Shown: one piece after another, positions 1 through 64,000 of the stretch | Numbering within the stretch: position 1 is the stretch's first letter | How the letters are laid out: each line of letters opens with the position of its first letter | Origin: Polytrichum commune | Taxonomy: Eukaryota; Streptophyta; Polytrichopsida; Polytrichales; Polytrichaceae | Assembly (NCBI GenBank): GCA_950295325.1 | Contig: OX485806.1 | Location: forward strand, 57,841,169 to 57,905,168 | Direction of reading: 5' to 3' | Length of the DNA: 64,000 nt | The notes under the pieces: model-generated | Database searches by the model: none | What the model saw: the letters and a program-made list of their open reading frames with translations, nothing else | What the model was told of the DNA's origin: nothing | Translations under genes and position numbers: made by a program

Positions 1-1130
1 TTGAAAGCATGAATGAATACCTACATTATCTGTGCTTTATTCTCATGGAAAGGTTGGTAAACCATGTTCTTGTGATTGATTTTTGGACTTCTCTACAGTA
101 TCCACACATATTTCCATAAAGTGGCTTACATTGCATACATTGAGTATGTGTAGTTTTCATTGGTGGTCCTTTTATTGCATTAGGAATAGTTGCATTATTT
201 CTAACTATTGGTTTCGGAATGTTGCTTGTAGAGCTTTTGTGCCCATCTCCTATTTAACACATCAGTACAGGATGTATATACTGTTAATGAGCCGTTTGAA
301 TTTCTGAGGCGCAGTTGTTTGAGCTACTGTCCGTGCCAGATTTTCCAGGCGACAAACGAAACTTTCTGGAACATCTTATTCTGCAGGTGATGTGTTAAGA
401 TCTTTCTTGCTTTTCTGAATTGTTAAACCTGAAATGCTCTACCTTTCTCGAGCAGCTGTTGTAAACAGGATGCAAGAATATTGAGGAGTGCAACGCTCAC
501 TGATTTCACCAATGTAGAATCCAGTTTTTGACTAGCCTGGATTCAACTGCCTGCCCGTTTTTGACTAGCCTGCCAGTGTTTCAAAAGGACACTTGATAAA
601 CATTCCAAGGAACCTATTCAAGGAAGCCCTAGGTTCTTCTATCCTCGTTTAGTAGGGTAGAAAACACCTAAGGATATTTGTAGGGCATTGAATGACCTCA
701 AGCTGGGGGTGCAGAGGGGGCTAGAGGTGAGGTGGCAACAAAGGGTTGCATGCAACTTGCTTGAAGGAAAGCTAAAGACTGTCTAGTGTTTATATGTGAG
801 GTCAGTAAACCCAGGTTTAGATGGTAAGGATGGGTCTAGAAGGGGCTACAAAGTATACCATTCAGGTTTCTAATTTGATTGGTCATTTGAATGCAAACCT
901 GGGGTTTGTGCTCTGGATTTCAACTTTCTAACCCAAAACTACGACTCAGACTTGTCTGTAGTTTTGGTTATGTCATGCATAATTCATTTTGTACTATCTA
1001 CTGGTGCTAAATGACTTGATTCCATTGGCAGGCTCGACATTATAACAAATCAGCTCTGGAAATGAAACTGGTAGACTACTGCAACAAAGAAGTGAGCCTG
1101 CAGCCGGATATTACTGATCTCCGTGTGTAA
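1..1130 (+). CDS. 3' end of a spliced host gene (partial, terminal exons)
   Basis: Three stretches join in one frame through GT-AG introns. A possible exon ends at 56 (donor gtaaac). A 78-bp exon at 309-386 encodes AQLFELLSVPDFPGDKRNFL and six more residues, with donor gtgatg. The last exon, 1032-1130, follows the acceptor ttggcag, begins ARHYNKSALEMKLVDYCNKE and ends DLRV-stop. The two later exons are joined in phase 0. The gene enters from outside the window on the left. The product reads as an alpha-helical cytosolic-type protein tail with no membrane segment. I do not recognise the family. No stop or frameshift is visible in these exons, unlike all the transposon genes downstream, which suggests a maintained host gene. 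The 1-56 exon is the least certain part, and an exon between 57 and 308 may be missing. Confidence 0.5.
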
Positions 1131-2410
1131 GCTTCTTGAGGTCCTGGATGGCATCATAAGATACGGTGTTATTCCCTTCGATCTCAAAGTTTGTATCAAT
1201 TCATTTGAGATCGTTTTGAAAGAGACTTTCCCTTAGCCCTATCACGGTAGTGAATATTACTGGGGAATATGTTGGATCCCAGTTCTGGTGCACATAAGAC
1301 AGACTAATTAGTTTATATTCATAAGGTTATTTTGGCATCAGTTTTTGACGATTTGAAGATTCCTGTCTCTAAAAAGGACATCAAAGGGCCTAAGGACGAA
1401 ATACTTACGGATTTAGAAGTTTCTATTGACCATGAAGGTTCATTTTAGATATGCCCTGTTCCCTCCACATTTCTTATGGAACTAACAACTGATCATATCT
1501 TATCTTAACCTCTTCAGTGGCTGGCCAAAGTTGAGTTTCCGCATACTGGAGTGTTGTATCAGAGCTTTGAGCTGTGAGTTTGTTGTTGAGGTTTTTTAGT
1601 ACTGGAGTAGGTACCTCATTGTTTGAGAACGCTTGCGATTCTTCTGAGAATGGCAGAAGAGCACAAGATATCATGTCTATTTCTCATGGATAAAGATGAC
1701 AGTTAGGCAGCAACCTCGAATCATTAGATCTTATGAGGTTGAGCAGATGCATTTTTTTTCTCGAAGTAGGAAATCACAAGCCTTGGCGAAGTTTTGAAAA
1801 CTCCAGTAAGTGGAAATTATGTGAGCACTTGCAGGTGTAACCCCTTGTATAACGGAAGTATTAGTGAGTTACACAGGTAGCAAAGGGGTGCATGGCCAAG
1901 TTACTATTGTACTTGTCAAATCACACCCTGCACTTCACCCTTCTAGAGAGGCCGGGTCCTACAAGTGCTTCCAATCTAACCTTAAGTGAATATCAAGGAC
2001 AACCCCTCTTAATTGTAGGTCCTTGGTAAACCAGAGAGGGATTTTGCTAGCATTTTGCGAGTTCAGTAGGAAGTCTGAAAGTCAGTGGTGGCACCTTTCA
2101 CAAGTATTTAGACACCCACTATAATTTAGACACATCATGAAAATGTTGGTCAATGAAAATTTTTATGTCCTGCATGTGTGTTGAATGAACACTTCAAATG
2201 TTTCACCCCTGATGTATTAGCGAACTTAGTTTCCAATGATCTGTAAATGTTTCTATAGACTGTTGTGCAATCAGAATTAAAGTTCACTCAATTTCTGGTG
2301 ATTTTCCAAAAGTGAGAAAACACTGACCCAAACAGTGGTCAAGAAATCCACGCTATATTGGTTAGTTTATGGCAGACAGTGATGCATGTAAGTAATCTGT
2401 TCTATTTCTG
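1131..2410. other. 3' flank of the host gene, no gene seen
   Basis: AT-rich sequence after the stop codon at 1130, presumably 3' UTR and then intergenic DNA. The only ORFs are under 70 codons and have no family motif. No RNA gene or repeat array is seen. Confidence 0.5.
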
Positions 2411-2559
2411 AGGGGGTGCCCTTTTATTGGGCGGACGCTAAACACCCCCCCACGAACTTCTAGGGATTCTCTCTGACAGCGACAGGGCTGCCCGTAAACA
2501 TACGTCAGCAACGCAAAACTTTCTTGTCCACATAACTTTCACGTCCATAGACATCCGCA

Positions 2560-2850
2560 TCGAAGGCAGTCATGCAGTCCCGCAGATCTTGTCCCACAGT
2601 CCCACAGAACATGTCCTACAGATCTTGAACTACATATCCTTGTACCACAGAACATCTCCTACATATCTTGTACCACATAACATGTCCTACAGATCTTGTC
2701 CCACACATCCTGTCCTACAATTCGTGTCCTACGGGTAATGTACTACATATATTGTAGCACATACCAATTACAACATAGCGTATTATTTAAATGTTGTTCT
2801 ACATTTCTTGTAGAACACATACTGTCCTGCAGATCCGATATTTTCGGATC
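2560..2850. repeat. Subterminal degenerate short repeats of the MULE
   Basis: Many imperfect copies of a 20-25 bp unit resembling cctacagatcttgtaccaca occur in a row (for example 2580-2760), followed by related gtcctac and gtagaac motifs. Scattered gtcctac and gttctac words reappear beyond the transposase at 6660-6910. Subterminal repeats of this kind are typical transposase-binding regions of DNA transposons; binding here is inferred. Confidence 0.5.
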
Positions 2851-3301
2851 TAGGGTTTGGGGGCGCTCGAAGCCAGACCACACAGTTCTTCGAACCCAAT
2901 GCACACAATTCTCCGCATGTCGTGTGCTATGTGTCACATGTGTTTAGGGGTTGTAATCTGTATGTTTCATTTTCAGTTCTTTGCACTATTTTTTCCAGTT
3001 CTTGTTGCTGGAAGTAGTTCTTGGACGAATGCCATGGTTTACCGACATGTGAGGTAGCTGGTTTAGAGTACTGCTGCGGTCTTCATCGCTGCTTTCACCT
3101 CCATTGGAAGGACATAGATTTTGAGGTTTATTCCATCATCATAGTCGCCTCCATGGAGATTGCCTCCACAAATAATGTCCTGCATATGGCGAACGCACAT
3201 ATTGTCAGCTCTTATCTTGAATCCATTCCAGAGTCAGATGACGAACTCGTTCATTTTTCTCCTGCAACATTTTGTGCAAAGCAGGCTGATCTAATTTTTC
3301 G

Positions 3302-6300
3302 TTGAGAGAGAAAGTTCAAAATCCCCCTCCAGGCGTATTTGCCATGGACAACTTGGTGTGGACCAGCCACGTTACGCACAGCCAGGGTTTACACAAAACA
3401 TCTATGCTAGCAGTCATATTGTGGGATAGACTTCAGGATTTCATTCAAGGCGAGCAACAACATCCTCATTTTCCCTGCAAATTCACAAAGGAAATCGTAC
3501 GTGTTAACCTGCCAAATTCCTTGCGAACACCTCGTGCACTTGTTTTGAGGTTTGACATACTGCATACTCTGAAATTGGACCCAAATTCGTTGTTCTTCAT
3601 GTTCTGCTTGTGATAATGTGACAATAATGCAATTACCTTTAATGTTTATGGGTTTATACAATGAAGGTTTAAGGTGAACACTGCACTTACGGATCAGTAT
3701 GGTGCATCAATTTCATGTCCTTCACCTCCTGGATATTGCTCTTACTGAAGATATTCATGCAGCCAAATATCTTCAATGTGTTGTGCAATGCCCTGAGCAT
3801 GTGTGTTCTGCATTGAACATTACAGGCAATTGAGTTTACATGAACCAGTTCCAACATATACCAGTATACCAATCCACATCTATTATCATGAATGTTATTA
3901 TACCCTAGCCATTCCAGATACAGGTGCAACTTTGGCCCTGAAGATAAGTCTTCTGTAGTGGCACATGATATGCAAGCTCTACTGAAATCAACCAAAAAAA
4001 AAACAAGTAGAAGATTTGCAGAAAAAAAAGCGAGGGAAGAAGGTCGTATTGGAATATGAGTCTTTCCCTATGACCAAATCAACCCGTCCAAAGGCAACGC
4101 GCATTGGCAAAACATTAGCAGGCAACTCCGTGAAGCGAGGGTGCCAACGTTGCTTTGTTGCGAAGAAGCCATACCTGGACCACTCGTTGTGTTTGCTCAT
4201 TTACGAACATGCAGAACACTTGAATGCCGCTGGAGAACACTGTCATGGCACCATGGTCAGTGGCTTTAGATATGCACTTGGTTTAGGGATATAAGAGGAA
4301 ATGAAACTAAATATCGCTCAAATGCATGCCTATGGGTTATCACCTGCCCAAATCATGCAGCAACACACCAAAGAGGTTCGGGAGTTGGCCGCATCCAACG
4401 GGTTGGTCACCTGCGACACATTCTTGTTGCCGTCGGATGTTAGGAACATTTGCCATAAGAGGGCGGAAGAATTGTGGGAGAAACATCCATCTGACCCCGT
4501 CAGCGTCCGTATGTGGGCAAATGAGAATCTAGAAAACTTGTTCTACTACCAAGAGCACTCCCTAATGGACCTCAATTCACAATCACAAGATGACTCACCT
4601 TTCACCATAGGCATTCAAACTGAATGGCAACTAGAGATGATGGAAAAATTCGGCCACAACAGCGCTCTATCCATTAATGCCACATTTGGCACCAGCCAAA
4701 CTCGGGTGCGATTGAAATCTATGTCCTTCATCCTTGAACATGTGTTCTTCACTGTCATTGACTCATGCTAATATGTTCACATGTTGTATCCTGTCAGTCT
4801 GTCTATGAATTATTGTTTCATCATGCTTGGCCCCTATTCTAACTATACTGGTGCAAGTTATCTGCAGTACCCACTCTATACTGTCATGGTGTTCGACGAT
4901 TGGAGAAATGGCATACCTGTTGCTTTCTTCGTCATATCACAGACACGTGAACAAGACCTCCGCCCAGTTTTTTTGGCTCTACATCACAAGGTTCAAGGCA
5001 TTAAATCAGATTGGAATCCATCTTCTATTATCGTTGACAATGCACAGGCAGAAACTAATACATTGGGGTAAGCTATTTGCACATGTTCTTCCCACCTGTT
5101 TAATTGTATATTCACCTCAATATTTGTGTCCTTCATAGGCAGAAAACAATCATACAATGTCATGCAAATAGTATTAGTGGAACACAACAAATTTATAGAG
5201 TGACATACTTGTTCTTCACTTCGTGTCCTGCATCTCACGCCATCTTCTGTTCCGTGTTGCCTGTGCAGCATGGTGTGGCCGGATGCCAAAAATTTTCTCT
5301 GTCTATGGCACGTCAGGAAGGCATGGGCAGAGAATGCAGTGAAGAAAATATCAAATGCTAAAGAACGCACCAATGTTCTTGAAATGCTTGGTGACATAAT
5401 GTATGGACAAAGTTGCAAAGTTGATGATGATCATGTGGACTGGGCCCTGCACCAACTCGACAAGGTATCATTGTCTCGTCCATAGGCAACCTCCTTTATG
5501 TGATACATGAATGAAGTTTGGCGACCAAAGACCACAATGTGGTGTGTTGGAGCCCGACGGATACCATATGCATGACAGAACACAAACGCTGGTATTGAGT
5601 CCTACCATACCAACTTGAAGAGTGTTCTGCATTCTGCCAAGGAGAGGTTTGTGGGTAGGCGTATGGACTGGCTTATCTATCATCTAATATGTGATGTTTT
5701 GACTCACTATTGGTACATTGTCCAGTGCAAAGCATATGGATTCATACGCAACAAGAAACAGGAGGGCATTGTTGCATCGGCAATTATAAGAGCGAACGAC
5801 ATACTTGACACGAACGTCTTGATTTGCATGGACGAAGATGTAGCATATGTTGGGTTTGTAAACAACCGCCCGAAGGTGTGGACCATCAAATGTACAGACT
5901 CCGAATGGGCACAATTCGACTGCCCCGTCGCCATGGAGGGCATGATTTGCAAACATACCGTCAAAGTGTTCAAGATACTCCACCCTGGTGTTGATGACGG
6001 TGTCATAGTTCGTGAGGCGGGTACAAAACATGGAACACAACGCTCCACTCCAATGGCACATGCCTATTCGAGGATGTCGCAACAAACTACTCGACTCCAT
6101 GTTCCGTCTGACGTGGGGAGCCCTTTCGTCGTCGAGCGTGTGGTGCAGGAAAATGTTATTAATATGGACGTTGATGAAGAACACACTCCTCTACCTCATC
6201 TAGAGTCTATCTTTGTTGAATCAGAGCACCCCTCATAGTTCTCATCCCAGTCTACACATGTAAAGTCCTGCACCCCCCTGCCCCTTTCCCAGGAAAGTTC

Positions 6301-6574
6301 TTCACATGGAGCTCTGACCGCAAACGCAGACGACATATTCTCCTCAATTTCACGGAAGGCCGAGCAACATCCAGTTCTTCAAGATCACTTGATTGCCGGC
6401 CTTAAGGAAATTCGTGGCAAGCAAGACCAACTCATAGCTAGAGGTGTCACAAAGGTGTCGTCGACCCCTACGCCAACTTCATTCCCAGAAAGAACAGGTG
6501 ACAACTCTTTAAAACGCCGCCGAAGTTTTCTAGAATTTCCTACGCCGAGGAATAGGCTATCCTTTGCGAGATGA
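3302..6574 (+). pseudogene. MULE transposase with SWIM zinc finger, decayed
   Basis: Inferred exons: an N-terminal part within about 3302-3600, then about 4016-4705, 4868-5067, 5269-5464 and 5486-6574. The last four join by GT-AG introns with matching phases. Visible MULE core features are INATFGTSQTR, the segment VFDDWRNGIPVAFFVISQ, IIVDNAQAE, and FLCLWHVRKAW after the last catalytic region. A SWIM-type finger follows (CPVAMEGMICKH, about 5920-5955), then a basic tail. Four in-frame stops break it: TAA at 4292, TGA at 5501, TGA at 5573 and TAG at 6236. The first catalytic Asp expected in the DATFG motif is Asn here. No frameshift is needed within the last four exons. The product would have been a nuclear cut-and-paste transposase; this copy is almost certainly inactive. 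N-terminal boundaries are uncertain. Confidence 0.8.
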
Positions 6575-7727
6575 GTCCCTTGATTCATTTTATTCAAACA
6601 ATTATGTTCCTCTATACACCTGCAAACATGTCCAACGTTCCCTACATCTCAGATACTACAACGATCCACAAGAGTCGTAGTGTCCTTTCTATATTCTGTA
6701 GTTATATTATGTCCTACAGAATCAGTCCATCGTGTTTAGAACTGTTAATCATTCTGTCCTGCTATTATATACTGTATCATTTTATTATTATTGCAAGTAA
6801 TATCATTTTACAAACGTTGTTCTACCACGTAAGCTGATAGCCCAATGTTCTGCATTATCTGAAACCATATTGTACATGATATGTTTGTTTGTGTACTATT
6901 ATGTCCTGTCTATGCAGGATTAAAAACCTATTCCTAGGTTGTGGAGATTGTAGGTTTTCACAAAGTATTATAGCAGCTCATAAACTGACTTTTCGACAGT
7001 GATTTTACAAAATTGTTGTGTCTTTAAAAATATAATATACATGATAAGGGTGATGTACGCTTACAAGGTGTTGCACAGCTCCGCGCCCAACCATTCAACT
7101 ACATCGCCTACATGTTGTTGCTAATATATTGGATACCTTGCACACAAAATTATCGTCAATAGTTTCTTTCATACTATCACAGAGTCCTACAAAGTTCCAT
7201 AGAGCTATAGTGCCATAGTGTTCTGCAAAAATGACCAAACACATCCACTATACAATGATTTACAAAATTTTAGGGTCCTTTAATACATTACTTACTGTGT
7301 GCAGTAAAGCGTCATGTGTCCTTCAGGAATGTCAATGGTCTTCACCACCAATTTTGTCTACACTTTCACTCCTTGCAACCTTTCGGGTCTTCGCAATATC
7401 GTCTATATAAGAACATTTAATATACTATGCATACCAAGACTCACATTTCATAACACATAAAACTATACAGAACATGCTGCAAAGCACAACAAATCCTCCC
7501 ACCCTTCCCCTCCCATCCAAGTGCAACAAATACCCATTCATTCTTACCCATGTGAAATGATAATTCTTTATATAAAAAAAGGTGCGCATGAATGCAGTAC
7601 AAGTGGTATTTTGACCATGTTGTGTTCTATGTGCCATGAACTGGGCGTCCACAAAAACTTTGAGATTGTACACTGAAGAAAATTTTGCCTGTATTTTACA
7701 ACATGTTACACATGTTACAAATACACC
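6575..7727. other. Spacer between convergent MULE genes
   Basis: AT-rich noncoding sequence between the transposase stop at 6574 and the ancestral stop of the ULP1 gene at 7728-7730 (read on the minus strand). It contains gtcctac and gttctac words like those of the left subterminal region. The small ORFs have no recognisable motif. It presumably holds both 3' UTRs. Confidence 0.45.
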
Positions 7728-8129
7728 CTATTTTTTGTCCTCTAACTGGAGAGGTTGTGAGGCCAAACCACCCACCCTTAAGCGTCCTAGTCCGGGTGAG
7801 GGAATGGGGATCACATTCATGTTTACATAACTCCCTTTTCCTAACTTCGTAAAAATCCATCACATTTCCCATCAATCACTGCACACCAATCCATTCCACG
7901 ATAATATTACAAGCGTTGACAAACGCTCTTCTCTATTATCACAATCATAACACACCCTATTGCGACCCCCACATTACTCACATCCAAATTCAACCGCTAA
8001 TCCTACCATCCAATACCTTGTGTTCTCCTAGCTTGCTAATGAACTAATTATCTAAATTAAAATTAGGTCATAACCTACTTAACTAACTAACACCTAGTCT
8101 AGTGTAACACTACGGCTTCCCCCCTTATA

Positions 8130-8810
8130 TCACCTCGGTCCTTCAAACAGTTGCCCTTCAAACCAGCATTAAGCTCACATTACTGCTCGAATTCAGCCCT
8201 GTAGCACCCGGCAGCTGCCCTTCAAACCAGCATTAAGCTCACATTGCTGTCTGAATTCGGCTCTGTAGCCTCAGTAACTGCCCTTCAACCAGCATTAAGC
8301 TCACACCCTTCAAACCAACATTAAGCTCACATTGCTGTCCGAATTCGGCTCTGTAGCCTCGGCATCTACCCTTCAAACCAGCATTCAGCTCGCACTGCCA
8401 CCAGAATTCAGCTCTGTAGCACTCGGCAGCTGCCCTTCAAACCAGCATTCAGCTCGCACCCTTCAAACCAGCATTCAGCTCGCACCCTTCAAACCAACAT
8501 TAAGCTCACATTGCTGCCCGAATTGAGCCTGTGGCCTCGGCAGCTACCCTTCAAACCAGCATTCTGCTCGCACTGCCACCAGAATTCAACTCTGTAGCAC
8601 TCGGTAGCTGCCCTTCAGACCAGCATTAAGCTCACACCCTTCAAACCAACATTAAGCTCGCATCCTTCAAACCAGCATTCAGCTCACATTGCTGTCCAAA
8701 TTCGGCTCTGTAGCCTCGACAGCTGCCTTCAACCACCATTCAGCTCGCACTGCCACCAGAATTCAGCTTTGTAGCACTCGGCAGCTGCCCTTCAAACCAG
8801 CATTCTCCTT
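8130..8810. repeat. Tandem repeat inside the solo LTR
   Basis: About ten imperfect units built from ccttcaaaccagcattaagc followed by a tcacattgctg and gaattcggctctgtag block, with some short units of about 25 bp and longer ones of about 60-70 bp. No comparable array is visible in the LTRs at 50 and 59 kb, so it arose in this copy or a sublineage. Confidence 0.8.
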
Positions 8811-8905
8811 CGGAAGCAAGGGAAGGGGGAGAAGAGAGAGAGAGGAAGAGGGGAGAGAGGAGAAGAGAGGAAGAGAGTGAGAGGAGAGGAGTGAAGGAAG
8901 GTGCA
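8811..8905. repeat. Homopurine G/A tract
   Basis: Nearly pure purine run of gga, gag and aag units directly after the tandem repeat within the solo LTR. It gives Gly/Glu/Arg-rich ORFs that have no other support. A triplex-prone or microsatellite tract is the simplest reading. Confidence 0.7.
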
Positions 8906-9239
8906 CCCAAAGCCACACACCCCCTAACCTTACCCAACTAAAATTAGATCAAGCCTATCCACTAAACCCTCCACCCCTAAAGCAACAAGGGAAGGCCTCA
9001 AATCAAACAATTAAACCCAAGGCCCTTCCCCTTTCTTAACACACACACTTAACTTAATTCAACCAACCCATTAATGCCGCTAAGCTCCTAATTAACCACA
9101 CAAAATAGGCTTAAGGCCTAAAACATAACTCCACACCAAGCCTCACTCTTTTTATGTTTTTTTTTGTTTCAATAACGACTTCAAATGTAATTCTAAGTAA
9201 ATTCTAAACATAAAACAAATATGAGCAACCATTTTGGGC

Positions 9240-10471
9240 TCATAGAGGTCGAACCTTCACCCTCACTCGGCGATGCCGTTTGGCTGCGGGTCTTCTGCGT
9301 GCACGAGGTTGTTCTGCAGTATGCATTACAACTTTGACATTCCAGTCGGTCGCATTGTGTAGTCCTCTCTCGATCATATCAATCACTGCATTCCTAATGA
9401 CTTTTCTCGTATGCAATGCCTTTGTCCTACTATAATTCAATGCAAATCCCTGCAAGAAAATGTACACCGTCAAAATATGTATTGAAGAACATAACAAAAC
9501 TCCTCGTTAAGCGATACACACTACTAAGCGTAGGCTCTATGACTATGTTTCAATAAAATTAGAGGTCTATGTACGATTTACCTCACACAGTGTGTGGGGT
9601 CTATCTCTCACTGTCTTTGTGTACTCCATAATGTCCTTCAACATGTAGAACCCGCAGGCCCAACTTGAATTTTGTTGGGGCACATTAGCTTGTATCCAGA
9701 CATGTGATGAGTGTACCCCAACCCACATGTCAGCGTCATCTGTAAAGCCTCTCCATGCAGCCCACAACTTCGCGAGGCTCACACGAAAGTCTGTGTCGGA
9801 ATGGAACCCTGCGTCGACCAAGGAATCAAAATGATAAAACCCAAGCTTCCCTACTACGTAGAGGCTCCAGTGTTTTCCACATGTGTAAGGAATTAATAGA
9901 GTGTTAAATTCTTGCGAAGGGAGAGCCCCATACTTGTCGTGTATGAACCCTATATAGCCCTCTAAACTGTCATGTCCTTCATCTCTCAAATGCGCATGGA
10001 GTAGAGGACCAAGATAAGGACAAATGACATAACACTTCAAATTCTCAACCTGGGGATTGAGCCACGATCTAATCCATTCCATCGTGTAGTTACTTAACTC
10101 CCCATAATTTTGAATCAATGGTTTCAAATCTTCCTCCCATTGCAAACTCAAATTATCACCACGATACGTAAATTCAAAGCTTCGGATTTTCTTCCCACCT
10201 GCGTCAGCAAAGATGGTGTTCACAAGTTCTTCAAGTCTGCAGAACATAAATGTACATGTCAGACTCTATTGTCAACATTTATGGACATGTAGACTTTTAT
10301 GTTCTGCACTATAAATATAGTAGAATACTCACCGTCCATCAGATTTTTGTGTAGTCCTTCCCAACACGTCATCCATGGTTGTGTCCCGCACATGATGGCC
10401 GCTAGAGTTCAATTGCAAGAAAGAAGGGCGTGATGTCAAGGCAATTGAAATTGAGGTTATGGTAGTGGTCT
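9240..10471 (-). CDS. ULP1-family (C48) cysteine protease carried by the MULE
   Basis: Three exons on the minus strand: exon 1 from 10471 or upstream to 10333, exon 2 10236-9582, exon 3 from 9449. Donors are ggacg/gtgagt and gag/gtaaat; acceptors are ttctgcag and ttgcag. Phases match (CG+A gives Arg, then phase 0). The protease core is well preserved: His in PYTCGKHWSLYVVG, Asp in FYHFDSL, and Gln and Cys in QQNSSWACGFYML, the order of the SUMO/ULP1 catalytic triad. The tail is very basic (RARRRPAAKRHRRVRVK), suggesting nucleic-acid or nuclear targeting. No internal stop is seen. The present stop lies in the solo LTR; without it the frame runs four to five codons further to a stop at 7728-7730. 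The 5' end is missing at the junction with Ty3 sequence. ULP1 domains are known passengers of plant MULEs; the activity is inferred. Confidence 0.8.
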
Positions 10472-11692
10472 AAACATCTTATCGGAGCACACCATGAAGA
10501 GGTTGGGTTTTAGTCTTACGGGTCCATCACCTTTCATCATCAACATGGCGAACCAAACTCCGGCCATGCCTTTGGGAATGATTAAGGATTGTAGGATTAG
10601 CACTGGAGGGGAAGAATATGTAGTCACTTTTCATGTCATCAAGATGCACTCCAACAAAGATATATTCCCTATTTTGCTAGGTAGGCCATGGTTGAGAATG
10701 TCGGAGGCTATTGTAGAGTGGGGGGGAGCCAAGCCTTCCATTACTTATGGTCCTAAGGATAATAGGGTCAAGGTTTCCATAAGGTCATTAGATGGTTGGG
10801 TGAGAAAGGAGGTCTCCTCATCCTCGGAGGATGAAATTGATGATAAGGGAGATGACATGGACCTTGAGGCATTGGTAGGAGTGGTCCACCTGGGTGGTCA
10901 TGGGAAGGTCGTAGATTCAGGATTGGGTGGTTTAGGTCCTAGTTTCTATAATTATGGGGATGATGGGGAGTATGCCCAATGGTTGAGGGATTATCTGGAG
11001 TCGGAGTTTGATGTAATGGTGACGTCTCACCATGCATATTTGAACGATGGGGTTATTAGTTCTAGGGGCGAGGAATATTCCTTGTTGGAACTATGTGAAG
11101 TACTTACCGAGGAGAAGTGGATTTTAGGGGGATTGACACCTTGGGTAGAGAGTATGGAAGAGAGTGACGTTAGTTTAATACATATAAATGAGACTCAGAA
11201 TGAGGAGGCTATTATGGAAGTGGAGAAGTTGGAGGAGCCACTGCACTTCAAGACTACATCGACGGGAATAATGATTGGGCAGAATGTCAAGGATTATCCT
11301 AAGGTTCTTCCGGATTGGTATAAGAACAAGGATGAACAAATTCATGTGTTGGAAGCGGATTGAAAATATGTGGATGTGACAACAAAGAATGGGGAGGTTA
11401 GACAAATGAAGATGGGGTCTAAGTTGGACGAGAGGGAGATCAAGCAATATAGCGAGTTGGTGGATGAATTTAGTGACACCTTTGTTTGGTCGTATGATGA
11501 GCTCAAAGGGATTCCTAGAGAGATGGTGGAGCATTGCATTCCTTTTATTCCGGGTGCTAGGCCAATTAGGCAAAATGAGAGAAGAATGAACCCACAATTA
11601 CAATTGTTGGTTAAGGGAGAGTTAGAGAGATTGTTGAAAGCCGGGTTTATTAAGCCGGTGGAGATTACGGATTGGATCTTTCCGATGGTATT
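10472..11692 (+). pseudogene. Ty3/gypsy pol fragment (protease end to RT start)
   Basis: The translation aligns by eye with the element at 50 kb. Shared strings include HTMKRLGFSLTGPSPFIINM, PLGMIKDCR, FPILLGRPWLR, YNYGDDGEYAQWLRDY, EPLHFKTTSTGI and GFIKPVEITDW. It starts just after the protease active-site region and stops abruptly at the RT N-terminus, at 11692. One in-frame stop lies at 11361-11363. Neither LTR is attached, so both ends are rearrangement breakpoints. The left break coincides with the loss of the MULE right end. Confidence 0.85.
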
Positions 11693-14477
11693 GGATGTGG
11701 TACTTTTGGGCCACCCCCTTTCGAGGGAGCCTAAAAGTATCACACAAGCCCTTCGGTGAAGGTGGCCTGCATTTGCAGGCGCCCAAGCCGAACCCGGATG
11801 ATAGGTGTATAACGTGAGTAGTTAGATTTTTAAGGGAGATTAAATATGCGTCGTAGTACCTCCGGAGGTTAGGCCTTAGTTTTTTACTAGTGTGGCTTTA
11901 AACTCCACTAACCAATTTCATATCTAGTTCTAACCTTAACCTACAACCTATTCTACGCGCAGACGCACCAGCCTTGAAACCAAGGCAATCCTAATTTGTG
12001 AATTGAGATGGTTCTGATATACCCAACCGGGTGTGACTCATACCACCCTAACTCAACGAACGGAATAACGACAATTTGATGGACCATTCAATTCTTCCTA
12101 TTTCTTTATTTAGTTCTATTTAGTTTTCTAAGCGGGGGAACTTGGCCTAAGTCCCACCCTTCACACAAATTCCTTCTTAATTACTTACTTTTGATTGCAC
12201 GTCCTAACTCACTACATTAACATATTAGGCATCACCCCTTACCTCGGGTCTCTTGCCAACAAGGGTTTACGATTTATTTTGTATGTTTTGATTGTTAAAT
12301 GTGTTTACACTGGATAGACCACGAAATGCAACTCAATGGGACCAGGGTGACGGGCGACCTGTAGGTTCAACCTGTTGCGCAATCTTCATAAATTGGGGCC
12401 ATTACTCCCAATCTATGGGGCCAACAACATAATAGTGGATTCGCAGGTCATTAACCCCACCTTTCCACCAACAACATTCAGAGTGGTCGTGTCGGTGATT
12501 AATCCGACTTACCACACACGAAACTTGCTAATAAATGAAGCTACTACCACAAAACATACCAAGGGCCCCGAAAACAATGGAATTGGGTACTCCCTTGGCG
12601 GTCAAGTGGTCAAGCCACTTGACCTTACGAGATAGGTGAGTGGGTTTAGAGATGCGTACCTTAGCCGTGCTCCCTCCAATCCTAAATGGAAGGCTTAAGG
12701 TTAGTTAATTTACCTCAATTTTCCTCGGTTGATTTGGGCTTGATGTAGGCCGAGCCGCTACCTCCTTCCTTGCTTCACTTTCCGAGCGTCGACCTTGCCT
12801 CCTTCTTTGTAACTAGTTTGGTAGTAAGCGTACCTTAGTTAACAATTAAAATATAAAGTGTTATTCTGCCCTGTAATTTAATCCTAAGCATAATATTTAT
12901 ACTTAGTGCACCAAATTATCTTTCCAATGATCTAAAAATCACTCTAATCGGATAAGAAATGCAAAAGTTATGAGGGTTGGAAGTGTGAGGTCGATTCAAC
13001 CGACCCTTCCAACCCACCTATCTACCTTCTAACTTCAAAAATTCATAGCACCTTCCTTACTAATTGGATCTAGGCTTTCCTTATACTATTGGAAAGCTAT
13101 GAACAAGCTCTAACTAGAAAAATTATGACATCAGCAGGTTAAGCTAATAAAAATTCAGCAGACTCCTTGTAACACAGCAGTCAATCAAGAAGACTTAAAC
13201 TATGTATTTCACCTTCAACAATTCATATCTAATTCAAATCTTATTCAAATCAAACGTTCTATATGACCCTGGAGAGATATTAAAAAGATGTATTTGATAA
13301 AAATATGTGATTAGAAAGGTAAGCCGAAGTGAACCCAGCAGGTCCTCTGTAATGCAGCAGTCAACCAAAAGTTCTCAAACTATGTGTCCCATCTTGCATA
13401 ATTCATATCTGATTCAAATCATGCTCAAATCAAATGTTCTAAGCCATTTTGGAAAGCTACACAAAAGTTCTATTTGGGAAAAATATAATTTCTTGGAATT
13501 AAAATTCCTATTGGGCTCGCAGGTCTGATCCAGCAGCCGCTACCCACAAGACCACCCAGTTTTTCTACTCCATCTTTGAAAATCCATAACTAATTGTCAT
13601 CTCAACCAAATCACAAATGGGAAACGGCTATGGATAGCTATATGAAATCTCTCTAAGAGAAAAATGATAAGTATCTTGTTCTAGCTTTTGAACTAAGCCT
13701 TCAGGGCATTGGCAGATGAGGTCTATAATGCCTCTACTCAAAACTCTACCATCCAACCTACCTCTACAAAAGAAGGAATAATTTTGTTGGTGTGTTAATA
13801 AACACACAACCTAACTAGGAGAGAGAGAGTAGAGGAGGTTCTCAAGCCTTTCTTCTAGACCATTGAGAATACATGCTAAAGGATTTTTTCCTAACTACAT
13901 TGAAGCAGGGCTTCGCCCAAAAACTAGAGAAAGAGAGAGAGCTACAAGGTGGAAGGAGGGGTTTTTAAACCCTCTCACAAAAGGGTTGGACCCTTCCTCC
14001 ACCGGATCCATTTTTCAAACCCTTTCCCGAAATTTTGGCTCGGGGGTTTTCCCGGTTGAGGTTGCCACCCTCTCGCCGAGGTGGCTCCGACAAAAAACCT
14101 TTAGAAATCTTTCTAATTTTTCCGCCATCGAGTTGGCAAGGGGGCAAGTGGGCAAGTATCCCCCTTGCTCTCTTTCTTTTTTGTCTTCAAAAGTCTTCAA
14201 GCCGATTTTATCTTCTTACGTAAAACACCTCCAATAGCCTTGTGTGCCTCACACTAACTAATAAACTAACACTTGCTTAGCTAGCATCTACTAATATTTG
14301 CTTAGCTAGTTGTTTTTACTAGCTAGCACATTTTTTCTACTTTGCTATCTTCTAGCACTACTTAGTTTCATTTTGACCTTCCTTCTTCTAGGCTAAATGC
14401 TAAATGAACTAATTTTTCCTAAATTCCCTATCAATTCTAACTTTTAATGCTAACATTCTAACTAAAAGTGATCCCGC
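11693..14477. other. Unassigned repeat-like region, no gene
   Basis: Begins TGTGGTACTTTTGGGCCACC and contains a nearby inverted match, ccTAAAAGTATCACACA (11730-11746). It ends near ctaactaaaagtgatcccgca. The TG...CA ends and the hairpin-like start could mark a long LTR, but the flanking 5-mers do not match. It contains an internal, loosely repeated pattern (catctaattcaaatctta and cagcaggtcctctgtaa blocks, 13100-13560) and tagctagc-rich sequence at 14270-14340. No ORF has family motifs. Confidence 0.4.
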
Positions 14478-17400
14478 AGAGTGGTGGACCACTCAAAGGG
14501 TTCACATAAGTCCGGATCCCTTCCGGATCTCACCCAATCCTCCCAGCGACTATCCCACCTAGACATTACTCAAGCATCCAGATCAGTGAGGTTTCCCTCC
14601 CACTACACCCAGAGAGGATATGCAAGGCAATAACCAGATCGGATCCGGGTCTCTTCTCCCATGTCCTATCCGGAACTCCTATCCCTCATGCTCTCTCTTT
14701 CCTCCGCTAACGATCTCCGGATCATTCGTATACAAAATCAACCAAGGGAAGTCAAGGAGTGAGAAATCAAGGAATTTATTAGAGTAGGAGCAATCAAAAT
14801 ACAACAATGGAGAAGGAACCCTTCTCCAACTCCTTATTCAGCCTTAAATAGGGGCCCAAAATCCCTAAACTGAGGGCGGCGGCCCAGGCGACCGCCGTTA
14901 CGAAAAACCCTAACTGCAACCATTCTCCCGGATTTCCCGGATCAAGATCCGGATTTTCCGCTGACAGAACCCGAGGGAGAATTTTATTCCTCATCTTCAA
15001 AAACTCCTAAGTCCTATCTTCCTACCTCTATTCTGCCTAACTGATATAACTATCATCCTGACCTAAGAAGAGCGGTGCTTCTTCTGAGCCGCTCCCTCCT
15101 TCGACCGACTGCCTAGCCCACTGACGGCGGATGAGCCGCCTCCCGGCGACGCCTTCTGCAACCGCGTGAGCATCCTCCTCATGTTCGGAGAAGGGGCAAT
15201 CTCATCCTCCGAGTCCGCTGTTCACTCGGTCCGCAGTGTTCCGGTCCCTGGTGTTCCGGAAACTGTACTCCCCTTCCGGATGCTCCGGACCGGAGAAGGA
15301 TCACTTCCGATGCACTGTTCCGGATTCTGCCCGCCCGAGATCGAGGCAGTCCGCGGATCCCTGTTGGAGGCCGCCCTTGAGGGTGGCGGAGGGAATGGGC
15401 TAACCATTTAGCAGTCCGGCAGAGACGACGGCGAGGCTTGGGCCATGAGGGCCTTACCCCTACTCGGAGTTGCCTCTCGATCCAAAGTCTGGTGCCTTAT
15501 CGGCGTCCTAGCCCTGTCCGGAATCCGGGATCGATCCGAGGTCCGCGGAACAGGGGACTGGCCTCGTCCGCCTCTAACAGACCCGGTACTCTTCCTCCTC
15601 ACCTGGGGAGAACGGATCCTTTCCGGAGCTCTCCCGGAACTAGCAGGCCGAGAGCCGCCTTCCTGCTGGCTGGGTCCTGCAGACGTTGGCGGGTTCTGAA
15701 CCAGGGCGACTTCACCAACTACCTCGTAGAGGGTTCCGGTTGGTGACCCAGGCGGACCCGGATAGAGTACCCGCCGGGGTGTTCCGCTTGGCGGAACCAC
15801 CTTCTGGATTTCCGCCAGGAGATCCTTCATCGTCCGTGAGTACTTCACGAGGATGGGGAGGGTCTGCCTGGCGGAAGCGGGTTCTCCGGACTCCATCATC
15901 CGGTCGTAGAGATGCGCCTTGTTGATGATCTCTACCGGATGCCCCACCAGCTCCCGGATCCGGCTGAAGACCACTGCCTGCTCCGCGTGGTACTTCCAGA
16001 TTTCTTCGCTCTTCTAACTCAGCTCCTGAGTCATGGCCGCTACCTGCGCGGTCAGGTGAGCATTCTCCGTCTTGGCCTACTCGAGTTCCTTCCTGTCCGC
16101 CCTCTTGGCCAACTCCCGGAGGATATTTTCGGGTCCGCAGTCGTCCAGGGCCTGGTTCGCTCCTCGGACGATGTGTTCCAGCCGGTAATACTGGTTCTGC
16201 AGGTCCTCCATCCCCTCCTGGACCCGCTTGAAAGGATTTTCCGGAAAGTCCTAAGCAGATAGATCCACATTCCGCCACGTGGTCTCCCGGCTGGGGCCAG
16301 CTTCCGGATGATAATGAGGGGGAGGAGAGATTGGCCTCTGGAGGGGTGGCGGGCTTCCGGAATGATGGGGTCGCTGGAAGTCTCCGTCTTGAGGTCTCCA
16401 GCTTCCGGATGGAGCTTGTAGGTGACCTCGTCCGCCGCTATCGTCAGCAGGTCCTCCTCTTCGGCCGTGATGCAGTCGGAATGCTGATAGAGGTGCAGAA
16501 TGAAGGGGGAGAGGAAGGAGGGTTTCCGGCCTATATGGGGGAGGGCCCACCCTACTATCTCTTGAATGATCAGCCCCCAATTCATTGGCCGGACTCCGGA
16601 CATAGCTCCGAACAGGGTATTAGCCATGGTAAGGCTAATCCGCTTTGGCTTGTCCGGTTTTAGGATGGGCAGGAGGAACTCTAACACCCTCCTCTCTCTC
16701 AGATTCCGGCAGTTCCCGGGGTGAAAGCCGTCCTTCGGATCTGCGTCCCCTCTAAATTTACCAGCGAATAAACCATCGCGGCGGCCGGCCCATCCTTCCA
16801 TAATTCCCCTCGGAAATCCGTAGACCCTATTCCATACATCCGGAGTCCAACTATCCGGATCCCTCCTCTTGGTTCCTAACCACCGGTTCCCTCTCTCGAA
16901 CTTGAATTCCCGGAGAGTGTCTTCCGCTCGGAGGTTCCAGGGTTTGGCGACCAATCCCGCGCAACCCATAACCCGGAGATCCTCCGCTAGCTCTTGCAAC
17001 TCCCCGTCCTCCCTCGGAATTGCAGGGATGAGGGCTTTGAGCGGGACCGGGATGGGTTCCATCCTGTCCTCCTCCTGTGCTTCCGACATTTTTCCTCTCT
17101 TCTCTATCCGTCTCAACTGCGGAAACTCTCTCCCCTCCGGATTCCCTCTCTTCCGCCTAATTGCTACAGAATCCCGGCAAGCCAACTACCGGTGACTGGA
17201 AAGTGCGGAGTCCCAACAATCCAACTGCTGGCGGCTCGGAAAAAAACAACCTCACCACTCGTTCTCTCAACAATTTGCCTCTCGTGAACAGGAAAAAAAA
17301 GTGGGAGGGAGAAGGAAGGGACCCTTAAGTATCCTTCCTCCTTCTTTCTTCCCTTATTACCGTTTGGTTTAACGGAAAACGGTTGCCTAACTGTTTTCCG

Positions 17401-17717
17401 ACAGTTTTCCCCCAACCGTCATAAATCCGTTGTAACCGCCACTTCCGGACCGTTGGCTAATCTTGGCGCAACCGTTACTTGGTCCGGACCAGCGGTTCGG
17501 GCCATGATTAAACGGTCCCCCTCTTCCAATTTGACAAACCGGTAATAATTTTTTTTTTAACCTTTTTATCGCGCAAGGCGGTTTTAGAATGCCCTATTTC
17601 CTAGTACAATTATTTTATCATAAGTGACCCTATTATCCTCATATAAGTAGGGTAAAATACGGAAAGTAAATCCATATTTCCGTATTTCCGTATTTCCGTC
17701 GAATTTGGACTCCCACA
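14478..17717 (-). mobile_element. Inverted, 3'-truncated copy of the protein-coding LTR
   Basis: Reverse-complement counterpart of 19778-23751. The 5' end reads TGTGGGAGTCCAAATTC on the minus strand (plus-strand CTCCCACA ends at 17717), then cggaaatacgg repeats, the promoter-proximal region, the ORF and part of the 3' region. The copy fades out near 14478, before the second 3' tandem unit and the CCCCACA end seen in the right copy. The right flank, gtagc, has no partner at the left, so no target duplication survives. Confidence 0.8.
15063..17089 (-). pseudogene. Plant-transposon-like ORF in the left LTR copy, decayed
   Basis: Starts at the ATG at 17089 (MSEAQEEDRMEPIPVPLKAL) and ends at the same KKHRSS-stop as the right copy. 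The N-terminal globular part (NTLFGAMSGVRPMNWGLIIQ, then SFLSPFILHLYQ) resembles the putative plant transposon protein family, as recalled rather than searched. It is followed by a Pro-rich linker, a coiled-coil-like stretch and a long Ser/Pro/Arg-rich tail. Damage includes a frameshift after IIPEA (about 16340), Trp-to-stop before DFPENPFK (about 16255), the TAG after QELS that is also present in the right copy, and another stop after SLPDC. It shows that the Trp at the right copy's first stop was ancestral. Confidence 0.7.
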
Positions 17718-18620
17718 GTAGCCTTAAGCCGAGGCCAAGTATTTTGTACCTTGAGGCTCAAAAGAATGGGAGAAATGTCTCATGCGTTGACAAGGAGGCT
17801 ACCACTCTTGAGCCCAAAACTCACAAGGGAGTTGGGGCTTGCCGATTGATAGAATGGACAAGCCCACCAAGGTGTGGTTTGGAAAGGACGAATCGCATGA
17901 AACAAAGGAGGCGGCAATGCATGTGACCTTTCAATGTGGGACATTGGATTTTTGTCAAAATTTCACACCATGTGAAATAGATGAAATGCATGTCATTGTG
18001 GAGGTCATCTTCTTTGAAACTTGCATGATAGATGTGAGGTGCAAGCCGGTGTGCTTGCGGTGCATTATGATGTGTCATAATGGCAAAAAGTTGAAGTTCA
18101 AATTGACAAGGTCTCCTATGGTAGGAGGACCCAAGTCGAATTTGGTCTTAATGGACCAAATGAAAAATAAAAAACATAATAGTCATGGTTCAATTGGAGC
18201 AACTCCAAGGAACTCATGGGGAGGCTAGGAAAGATGCGCCTCCCCTAAACCATATTGGTGGGATGTTGGTGAGATACAAGGATGTATTCACCAATGTGTT
18301 ACTCAACGAGAGATTGAGTTCTTGAGGTATGTGGTGACAAAGGAAGTTGGTGGACGAACATGAAAAATATCAAGGCAATCCAAGAGGAGAATTGGCCCTT
18401 GACTCAAGAAAAGGGCTAAGGTCATTTGTTGGCCTAGCCAACTACTACCACCACTTCATTCGAGATTTTTCTAAGGTTGCTAGGACCTTAGTCAACTTGT
18501 TGGAAAAATGGCTATCCCAAGAGTGGGATGAGTCTTGTCACCAAGCCTTTGGGGACCTCAAAATCAAGTGCATACAATTAGTCAAGCTATCTCTCACTCC
18601 ACCAAGGGAGAATCCAAGAG
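17718..18620 (+). pseudogene. Internally deleted Ty3/gypsy pol remnant
   Basis: A protease-proximal segment (FCQNFTPCEIDEM, then LKFKLTRSPMVGG; 17900-18160) is followed almost directly by the end of an RT domain (LRSFVGLANYYHHFIRDFSK, then CHQAFGDLK; 18415-18570). The RT catalytic part is missing and there are several frame changes. The left edge is the inverted LTR copy. The right edge stops exactly at the LTR at 18621, so it looks like the old target into which that Ty3 element inserted. Confidence 0.75.
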
Positions 18621-18956
18621 TGTAAGTAGAGGGAAAATAACTCAATATTTATTGCAAAATTTTGCAATCTACACCTCACACAAGCTCTCTCCACACACTA
18701 ACTCACAAGACTTGATTTGGCAAGAATGCCAAGGAGGAGGCTCCTCACTTAGGAGCCTCACTTTCCAAAACTAAGGTTCATCCATCCAACTCTAAATGAA
18801 TGAAGCCCAACGAATAAGGTGTGGCCGCCGACGCCGCATACAGTGACAGCTGTCGTGTAAATATCGATCGTGTGTCACTGCAGCTCGAGTACCAACCACC
18901 ACTAACAAACAACACTAAAACATAGCAATGTCACACATGAACAACACATCTCGACA
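18621..18956 (-). repeat. 3' LTR of the minus-strand Ty3 element
   Basis: On the minus strand the sequence starts TGTCGAGATGTG and ends CTTACA, 336 bp with TG...CA ends. It is directly preceded by a polypurine tract, AAGGGGGGCA (plus strand tgccccccttag, 18957-18968). This is the arrangement expected at the 3' LTR of a minus-strand element. It abuts the Ty3 remnant at 18620. The partner 5' LTR is lost beyond 25573, so no target duplication can be checked. Confidence 0.7.
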
Positions 18957-18968
18957 TGCCCCCCTTAG

Positions 18969-19391
18969 CTGACTATGGAGTCCCGCCAAGCAGCTAGGAC
19001 CAACGCCAATCCAAGGGTATGGATAATGACGGATTGTTCCGCAACCAACTAGCATGGCGAACGTCATCCCAAGGAACTGTAGGCTGGGTGCAACGTGAGC
19101 CCCATCCTTAATCGCCTCTGATGGTTGGCCATCAGATTACACAAAATTAATTTCACCGCCTCATGTCGATTGCGTCTCTAAGCCATAACTCCTCATCTTC
19201 CATTTGGGCAGGCACAATATGACGAAAACCACACATGATCATTAACTACGATTGGTGGGAGCACCAAGTACCGAAGATCCACGACAGCGAGGACAACTCC
19301 ACTGTCCAAATGGTAGAGAAGTCTAGGGTGGCCTCAAGCATGCCATGTGCCAACCACATTGACACTGATCACACAAGAGCATAGTAGCCGC
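18969..19391. other. 3' untranslated part of the minus-strand Ty3 element
   Basis: About 420 bp between the integrase stop and the polypurine tract. No motif-bearing ORF is seen. Confidence 0.5.
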
Positions 19392-20154
19392 TCATTTCTT
19401 CTCTCCACATACAAAACATGGAAGACCCTCTGGCACGACGGCCAGTTCAGGATGAACTGTACCCTCAATGGGTAGATGACATGGGGCACAGTTTTTGGAA
19501 TGCTTGCCACATTCCCTGCCATCCTTGCCTTCCAGCAACAACAAACCACTCGGCAACACCTCCTTCACCCGAAGGATAGTGCGCCCCGCCCTGACATCCA
19601 ATGTCGTAGGCGCCTCACGTTGGAGATAAACATAATCCCCTTGCCGAAATCTCCGCAACTGAGGTCGGTAAGCACCACTGCGAATGCGTGCATAACGCAA
19701 TGTATCACGGTGCTGAGCAATGGCCAAATTCTCCATGGCCATAGGCATGGCTCTCTGGAAGAATTGAGCCCGCTCCTTGTGGGAGCCCAATATTCTACGA
19801 AAATACGGAAATACGGAAATACGGATCCATTTTCTATATTTTACCCTGCTCATATAGGGATAATAGGGTCTCTTAGGTTAAAATTAAATATACTAGGCAA
19901 TAAGGCGTTATAAATCCGCCTCGCACGATAAAAATGACAAAAGGGGTATTATTACCGGTCCGGCAAATTGGACTAGGGGGGACCGTTTGATCAATGGTCC
20001 GGACCGCTGGTACGGATCTAGTAACGGTTACGCCAAGATTAACCAACGGTCCGGAAGTGGCGGTTACAACAGACTTATGACGGTTGGGGGAAAATCCTCG
20101 AAAAACGGTTGGCAACCGTTTTCTGTTAAACACTAACGGTTACAGGGGGAAGGA

Positions 20155-20161
20155 TATTTAA
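20155..20161 (+). promoter_or_regulatory. Possible TATA box of the LTR-encoded ORF
   Basis: TATTTAA within aggatatttaaggg, about 235 bp before the ORF start codon. The left copy has TACTTAA at the equivalent place. It is preceded by accgtt-rich motifs. Function is inferred from position only. Confidence 0.35.
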
Positions 20162-20393
20162 GGGTCCCTTCCTTCTCCTCCCCACTTTTTGCAAGAAGAA
20201 AAAAATTGTTGAGAAAACGAGTGGTGAAGCTGTTCTTTTTTCCGAGCCGCCAGCAGTTGGATTGCTGGGACTCCGTAATTTCCAGTCACCGGCAGTTGGC
20301 TTGCCGGGACTCCGTAGCAGTTGAGCGGAAGAGAGGGAATCCGGAGGGGAGAGAATTTCCGTGGTTGAGACCGAAGTTGGGAGAAGTAGGAAA

Positions 20394-22430
20394 ATGCCGG
20401 AAGCACATGAAAAGGATCGGAGGGAACCCATCCCGGTTCCGCTCAAAGCCCTCATCCCTGCAATTGCGAGGGAGGACGGGGAGCTGCAGGAGCTAGCGGA
20501 GGATCTCCGGGTTATGGGTTGCGCGGGGTTGCTCGCCAAACCCTGGAACCTTCGAGCGGAAGATACCCTCCGGGAGTTCAATTTCGAGAGAGGTAATCAG
20601 TGGCTAAGGACCAAGAGGAGGGATCCGGATAGTTGGACTCCGGATGTTTGGAATAGGGTCTACGGGTTTCCGAGGGGAATTGCAGAGGGATGGGCCGGCT
20701 GTCGCGATGGCCTGTTTGCCGGAAAGTTTAAGGGGGACGCGGACCCGAAGGACGGCTTCCACCCCGGGAACTGCCGGAACCTTAGAGAGCGGAGAGTATT
20801 AGAGTTCCTCCTGCCCATCCTTAACCCGGACAAGCCTAAGCGGATTAGCCTTACCATGGCTAACACCCTGTTTGGTGCAATGTCCGGAGTCCGGCCCGTG
20901 AATTAGGGGTTGATAATTCACGAAATAATAGGGCGGGCCCTTCCCAATGTAGGCCGGAAACCCTCCTTCCTCTCCCCCTTCATTCTGCACCTCTATCAGC
21001 ACTTTGACTGCATCACGGCCGAGGAGGAGGACCTGCTGACGATCACGGCGGACAAGGTCACCTACAGGCTCCATCCGGAAGCCGGAGACCTCAAGACGGA
21101 AACTTCCAGCGACCCCATCATTCCGGAAGCACCTCCCTCTTCACCCGGATGCCCGCCGCCGACCCTCCAGAGGCCAATATCTCCTCCCCCTAATCATCAT
21201 CCGGAACCCGGACCCAGCCGGGAGACCACTTGGCGGAATGTGGATCTCTTTGCTTGGGACTTTCCAGAAAATCCCTTCAAGCAGGTCCAGGAGGGGATGG
21301 AGGATCTACAGAACCAATACGACCGGCTGGAACACATCGTCCGAGGAGCAAACCAGGCCCTGGACGACTGCGGACCCGAAAATATTCTCCGGGAGTTGGC
21401 AAAGAGGGCGGACAGGAAGGAGCTCGAGCAAGCTAAGACGGAGAATGCTCACCTCACCGCGCAGGTAGCGGCCATGACTCAGGAGCTGAGTTAGAAAAGC
21501 GAGGAGATCCAGAAGTACCACGCGGAGCAGGCAGTGGTCTTCAGCCGGATCCGGGAGCTGGTGGGGCATCCGGCAGAGATCGTCAACAAGGCGCATCTCT
21601 ACGACCGGATGATGGAGTCCGGAAAACCCGCTTCCGCCAGGCAGACCCTCCCCATCCTCGTGAAATACTCACGGATGATGAAGGATCTCCTGGTGGAAAT
21701 CCAGAAGGTGGTTCCGCCAAGTGGAACACCCCGGCGGGTACTCTATCCGGGTCCACCTAGGTCACCAACCGGAACCCTCTACAAGGTGGTTGGTGAAGTC
21801 GCCCTAGTCCAGAATCCGCCAACGTCTACAGGACCCAGCCAGCAGGGAGGCGACTCTCAGCCTGCTAGTTCCGGAAGAGCTCCGGAAAGGATCCACTCTC
21901 CCCAGGTGAGGCGGAAGAGCACCGGGTCTGTTAGATCCGGACGAGGCCTGTCCCCTCTCCCGCGGACCTCGGATCGGTCCCGGATTTCGGACAGAGATAG
22001 GACGCCGATAAGGCACCAGACTTCGGATCGAGAGGCAACTCCGAGTAGGGGTAAGGCCCTTATGACCCAAGCCTCGCCATCGTCTCCTTCGGACTGCCAA
22101 ATGGTGAGCCCATTCCCTCCGCCACCCTCAAGGGCGGCTTCCAATAGGGATCCACGGACTGCCTCGATCTCGGGCGGACAGAATCCAGAACAGCGCACCG
22201 AAAGCGATCCTTCCCCGATCCGGAGCGTCCGGAAGGGAAATACAGTTTTCGAAACACCGTGGACCGAAGGAGCAGCGGACTCGGAGGATGAGATCGCCCC
22301 TTCTCCGAACATGAGGAGGATGCTTACACGGCTACAGAAGGCCTCGCCGGGAGGGGGTTCATCCGCCGTCAGTGGACTCGGCACCCATTCGAAGGAGGGA
22401 GCAGCTCTGAAAAAACACCGCTCTTCTTAG
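20394..22430 (+). pseudogene. LTR-encoded plant-transposon-like protein ORF
   Basis: One frame of 679 codons from ATG at 20394 (MPEAHEKDRREPIPVPLKAL) to stop at 22430, with two internal TAG codons at 20904 and 21492. Residues 1-240 are globular, with TPDVWNRVYGFPRGI, FHPGNCRNL and SFLSPFILHLYQHFDC, resembling the putative plant transposon protein family (from memory). Next come a Pro-rich linker, a predicted coiled coil (about 280-400: MEDLQNQYDRLEHIV, ELAKRADRKELEQAK), and a disordered Ser/Arg/Pro-rich tail (TPRRVLYPGP, RSPQVRRKSTGSVR). The stop at 20904 replaces a Trp still present in the left copy. The TAG at 21492 is present in both copies. The role is unknown; a Gag-like or DNA-binding structural role is only a guess. 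The low number of frame breaks across 2 kb implies past selection. Confidence 0.75.
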
Positions 22431-22849
22431 CTTAGGATGTTAGTTAGATTAGTTAGGCAGAATAGAGGTAGGAAGATAGGACTTAGAAGTTTTTGAAGAT
22501 GAGGAATAAAATTCTCCCTTGGGTTTTGTCAGCGGAAAATCCGGGAGGTCGGAAGCAGTTAGGGTTTTCTTAGCGGCGGCCGCCTGGGCCGCCGCCCTCA
22601 GGTTAGGGATTTTGGGCCTCTACTGAAGGCTGAATAAGGAGTTGGGGAAGGGTTCCTTCTCCATTGTTGTATTTTGATTACTCCTACTCTAATAAATTCT
22701 TTGATCTCTCACTCCTTGACTGTCCTTGCTTGATTTTGCGTACAAATGATTTTGAGATTGTTAGCGGAGGAGAGAGAGCATGAGGGGATAGGAGTTCCGG
22801 ATAGGGCATAGGAGACCCGGATCAGAACTAGTTATTGCCTTGCGGATCC

Positions 22850-23345
22850 TCTTTGTGTGTAGTGGGAGGGAAACCTCACTATTCCGGATGGTTGAATAAC
22901 GTCTAGGTGGGATAGTCGCTGGGAGGATTGGGTGAGATCCGGAAGGGATCCGGACTTACGCCAATCCGATCTTCTGAAGAGGTCCCACCGCCCTTAGACT
23001 GACCAATCCGAAAAGTGGTACGGATCGCCCAGTTAGCTCAGATTGAGTAGAGTCCAAGGTACTGGTAGCCGGATCGATCCGTCGGAAGGAGGCGGGAAGG
23101 ACCGGAACAGTTAGGATTCCGGGTCGGAGGCCATCTCCGGAGAGTAGTGGGGAGGATACCTCATTGTTCCGGATGTCTGGGTAACGTCTAGGTGAGATAG
23201 CCGTGGGGAGGACTGGGTAAAGATCCGGAAGGGATCCGGACTTGCGCCAATCTGATCTTCTGAAGAGGTCTCACCGCTTGTGGACGGGACAATCCGGAAA
23301 GTGGTACGGATCACCCACTTATCCTGTCGAGTCAGATCTCCGGGT
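22850..23345 (+). repeat. Tandem duplication of about 300 bp in the LTR 3' region
   Basis: Two similar blocks occur. Each runs through aaacctcactattccggatg or tacctcattgttccggatg, taacgtctaggtg, gatccggaagggatccggac, then gatcttctgaagaggtc and aagtggtacggatc. The first starts near 22860 and the second near 23140. The left inverted copy retains only about one block. Confidence 0.75.
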
Positions 23346-24790
23346 GGAATTTGCAATACTCCGATCGTTGTAGCCCTAAGACATAACCCGGATCTCCCTG
23401 TGTAACCTGCCAATCCGGATTGGTTGTGAGGGAATTTCCGGATCCTAACCTTATAAAGGACGCCTTCACCGGAAGAAACCACCTATTCTAGAGGGTAGAA
23501 CGTAGAGGGATAAATCTGGATCATAGGGGTGAGTAAGTATTATAATTAGGACCTAGAGATACAATCCGGAAAGGCAAATTCCGGGGGTTTCCGGAAATTC
23601 GGCTAAGGAGTGGAAAATAGGTGAGTACGGGGAGTTCCCAACCTCCTACACTTCACAGAATCCCTGGACGATACTAGGGTCATCCGGACAAAACCGGATT
23701 AGGCACTTAAAAACGCCAATCCGGATATTTTGGTGTTCGTGTGTCCCCACACTCCTACAAACACTCTGCCCAAATGTTTGGGTCATCCAAGTCCACAACA
23801 GGAGCTAACTTTTCCCAAATAGAACTCGGGAGAATAGGCTCACGTCCATACAATAACTAATACAGGCTGTAGGATGCCAAAGAGGCATGCCTACTAAATC
23901 GATAGCCCATAGCAATCCAAGGCAACATAAGGTCCTAATCTCGGTGGTTTCCCCGAAGTAATCCATACTTCCTCAAGCGACGCTTGGTTGTCTGAACAAC
24001 CCGTTCAGCCAAACCATCTGCCTCCGGATGATCCCGAGAGGTAGTACGGTGATCTATGAGCGCCTTAGTGCACAACTCCTCAAAAGCACCAAGGAACTCC
24101 CTCCCTTGGCCGTCAACACCTCAGCCGGCGCTCCAAAACGTGTTAACACACGATCCAAAAAGGCGGCCGCGGCCAACTGTGCAGAGTTTTGGGGTAAAGC
24201 AACAAGCTCAATCCACTTGCTAAAATGCTCCACCATCACCAAAACATACTTTGCTCCACGTGGTGTAACCACCAGCGGCCCTGCAAAGTCCAGCGACCAA
24301 CGGTAGCCCAATCCCATGATATGTAAGGGTTGTAACTGAGGTGATAAGGTGTTAAGGCTAGACCTGACCCGGTCACAGACTTCACACCTCCCGACATAGG
24401 CAGCCACCTACTGATACATGCCAGTCCACCAATATTGGCCACGCAACATCGAATGTGTCCTGCGTATGCCAAAATGGCCAAGTTCCTCGTGCACTTGTCG
24501 CACCAAGGAGGCCCTCTGATCCGGCCTAGGAACAATACGCCTTGTTCCATCCGGCCACAATCGAAATAACAAACCGTTCTCCCAACGAAACCTTGTTATT
24601 CGATGTCCAATCCTATCCCTTTCCATTGCCGAAATAGACAAAGGAAAGGTACCCTGTTGAAGCTTATGCAATACGGGAAGATCCTCCCATATATCCGGAA
24701 TAGCTTGAGACCGATCAGTCTCATCATCCGAGCCCAGTATCGGAATCTCAACAGATGCACCAGAAAATAAAGTAAGGTAAGCAGCCGCGT

Positions 24791-25286
24791 CCCAGGGAGT
24801 GCACTATTCAAGTACTGTATTTATACACGTGGGTGCACAAAAGGGGTATTATTTAAAACAAGCATGTACAAAATGTACGTACAAGAGACATATTGCTATT
24901 AAGCAAGAAGTAGATATACATGAGGCTATAGAAAAATATGTGTAAAGTACGCATTTACGCGTTTACGCGTTCAAGTTAGACCTGGACCAAGAATCATGTG
25001 TTTTTTCATCCACTAAGTAACGACTTTATAACTAAAAATCCATGATTTGATATTATACATATAATAGGGCCATATTTTTGCATTTCCAAACATTTGTACA
25101 CATGTTATATACAATTTCTGTATTTGTTTTTTGACCCTTGTGTATGTATGGAAATGTATTTTGAAGCAATGAGTTTTGTAAGTATATTGCTTGATTTTAG
25201 CAAAAATAAAATGTATACAGGGGTATTTTAATAAGGGGCATGCACGCACGTGATGCTTGGTTTTAATGAATAGTGCACACCCTGGG
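24791..25286. mobile_element. hAT-type MITE, 496 bp, TSD agccgcgt
   Basis: Terminal inverted repeats CCCAGGGAGTGCACTATTCA (24791-24810) and its reverse complement with one mismatch (25267-25286). The flanking 8-bp direct repeats agccgcgt are at 24783-24790 and 25287-25294. An 8-bp duplication is characteristic of hAT transposons. The interior is AT-rich with no transposase, so it is non-autonomous. It interrupts the Ty3 pol sequence between RNase H and integrase. Confidence 0.9.
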
Positions 25287-25573
25287 AGCCGCGTGCCAAC
25301 CTGGAACCGCCTCTCGATCACAATCTCCATGTCACCTGGCCCCGAAGGACTTAGATTGCGTGAGAGTCCATCTGCATCCAAGTTGGTAATCCCAGCACAG
25401 TGTACCACCTCAAAGTCATACTCCTGGAGCAATAAAGCCCACATGGCAAGCTTGCCAGTAAACTTATCCGACTCCATGAGCCACCGTAACGACTGATGGT
25501 CAGTCACTAAAGTAAAGTGCTGACCATAAAGATACAGCCGAAAATGGGCAATAGCCCATACCGCCGCCAATGC

Positions 25574-27955
25574 TTCTCTGAATTAAATGCGTCACATCTG
25601 AAGACATGGTTGGCCACCAATATGGGCTTTTGTGTACTTGCGTGAGTACCTATTTTCTCGTAAAGTGTGGTACTTGGTATTCATGTATCTGTTTTATCCA
25701 ATTCAATGCTTCCTCTCTTGTCACGCACATTTTTACTTCCTCATTAGGTAACCGATATTTCAAACCATCATCGGTTATGAAATAAGTATCGACGTCGGGG
25801 CTGAGTAATCCCAACTCTTCATGTGTGCCAATACGGTTCAACTCCTCAAAGCTCTTTAGTCGTTGTGTGATCGGTTGTCTCCAATCTGGCTCCGGTGTTG
25901 GTTTTGGTGAAGATAAGTTTTGACTTTCCTTGGGGTGTATCTCCGGTGTCTCCGTTTCTCTACAGGTTTTGCAGTATCTTTATTGATTGCACACGTCATT
26001 TCCCCATGTTGGCCACCAGTACGTCCCTGTGGCCACGGCCTTCCATGTTTCTATGGCAACCAAGTGGGGTCCGCTTTCCCCATGGGTATCGGCTAGGTAC
26101 CTGGGAACTTGAGCCTCAGGTATACAGATTTGGTTACTCTTTCCTCCTTTGCGTATCCGTTGTAATGTGCCGTTGGTGAACACAAAATACTTATGGCTTT
26201 GCTCTACCGCCCTTTTCACTTCTGGTGGTAAGGTTTGGTCGAAGATTTTCCTGCATATCAGGTATTCCAAGTAGGGACGTCTCCAATCTAGGTTCTTTTT
26301 ACCTAGAAGTGTTTGTGTTTCCTTCTCTTTTGCAAGTTGTGTTTGGTTGCTACATACCGGACATTTCCAATTGCACAAGTTTTTAATGTCGGCTCCGCAC
26401 GTGGGCCACCAGTATGGTCCAAACATGACTAGGTGCCACATTGTCTCTATGCCAAGATGTTTGTCTGATTCAGTAATATGTAGTTCCTTTAAGTATTCGT
26501 CGATTTCTCGCCTGGCAATACATATTTTAAGGTCTCCATCCGAGAATATCTTTTTTTGTTTTCTTTCTTCAATGAAATATTTCTGGTTTTGTCGAGTTAT
26601 CTTTTTGTGTTGATTCTTCGAGATGTGGGGTCCTTTCAAGTACCCGTATGTGAGGTATTCTATAAGTAATCTCCTCCAATCCTTGTTGTCATGGGCTTGT
26701 ACGATGACGGACCCGCAAATTATGTTATGGAGCAGGCCTTCAAATCTTCTTCGACAAGACGGGCAATCGTACATAATGTAGATTTGTATGTCGCACAGCC
26801 CCATCGTGGGCCACCACCGATTCCCTTGCGAGCATCGAAGCCAAGTTTGTTGATCGTCCAAGTGTCTTTGCTGGTGTACGTGCATTTTCCCTATCCAATG
26901 CTTTATTTGGTAACCAGCAATGCAGATTCTAGCCATTCCATTTTTTTCCAGTTTTCGAAGTTTTCCTTTCTCCAAAGTGAAAATTTTGCTCTCTCGTATG
27001 GTTTCCCGCTGCCCTCTTTGAGTCTCCATGTCCATTTTGAATCTTCCATGCGCCAGATATTCGACTAGAGATGTTCTCCAATCGTTAAAGGTCTCTTTAT
27101 ATGGTATAATGTCCGCCCCGTTACCCGGTTCCGAAGAGCTTGCTTCTATGGGTAACTCTTCTCCCTGTTCTTCGCACTCGGTGCATAGTGTGATGAGTAG
27201 TGAGACATCTTCCGCGATAGTTGGCCACCAATACGACCCTTGTACAACTAATTTCTTGGTGGCATTTATTGAAAGATGTTGATTTTCTCGTATATGGAGG
27301 GTCTTGATGTAACTCCTCACATATCTTCCAGGCATATATTTCTTTGTAATGCCGTTATAAAACATGCGATGTAACTCTCCTTCAATGAGTATGAAAAATT
27401 TGCTTCGGTACACTACCAATTTTCTCTCTTCTTTGGGTAGGGAACTCATCCAGGGGGTTCCGTGTGTTAGACAAGTTAGATGTTGGACATATGGTGTTGT
27501 CCAATCCGATTATGTTTTTCCTGTCATGTTTTCTTACGCTTCCAAAGGTTGGACAGGGAATGGATCGTCGTCGTCCTCGGAATCTTGTGGGGTAATGTTC
27601 CCGGTTTCGTTTCCTTGGTCAACAACCTTACATATTGGACATTCTTGACAGTATTCCAGTACGTCTCTTCGTCGGGTGGGCCACCAATATGGTGTACGTA
27701 GTATGTAATGCCATGTTGAAGTTAGATTGTAGTGTATCCCATTTTGCTCATGGGCTTCGCTTATGACTTCTTTAATGATGTCCCCGGCTATACACTCATG
27801 TATCTTGCTGGAGATATTGACTTGCTTGAGCTTTTCATCGTCTAGGACGAATGGCTCATTTAGTTGCCTCATCCTGTTTTGTTCTTGTGGGGTGGCCAGA
27901 GCTGACAACAACCTCCCGTGGGTAAGATACTCAATGAAAGGCGCTCGCCAATCTT
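25574..27955 (-). pseudogene. Element G pol: six tandem H2C2 zinc-binding modules
   Basis: Continues in frame from RNase H. Six modules of roughly 110-135 residues share a DWRxPxxEYL-like start, a hydrophobic strand region, a CIA-type strand, H-x5/6-H, an almost invariant YWWPT, and CxxC. Clear instances are AHEQNGIHYN...CPIC, LHIRENQHLS...CTEC, MHVHQQRHLD...CPSC, LHITESDKHLG...CPVC and THGESGPHLV...CKTC. The sixth ends at PYWWPTMSSDVTHLI, where other Ty3 sequence starts. Ty3 integrases carry one such HHCC domain ahead of the DDE core, so an array is unusual. In-frame stops lie at 27534, near 27507, at 25980 and at 25650, but there is no frameshift. No DDE core is present in the window. Intact Cys/His pairs in most modules suggest they were selected as folded domains. 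Confidence 0.8.
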
Positions 27956-29650
27956 CAAATGGTTGTACGTGTACCATAAAGAGGCTGGCGTCCGGAAACT
28001 GATCTTGTACTCCCGAGGGGTCTTCTCCGCTCTCTATCCTTGATAGGTGGTCAACCATTACATGGTTTCTACCGGGTTTGTAAACGACTTCGAAGTCGTA
28101 TTCTTGGAGTAAAAACATCCATCTTGCAATGCGCCCGGACACCACTGGTCGATTGACCAAGTATATCAGGGCTTGATGGTCCACGTAGAAAACGAAATGG
28201 TTCGCCAGTAGATAATGATTGAATTTGCCCACTGAGTAGATCATCGCTAGGGCTTCACCCTCCGTTGTACTGTAGTTCTTCTCCGCATTGTTTAAGAGTC
28301 GACTTGCGTAATGAATTGGAGAATCTCTATCTCCATGTATGTTTTGAGCCAAAACGGCTCCAATCGCGATGTTTGACACATCGCAGTGTACGTGGAACTC
28401 CATGGTCCAATTGGAAGTTACCAAAATGGGAGTGGTCGTTAACATTTTCTTCACTTCTTCAAAAGCCTCCTAACACGATTTGGTCCAAAGATATTTTTCT
28501 CCTTTCTTGAGTAATAAGTATAAAGGCCGAGTGATCTCAACGTACATCCATATGAATTTTCGATGGTATGTAGCTTGTCCCAGGAAACTCCGAATTCCTC
28601 GTACAATGGTTGGTGGAGGTAATCCCTTTATGATTTCCACCTTCTTCGGATCCAGCAACAATCCTTCCTTGCATACCACGTGCCCTAAGAGTCTCTCTGA
28701 ATTGACACAGAAGAAACATTTAATGAGACATTTTTCCAAATGTTCAATGTGGTCTTCCTTGGTTCCATACACCGTGAAATCATCTAAAAACACCTTCATG
28801 AATTTGTCGAGGTAATCGGCAAATATCTTCATCATGCCTCTTTGGAAGGTGGCTGGTGCACACATCAATCCAAAGGGCATTACCCTGTACGCGAATGCTC
28901 CGTACTCGGTAATGAAAGAAGTCTTCAGCTGATCTTCTAAGGCGATCATGATTTGGTTGTAGCTGCTGTACCCGTCCATCAACGTGTACATTTCGTGTCC
29001 TGCAACTGTTTCCAAGATCGATTCCGTAAATGGTAATAGAAAAGGGTCCACCTTCGTGACTGCATTCAATTTTCGGTAGTCGACGCACACTCGCAGTCTC
29101 CCATTCTTCTTGGGTACAATCACGATTGGTGACAACCATTCGGTTTTATCCACGGGTTATATGAATCCCGCTTCCAAGTACTTGTTTATTTATTCTTTCA
29201 CCATGGCTGCGTAATTGGGGTTCATCCTATAACGCATTTGTTGTACCGGCTTGGCTTCCGACTGTAGCTCAATCTTATGCTCGCATACATGAGGGGGTAT
29301 GCCCTTCATGTCTTTATATGTGAAAGCAAACACATCCTTGAATTTTAGGAGTAGCTCTTTCACCTTTGCTTCGTAATCTCCCAAGTCTTTCGCGATTTTG
29401 ACTAACTTAGGCTCCTCCGGAGTTCCTAAGTTTAAATTCTTCACCAAGGCTTCATCTTCAACTGTCCATCCTGCTATTTACTTCCCTTTGACGGCTTCTG
29501 AGGCAGGGGTGCGATCTACCGCGATATTCCCTTCTTTTACTTTGTAAAACTGGCTTGGATACAGCGGTTTCTCCTCCATGGCTTCTTGCTCCTTCTTAGT
29601 TGCTTTTCATTTTCGAGTTTTCTCGGGTTTATTTTTTTGTGCTTGAACAT
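27956..29650 (-). pseudogene. Element G pol: reverse transcriptase and RNase H
   Basis: Ty3/gypsy RT motifs on the minus strand: RVCVDYRKLNAVTKVDPFLL, TLMDGYSSYNQI, MPFGLMCAPATFQRGMM, and the catalytic VFLDDFTVYG (the family usually has YxDD or FxDD). RNase H follows: FHVHCDVSNIAIGAVLAQ, YASRLLNNAEKNYSTTEGEA, VDHQALIYLVN and GRNHVMVDHLSR. The N-terminal linker starts near MEEKPLYPSQFYKVKEGN (29579). Stops include TAA after AVKGK, TAA after MVKE, TAA after EAGFI, and TAG before EAFEEVKK (28470, where Gln CAG is usual). The RT-RNase H-H2C2 frame is continuous from 29153 down to 25650 with stops only. The N-terminal 200 bp are duplicated at 45596-45801. Confidence 0.85.
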
Positions 29651-29679
29651 TTCAATCAAAATATGGCCCTTCAAAGCCT

Positions 29680-30700
29680 TACTCCTTGACCCTCTCGGAT
29701 CCAAGAGGGTCCTACCCCAGCCCATACACAACAAGGCCGAAACATAAACCATATCAAACATACACTTAAACATACATGCCTCAAATCATTTCAATCAAAA
29801 TCAGGCCATTCATAGCCCTGCTCCTTGACCCTCTCGGATCCGAGAGGGTCCTAACCCATCCCATACATAACTAGGCCGACACAGAAAATATATCAAACAT
29901 ACACTTAAACATACATGCCTTGAACATTTCAATCAAAATCTGGTCCTTCAAAGCCCTACTCCTTGACCCTCTCGGATCCGAGAGGGTCCTACCCCAGCCC
30001 ATACACAACAAGGCCGAAACATAAAACATATCAAACATACACTTAAACATACATGCCTCAAATCATTTCAATCAAAATCACGCCCTTCAGAGCACTACCC
30101 AATGACCCTCTCGGATCCGAGAGTGTCCTACCCCAGCCCATACATAACTAGGCCGACATAAAAATTATATCAAACATACACAGAAACATACATGCCTCAA
30201 ATCATTTCAATCAAAATTTGGCCATTCATAGCCCTATTCCTTGACCCTCTTGGATCCGAGAGGGTCCTACCCCAACCCATACACAACAAAGCCGAAACAT
30301 AAAACATATCAAACATACACTTAAACATACATGCCTTAAATCATTTCAATCAAAATCTGGCCTTTCAAAGCACTACCTGATGATCCTCTCGGATCGGAGA
30401 GGGTCCCACCCTTGGCCATACACAACAAGGCCAAAACCAAAAACATATCAAACATACACTTAAACATTCATGCCTCAAATCATTTCAATCGGAATCTAGC
30501 CCTCCAAAGCTCTTCTCCTTGACCCTCTCCGATCCGAGAGGGTCCTACCCAGCCATACACAACAAGGCCGAAATCGAGAACATATCTAACATACAATTAA
30601 ACATACATGCCTCAAATCATTTCAATCAAAATGTGGCCATTAGGAGGAGACATCAATGACCCTCTCGGATCCGAGAGGGTCCTATTCCTAACATATAAGG
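29680..30700 (-). repeat. Palindrome-bearing tandem array (period about 139 bp)
   Basis: About eight units. Each carries a 24-bp dyad made of GACCCTCTCGGA followed by its exact reverse complement, centred on GGATCC. The dyads lie near 29690, 29830, 29970, 30110, 30250, 30390, 30525 and 30660. Between them, caaggccgaaacataaaaca, tcaaacatacacttaaacat and catttcaatcaaaatc recur. A further single dyad lies at about 31386. The orientation is the reverse of the arrays at 44.7 and 60.3 kb. It lies directly upstream of the element G pol start, so it belongs to or invaded that element. Confidence 0.9.
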
Positions 30701-31014
30701 AATATGTAGTTCACAGCATTCACCTCCATTTCTGGTCTCTTGCCCGCCTCCCAATACCTAGCCGAGCTTGTCCACACGAGCTTCTGAATTCAAAACCCTA
30801 ACCTTCAATTGAAAAACTAGTCCTCATGGCCTACCCGGTCCTCATGGCCGACTAACTATAAGCCGTAATGGCATAGACAAGTGAACCCTTGCTACACATA
30901 TATGCCTCACAACATTCACCTCAACAACTATGCCGAGCTACACCACACAAGTGATATGTATTCAATTCATAAACCCTATACCTCAATTCAGAAACTATTC
31001 CTTATGGCCTAGCC

Positions 31015-31320
31015 GGCACTATGAACCGAACTAGTGCACCCAAGTTTACCTTATCTACTCGTACAACGTACACTACCTTCAATTCAAAATGTAGTCCTTA
31101 TGTCCGTTCCGGCACTATCAACCGAACTAGTGCCCCCAAGTTTTCCCTATCTACTCATACAACATACACTACCTTCAATTCAATATCTAGTCCTTATGTC
31201 CTTTCCGACACTATGAACCGAACTAGTGGACACAATTTTTCCCTATCTACTCATACAACGTACACTACCTTCAATTCAATATCTAGTCCTTAGGTCCTTT
31301 CCGGCACTATAAACCGTACT
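31015..31320. repeat. Short tandem repeat, about 93 bp, three to four units
   Basis: Units contain ggcactatgaaccgaactagtg, tatctactcatacaacgtac, actaccttcaattcaa and tagtccttatgtcc. It sits between the palindromic array and the second MULE. ORFs crossing it are artefacts of the repeat. Confidence 0.8.
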
Positions 31321-32545
31321 AATGGACACAATTGAACATATACAACCTTGAATTCACAATGTAGTCCTCAAGCCCTCAATGAAAGACCCTCTCGGATCCG
31401 AGAGGGTCTTTCTCTATTCCATAACGAACTAAGGTCTTTCCTATAATGCAGGCAGGTGGGTGTCAATCCCACTCAAGGCTCCTTCTTATTTCCTTATCCC
31501 TTTCCATATATTGCTTGTCCTATTCTTTGCAAGTTCTCTCCTATATTTAGAGAATTGAAATTACTATTTCATATTCCCATAAACCTAAATCTTGAAGTAC
31601 CCCTTGTGCATATAAGCTTACGACAAACTAACGGCATTCATCGAATTCTCCCTTCTCTCCTTGCGGGACCCGCTCTAATTTGAATTGTTCGGATGCTCGC
31701 TCTCTGCCATAGATGGTGTTTGTGAACCACTGTCCTCCACTTCTTCGTCTATCGACCGCAGATTCAACCCTCCCTTGTCCCCTCTACACGTATTTTGCGA
31801 GTCTGATGGGGTCCCTCTTCCTTCTATGCACGTTTCCTCCTTCTTCTTTAGTTCTCTCCGTCTCCTCTGTTTTGAAGTGCTCAAAACTCGTCCCTCCCTT
31901 TATCTTCTTTCGCTCCTTTCCTGGATCGATTGTGGAGACTGTATTTTGGTCTGGTTCCTTCATGTGTGCGTTCCAGCTCCCCTCTCTTCCTCTCTTTTGT
32001 GCTCGCTACCATCTGGGCATCCCTTTACTTCTCTCACTAAATGACCCTTCCCCGACCTTCTCTTACCTTTATAGTACCACTGTTCAAAGTTTAGGGTTTA
32101 CAATTCTATGTTAGCCTTGCCTCGTTTTCCTTATTTGGATTTTTCTATTATTCGTCCCTGTCTTTGTCCATGGCTCCTCATCCACAACTCCATGTGTGTC
32201 GGAGATGGTTGAGCTCCGTGCCACTGGCGTAGGGATCCCCTTTCTTTTCCCCATAGATGCGAAGAGATTTGCATCTGTTTCTTCCCTAGACCTTAGTATC
32301 AAGTTTTTATTGCAAAACACTACAATATGGATCGAGCGCGAGATTTGTGATACTGCTACTTCTCTTTTGTCATTGACCATGCGTGAGAATCCTAGGGTTG
32401 CCGACAGCGGATCGTCAATGTGGGAACTTTGCGCTGGTAAATACAGGGTGTACGGACTCCCATGTCCTTGCACGAATGTATCCACGGATATCCGTACCCC
32501 TCCCCATTCCTCTGCTTCCACTTTCAATACTCCTCCTTTGGCTAA

Positions 32546-35500
32546 GTTAAGATTGAACCCGGTACGCACATTGTCATATATCTTTCTGATTCCTCCGACG
32601 GTGATGACCCCCCCGTTTCCACTCCCATTCACAAGCCATCCCCATCCTCCGTCCGTTCCACCTTTGTTACCCCGCCACCTCCGTCTCTTCTTCCTCCCTT
32701 TCCAGGCAAACCCCCAAATTTCATTCTTCAATGTCTACGTTCTCTTGCTTCCATGCCCGGTAGGAAGAACATCCTCAAGAAGCTGGATTATGACACCTTA
32801 CAAATTGAAGAGGTGAATTTCCTGCCGCCTCGCTTTGATGGTGATATTATGTTTGTCCTGCCCCCACTTGGTGTCTCTTCCTCTCATAAGAAGGCCCAAT
32901 CCATGGACGGCATGGACAAATGCTATGACGGCCATGTTTGGACTAAGACCCAGACCACCAATATCACCAATGACATTGGCCTTGCTTTTCGCTCTTCCAG
33001 TTGTGTTGGCCACCTCCAATGCCAAAATCCTCAGTGCGATTACCTACAACGTGCTCATCGGACTTCCCCGGTCAATGATACTGATTTCGACGGATTCACC
33101 AAGGAGCCCATCCCCGTTGGTGGACCCTTGCCTTTGGGATCCACTCTAATGTGCCGGGTATCTAAGGAGCCTCCCAAATGCATTGCACCATGTCCTGCCA
33201 AAATCTTCTACGTCCACGGCAAAGGCACCACTCAGCGTGCATGTATTCATCTGGGCAACCATCATCATCCCGTCAAGGTTGGCAATTGCAGAGATAGCCA
33301 ACAACGCATCAACGCCCTCATCGAGGAGCACGTTGAGCGAACGCCCCAAGCCACTCATAGCAAAATCGTCCTTGAAGCCAACAAGGACCTTGTGGGTGAG
33401 TTCCTCCTCCGCAATGATACTGATCCTCATCAACTCCTTTCCTTGGAAGAACTTGAGCCCGTTTTTTATCGTTGCAAGGAGTTGCATTCCTCCCACCTCG
33501 GTAACAAGGTTACCACTTTCAAATACTTACGTAGATTGGGGGTTATGGATGGCATCGCCAAGCTTCGAGGTGTCAGCACCTGGGCCTATGTCCAGTGGAA
33601 TCAATTCCCAGGCCAAGGTGACGCTACGGACAAGGTTTTCGTTTTCAAGATGTCCGAGGTCGACTTGGGGTCGACTTGGTTAAGCGCATGCAACCTGGCA
33701 ATGATCTCGAGCATGCTTGGATCATGTCCGACCATGTCAAACGCGTCGCCAATTGGACCACCATGGCCTGCCACGTATACGACGGTACCTACCAGCGCGT
33801 CATGACCATCACTTGCTGCGACTTCCAATCCGAGGACAAGGATGCTCAAGTTTTTTTCTGGCATAACCTCAACCACGTCATGGCCCGCCATGGAATCCCC
33901 AAGCCCCACTTCAAAGGCTTCATGGCAGACAGTGCCCAAGCCAATTGGAATGCCGTGAAGATTGTTTACGGGTCCGGAGACCCAAAGGTTCCCATCGATG
34001 GGCGTGAGAGAACCTGCTACTTCCATTGGACCAAGTCTTTGGAGAAACACACCAAGCTATATATCAAGCATGACTTGCAAGACCAACACAAGCGTCTCTG
34101 CCTGCAGTATCGCCACGCACCCTCTATGGTCGAGGCGGAAACGAGGTACCTCGCCATCAAGGCCTGGTGGGCTTCGTCTAACTACACCTCCGAGGAGGGG
34201 CTGAAACACCCTCAGCTTTGGCTGGCCTTCGTTATTGACAATGGGGTGGCTTCATGGAATTGGTGCGTCTTTAGTGTTATTGCTCTTTGTTTCTGTTTTA
34301 TCTTATTTTTCAAACTTTTCTTATTTCTTGCACACCCTTTCCATTTCGCAAGAGAAAATCATGACCACTGAGGAATTTGCACAAATGCCCAATTGCAACC
34401 TTGCCAAGTCCATTCACAACAAATGGCTCCAAAGGTCCGGCAACAAAGGTGGCGATCTATACGTGGCCACTGTGGATGACTATATTCGAGCCTTCCTCCC
34501 AATTGTGGCGTACCATCAGTTTCTTAAGGGTGGCGTTGGGGGCGATGGCCCTAGCAAAGAAGAACTCAAGCTTCGTCGTGCTCAACGTACTGGTGACCCC
34601 GCTGTCCTACAAAAGGTTCTTCTCGACATGCCTGGCGGAGAGGAATTTTGCACTCGTAGTCCCCACCTTGAGGGTGCCGAGGTCTTTGGCTCCCATAAAC
34701 GTAAGCCTGACACCCCCATTGGAGCTAATGATGAAACCCACCGCCCCGACATCCTCAACTTCTCTCGTCCTCGTGTCGCTCAGAGAACCACAAGATCTAA
34801 CGCTTCACCTTTGCCTACCATCGTCGAGGAGTCTTCCCCAACATTGATCGAGGTTCCACCACCCCCTCTTACTGGATTGGATTTCTGTCATGTCACTGCC
34901 GTACAAGAATCCAATGTGGACGAGAAGCTCTGGCATATTGCTCGAGTTCCTTACAATTCCTCCAAAGCATGTTGGGCCATGCATGCTGTCACCAAGAAGA
35001 AATGCACTGCCAAAATCGTCTCCAACTCCAAAAGCACCCTTGCACCGGCATACATTGGAGTTTGGAACTATTACAAATTCACAACACCTAAGGTCGAGAA
35101 GTTTTTTTTTGCCCAGACGACATTGAACGTTGTGTCAAAGGATCCCGTCACAAATGGGTCGACAAATTCTTTGCAGACCAAGAACGACCTCCAATCCCGC
35201 CCGTGTGGCCTGTCAAAATTGGTACCAACCTCACTCGTCCGGAGATCCTTAACCTTGAGAACGCCGGCTTTCAGCTCCCTAAAAAAGAACGCATCACGCC
35301 CACTCGCCTCTTCAACACATCGGCTCCTCCACTCGACCTCTCTGGAGTAGACGTTCCTGCCAACCCAGACTCGTATCATTCTTCCAGGCAGTCCAAGACT
35401 ACGAGACGGTCTGCCACCGCACCATCAACAAAACAAATGTAGATGGTCGCATCTGCACGAGCTATGGATGGGACCATTTTGAAGGTGACCATGATTCCAC

Positions 35501-35784
35501 GCCCTGGATTTGGTTGTGTTATCATGTTGTAGTCCAAACCTGCACCTACTCAATCAATTTACCAACTCACAGTCAGTTCCTTGCCGGAGTGTAATTGCCC
35601 GGCCTTCAAGGATATGATATCAAAGTTTGGCCGTAAACGAAATTTGTTCCTGCATTGTAAGCACCTCTACTTCATATTTGTCAAGGTCTTTAATGTAGAC
35701 CCCGAAGTTGACTTGTTCATTCACGCCCCTACCTTTAGCTTCAATGAGGTCAAACTCATCCTCGAAAGGGGCCTCTCGACATAG
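32546..35784 (+). pseudogene. MULE transposase, second family, decayed
   Basis: The frame is open from 32546 (GTHIVIYLSDSSDGDDPP). A Cys-rich N-terminal DNA-binding-like region follows (CVGHLQCQNPQCDYL, then QRACIHLGNHHHPVKVGNC). The catalytic region has MACHVYDGTYQRVM, FKGFMADSAQANWNAVKI and TCYFHWTKSLEKHTK. After an intron (about 34261-34349) come MPNCNLAKSIHNKWLQRSGN, EVFGSHKRKPD and a final SWIM-type C-x-C...C-x-H (NCPAFKD...HCKH, 35590-35672). Frame breaks lie at about 33655-33675 (in a gtcgacttgg duplication), in the T8 run at 35102-35109, near 35370, and near 35560. I recall close relatives as a multicopy family in mosses, lycophytes and ferns. It is distinct from the transposase at 3.3 kb. 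It is inactive as it stands. Confidence 0.8.
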
Positions 35785-36013
35785 TCTACTTCCTAGAATT
35801 ACCCTCATCCTAGCACTACATTTTGTTCTAATGGATGTGTTCAGTTCTAGACCGAATGTGAACTTATAATTGATTGCTATAATAAATATAATCTCAGAGA
35901 TTATTTTCATTCTCTTCAAAATTTTGTATTACAATATTCAAATGTGCCATGTGTCTATCTCCCGGTTGAACATTTCATGTTCAATTTGAAAGTGCTACCT
36001 ATGTCTATCAAAT

Positions 36014-36613
36014 CTACTTTCGTTTCGCCAACCTTCTACATGTTTCATCGTCCCTTCTTGATGGAGGTGGACCCGGTCGAAGCAAATCAATGTATGACAC
36101 CGTTTTATACCTCATTTGATCCCTCAATGGACGACGATGCGGCGACAATCCTCTCATCCTCTCGCGAAACGACAAAGACCACGAAGATTCGCCTACTACC
36201 TTCACCTCATCCTCCCCGTTCGTCGTTTTGTCTTCATTCAAATCAGCGTCTTCATTGACATCAGCGTCCTTCTCCTGCACATCCGCTCACATTTTATTTT
36301 TCTTTGCATATTGTTTCTGCTCCTCTTGCATCCTCCACCTCCAGGCTTGTGTGGACTGCAAAAATGGAGTTAGCTCGTAGTCATCACTACATTGCTTTCC
36401 AACACCTTTGTCATGTTCTGGCGATGGATTAAAAGGAACATGGGGATCTCCTAGACTCCTAATCTCCTTCTCCCATCCTAGGCCAGCGAACATGTCTCTC
36501 TCCTCTCCCATTGTGTCCTTAAACACTCTACATCCGTATTGGATACTGAATTTGAAGATAGTCTTTACAAACAATAATTGTGCGAGTCCAAGCTCTACAA
36601 TTGACTCACACAC
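36014..36613 (-). pseudogene. Acidic ORF convergent with the second MULE transposase
   Basis: Two minus-strand pieces join. 36613 to about 36371 includes FKDTMGEERDMFAGLGWEKE and DDYELTPF, ending near an acceptor-like tttttgcag. A following piece begins STQAWRWRMQEEQKQYAKKN and, after one in-frame TGA, continues with ADVNEDADLNEDKTTNGEDE and a basic tail. The TGA could derive from CGA. The family is not recognised. The convergent layout parallels the transposase-ULP1 pair in the first MULE, but no protease motif is visible here. It could instead be unrelated sequence. Confidence 0.35.
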
Positions 36614-36946
36614 AAGACAAATATAAAAGTGATGGAATAAAAACGAAGCAAGTTGGTCGCCATTTGTATTTTGATTGACTCATTCTTCAATTATACCAAA
36701 CTCGATAAAATCATTTTTAATTATTCTTTTTTGGAATCACCCTTGGATTAAATCATATACTTATCTATTTTATCATAATTCTTATATCATTTTTGCACTT
36801 CCCGTGTTCTAAATTTAACGACTCCATTTCAAATTCAGATCATTTTCATTTATTGTTGGACCTATCCATTCCACGGAAATAGGTCACATTTTTTATTATT
36901 TTGGCATATTCCATGAATATTCTTTGCTATTTAACCTTTTCTAAAT

Positions 36947-37351
36947 TTAGTCTGAAAAGTTTGCTATTTTTTCTTCATCTCCGCTCTCCGCTCTCCAAAT
37001 CTCTATTCTCCGCTCTACGCTCACATAGCTGTGTCGTCCGGTTGGATATCTGACGATGACAACTCCATCGCCGTGAACAAAGGTGAATGTAACACCTTTG
37101 ACGCCAAGATATTCACCATGTCGGTCGAAGAGTTCGACGCCTCCGTGTTTGAATGTCAACCACCAACAGATTGGACAGCATCTGCCAATCCAAAAGATAG
37201 CGGCAGCCATGCTTGGCCAATCTGGTCTGCGGGACCATTGTCCCGAGCTCTCAAACTCACCACAGAATCCCATGTAGTTGGAAGTGTGGCTCTTGACACG
37301 GATTGAGCACGTGGTGGCAGAGCTCACCACCTCCCTCAAAGCTCCGAGCAT
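36947..37351 (-). CDS. Hypothetical ORF after the element G gag
   Basis: 134 codons open directly downstream of the gag stop, including CCPICWWLTFKHGGVELFDR and GVKGVTFTFVHGDGVVIVRY. Retroviral-type protease would be expected in this position, but no D-[ST]-G or D-G-G-S motif is visible. The plus strand is also open here, so coding strand and reality are uncertain. Confidence 0.2.
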   Translation of the reverse strand: MLGALREVVSSATTCSIRVKSHTSNYMGFCGEFESSGQWSRRPDWPSMAAAIFWIGRCCPICWWLTFKHGGVELFDRHGEYLGVKGVTFTFVHGDGVVIVRYPTGRHSYVSVERRIEIWRAESGDEEKIANFSD

Positions 37352-39396
37352 TTAGTAATCCGGTGTGGAGGAGCTAGCCTTAGCTCCGGATGAAGCCGAA
37401 GGGGTCAAGATTTGGCCGGACAAAGCCAAACTTTTGAATTTTGCCTCCATCGCCTTCTCCCATGCGGAGAGAGGTCGTTTTTTCGGATGAAGAGTGAAAC
37501 AATGGTCCTTGGTGTGGTTTGGCTTACCACAGTGAGAACACGTCAGCTGCTTCGACAAATGCTTAGCAGTGTCCTTCGTCGGATCCTTAGCGAGAAAAAT
37601 TGTCTTCCGCCTCGGCCTTTCTGCGGTTGGGGCGTTTTTGTGCTTAAGGGGACAATCCTTCTTAGCATGGCCTGGCTCCCCTGTAAAGGGGTATGCTTCT
37701 TCCCTTGGGTAGTATTGGCTTCGGTAAGGGTATGTCGCTTCCCTCCGGTAATTGTCGTACGGGTACCGATCTCCTCTTCGATATTCCTGCCCATAATAGG
37801 GGTATTCTTCATCCCTTTGCTTATCTCTCCCTTGATAGGGGTATCTCATATCTCGCCGATTCTCCCCGAACCGCGGTCTTTCTTCATCTTTAAATCTCGG
37901 AGGCTCGGCTCCCGCCCTTCTCCGGTTGTTGTTCAATTGTGGTTGTACTTGATTCACTCCAAATCTCCTTTCTCGCCTTCTTCCATCATAAACACATTCA
38001 TTTGTATTGTGTGTAGTGCTATTGCAATTCGAACAACTCTTTAATTGGCACTCATTTGAGTAATGGCCTTTGTTGCGGCATCTCCGGCAAGTGACTCCCG
38101 TTCTAAACTTCCGAGTGCCAATGGCTAGTTCCTCTATCTCTTGTTTAAGAGCCTTTAAATCATCCTTAGTAGCATCGGCCTTCTTAGCCTTTCCCTTTTT
38201 CTTCCTTCTTCTTGCATCATCATCGAAATCGCTACTTGAATCTCCACTTGATTCGTCTTCCTTCATCCTTTCCTTCTTAGTCTTGCTCATCTCAATCTTT
38301 CGTGCCGAAGCTAGTGCTTCCTCCAAAGTATCACTTGGTAAAATGTTCACATTTTTTCGTATTCTTTCCTTAGTCCATTTATGAACCAAGTTTTTCTAAT
38401 TTGTTCTCCCGGTGCGGGTTGAATTTTAGCCGCCGCTACCATTACTCGTTCATAAAACTCTTCCACCGATTCATCTTTCTTTTGTTTAACATTTGACAAG
38501 TTGTTGATGATCTCTCCTTCCGATTTGGTTGATCGGAATCGTTGGATAAAAATTGTCTTTAAATCGTTTCAATTCAAAAAGTGATTCGCAGGAAATTGAG
38601 TTTACCATTCTAGTGTCTTTTTCTTAAGAGTCACCGGAAACAATCTTAGTTTCTCCGCATCGGTTCCTTCTTGATTGGCATGACATATATTGACATACTC
38701 TTGTATGTAAGTGTCCGGATCATCTTTTCTTTTGTATGTGGGAAGAGGTATCTTCCCTCTTCTAGGCGGGGGTGGCGCTCCTCCCGACATGGCTATAGTT
38801 CCACTTCCTCTTCCTCCTCCGGAACTTCCAATATTCGTCCCTAATGACGTTGTTCCGGATCTTGTTGTGCTATTAATCGGTACCCTATAGTCAAATAATT
38901 GCTCACTAGCCCTTACTTGTTGCAAAAATTCTTCAAATGTTTGGTTGACATGTCTTGACGTTGGTTCCTCACTTTGAGTTGTTGTTGAATTTTCGTTCTC
39001 TACTATGCTTTCTTGTGTGTCTTGATCAAAATTAATATTCCGGGGTATCCCTTCCCTAGTGTTCGTTTCGAATGTTCTTAATGGAGTGACGGTGTCTCCT
39101 TGCTCTTCTCTATTTATGTTTTCGTATTCATAGGGTGATGGTCGGTCTAGGTTATCGTTTGTTAGTGATGGGGATGGTGATCTAGATATATCAAGACCTT
39201 CGGCTCTTTGTCTTGCCCGTCTCTCATATCGTTCCGCTCTCTCTCTTCTTTGCCTCTCGGCTCTTCCTTCCTCGCTATTGGGGTTTACTCCATGTTGCAT
39301 ACGGTTAATGTGCTTACGTTCGGCCTCGGCCTCTCTCCTAGATGGCGGCGAACGACTTCGCTCCCTAGTGTCTTCCTCTTCGTCGTACATTAACAC
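37352..39396 (-). pseudogene. Element G gag with several zinc knuckles
   Basis: The N-terminal part is an Arg/Glu-rich charged region (ERSRSPPSRREAEAERKHIN, RRERAERYERRARQRAEG). A Gly/Pro linker precedes the capsid-type start (PLPTYKRKDDPDTYIQEYVN, LRLFPVTLKKKTLEW), and capsid-like sequence continues in another frame (TIFIQRFRSTKSEGEIINNL, ESVEEFYERVMVAAAKIQPA). The C-terminal part (38389-37352) has CCHC knuckles CRRCRNKGHYSNEC, CSNCNSTTHNTNEC and CSHCGKPNHTKDHC, plus a half-lost GEPGHAKKDC. Between the knuckles lies an Arg/Tyr-rich stretch with repeated RYPY or EYPY words. The break between 38602 and 38389 contains a stop and frameshifts. The role is nucleocapsid and RNA packaging in the cytoplasm. 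Multiple knuckles are uncommon but known in plant Ty3 gags. Confidence 0.8.
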
Positions 39397-39650
39397 TACT
39401 TAGCATGATCTTAGACCACCCTAGTTGGCCCTCCCGGCTTCAACTATGTGCATTCTATATTCACCCTTTCGCTAATACGGTTCTTAGGACACACTATTCT
39501 TCTTTAGTTTTCTCTTCCTCTTCGCCGTACATTAACACTACTTAGCATGATCTTAGACCACCTTAGTCGGCCCTCCCGGCTTCAACTATGTGCATCTGTA
39601 TTCATCTTTTCATTAGTACGACTCTTAGGACAAACTATCTCTTAATCTAA
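39371..39650 (-). repeat. Direct tandem duplication of about 140 bp at the gag start
   Basis: Two copies of cttcgycgtacattaacact, acttagcatgatcttagacc, ccctcccggcttcaactatg, each followed by tcttaggacaaact-like sequence, lie at about 39376-39510 and 39518-39640. The putative gag start codon lies in the first copy. Confidence 0.8.
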
Positions 39651-39707
39651 TTTTCTCTTCCTCCCCAATGGATTCTTAAAATTTCACTCGTTAAACTTGA
39701 TCAACCC

Positions 39708-40915
39708 TCATTCATTATTTTCCAATTTCTCTAGTCCGTTGTAAAGTTTTATCATCACCCTTTCGAAGTACAAGTTGTATAATAATCCTTCTTGCGGGTA
39801 GTGGTACCCTCTATGACTTGTGGCGCCTTTTGCCCACTTCCCGATTCCAATTCTCCCGTGATTCCACACCTTTGAGAATATCTTTGCTTGTAGTTCTTCC
39901 GGTAGTTCGTAGATTCTCCTCTCAAACTCTGATCGATAAGTAAATCCGATTTGTTTCTTGATAAAGTATTTGGTTGCTTTTGTTTTATAAACTTTGTGCA
40001 TGTTTCACATCAAGTCATGGAACCTTTTTACTCCTTCATATTGAGTTAGTACCTTTTCATCCCAACTAAACTTCGGGTACTCCCAAGGCCAATGACTCAC
40101 AATTCTTTTAGTGTCAATGTCTTCTATAAGATCATCAATTACGTATACTCCTTTCACGTTTGATTTCTCAATTTTTCTCAAAATCGTTCTTTCGACATGT
40201 GAGGCTTCAAGTGGTCCGATTAATTGCTTTTCTTCGGATCCTTCTTCTAATCTTTCTCGTAAGTTATCGCGGCAATGGACGTTCTCAAACCAAGGAATCA
40301 TTGATCGTAGCCGGTACCATTACTCGTGTGTAGTATAGGTCGTAAAGGAACCCTTCTAGATTATAATGGTACCCACTTTGATTTGTTGTTCCCGGCATGC
40401 ATTCCCACAACGTATCCTTGCCTTTGTTCCACACTTTAGAAAAGATGATGGCTTGTAATTCTTCGGGTAAGTCTTTGATTCTTCTCTCAAACTCCGATTG
40501 GTACGTGAAACTAATCCACCTTTCTTCAAAACTTCTCCACGCTTGATCGATGTATACTCGGTTCATACATACCATTAAGTCAAGAAATCGTTTGGTGCTA
40601 ATTCATTCTTCCGTTTTGTTAGATTTTTTGATGTAATCGGGATATTCCCATGGCCAACTTGATATTAGTTCCTTTTGGTCGTTCACTATCTTCTCCTTTG
40701 ATTTAACGTTCCAATTTTGTTTGTCATTCATTAGAAATTTCTCCCATTGTGTGCCACAATTTGTAAAGTAGGGATTCCTTAATCTCCACTTGATAGAATT
40801 TCTCTTGAGTTTCGGTCTCCTTGAATATCGCCTCGCAAAAAGTGATGAAGTTTAATTCATTCAACGTATCACGTATCTCCCGGTCGTCTTCCGTATGTCT
40901 CTTCTCATTTGACAT
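39708..40915 (-). pseudogene. Element G 5' ORF with repeated modules of about 130 residues
   Basis: Downstream of the primer-binding site, the minus strand encodes a first partial module (NFITFCEAIFKETETQEKFY, LLYKLWHTMGE; 40915-40724) and two fuller ones. Module 2 has SWPWEYPDYIKK, ISFTYQSEFERRIKDLPEEL, AIIFSKVWNKGK, SGYHYNLEGFLYDLYYTRVM. Module 3 has SHWPWEYPKF, IGFTYRSEFERRIYELPEEL, AKIFSKVWNHGR, RGYHYPQEGLLYNLYFERVM. Stops and frame changes separate them. The family is not recognised. The repeated W-P-W-E-Y-P start and paired aromatic C-terminal strand suggest one globular fold, duplicated. Position ahead of gag makes it a leader ORF or a gag extension. Confidence 0.65.
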
Positions 40916-41130
40916 TCTTACTAGTAAGGCGCATTATCTCCGAATCGTGTTAAGTTCCATTTGGTAGATATGACGTTGCGGTTATCCGCTCTTCTTGGCG
41001 TAATTCTCCACGTGCTTAGTTAACGCATTCGCCAAGAACCTCCGCTTTCGTCCCTTTCACACTTAAATCACCGAGACACATTAAATCACCCTTTCACATT
41101 TAGATTACCGAAACACATTAATGGCAAGAA

Positions 41131-41148
41131 TCCCCAGCATGGTCGCCA
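41131..41148 (-). other. Primer-binding site of element G
   Basis: On the minus strand TGGCGACCATGCTGGGGA starts three bases after the likely LTR end (plus-strand TGATGCACCCC begins at 41152). This is the form of an 18-base site complementary to a tRNA 3' end (TGG first). It fixes the orientation and 5' end of element G. Confidence 0.7.
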
Positions 41149-41151
41149 AAA

Positions 41152-44100
41152 TGATGCACCCCGTGGGTCGTTCCCTTGCAATTTAGCTCAAGAAAACTCA
41201 CGGTGAGACATCACGTAAATTTATATTCGCTTGAGAACTACCGTGCCTCATTAATATGTTCGGTCTCGAATTAATAATCCCTCTCTTCTTCTTATGATAT
41301 GAATATAATTATTGGAGTGAACACAATCTCATTATCTTAATTCTTACTCTCAATGTAAGGCATCATTGATAATAAGAACCATTAGATTTAAAGAAATCTT
41401 CAAGAGGTGTAACAATATCCTCAATAATAATATAGTTTTCAATAAGTTATATGAATACTTAAGGTTCGTAGTTCATAAACATCAATCACACAAATGATAG
41501 TAATCTTATAATGATGAAGAAGATCTAATATTCTTGAGTCTTCCTTTTTAAGCTCAAGTGTTACTACTTATAATATTGTAACTTGACATGTATGCATATA
41601 GTAGTTTTAATCTCATGAACACATCATTGATTGTTTTGCAATGTCACGTTTAACTTCAAAGTGTTTCTTGATGACGATAGTAATTATAACTTTCTTGAGG
41701 TTTATTCAAGAGAGAGAACTCTTCTCTTTGATAGTTGATCCTTCACTCGTAATGACATCCAAGAACTTACAAAGTATCTTAAAAATACTTTTACTATAAA
41801 GTGTTTCTTGATGACGAGAAGTAAACCTTATCTCTCTTGAGTTTTGCTCAAGAGAGAGAGAGATCTTCTCTTGAATAGATAATCCTTCAAATTGTAATGA
41901 CATCCAACAACTCACAAATAAACTTAAAGAAAGAAGCTTCTATAATAATCTTTGCAAGTATTCACTCAATCAATCTTTGTTAAATCATATTTTATCAATC
42001 AATGTAAATATAAATTATAGAGTAAGTTCAATATGCATAAGTCACCTAATCGTTATCACATATACGAATTACACATATAGTTTATGTTAATGAGTTTTCT
42101 CTCAATTATCCTTTTCTCAAGAGTTTAGTATTCATCACAAAGTCTTACTCACAAATAATTGAGTTATGCATGCAATACTTGTCAATACAATCTTAATCTT
42201 CAACTCTTTATAATTATATAATTTCCTTTTGAGGAGATCAATGATAAGTTCCGCTTGAGAGAGATAATCTTATTTCCTTCACTCAAGTTGTATAAATTGA
42301 CATTTGTTTTCTCATATCAATTTCTCTCAAAGTTCCATTGATTCTCCAAAATATCTTGAGCGCTTTGTTCTCACCCTCACACTAATCTTTTGAGTTCTTT
42401 CTCAAAAGTATCTACTCTTCTCTCACTTGTCAATATCTTAAGCTACAAAGTACCATTGACGACTCGTAGTTCAATTTGAGAGAGAGAGGTAAGAGAGATC
42501 ACTCATGTTGTAGAAAAGATAAGTATATTGCAAAAAGTTCCTCGAGAGGAGAGTTACAAAAGCTTCAAGTGATTCTTGACACTCAAATTTAAGATAACTT
42601 CGTCGTATTGAAAATGAGGTGTAAGTCTCTTAATTTGCTTCCCTTAAATAGTCTTTTTTTCCTAGTCCAAAATCTATATTAAGAGTGGTTGTGATCTTCC
42701 ACTTTCCTAAACACTATCAATCTTCAATATATGTAGATGATATCTATCCTAAACGGTTATAACCGTTTTTGTCGCAACCCTTGCTAGGTCCCTTAACAAT
42801 CTTGCCAATTTTCGTTTCTAGCAAAGGTTACGAGCGCTAACCCTTCGCATTCCGCCATGCTAATGGATAGCTCCTCTTACCCCGGACCAATAGTTCATAG
42901 GAGGGAACCAACCCTCCTACTTTGCTTTCGGGACTCACCCCTTAATCGGTAACCCATTTCCCCAATGTGGACTTCCATCCATGGAAGTCCAATCCTATGT
43001 TGATCATCGCGTTGCCGGAGCAACACTACAACAACCCGAACCATACTAGGCAACTATGGCCTCACAATAGGCCAAAGCCCATGGAGGCCTTGCCGTTCGG
43101 CCTCGGGTGGGTGAGGCCACACCACCTCACCCATATAAGCCTCTAGGACTTCACGCGGGGCCCCTACCCCACCGTCAACCAACCTCTTGTCTCTCTACCA
43201 AGAGTTGGGGCCAAGTGGACATTTTCCTTTAGCTGCTGGACCTAGAACCCCCCAGCAGCTTCAGACCATCATAACTTCCTTGTATGATGTCTGATCATGA
43301 CAACCAACCACTCCATCTTCATCTACGCTTCACGTAGATGCCGATGGACTCCTCACTTGCCCCATTTGGGCAAGTATTGAGGACGTTATGCCTGTTTGAA
43401 CCTTGGCAGTCCCGGGAATCACTCCCAGGCACTGCTGTCCCGGGACAGCGCCCCACTCAAATGGCCATAACTCCTAGCTCACACCTCCGATTGAGGTGTT
43501 CTTGAGATTTCTAGAATCACCACGCCATGAGCTACGCATAACTCATGGCCTTACCCTTGTGCCTCCTAGTCTTCGTGGATGGGAGGCGTTCCCAACGCCC
43601 GGGGCCCTCACCCACACTAGGATCACTTGGGCCCTCTCACCAACGGCGCCACAAGTCCCGGGTGTCACTCCGGGGTCCCCCTTGTGCCCATGGTGTTTCG
43701 GCCACTCCTCATGGAGAGGTGCGCGACAGTTTTACTACTCTAATGTTTTTAATACCAAGATTCCACTATATTCCTCCTTGAAAGTCAATCAAATCTTTGT
43801 GCGTGATTGATTCAATTCCGATAATTGGTATTTAGTACATACTCGTAGAATGTACTCTAGTCCTATATTCTCCTTAATGTCTCCATAATACCTTTGTAGT
43901 TTAATAACCCAAAATTCTTATCATAATCATGTTTCCTCAAGATTCCATAATCATGTTCTTCGGATAGTCATTCATCCTCAAAATCCTATACTTTAATATA
44001 CCTCTATAGCCCTCTTAAGTCACCCTTAATATACCCCTAATACATCCTTAATACACCCCTTAATATGCCCCTAATATATCCCTTTAAAGTCCTTTGATCA

Positions 44101-44649
44101 AACACTAGGAAGTCCTTTGTAAGCCGCCGGGGATCCATTGCCGCGGGTAAAAGACCCTGTAACCGCGCGACTCCCTTGTAACTCCGTGACAAGGGGGCCT
44201 AAACCCGTGGCCGAGCGTCCTCTTCGACCGGGACTCCATTCTTTTCTTCCAGCGCTCTCTCTCGGTGTGGCTCTTCAATATTCGGTGTCTCCAATTTACT
44301 TGTTTAGCTCCCACCCTAAGTGCTAAGCTTTTGTACTCAACATTTTACCCCCTCCCTAGGTTAAGATCTTGCCCTCAGGATCGTTTTGGGATCTTCATAC
44401 TCCCTGGATTGTATTGAGGTACATAGAGTAGCGTTCGTGCATGCGGTGTAGATATGATTCTCTGTTCCAATGTGTGTTTCCGATCTTCCAAGGCTCTTGT
44501 GATATACCCATTAAGCTGAATTCGGTGGAAAGCCTGTGGAAAAGAGTCAGGAAATTTCCTGATAAGGTCTTGGTGTTGGTGACTGGCTTCATGTAACAAT
44601 GAAGTATCCTCGCCTGCTAAGGTATCCAGTGCAGACATGAATTCCGGGA
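41152..44649 (-). other. Probable 5' LTR of element G and flank; no gene
   Basis: The region starts TGATGCACC next to the primer-binding site, so it should be the end of the 5' LTR (minus strand). The distal LTR edge was not found. 41.2-42.6 kb is AT-rich with repeated ctcaagagagagag and tcaatattcttgag-like words; 42.7-43.8 kb is C-rich. A minus-strand ORF of 116 codons (44725-44375) has no family motif and partly overlaps the palindromic array. Confidence 0.45.
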
Positions 44650-46140
44650 ATTTTGAATCTGTTTTATGTTTCGGCCTTGTTGTGTATGGGCTAGGGAAGG
44701 ACCCTCTCGGATCCAAGAGGGTCATCGGGTAGTGCTATGAAGGGCCTGATTTTGATTGAAATGATTTATGGCATGTATGTTGAAGTTTATATTTCATATG
44801 TTTTTTGTTTCGGCCTAGTTATGGATGGGCTAGGGAAGGACCCTCTCGGATCCAAGAGGGTCATCGGGTAGTGCTCTGAAGGGCCTGATTTTGATTGAAA
44901 TGATTTATGGCATGTATGTTGAAGTTTATATTTCATATGTTTTCTGTTTCGGCCTAGTTATGGATGGGCTAGGGAAGGACCCTCTCGGATCCAAGAGGGT
45001 CATCGGGTAGTGCTCTGAAGGGCCTGATTTTGATTGAAATGATTTATGGCATGTATCTTGAAGTTTATATTTCATATGTTTTCTGTTTCGGCCTAGTTAT
45101 GGATGGGCTAGGGTAGGACCCTCTCGGATCCGAGAGGGTCAAGGAGTAGGGCTATGAATGGTCAAATTTTGATTGAAATGATTTGAGGCATGTATGTTTA
45201 AGTGTATGTTTGATATGTTTTATGTTTCGGCCTTGTTGTGTATGGGCTGGGGTAGGACCCTCTCGGATCCGAGAGGGTCAAGGAGTAAGGCTTTGAAGAG
45301 CCAGATTTTGATTGAAATGTTCAACGCATGTATGTTTAAGTGTATGTTTGATATATTTTCTATGTCGGCCTAGTTATGTATGGGCTGGGTTAGGACCCTC
45401 TCGGATCCGAGAGGGTCAAGGAGTAAGGCTATGAATGGCCAGATTTTGATTGAAATGATTTGAGGCATGTATGTTTAAGTGTATGTTTGATATGTTTTAT
45501 GTTTCGGCCTTGTTGTGTATGGGCTGGGGTAGGACCCTCTTGGATCCGAGAGGGTCAAGGAGTAAGGCTTTGAAGGGCCATATTTTGATTGAAATGTTCA
45601 AGCACAAAAAAATAAACCCGAGAAAACTCGAAAATGAAAAGCAACTAAGAAGGAGCAAGAAGCCATGGAGGAGAAACCGCTGTATCCAAGCCAGTTTTAC
45701 AAAGTAAAAGAAGGGAATATCGCGGTAGATCGCACCCCTGCCTCAGAAGCCGTCAAAGGGAAGTAAATAGCAGGATGGACAGTTGAAGATGAAGCCTTGG
45801 TCCGAGAGGGTCATCGGGTAGTGCTATGAAGGGCCACATTTGGATTGAAATGATATGAGGCATGTATGTTGAAGTTTATGTTTCATATGTTTTCTGTTTC
45901 GGCCTAGTTATGGATGGGCTAGGGTAGGACCCTCTCGGATTCGAGAGGGTCATGTAGTAGGGCCTTGAAAGGCCAGATTTTGATTGAAATGTTTAATGCA
46001 TGTATGTTTAAGTGTATGTTTCATATGTTTTATGTGTCGGTCTAGATATGTATTGGCTAGGGTAGGACCCTCTTGGATCCGAGAGGGTCAAGGAGTAGGG
46101 CTATGAATGGCCAGATTTTGATTGCAATGTGCAAGGCATG
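44650..46140 (+). repeat. Palindrome-bearing tandem array, plus orientation (period 138-139 bp)
   Basis: About nine dyads of the same 24-bp type, at approximately 44700, 44840, 44980, 45120, 45258, 45396, 45534, 45930 and 46068, plus one half-dyad at about 45803. Spacing is 138-139 bp except where a 206-bp piece of element G pol is embedded. Linkers contain ttttgattgaaatgatttga, ggcatgtatgtttaagtgta and gtttcggccttgttgtgtat. The dyads at 44.7-45.0 kb carry a shared A mismatch (ggatccaagag), while later ones are perfect. Confidence 0.9.
45596..45801 (+). pseudogene. Captured start of element G pol inside the array
   Basis: Reverse-complement copy of 29444-29650: a leader with aagcacaaaaaaataaaccc, then ATG and MEEKPLYPSQFYKVKEGNIA, the same TAA after AVKGK, and VEDEALV. 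It is then cut, and half a dyad follows (ccgagagggtc). The two copies look almost identical, including the stop, so the duplication is later than the stop mutation. The insert interrupts the regular 138-bp spacing. Confidence 0.9.
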
Positions 46141-46208
46141 TATGAAATGACATTTGGATGAGATTATGACTTCAATGTTCTCTTGCATTTGTGTAGGAAT
46201 CACAATCC

Positions 46209-49200
46209 ATGGATCTTATTCTATGGGTGGATCCCGCAGGGGATGATCATAATGTTCAATTGGATGTTCCTTTGGTATGATTATAAGGCACTGCATCCCT
46301 CTTTGAGTTTTTCTTCGTATCCCAAACTTGGCCTCGTTTCATTGTATTTTCAATATTTTTCGCATTACCTTATGTCTTTATGGTTGCCCTTGTATAATGA
46401 TGCACCAGTTGCATCCGACTCTTTGCGTCCTCTTGATGAGTCCAACCTAGAGGAAACTGAGATCTTGATTCGGAGATCACAAAAAGAAGACTCTAATGCT
46501 GTCATTCACCAGGTTTGAATGAAACCCTTTCATAAGTCGCGTTTCTCTATCCCTTTGTGCCGTTTGCGATGTCTTCCACTAGTTCGTCCCATCAACGAGG
46601 TTGATGTCGCTCGGTTGGAAATTGAGTTCGTCATGGGTTACCGTGACAGTGACCGAGCCTTGGAAAAATGAAGCTTGAGGATTTCAAGGGCCTCATTTCG
46701 GTTGACGACTACAAGATGTGCGAGGCTAAGATGGAAAAGACTCCTACTTGGTATCCCCTCACATTGGATGTCTTCGTCAAGTTCTTGTACAAGGTAATAT
46801 TTCTCCTTACTCTAGTTTTTCCCTTTCTTATGTTTTGTGCATTAATCCTTACCCACATTTCTGTTTGTTTTAGAGAAAGATCTCGAATTCGGCGGATACT
46901 GCTACACGATTATACCGTGAGTCCACTCCCGAGGCTCTTAGATCTGCTACCGGGATTTGGGATGCTATGACAAAAGCCCAGGATAGATTGATCAAAAGTA
47001 TTCGATCTTGGAGCTTTGAGAAGTTCATCTCAGTCGCCCATAAGGACAACGGCGATGACTTCTTCCAAGAGGTACTCCCTGGACCTCTTCAATTTTTGTT
47101 TCCCTGTACCTTCATGTTTTTGTGCTTTTGCTTTATGTATATTCCCTTACATTGCACTATGCATTTTTTCAGATTGACCGTCATTTCTCCACCTTCGTCG
47201 TCCCAGATATGACTATTGAGAAACTGCAAAAGGTCGCAACTACACATGTAGATGCTTCCTTTAAGGCTAGATGGCTTCGGTGGTGGAATTCCCCCGCTGA
47301 GGTCAAAACCAAAAACAAGTTCCCATCTTCTCTTCCTCTTCGCGAGAAAACCCTCGATGACTGGCATCACAAAGCTTCTTTTTGGGCACAGGTGCTTCCA
47401 TACCTTATACTTTCTGGATTGTGATTTTGGGTTGTGATGTTGAAATATATTGCCTTCTGTGTTGGGTACTTCGTGTTTAGTTAGGCCACATTTCTGACTT
47501 CATGTTTTTCTCATCTTAGTTGGAGAAAGGGGTTGAGGATGAGATCGCCTTATTTGAAAATGAACTCTCCATCGACATTGACTGGGTTTCTACGGAAGAT
47601 CTTTTCCAACCTGCTCATTTTGTCGAGCATTGGAGGCTCATTTTGTGGGACAAGGCTTTTCGAGTGTTTTTTGATGACAAGGGAGACTTGAAATTCACCA
47701 AAGGGCGCGATCTCATGGAGTTCGAGGAAGGTCCCATAGCTATCAAGCGCGTTGCTTACCGGTATTCATTTTTGTTTTTATTATCGCGTTAATATCTTCT
47801 TCTTTTTTCAAATCCTATTCTTTGTTCTCATGTTCTGTAATGTGTAGGTACATTCACCGTGAGCGTGTTGTGAAGAATGCTCTTCCTTCTTTGTCCTTGC
47901 CGACATTCCCTAACGATTGGATCAATGACACCTCAAAGCTTTGTGTGTACACTCCCATGCAACTTGTAAAATTCCCACGCGAACATTTGGTGGCTGGTGG
48001 TTGGTACTTGGATTGCTCTCGTGGATTCGTTCCCGACGTAGAAGAACCCCTCTACAAAAGCCTCGCTTCTTCTGCCCCTGAGGTAATTGAATTGGAGGAA
48101 GAGCCGGAAGAAGATGAGAATCCCCCTCCTCCCACCATTAACAAGGAGGTTGCACCGGTGAAGGCCAAGGCCAAAGGCAAGAAAGTGGCCTCCAGTCAAG
48201 TCTCCATCCGCTCTTACACAAAGGCCTCCGTTCGGGGCACTATAACTCCAGCTACCACGGTTGTGGGAAGTCCAACGACAACTCCTTCTGCCCCTTCTCG
48301 GGACCATGTTTCGTCCCATAGCGTTGTCACCATTCCATCCGTGCCGTGAAAGAGAAAGGTTGTTGCTCCGGATATCTCCGCAATTTCTTCGGAGAAGTCG
48401 TTTTCTCTCTCTTTGATAGAGAATGTCGACATGGGGGACCTCATAGAGGATCTCATGCAGTCTAAAGTTCCCCCTTCCGCTTACCGCCGCATCCAAGAAT
48501 TTCTCACTAAGGTATGTGTAACATTATCCTGTTTACCCATTCTTTCATTATAATTCAACACTTGTTTTCTAATATTTTTCCTTGGATTTTTGCTTTCCAG
48601 GTTGGAGCGGGTCGTACTCGTCCTAATACCAAGCCTAAGGTGCACACATGGCTTGATCTATTTTTTGCAGATGTGTCTGAGAACCTCCGTGTACCGGGCA
48701 TCTCGTCATCATCGTCGGATGTTCCCCAATAGAACAAGCGGTCTTCGACTTAATTTAAGCTTTTATTTGCCTTTGCAAACGCCAACCTCCATGATGACGG
48801 CGTTCTTGTCTTTGCACACGCTGCTGATCCTCACGTGTCTAGATCCATACATGACTGGGCACATATAGAGGACTTCTACGTTGCCGAAGACACGTTCGGC
48901 ATGAATGACTTCGACCTCCAATCGCCTACTAATCCATCGGAGTTGATAATTCCTTGCTTCCCTCATTGTCTTGTATTCTTGTTTTTTTTTTCCTTGCAAT
49001 TTTCTATTCTTAATTCAAAACCTTTTCATGTCTTGCAGACTCGCAAGTTCTTCATCAAGGCTCTCGTGCGTAATGATTCTTTTTTGAATGTCCGAACCTC
49101 GGACTTCGAAGACATTGGTTACAATCTCAAGAGAGATGGTTGGCTCAATAGCTTCGCCGATTCGAAGAACCAGTCGCTAAGGAAGGACGACGTGCCTTGG

Positions 49201-49882
49201 AGAGGTGCTCGTGAAAAACGCCCCGAGTTCTTCTCCATCATTTTCTCCGCCCTCACGGACAAGGACGACATTATCATGGATTGGCAATGTGGCCTTGGTT
49301 GGTTTTTCTTCTCCTTGTTTCTCATGACTTTGTTCTTTATTATTTCTTTTTTCTTTTTTCTTGTTACATTCTCCATTCATTATCTTATGCTCACATTCTT
49401 GGATTTCGTTCTTCTAGGAGGTTCCGTCATTGCATGTCGATCCATTTAACGCCATATTGTGGCGCTTGAGTCGGATATCGATATCTTCAAGTCCATCCTC
49501 CTCCCAATGCGTGAGACTGACCAAGAACACACTTCACAGCGTGCTGCCCCAGAACGAGGATCAATTTTTCCTCCTCCTCCCCGGAAGATGGCGAAGCGCA
49601 ATTTCGATTTGCTGTGTGCGTAAGTTCGTTCTTGGCTTCTAACTTGCTTGGTTGGATTTTTGTCTTCTCCATTCCGAATGTTTGTCATGTGCTAATTTTT
49701 TTGTTGTCTCGTTCTATATTTTCAGAGTCCATATTGACAGACTGATTCTTGTCCTCAATGCGGACATGTTTGTAACCCCTTCGACGACGTTTGAGCTCCC
49801 TTCGTATGTTGCTGAAATTGCCCATATTTTAGCGGAAGCACCTTCCCCACCTCCTAGTTGCACCCGCATTTTAACAAACTAG
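46209..49882 (+). pseudogene. Spliced gene with C-terminal N4/N6 DNA-methyltransferase-like domain, decayed
   Basis: About eleven exons with short GT-AG introns. Well-supported ones are 46874-47071, 47173-47391, 47520-47761, 47848-48511, 48601-about 48943, 49039-49297, 49418-49619 and 49726-49882; the phases agree at every well-supported junction. The start is ATG at 46209 (MDLILWVDPAGDDHNVQLDV). The middle is an unrecognised helical region, a Glu/Pro linker and a Lys-rich stretch. The C-terminal part has LHDDGVLVFAHAADPHVSRS, REKRPEFFSIIFSALTDKDD, IIMDWQCGLGGSVIACRSI and RHIVALESDIDIFK. This order (post-catalytic strand, then SAM motif with G-x-G-G, then R-x-x-x-A-x-E-x-D) fits beta-class amino-methyltransferases. 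The expected [DNS]PP[YFW] motif is not seen; the area near 48730-48760 is frameshifted. Damage: 1-base loss near 46668, TGA at 48347, stop at 48730, TAA at 49447. It is flanked by the palindromic arrays. Confidence 0.6.
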
Positions 49883-50113
49883 TTTTGGATTTCCTACACA
49901 TAGACGCCGACCAGGGCGAAGAAAGTGATAGACATGGTAGTCCAAGTTCTTGACTACGCCTCGTGCGTTTGAAACCTACATCACCTATGTATTCACTATT
50001 TTTAAGTTTTTATAATTTCATTTCCTATATTTCCATGTCCCTTGTTCATACCACATGGTTCGGCCTAACTGTGTATAATGGCCAGATCTTAATTGAAATG
50101 ATTTGAAGCATGT
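49883..50113. other. Remnant of the palindromic array unit before the Ty3 insertion
   Basis: From about 50050 the sequence returns to the array linker (catggttcggcctaactgtg, ggccagatcttaattgaaat, gatttgaagcatgt). It is cut by the LTR at 50114 and resumes at 60293 with catgtatgtttgac. It shows that the complete Ty3 element inserted into an array unit. Confidence 0.75.
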
Positions 50114-51583
50114 TGTGAGCCCAAAATGGTGCCCACATGTGTTCTTAACCCTTTGAAACTATTGGAAGTTATGTTTTGATGTTTTATGATTATTCATAAA
50201 AATATAAAAAAAGTGAGGTTTGAGTGAAGTTATGTTTAGACCTTAGGTTGATTAGAAGTTTAGCGGTGTGAACAAAGTTCCTTAGTTAGGTGAGCATAGT
50301 GTGTAGTGAACCAAAAGTGGCTCCTTGAATTAAATGTTTGAATTAGGATCTATGTTGTTGGTTTAAGAGTTGAAGGCTTAAATGATCGGATGAGAGCCTA
50401 CAAAGTAGGAAAGGATCAAAAGGTTTATCTTGAGCCTTGGGGTGCTCACCTATTCCCTTGAAGGCTTAAAGGATAGGATGAGAGTCTACAAAGTAGGAAA
50501 TGATCAAAAGGTTTATCTTGAGCCTTGGGGGTGCTCACCTACTCCTTTTCACCTCACTATATAATCTTCACTCTCCCCTCTTCTTCTCTTTCTTTCTTTT
50601 GTGCTCCTTGGCACCCAACGTGTTATGAGTATGGGTGTGTGGGAAGCAAGAAAAAAACACGTGTGTGTGCAAGGTCTCAAGGTGAAGAACCAAGACTAAT
50701 TAGCCTTGAAGTTAGTTGATACTTGGTAAGAGTAGTCTTTGGTTTGAGGCATTTAGAGCTTAGCTCGTTGTGTTCAACTTATAGAATTTAGACTTATATC
50801 ATTTAAATTTATAGTGTTTAGAATTATGACATTTAGAATTGTAGCATCTAGATTCATGTTAGATTTAAAGCATTCAACCTTGTAGGCTTTTAGGCGGAGG
50901 CCACTTAGGCTAGCTGTTGGTTTGAAGTTGGAGGCAGTCGGGCTTAGCGGCTGGGTTGAAGAGGGAGGCTAGTTAGGCCTAGCGGCTGGGTTAAGTAGAG
51001 CCAGTTAGATTTAGCGAATGGGTTAAGGAGGAATCTAGTTCCAACTAGTTGTGCACTCCCGAGTCTAAGCTAGATCGACAAGCTAAGTTACTACTAGTTA
51101 GTGAGGATGGTTAATTAGACTAATTAGTTAGGCTAGAGGGTTAGGCTAGTTGGTTTAGTGGTTGCATTATGAGATGAAGTTGGGAAGGATTTGTGAGGGA
51201 CTTGTGGAAGAGGAGGTAATGTTAAGTTATATAAGTGTTTTTCAACACTTGTATTAAAATTTATGTGCGTCATGGAATCAACACATCATAGCCTCAGCGA
51301 GGTGTCATGCACTAGTGAAGAATCGACAACCAGAACCAAAGTTGCAAGGGGGAAATCATTGAAGGCATGCGTGGAAAAGACAGTGGGGTGGACTCTGGAA
51401 AAAGCCAAGGATGTGTCTATGCACGAGGTTCACATTAATAAAATGTCATGATTTGAATTAATTTAGAAACTCATCAAGGTAGAACGTACATCTCATGTTA
51501 CCACAAGTTGTTATGTTACACATGTGATCTCCAAACCTATTACCCGGACTAGGACGCTTAAGGGTGGTAGGTTTGGCCTTACA
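50114..51583 (+). repeat. 5' LTR
   Basis: 1470 bp, beginning TGTGAGCCCAAAATGGTGCC and ending GGTTTGGCCTTACA. It contains an internal duplication of about 88 bp (gaaggcttaaa...gcctacaaagtaggaaa...gtgctcacctactcc; 50368-50548) immediately upstream of the TATA box. A 62-codon ORF (51263-51451) is also open in the 3' LTR at 59972-60160; it probably reflects LTR identity and not coding. Confidence 0.95.
50558..50564 (+). promoter_or_regulatory. LTR TATA box
   Basis: TATATAA in cacctcactatataatcttc, followed by a CT-rich initiator-like region. The same site is at 59168-59174 in the 3' LTR. It lies directly after the 88-bp duplicated upstream block, which may act as a tandem enhancer; that is inference. 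Confidence 0.6.
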
Positions 51584-51587
51584 TAAA

Positions 51588-51605
51588 TGGTGCGTCCGCC
51601 GGGAG
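51588..51605 (+). other. tRNA primer-binding site
   Basis: TGGTGCGTCCGCCGGGAG begins four bases after the 5' LTR. It starts with TGG, the complement of the CCA end of a tRNA, and is GC-rich like an acceptor/T-arm complement. The tRNA was not identified with certainty; an arginine tRNA is possible. Confidence 0.75.
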
Positions 51606-52578
51606 CGAAGCGGAAACTAGAAAGAAGACTTGGAGGCAACTAGAAGACTTGGAAGGCGATTAAGAGGACTTGTAGTTAGACATGAGTATGGAATGAGAGC
51701 TCGAGGGAGGTGAGTATTTCGTGTTTAAATTTTGATTGGGTAGTATAGTTGTTTTTTCATTGGAATGAATTGCATTTGATTTATGCAAATTCATTTATGA
51801 ATGGAGCGTGGCTAATATATATGCTAAATTCTTTTGGGATGGCATAACAAGATCACACTAATAGGATTCGAATTAGTTCACTAAGAATTAGAGAGATAAT
51901 TAAATTTTAGAAAATCCAACTTTGACATTCACCTCGGGGTGAGTCTCTAAGTTCTTAAACTAGGGGTTGTTACTTTTGAATTACGATTGCTAAGCTGGTT
52001 ATTGTATTGTATCAAACACGGTCGAGTGCGAGTGCTAACTTACAGGAGGAAGTGAATTGCTTGAGGTAAGCACATTTTTCAAAGTGAAAAGACTAATTAA
52101 TTAAGGAAGGATTTTCGTACTCGTGTTTGTCGTTATCCGTTGTAGAGGGTAATTTCCGAATCATAGCATCATGTTGAGGACAAGAGGGTGATGCCTCGGT
52201 CCTTAATGTGGTGCATGACAAAGGTCAGCCCCTCACTCTCGGTATCGTGGTTAGTGTCAATTCAAGGAATGACACGGAGGTGATTCTCCGGCTTGACTAA
52301 GAATTGACACGAACATGCATATCCCATGTTTGGGATTTTTTACTTAAGTGGGCTTGCAGGATCTCTTTCTTCACCTCCATAATTTATAAGTCACACCAAG
52401 AAAAATGATAACATTAAAGAGGGAAGTCGGTGAGGAGTGTGTTTGGTCAAGTAAGGGCTGATCGATTCTTTATGGAATGTAAGGTAAAACTCGATGTCAA
52501 AAACCAAATTTGACATTAGGATTAGAAAAACCTAAACGTAAGAAGGCATCATCTAGAATTAGCGAAGGATGAGAAGAA
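51606..52578. other. Untranslated leader of the complete Ty3 element
   Basis: About 970 bp between the primer-binding site and the first gag ORF. No motif-bearing ORF is seen. It presumably includes packaging signals. Confidence 0.5.
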
Positions 52579-54681
52579 GTGGATGTTAGAATAGAAAGTT
52601 GTTTGAACGTTGAGCCTAGATCATTGTTAGATACATTAGAATCGGAGGTTCAACTTGAGGAAGAGGTTATCTCTTCGAAGTTGAGTGGTGAAACTTCATC
52701 AAAAAATAGCGTGCTTGGGGAAGAAGTTCCAATAAACGTTGATAGGGGGTTACAAGGGAGTGCACCGGCCACCATGGATCATGATCGAGGGACGTATCCA
52801 CCACCCATACCTCCTATGCCACCCATTGATCCATTGGTTAGGCCGAGAGGCTTACCAATTGTGGTTCCACAAAACTTACAAGCGGTGGACATACCTTCCC
52901 ACCTCCCTAAGTTTTATGGAGAGTTCTCTAGGCATATGGAGAGGTACATGGAAAGGTTAGCTAACTCACTCATGACTAATCCGGGGTATTGGTTAGTATG
53001 GTTCCCCACCACTTTAGAGGGGGAGGCTTATGAGTGGTATAGGGATCATGCCCAGGGACATTTTAGAGGATGGGACCAATTACAAAGGGAATTTTTGAAT
53101 GAGTTTCGTCCTGAGGTTGGTCAAAACACGGCGTTGAGGGCATTGGCTTCGATCAAGTAAGGTAGGGAAGAGGAAATTTCGGCCTACATTAGGAGGTTTG
53201 ATTTAGTGTGTACACGATTTGTGGGAACCATGCTAAGTGATGACACACTAAGGCAATTCTTTCTTCAAGGATTCTTTAAATCGGGAACAATTAGGGGAGT
53301 TCTTGAGAGAAATCCTCACACATTGGCGGATGCCAAGCGGGCGGATAAAGAGTTTGGATAAAGATCACGAGAGATTGTGGAGAAGGGAAGATGAATTGAT
53401 GCCTCAATTCATTCTCATTCGACCTGGGGTGGTCAGGAGAAAACCGGTCAAGTATGGGAGTCAAGTTCCTTATGCTATGGTCGAAACTGGTCCACGTCCT
53501 TTAGCGGTTAGAGAACCGGCGCCACTTCTAGCATTACCGGCCCCTAGAGCGGATCCTCACCTTGAGGAAGTCAAGAGAAGGTTAGGTGCTAGTCAATTGG
53601 GATTTCAAGAGGCGATGATCAAATAAATGCAAAGCCTCACGGATCAAATGTCTTTGATGATCAAGAGTCAACAACCGCAACCCCCTCCCCCAATTGAGTC
53701 GGGTAGACATTCATCGGGTTTATGGTGCGTGGAATGTGGCCAACCGGGCCACACTCATCAATTTTGTAGAAGTGGACAAAACCGTGATCAACGAAGAAAC
53801 GGTGGTCCACCTCCACAAAATCAACGAGTCCAAGTACAACCTCAATATGGTCAAGGAAATAATAGGGGTCCTCCTCCTAGGGGTCAAGTTGGTCAAAAGA
53901 ATGAGAAGAAGGAATTCCATCCATTTTGTGGAAGGTGGCATGCCCAAGGTCAATATTGGTCCGAAGGGCAAGGTTATGGTTGTAGTAATTAATGTGGAAA
54001 TCATCATTTGGACGAATGTCGTCAACCGGACAAAGTTATTAGTGTGCCTTACCCGGTGGCCAATCCACAACAACAAGCGCGAGACAACATGATGGGAGCT
54101 AGACCACAATGTGGACCACCGAACGATCTTAAGCCACCGAACTTGTACTATGACCATGGTAATGCAAGACAAACGTTCCATCCGCTGGCGGGATTACAAA
54201 CAACAAACGGTTACATTCCAATTCAAGGTAGGCAACGAGGTCTACAAAACGTTGACAATACACGCCAAGTCCCTCCCACGGATCCGGGACCGTCTAATTC
54301 TCAAGACGTTAGATTTATTGATGGTGTGGTGGATGCTCATTATGATGACACGATTCCTCTCCCAATGGGGATTGGAGAGGAGCAAGGTCAATGGCCTCCA
54401 CACACCAATGCCATCACCTATAAATTGAGGAGTCTAGATGATGAAGTCATTCGTGAAGCACCGGCGTTGGCGGTCACAACTAGAGCTATGAGAGAGAAGG
54501 AGTGGAGGATCAAGAGGAGTATTCTTCAGACGAAAACATTGACATGTCCAAATTAGATGAGATGGATAGGGTGGCTAGGAGGGTCACTAAGGAGTTGGAA
54601 AAGGAGAATGTAATTCTCCATGATAGGAAGATGCCTAACGTCGTTTATGATTTAGAAGGCAATGATATGGAAGAATGGTAA
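52579..54681 (+). pseudogene. gag of the complete Ty3 element, decayed
   Basis: The capsid region includes PKFYGEFSRHMERYMERLAN, TTLEGEAYEWYRDHAQGHF and QREFLNEFRPEV, then beyond a TAA at 53158 ISAYIRRFDLVCTRF and LRQFFLQGF. A zinc knuckle, CVECGQPGHTHQFC (CX2CX4HX4C), is at about 53731. A second Cys/His cluster ending CGNHHLDEC (about 53980-54020) is cut by an in-frame TAA at 53990. Other damage includes a frameshift near 53350, TAA at 53624 and a frameshift near 54530. The tail reaches EEW-stop at 54681. The role would be virus-like particle assembly and RNA binding. Confidence 0.85.
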
Positions 54682-57600
54682 GGACCGGACATTCCTTTGG
54701 ATGAGTTTGATGGTGTCGGCAATGCAAAAGTGGAGAAATCAAGTGGTTATGATTTGTGGGCCGACCTTAGTTCGCTCAAGGCGGATATAACCTTTGGACA
54801 ATTATTGGAAATTTCACCCGTCGCACGGAAGACTCTCAAGGATGGCATGCCCGTCAATAGGAGAATTAGAAAAGTGAAGACTAGAGTGGCCGCTAGAATT
54901 CAATCACAAGGAGGTGGAGATGTGAAGGCCATAGAGATAGATATCAACATTGTAGACAAGGTGGTCCCAAATGTGCTAGTGGATGGAGGTAGTACTTTGA
55001 ACATTTTGCCGGAACACACTATGAAGAAATTGGGTCTTGGTCTTACGGGTCCTTCGCCCTTGATTATAAACATGGCAAATCAAAGCTCAACCACACCTTT
55101 GGGAATGATTAAGGATTGTAGGATGACCACCGGGGGAGAGGAGTATTTAGTTACTTTTCATGTGATTAAGATGCATTCCAACAAGGGCTCATTCCCCATC
55201 TTGTTGGGAAGACCTTGGTTGAGAACGGCCGATGCCATAGTAGATTGGAGAGGTGCGAAGCCATCCATTACTTATGGTCTTAAGGATAATCGAGTCAAAG
55301 TGTCAATTGGGTCATTAGAAGGGTAGATGAAGAAGGAATTGTACCTACCATTGAAAGAGGAAGACCTTGACAAAATCAAGGATGAAGGAGGGGAGGCTCT
55401 AGTTGGAGTTGTTCGTCCCGGAAGTCACAACACCATCACGGACTCAGGTTCGGGAAATTTCAATCCTAGGTTCTATAATTATGGAGATAATGGGGAGTAT
55501 GCACAATGGTTAAGGGAATATCCCGAGTCGGAGTTCGATATATTGGTGACATTTCACCATCCACGTTTGAGCGACAAGAGAAGTTTGAGTGGCGGGGATT
55601 GTTCGTTGTTGAAGCCATGTGAGGTGCTCACCGAAGAGGAGTGGATTTTAGGGGGTTTGACGCCTTGGGTAGATGATGTGGATAATGGAGACGTTAATCT
55701 AGTGCACGTGGACGGGACTCAAGACGAGGATGCTATCTTGGAGGCTTCTAAATTAGAGGAACCTTTGCATTTTAGGACTACATCCACGGGGATAGTCGTT
55801 GGTCACGACATCAAGAATTATCCCGATGTGCCGGCGGATTGGTATAGAAACAAGGATGAGCAAACCCATGTGGCGGAGAAAGATTGGCGGTATGTAGATG
55901 TGAAGTTAAAAATGGCAAGGTCCGCCAAATGAAGATGGGGTCGAAATTGGAGGAGAACGAGGTTAGGGAGTATAGCGAGTTGGTAGATGAATTTAGCAAC
56001 ACCTTCGCTTGGTCATACGATGAACTTAAGGGGATTCCTAGAGAGATGGTGGAACATCGTATTCTTTTGATTCCGGGAGCAAAGCCAATTAAACCAAAAG
56101 AAAGAAAGATGAACCCGAAATTACAATTGGTGGTTAAAGCGGAATTGGAGAGATTGTTGAACCCCGGGTTTATTAAGCCGGTGGAGATTACGGATTGGGT
56201 GTCTCCAATGGTGTTGGTGAAGAAGAAGAACGGAAAACTTAGGATGTGTGTCGATTATAGGAAATTGAACGCGTGCACACAGAAAGACCATTTTCCCTTA
56301 CCATTCATCACGTTGCTACTTGAAGAGGTGGGAAGTCACGCAAGATATACTTTCATGGATGGGTATGCGGGCTACAATCAAATTTCGATTGCCCTACAAG
56401 ATATTCATAAAATGGTTTTGACCACACCTTGGGGGATTTTTGTATGGGTCGTAATGCCATTTGGGCTATGTAATGCCCCCGCTACTTTCCAAAGATTGGT
56501 TATGTACATTTTCAATGACTTGTTGTTTAAATTCATGACCGTGTTTGTAGATGATTTTAGCACTCAAAGTAACATGAGTGAGCACTTACATTGCGTTAGG
56601 GAGGCATTAGTGAGGTGTAGAAAAATGAAGCTAGTTTTGAATCCCGATAAGACATTCTTAGGAGTCAATAGGGGAGTCTTGTTGGGCTATGTGGTTAGTG
56701 AAAAAGGAAGGGAACCGGATCCGGAAAAGGTTGTGGCCATAAGCGAGTTGGGGACTCCAACCAATTCCAAAGGGATCTGTAAATTGTTAGGGCACGTGGG
56801 GTGGTACCGGGAACTCATTCCAAATTTCTCAAAGATAGCGGTCCCTATTACACAGTTGCTCAAAAAGGATGTCAAGTTTGAATGGACGAATGCATGCCAA
56901 AGGGCTTTCGAAGAATTGAGGGATAAATTGAGCACTTATCCCATTTTGAGGCCACCCGATTGGAGTAAACCCTTCCATGTTTTTTGCGACGCTAGCAACG
57001 TGGCGGTGGGTAGCGCGCTTTGTCAATCCACGGGAGAGAAAGAAAAGGATCAACCCATTGCTTACGCTAGTAAGCAATTGACACCGGCCGAACGAAATTA
57101 CTCACCACCGAGAAGGAGTGCCTAGCAATGGTATTCTCGGTAAAAAAATTTCGACACTACCTCTTGTGTAACCCGGGGGTCTTCTTTGTGGATCACATGG
57201 CCATTAAATATTTGGTGAACAAGGCGAAGCTAAGTGGTAGATTAGCGAGGTGGGTTTTGCTATTAGAGGAATTCGATTACACGGTGGAGTATAAACCGGG
57301 CCGCATGCACTTGCAAGCCGACCATTTGTCTAGATTGTCGGAAAAGATGGGAGAAAATACGGTGGACGATAGGCTAATGGATGATGATCTCTTTGTGGAC
57401 ACCTCAAGACCGGATTGGTACGCGGGCATCGTGGAATTCTTGACGACCCAAACATTGTCTGAGGAGTGGTCCAAAGAAGAGAGAAGGAAAATGAGGGTTA
57501 ATAGTAGACATTTCATGGTGTTGGGACATAGATTGTTTAGGAGGGGAACCGACGGCCTACTTAGGAGGTGTGTGTCCGCAACGGAGGTGCCCTCCATTTT

Positions 57601-58663
57601 ATTGGCATGCCACGATAGCGCATGCGGCGGGCATTTCTCAGGGCAACTTACCGACCAAAAAATACTTAGAGCCGGATACTTTTGGCCTACGTTGTTTAAA
57701 GACTCACACGATTATGTGAAAAAGTGTGATGCTTGCCAAAGGTACGCCAGAAATGATCTTAGGATGGAAATGCCACTACATGTCTCTTTACCATTAGTTT
57801 CTTTTTTTAAATGGGGAATAGATTATGTGGGACCGGTTCATCCTCATTCCTCAAGGGGGATGATTTACATCGTAGTGGCCACGGAATATTTAATAAAGTG
57901 GGCAGAGGCCAAAGCAGTCAAAACGGATACGGCCGCTCACGCGGCTACTTTCATGTATGAGAACATTATCACTAGGTTTGGATGTCCTAAAATCCTAGTT
58001 AGTGATAGAGGTACACATTTTCTGAATAATCTCATTCGCGAGATGACTAGTAGGTTTCAAATAGATCATAGGAAAACTACACCTTACTATCCGCAGACCA
58101 ATGGTCAAACGGAGCGTGTCAACGGGATTTTGGTGAGCATTCTACGCAAGACAGTTATAGACTTGAAGCGAGATTGGGACGTCAAGTTGACAGCGGTACT
58201 ATGGGCATACCGGACAACCTACAAGGTGACTACCCATGCCACACCTTTTTCATTGGTATATGGTTTGGAAGCCACACTTCCGATCGAATATGAGGTAGAA
58301 TCACTTAGGGTGGCCATAGGTTCGAGACTTACCGACAAACAATCCTTGAAGAGTAGGCTCACCGACTTGGAGGAGCTTGACGAACAAAGACGGACGGCCG
58401 CTCAACAAATCGAGGTGATTCAACGTCGAAGAAAAATCATCTTCGATAAAAGGCATAAGAAAATGGCACTTCAACCGGGAATGATGGTAATGATACAAGA
58501 CGCAAGGAAGCTTGAATTCCCTGCAAAATTTGATGCGGTGTGGTTAGGGCCTTACCTTGTGCAAGCAGTTTTTCCTAACAACTCACTCCACTTGGAGACT
58601 TTGAACGGCGGACTCTTTCCTACCCGCACTTCAGGGAGTAGATGTAAGGAATACAAAGCGTGA
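54682..58663 (+). pseudogene. pol of the complete Ty3 element (protease, RT, RNase H, integrase), decayed
   Basis: Aspartic protease core VPNVLVDGGSTLNILPE (about 54970). RT: RMCVDYRKLNACTQKDHF, TFMDGYAGYNQI, MPFGLCNAPATFQRLV and catalytic VFVDDFSTQS (about 56550). RNase H: FHVFCDASNVAVGSALCQ, YASKQLTPAERNYS, FVDHMAIKYLVN, HLQADHLSR. Integrase: a zinc region with HDSACGGHFSG and CDACQRYA, then the D-D-E core with GIDYVGPVH, LVSDRGTHFLNN and NGQTERVNG. Breaks: TAG at 55324 and frameshifts near 55890 and 57104. Every catalytic residue looked for is present, so damage is confined to a few stops and indels. The last integrase residues lie 59 bp before the 3' LTR. Confidence 0.9.
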
Positions 58664-58722
58664 GTCGGCACTTACCTTCGGAGCAAGAGATTCGGGATCT
58701 ATCCCCCGATGGTCGCCAATAA

Positions 58723-60292
58723 TGTGAGCCCAAAATTGTGCCCACATGTGTTCTTAACCCTTTGAAACTATTAAAAGTTATGTTTTGATATTTTATGATT
58801 ATTCATAAAAATATAAAAAGAGTGAGGTTTGAGTGAAGTTATGTTTAGACCTTAGGTTGATTAGAAGTTTAGCGGTGTGAAAAAAATTCCTTAGTTAGGT
58901 GATCATAGTCTGTGGTGAACCAAGGGTGGCTCTTTGAATTAAATGTTTGAATTAGGATCTATGTTGTTGGTTTAAGAGTTGAAGGCTTAAATGATAGGAT
59001 GAGAGCCTACAAAGTAGAAAATGATCAAAAGGTTTATCTTGAGCCTTGGGGGTGCTCACCTACTCCTTTGAAGGCTTAAAGGATAGGATGAGAGCCTACA
59101 AAGTAGGAAATGATCAAAAGGTTTATCTTGAGCCTTAGGGGTGCTCACCTACTCCCTTTCACCTCACTATATAATCCTCACTCTCCCGTCTTCCTCTCTC
59201 TCTTTCCTTTGTGCTCCTTGGCACCCCACGTGTTATGAGTATGGGTGTGTGGGAAGCAAGAAAAAAACACGTGTGTGTGCAAGGTCTCAAGGTGAAGAAC
59301 CAAGACTACTTAGCCTTGAAGTTAGTTGACACTTGTTTGGAGTGGTCTTTAGTTTGAGGCATTTAGAGCTTAGCTCGTTGTGTTCAACTTATAAAATTTA
59401 GACTTATATCATTTAAATTTATAGTGTTTAGAATTATGACATTTAGAATTGTAGCATCTAGATTCAGGTTAGATTTAAAGCATTCAACCTTATAGGCTTT
59501 AAGGCGGAGGCCACTTAGGCTAGCTGCTCGTTTGAAGTTGGAGGCAGTCGGCTTAGTTGTTGGTTTGAAGTTGGAGGCAGTTGGCTTAGTTGTTGGTTTG
59601 AAGTTGGAGGCAGTTGGCTTAGCTGCTGGTTTGAAGTTGGAGGCAGTTAGGCTTAGCGGCTGGATTGAAGAGGGAGGCTAGTTAGGCCTAGCGGCTGGGT
59701 TAAGTAGAGCCAGTTAGATTTAGCGAATGGGTTAAGGAGGAATCTAGTTCCAACTAGTTGTGCACTCCCGAGTCTAAGCTAGATCGACAAGCTAAGTTAC
59801 TACTAGTTAGTGAGGATGGTTAATTAGACTAATTAGTTAGGCTAGAGGGTTAGGCTAGTTGGTTTAGTGGTTGCATTATGAGATGAAGTTGGGAAGGATT
59901 TGTGAGGGACTTGTGGAAGAGGAGGTAATGTTAAGTTATATAAGTGTTTTTCAACACTTGTATTAAAACTTATGTGCGTCATGGAATCAACACATCATAG
60001 CCTCAGCGCGGTGTCATGCACTAGTGAAGAATCGACAGCCAGAACCAAAGTTACAAGGGGGAAATCATTAAAGGCATGCGTGGGAAAGGCAGTGGGGTGG
60101 ACTCTGGAAAAAGCCAAGGATGTGTCTATGCACGAGGTTCACATTAATAAAATATCATGATTTGAATTAATTTAGAAACTCATCAAGGTAGAACGTACAT
60201 CTCATGTTACCACAAGTTGTTATGTTACACATGTGATCTCCAAACCTATTACCCGGACTAGGACGCTTAAGGGTGGTAGATTTGGCCTCACA
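58723..60292 (+). repeat. 3' LTR with expanded minisatellite
   Basis: 1570 bp, the same ends as the 5' LTR (TGTGAGCCCAAAATTGTGCC...GGCCTCACA). It is about 100 bp longer because a gttggaggcagttggcttag plus ctgctggtttgaa unit is present about four times at 59530-59655 but once or twice at 50910-50950. Substitutions are concentrated in the first 300 bp. Confidence 0.95.
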
Positions 60293-61350
60293 CATGTATG
60301 TTTGACTGTATGTTTCATATGTTTTCTGTTCCGGCCTAGTTATATATGGGATTGGGTAGGACCCTCTCAAATCCAAGAGGGTTATCGATTATTGCTTTTA
60401 AGGGCCAGATTTTGATTTACATATCTTGAGGCATGTATGTATAAGTATAAATGTTTTGTGTTTTCTATTTCGGCCTAGTTGTGTATGGGCTAGGGTAGGA
60501 CCCTCTCGGATCCGAGAGGATCGTCGTTTATTACTTTAAAGGGCCAGATGTTTATTGAAATGTTTTAAGGTATGTATATTTAAGTATATGTTTCATATGT
60601 TTTCTGTTTCGGCCTTTTGTGTATGGGCTGGGGTAGGACCCTCTCGGATTCGAGAGGGTCATCGATTAGTGCTTTCAGGGGCCTTATTTTGATTTACATA
60701 TCTTGATGCATGTATGTATAGGTATAAATGTCTTGTGTTTTCTGTTTCGGCCTAGTTGTGTATGGGCTGGGTAGGACCCTCTCGGATCCGAGAGGGTCAT
60801 CGAGTGTGACTATGAAGGGCCAGATTTTGATTCAAATATTTTGAGGCATGTATGTAAATATATATATTTCATATGTTTTCTGTTTCGGCCTAGTTGTGTA
60901 TGGGTTGGGTAGGACCCTCTCGGATCCGAGAGGGTCATCGAGTGGGACTATGAAGGGCCAGGGTTTGATAGAAATGTTTTAAGGCATATATGATTAAGTA
61001 TATATTTCATATGTTTTCTGTTTCGGCCTTTTATGTATGGGTTGGGTAGGACCCTCTCGGATCCGAGAGGGTCATCGAGTGGGACTATGAAGTGCCAGGG
61101 TTTGATAGAAATGTTTTAAGGCATATATGATTAAGTGTATATTTCATATGTTTTCGGTTTCGGCCTAGTTATGTATGGGCTTTGGTCTATGTGTAAGCAC
61201 TAGTTTGGTTGTTAGTGTTGGGTAGGACAACTTGGGGTTCACGGGTTGAACATTTTGTTTTTTTTTAAATTTGTCATGTTAAGGGGTTGGACTAGTTAGG
61301 GACCCTCTCGGTTCCGAGAGGGTCCATCGGTTGGGGGGTTGATCCATATT
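60293..61350 (+). repeat. Palindrome-bearing tandem array, right part
   Basis: Continues the array in plus orientation beyond the Ty3 element. Dyads lie near 60360 (decayed), 60500, 60640, 60777, 60912, 61048 and 61302. The 60777, 60912 and 61048 units are perfect. Linkers are those of the 44.7-kb array (tttctgtttcggcctagttg, gtatgggctggg, gggccagattttgatt). The last dyad, at 61302, has a changed centre (cggttccg) but intact arms. Confidence 0.9.
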
Positions 61351-62159
61351 TTATGCATGTGACATTATAGCCATAATGCTATATATTGCATCCAGGTCAT
61401 TATGAGGTGTACTATGTAGGATCCCCTAATTAAGTTAAGATTTAGCCCAGAAGTTGAACTAGTTGGTTGATAGGCTATACATGTAGGATGTGTGGTTGTG
61501 TGGATAGTTCCAACTACATTGTTGGTAGGATCAACTATTTTGTATCTTGGCTGGAATAAGTCACTCTCACAACCGAGAGGGTCTTAGGTTAGGAATGTAG
61601 GACCAGATTTTCCAATTTCGTTTTCAAAGCTTCCATGTGTGGATAGTTTCAATTACTTGGTTGTTAGGTTAAACTAATTTGTATTTTGGATGGAATTAGA
61701 CCCTCTCGAAACTGGGAGGGTCTTAGGCTATTAATGTAGGCCAAGATTATGGGCATAATGATAAATATTGCATCCCCCTTCATTATATGGTGTACTAGCT
61801 AGGATCCCCTAATCAAGTTAGGATTTTCCATACTAATGTAATGCACTCAAATCAAATCAAACATCATAGCAATGATGGTCACCTCCCCTTCCACCCTTTT
61901 TACAATGGAGGACTTCCAAGCACATGCCCTTCAAAACAAATGCAATTTTTCATTGCATTCTCCTACTCCATTCTGGTGAGTGTTCGGACTCTGCCCCCTT
62001 TGAATTTTTTTTCATGTTTTTGTAGGCCAGATTTGTGGGTTTAATGCATAAGATGTAATTTAATGTTTCAGTTTTCCCTCTTGTATCCGAAAAGGTGTAT
62101 GGTATGCAAGATTGTTGGGTTTCATGCATAAGATGGAGTTTTGTGTGGGAATTTTGTGT
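61351..62159. other. Degenerate edge of the array, no gene
   Basis: Decayed dyads remain at about 61565 and 61700 (gaccctctcgaaactgggag). Two similar blocks of cattatagccataatgctat, gcatcc and ggatcccctaat lie near 61360-61430 and 61740-61815. No motif-bearing ORF is seen. Confidence 0.5.
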
Positions 62160-63062
62160 GGCTAGTTTGCACTCCAATGTTGAATGCTTGTTTGTGTATA
62201 TAGGTTGGACTACTGTGTATGTGGTTGGATTGGACACTCTTCCTTCAAGTATTTAAGACCAGATTTTGGACTTCAATGTGTATATAGGTTGGACTTGTGT
62301 GTATGTGTATGTGGCTGGATTGGACACTCTTCCTTCAAGTATTTAGGACCAGATTTTGGACTTCAATGTTGAATGTTTGTTTGTGTATATAGGTTGGACT
62401 AGTGTGTATGTGTATGTGGCTGGATTGGACACTTTTCCTTCAAGTACTAAGGACCAGATTTTGGACTTCAATGTTGAATGTTTGTTTGTGTATATAGGTT
62501 GGACTAGTGTGTATGTGTATGTGGCTGGATTGGACACTCTTCCTTCAAGTATTTAGGACCAGATTTTGGACTTCATTGTTCAATGTTTGTTTGTGTATAT
62601 AGGTTGGACTAGTGTGTATGTGTATGTGGCTGGATTGGACACTCTTCCTTCAAGTATTTAGGACCAGATTTTGGACTTCATTGTTCAATGTTTGTTTGTG
62701 TATATAGGTTGGACTAGTGTGTATGTGTATGTGGTTGGATTGGACCCTCTTCCTTCAAGTACTTAGGACTAGATTTTGGACTTCAATGTTGAATGTTTGT
62801 TTGTATATATAGGTTGGACTTTTCTGTATGTGTATGTGGCTAGATTGGACCCTCTTCCTTGAAGTATTTAGGACCAGATTTTGGATTTTATTGTTGAATG
62901 CTTGTTTGTGTATATAGGTTGGACTATTGTGTATGTGTATGTGGCTGGATTGGACACTCTTCCTTCAAGTATTTAGGACCAGATTTGTACTTCATTGTTG
63001 ATTACTTATTTGTGTATATAGGTTGGACTAGTGTGTATGTGTATGTGGCTGGATTGGACAGT
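62160..63062 (+). repeat. Tandem array, about 119-bp unit, about eight copies
   Basis: The unit contains atgtttgtttgtgtatatag, gttggactagtgtgtatgtg, tatgtggctggattggacac and cttccttcaagtatttagga. Copies begin near 62183, 62350, 62469, 62588, 62698, 62790, 62900 and 63000, with one shortened copy at 62270. It ends at ggattggaca (63060) directly against coding sequence of the minus-strand H2C2 ORF. ORFs inside it on both strands are repeat artefacts. Confidence 0.9.
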
Positions 63063-64000
63063 CTCCGTTGATTAGTTGAAAAGGTCTACTTCTTATCGCT
63101 ATTTGTTGTCTTTGAGAAGTTGTTGCCGGTGTTGTCAATCTCCCATGCGATAAGTAGTCAATAAATGGCGTTCCCCAATCCTCTTGTGGATCGGTAGTAA
63201 TTGCTCCGCATTGTATTTTAGTTGTTGTTTTCTTCTTACATTTCGGACATTCTCCATTGATATAATGTTCCGTATCTTGTGCTATGGTAGGCCACCAATA
63301 GGGCCCGTTGAATATTTGTTGAATAGTATCGTTTGGGTTGAGGTGACAACCATTTTGCTCATGCACCCTTTTGATTAGATGTTTGATTTGGTCTTCCGCG
63401 ATACATATTTTACTTTCTCCGTGGTTGATTTCTTTTCGTAATTCTCTTTCTTCCATAAAGTAAGTTTCATATTCTTGTTCAAATAGATCTCGATCTTCGG
63501 TTCTCCCTTGGTTCAAATATTCCATTATGGGTTTTCTCCAATCTACTTTGGTTGAATCATTCCTTTGTTGAATTAGCGTAGTACCATTTCTTTGCTTGTA
63601 ATTAGAATTTTCCTTGATGAAACTTCGAATGTCGCGAGTCATGGTAGGCCACCAATATGGTCCTTGTGCCGTTTTTTTTACCATCTCTTCACATGTTTGA
63701 TGTTTCCCATGGAGTTCCTTTAAAAGCTCTAGTATCCGATTCTCTGAGATGCATTCCTTGGGTATCTCGTTGGCGACAAATCGTCTCATTAGTTTTCCAT
63801 TCATGATGGCGAAGAATTGACTTCTATTCGCAATCCGTTCATTCTCTTCTCCGGTTAAGTCATTGCTCATTACCTTTCCGAATAATAAGTATTCGAGGTA
63901 AGGTTTTCTCCAATCCGATGTAACATTTGCTTTAATATAGTCACTTCTTTATCTTTTAGATTCATCTCTTTTTGCTTTCCATTGAGTTCTAACATGCATT
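63063..64000 (-). pseudogene. H2C2 module array of a second element G copy (partial)
   Basis: Minus-strand frame open from about 63915 to 63063. The first module starts SDWRKPYLEYLLFGK and has LHGKHQT, then GPYWWPTMTRDI, but lacks the second His and the CxxC (SNYK). The second module is complete: VDWRKPIMEYLNQGR, KICIAEDQIKHL, VHEQNGCHLN, GPYWWPTIAQD, CPKC. The third begins EDWGTPFIDYLSHGRL and is cut at 63062 by the 119-bp array, so the last residues are repeat-derived. It has the module architecture of 25574-27955 but a different sequence. It runs out of the window on the right. No stop is seen within the modules. Confidence 0.8.

What the first reader, a model, noticed from the sequence alone, without database searches (positions are those of the whole stretch)
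25574..27955. Tandem array of at least six integrase-type H2C2 zinc-binding modules in one Ty3-like pol
Ty3 integrases normally have one HHCC zinc domain before the DDE core. Here RNase H is followed in the same frame by six modules, each with a DWR...EYL start, H-x5/6-H, YWWPT and CxxC (the CxxC is missing only in the truncated sixth). No frameshift occurs across about 2.4 kb, only stops, and modules have diverged while keeping His/Cys pairs. This points to selection for a multi-zinc-finger protein, perhaps for target or RNA recognition or a separate accessory protein. I do not know a described element with this layout.
Basis: partly seen in the sequence, partly recalled or inferred. Interest (0 to 1): 0.9.

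Follow-up and report, generated by a model that had tools for sequence, protein, structure and literature searches.

The report
Integrase with tandem zinc-binding domain array
A group of plant jumping genes carries the front domain of its DNA-inserting enzyme in tandem, five or eight copies instead of the usual one, in a layout for which no published description was found.

Summary
The window carries two different, decayed copies of Ty3/gypsy elements whose integrase N-terminal unit (extension domain NED plus HHCC domain NTD, about 110 residues) is repeated in tandem between RNase H and the catalytic core. Database relatives, read as overlapping pieces, show family A with seven extra modules plus the canonical one before the DDE core, and family B with four plus one. 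Modules group by position, not by copy, so the arrays are old and stably inherited, not a local amplification in one dead element. Zinc ligands are more conserved than other module columns (B3 left out), modules far more than linkers, and net charge is fixed at some positions (A2, A3, A5 basic; A6, B4 acidic). B3 has mostly lost its zinc site. A confident model of module A1 matches foamy virus and Ty3 integrase NED-NTD. A separate two-NTD family suggests at least two independent duplications. Best mechanism, inferred only: the array supplies in one chain the extra NED-NTD units that other intasomes obtain from additional subunits. No DNA-level selection test was possible, because whole-genome protein searches did not complete. 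Open-licence paper searches showed no description.

The parts
28473..29156 (-). Copy A: reverse transcriptase fragment of pol
   Evidence: RVT_1 PF00078 68.2 bits
28098..28406 (-). Copy A: RNase H
   Evidence: PF17917 109.2 bits at residues 22-124 of window:27537-28469:-
27627..27953 (-). Module A1 (NED+NTD)
   Evidence: PF17921 41.6 bits alone; AF2 pLDDT 90.6; fold match to PFV and Ty3 integrase
27171..27506 (-). Module A2
   Evidence: PF17921 29.4 bits alone; all four ligands in 7 of 7 copies
26751..27083 (-). Module A3
   Evidence: no Pfam match alone; module profile (built with this module among its seeds); all four ligands in 6 of 6 copies
26349..26681 (-). Module A4
   Evidence: PF17921 27.6 bits alone; all four ligands in 10 of 10 copies
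25959..26288 (-). Module A5, interrupted by a stop in this copy
25575..25886 (-). Module A6, with a stop, truncated before CxxC
25013..25582 (-). RNase H fragment of a different Ty3-like element that cuts copy A off
   Evidence: ORF list, identified by eye from its motifs, not scanned
63601..63915 (-). Copy B: module B3, CxxC lost
   Evidence: PF17921 28.4 bits
63235..63543 (-). Copy B: module B4
   Evidence: PF17921 29.9 bits
63061..63180 (-). Copy B: start of canonical module B5, cut off by the 105-bp tandem repeat
   Evidence: module profile 22.3 bits; TRF array 62277-63064
57413..57739 (+). Single canonical NED+NTD of another Ty3-like element in the window, used as control
   Evidence: PF17921 46.5 bits; rve 33.7 bits follows in the same frame

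Best explanation
What it is (shown): a lineage of Ty3/gypsy LTR retrotransposons whose pol encodes RT, RNase H, an array of four (family B) or seven (family A) extra integrase NED-NTD modules, the canonical NED-NTD, then the DDE core. How it works (inferred): integrases assemble on the two LTR ends as multimers in which NEDs and NTDs contact LTR DNA and other subunits, and some intasomes include many catalytically idle subunits that contribute such contacts. Here the array would supply these units in one chain. Basic modules (A2, A3, A5) would bind LTR or other DNA; acidic ones (A6, B4) and the mostly zinc-less B3 would make protein contacts or act as spacers. The array would act as a cis scaffold that helps assemble or orient the intasome. 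I put the architecture at about 0.95 and the scaffold mechanism at about 0.4.
Against: No biochemistry and no DNA-level dN/dS. B3 keeps CxxC in 1 of 10 members and A6 is leaky, so not every module is a zinc domain. A4 and A7 have no fixed charge sign. DDE-less derivatives keep part of the array (P0014, P0029, and P0017, P0019, P0024, P0025 with one shared junction, by eye), which an intasome-only role does not predict. The model of the whole P0004 chain is poor (mean pLDDT 46.4, pTM 0.26), so the arrangement of modules is unknown. Protease could release the array from the core.
Confidence: 0.45

Rival explanations
1. Targeting array: the extra modules bind a host chromatin or transcription factor, or target DNA, many times over and steer integration.
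For: The Ty3 NED was reported to interact with TFIIIC (passage, PMC8632968); lentiviral intasomes can bind many copies of a host factor through CCD and NTD surfaces (passages, PMC9065133); modules differ in charge by position.
Against: Target sites of A and B copies could not be collected (whole-genome protein searches unanswered). No host partner known.
Confidence: 0.2
2. Accessory nucleic-acid or particle protein: protease frees the array, or pieces of it, as a separate protein that binds genomic RNA or cDNA rather than working in the intasome.
For: DDE-less derivatives keep modules in frame with the C-terminal tail: 4 of 34 hits share one junction, and P0014 and P0029 have other junctions (by eye). 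A2, A3, A5 are basic.
Against: In the long proteins that reach the core the canonical module follows the array directly; acidic modules are unlikely nucleic-acid binders; the deletions may be ordinary decay.
Confidence: 0.17
3. Neutral ratchet: in-frame duplications spread with the element and persist because they do no harm; conservation reflects folding constraint on a passenger.
For: Extra modules diverge faster than the canonical one and the core; B3 is losing its zinc site and A6 is leaky.
Against: Modules are old and keep their order, and ligands are conserved; open frames of 787-956 aa exist; a second family appears to have duplicated the unit independently; reverse transcription tends to delete repeats (recalled).
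Confidence: 0.15
4. Decay artefact or chimera in a single dead element.
For: Both window copies are broken.
Against: Two or more modules in tandem occur in 29 of the 45 proteins of the first two searches (count), in consistent order, from ENA, JGI and Logan contigs.
Confidence: 0.02

Closest known systems
Ty3/gypsy (Metaviridae) integrase, such as yeast Ty3 (PDB 7q5b)
   Different: One NED-NTD per integrase in Ty3 (passages); five or eight here. Of the 11 extra positions nine show H-x5-H, A4 H-x6-H and B3 H-x2-H in the seed alignment, against H-x6-H in A8, B5 and the window control
Prototype foamy virus integrase and intasome
   Different: Single module per chain (recalled)
Multimeric lentiviral (MVV) intasome
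   Same: Many NTDs in one assembly (passages, PMC9065133)
   Different: Multiplicity there comes from sixteen chains, not from tandem domains in one chain
Two-NTD family found here (P0053, P0054, P0055, P0063, P0080)
   Same: Extra NED-NTD before the canonical NTD; in P0053 between RNase H and the DDE core, by Pfam
   Different: One extra module; its modules group with each other and with a fern single-NTD protein (P0060, Adiantum nelumboides) at 94/91, not with families A and B
Plant Ty3/gypsy clades of the REXdb survey (OTA, Phygy, Selgy, chromoviruses)
   Same: Plant elements with the same basic polyprotein
   Different: In the passages read the survey lists integrase as one domain, and the words zinc and additional domain have no occurrence in its main text (PMC6317226); clade placement of A and B not tested

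Membership tests
Ty3/gypsy LTR retrotransposon | RT and RNase H upstream of integrase in pol | tested here: met
   RVT_1 and RT_RNaseH upstream of the modules in copy A and in copy B, L009
Ty3/gypsy LTR retrotransposon | H2C2 domain and DDE (rve) core in integrase | tested here: met
   In relatives P0004 (rve 39.9 bits), P0028 (32.8) and P0036 (33.1), cut-off 32.6; P0032, which ends inside the core, scores 20.2. Not in the window copies, which are truncated before the core
Ty3/gypsy LTR retrotransposon | RT phylogeny within Ty3/gypsy | not tested
   No RT tree was made; placement rests on domain order and Pfam families
Ty3/gypsy LTR retrotransposon | Flanking LTRs and primer-binding site | not tested
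   No intact copy was examined; copies A and B are cut by other repeats
Canonical integrase architecture with one NTD | A single NED-NTD before the DDE core | tested here: not met
   Eight positional modules in A, five in B, counted from overlapping pieces
Integrase NED-NTD module | Fold: helices and three strands, then a three-helix HHCC domain | tested here: met
   A1 model pLDDT 90.6; PFV, Ty3 and MLV integrase are the top entries. Only module A1 was modelled alone
Integrase NED-NTD module | Complete H,H,C,C zinc ligands | tested here: inconclusive
   Kept in most A2-A5, A7 and B4 members; B3 keeps CxxC in 1 of 10 and the second H in 5 of 10; A6 second H 10 of 13, last C 7 of 13, some through truncation. 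Zinc binding not measured
Chromovirus (chromodomain Ty3/gypsy) | C-terminal chromodomain | tested here: inconclusive
   No chromodomain match in P0014, P0028, P0029 and none listed for P0046 or P0047; some tails are incomplete
Ginger or other integrase-like DNA transposons and domesticated genes | Integrase without RT and RNase H | tested here: not met
   RT and RNase H adjoin the array in both window families

The most novel reading that the evidence does not exclude
A retroelement lineage has converted the multi-subunit intasome into a single-chain multivalent one: tandem NED-NTD modules, specialised by charge and position, replace the idle integrase subunits that other retroelements recruit, and the same trick arose at least twice.
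Probability: 0.33. Interest if true: 0.85.

Novelty: new variant of a known kind. Interest (0 to 1): 0.74.

Why it matters
Why intasomes range from four to sixteen integrase chains, and what the idle chains contribute, is an open question (range from passages of PMC9065133; its openness is my judgement). A natural integrase with five or eight covalently linked NED-NTD units, ordered and specialised by position, would let one ask directly whether extra NTDs are scaffold, DNA clamps or targeting handles. It also shows that the domain architecture of Ty3/gypsy pol is less fixed than a scheme with one integrase domain suggests.

Tried and rejected
Rejected: single dead copy (tandem modules in 29 of the 45 proteins of the first two searches, count). 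Rejected: a C2H2 transcription-factor-like zinc-finger array (fold and Pfam say integrase NTD). Rejected: a Ginger-type transposon or host gene (RT and RNase H adjoin). A single origin of all extra modules, including those of the two-NTD family, was tested and disfavoured (AU p 0.0245), but the group was named after the tree was seen, and 61 of 142 modules were used.

Led nowhere: viral-contig scans with P0004 and P0015 confirmed no relatives. NCBIfam gave no match near a cut-off. The whole P0004 fold was too poor to use beyond the cores of A6 and A7. No further A or B modules in the 200 kb of L010-L029 to the right of L009; four other weak H2C2-like stretches there, in L010, L013 and L024, belong to other elements by eye. 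Splicing as the source of the shared B deletion junction was judged unlikely by eye (no GT donor seen in the window copy at that point); not tested further. Host identity: the genome is 407.8 Mb in 64 contigs, and the named relatives are from a fern, liverworts and seed plants plus one tick entry, so a non-seed land plant, perhaps a moss, is my guess; a paper search did not settle it.

Not done: dN/dS, copy number, LTR dating and target sites, because the whole-genome protein search did not complete.

Full report
Observation. The frame at window:25574-28469:- reads RNase H followed by six repeated modules with four stops and no frame change. Pfam gives Integrase_H2C2 at 57.2 and 40.1 bits on the two stop-free pieces, and RNase H at 109 bits. 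Scanned singly, A1, A2 and A4 pass the H2C2 cut-off and A3 does not match; A5 and A6 were not scanned singly because of their stops. A module profile built from window and relative modules finds all six, plus two and a part in a second array at 63061-63915, and one canonical module in another element at 57413-57739. Those profile scores are not independent, since these modules, except the part of B5, were among its seeds.

The second array is a different family. The flank of the window in its genome (L009) shows copy B running RT-RNase H (820 aa piece, RVT_1 82.5 and RNase H 116 bits), then B1, B2, B3, B4 and the start of B5, with stops in B1 and a frame change between B2 and B3. It is cut inside B5 by a 105-bp tandem repeat. 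Copy A is cut inside A6 where another element's RNase H begins. Both window copies are dead.

Relatives. Three protein searches gave 14, 34 and 54 hits, 94 different proteins (P0001-P0094), of which those from P0051 on are mostly more distant single-NTD elements. Of the 45 proteins of the first two searches 29 hold two or more modules (stretches over 60 profile positions). P0001 (787 aa, no stop) spans the end of A1 to the start of A7. P0046 (956 aa) spans A4-A8, the DDE core and further; P0047 (954 aa) spans A5-A8, the DDE core and the tail; P0004 (849 aa) spans the end of A3 to A8 and the core. P0015 spans B2-B5 and ends just inside the core; P0042 spans B1-B2. No single protein seen spans RNase H to the core; the count of eight in A and five in B rests on overlapping pieces plus the two genomic copies. 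Named, more distant relatives are from Adiantum nelumboides, Riccia, Calypogeia, a pine-like entry, Malus and Zingiber, plus a tick entry at the bottom of the list.

History. In a FastTree of 93 modules and another of 142, modules of one position from different copies group together, with long branches between positions. In an IQ-TREE of 61 modules that I selected, the 16 labels need 15 changes, the least possible; the extra A and B modules form a group at 100/99 apart from the canonical A8 and B5; B4, A6 and A7 group at 99/97; all A and B modules together are one side of a branch at 100/100. Groups B5 (79/35), B1 (86/82), A8 (95/73) and B4 (97/73) are themselves not strongly supported. So the array grew before the sampled copies diverged and has been inherited in order. 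Five other proteins carry two modules (P0053, P0054, P0055, P0063, P0080). Their extra modules form a group (95/93) next to their own canonical ones (99/84; the two together 88/75) and a fern single-NTD protein (94/91). Forcing all extra modules into one clade is rejected at p 0.0245, a post hoc test, so at least two duplications are likely, not proven.

Constraint. Without DNA of the relatives I could not compute dN/dS. Indirect evidence: (i) in seven positional groups (A2-A7 and B4; B3 left out, A1, A8, B1, B2, B5 not used) ligand columns average 0.963 modal identity (27 columns) against 0.808 for 736 other columns, Mann-Whitney p 1.2e-6; in B3 ligand columns are less conserved than others, 0.70 against 0.89; (ii) among eight chosen A proteins mean identity is 0.90 in DDE (15 pairs), 0.79 in A8 (28), 0.66-0.76 in A4-A7 (3 to 28 pairs) and 0.33-0.47 in the linkers (3 to 28 pairs); the pairs differ between segments; (iii) nonsense changes are 0.080 per missense opportunity in the window ORF, so about 150 amino-acid differences between P0001 and the window piece (70% identity over 509 residues) would bring about 12 stops over both lineages if neutral; P0001 has none and the window frame has four in all, although predicted proteins are a biased sample. 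Against: B3 keeps CxxC in 1 of 10 members, and A6 has lost ligands in several (some gaps are truncations).

Specialisation. Net charge is set at some positions: A2 mean +5.3 (7 modules), A3 +6.3 (6), A5 +5.1 (11), all positive; A6 -6.6 (12, all negative); B4 -6.1 (12: 11 negative, one zero); A8 +2.6 (8, all positive). A4, A7, B1 and B3 vary in sign (six partial modules of the earlier lists were left out of this count). This suggests different partners for different modules; it is only suggestive.

Mechanism. Passages read say that the Ty3 NED stabilises contact with the LTRs and was reported to interact with TFIIIC (PMC8632968), and that in the 16-chain MVV intasome only two chains are catalytic while NTDs of numerous chains make DNA and protein contacts, the NTD being critical for tetramerisation (PMC9065133). 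A chain with five or eight NED-NTD units could supply such contacts in cis. Shown: domain identity, order, age, conservation, charge pattern. Inferred: LTR or integrase binding by the extra modules, scaffold function, and lack of processing. Rivals are targeting, a separate nucleic-acid-binding protein, and a neutral ratchet. The DDE-less derivatives are the main observation that the scaffold idea does not explain: P0017, P0019, P0024 and P0025 join B5's start to the C-terminal tail at one shared junction (4 of 34 hits), and P0014 and P0029 have other joins (read by eye). They may be non-autonomous elements or decay.

Novelty. Searches of open-licence papers (listings only) showed no title or abstract start about tandem integrase NTDs; the plant survey PMC6317226 was read in passages only. 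Subscription papers and repeat databases were not searched, so an undescribed status is likely, not certain. I file it as a new variant of Ty3/gypsy elements, on domain order and Pfam families; no RT tree was made.

Noticed in passing
29648-30684, 44660-46144, 60293-61186: A 139-bp tandem repeat with a 24-bp palindrome; 10 exact copies of the palindrome in the window, 9 of them in these stretches. One array lies just upstream of copy A's pol fragment.
   Followed up: partly
62277-63064: A 105-bp tandem repeat, 7.5 copies, 93% matches, that cuts copy B inside module B5.
   Followed up: partly
52573-58663: A Ty3-like element split over several ORFs, with a single canonical NED-NTD and DDE core in one frame.
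   Followed up: partly
15408-17185 (-) and 20325-22430 (+): Two similar ORF sets in opposite orientation, by eye two copies of another element.
   Followed up: no
P0017, P0019, P0024, P0025: Four B proteins share one junction that removes the DDE core but keeps modules and the C-terminal tail (by eye): possible non-autonomous subfamily.
   Followed up: partly
P0053, P0054, P0055, P0063, P0080: A separate family with two integrase NTDs, probably an independent duplication.
   Followed up: partly
37355-38395 (-) and 38605-39399 (-): Gag-like ORF with CCHC knuckles (24.1 bits) and a neighbouring ORF without Pfam match, on the same strand as copy A; they may be its displaced gag.
   Followed up: no
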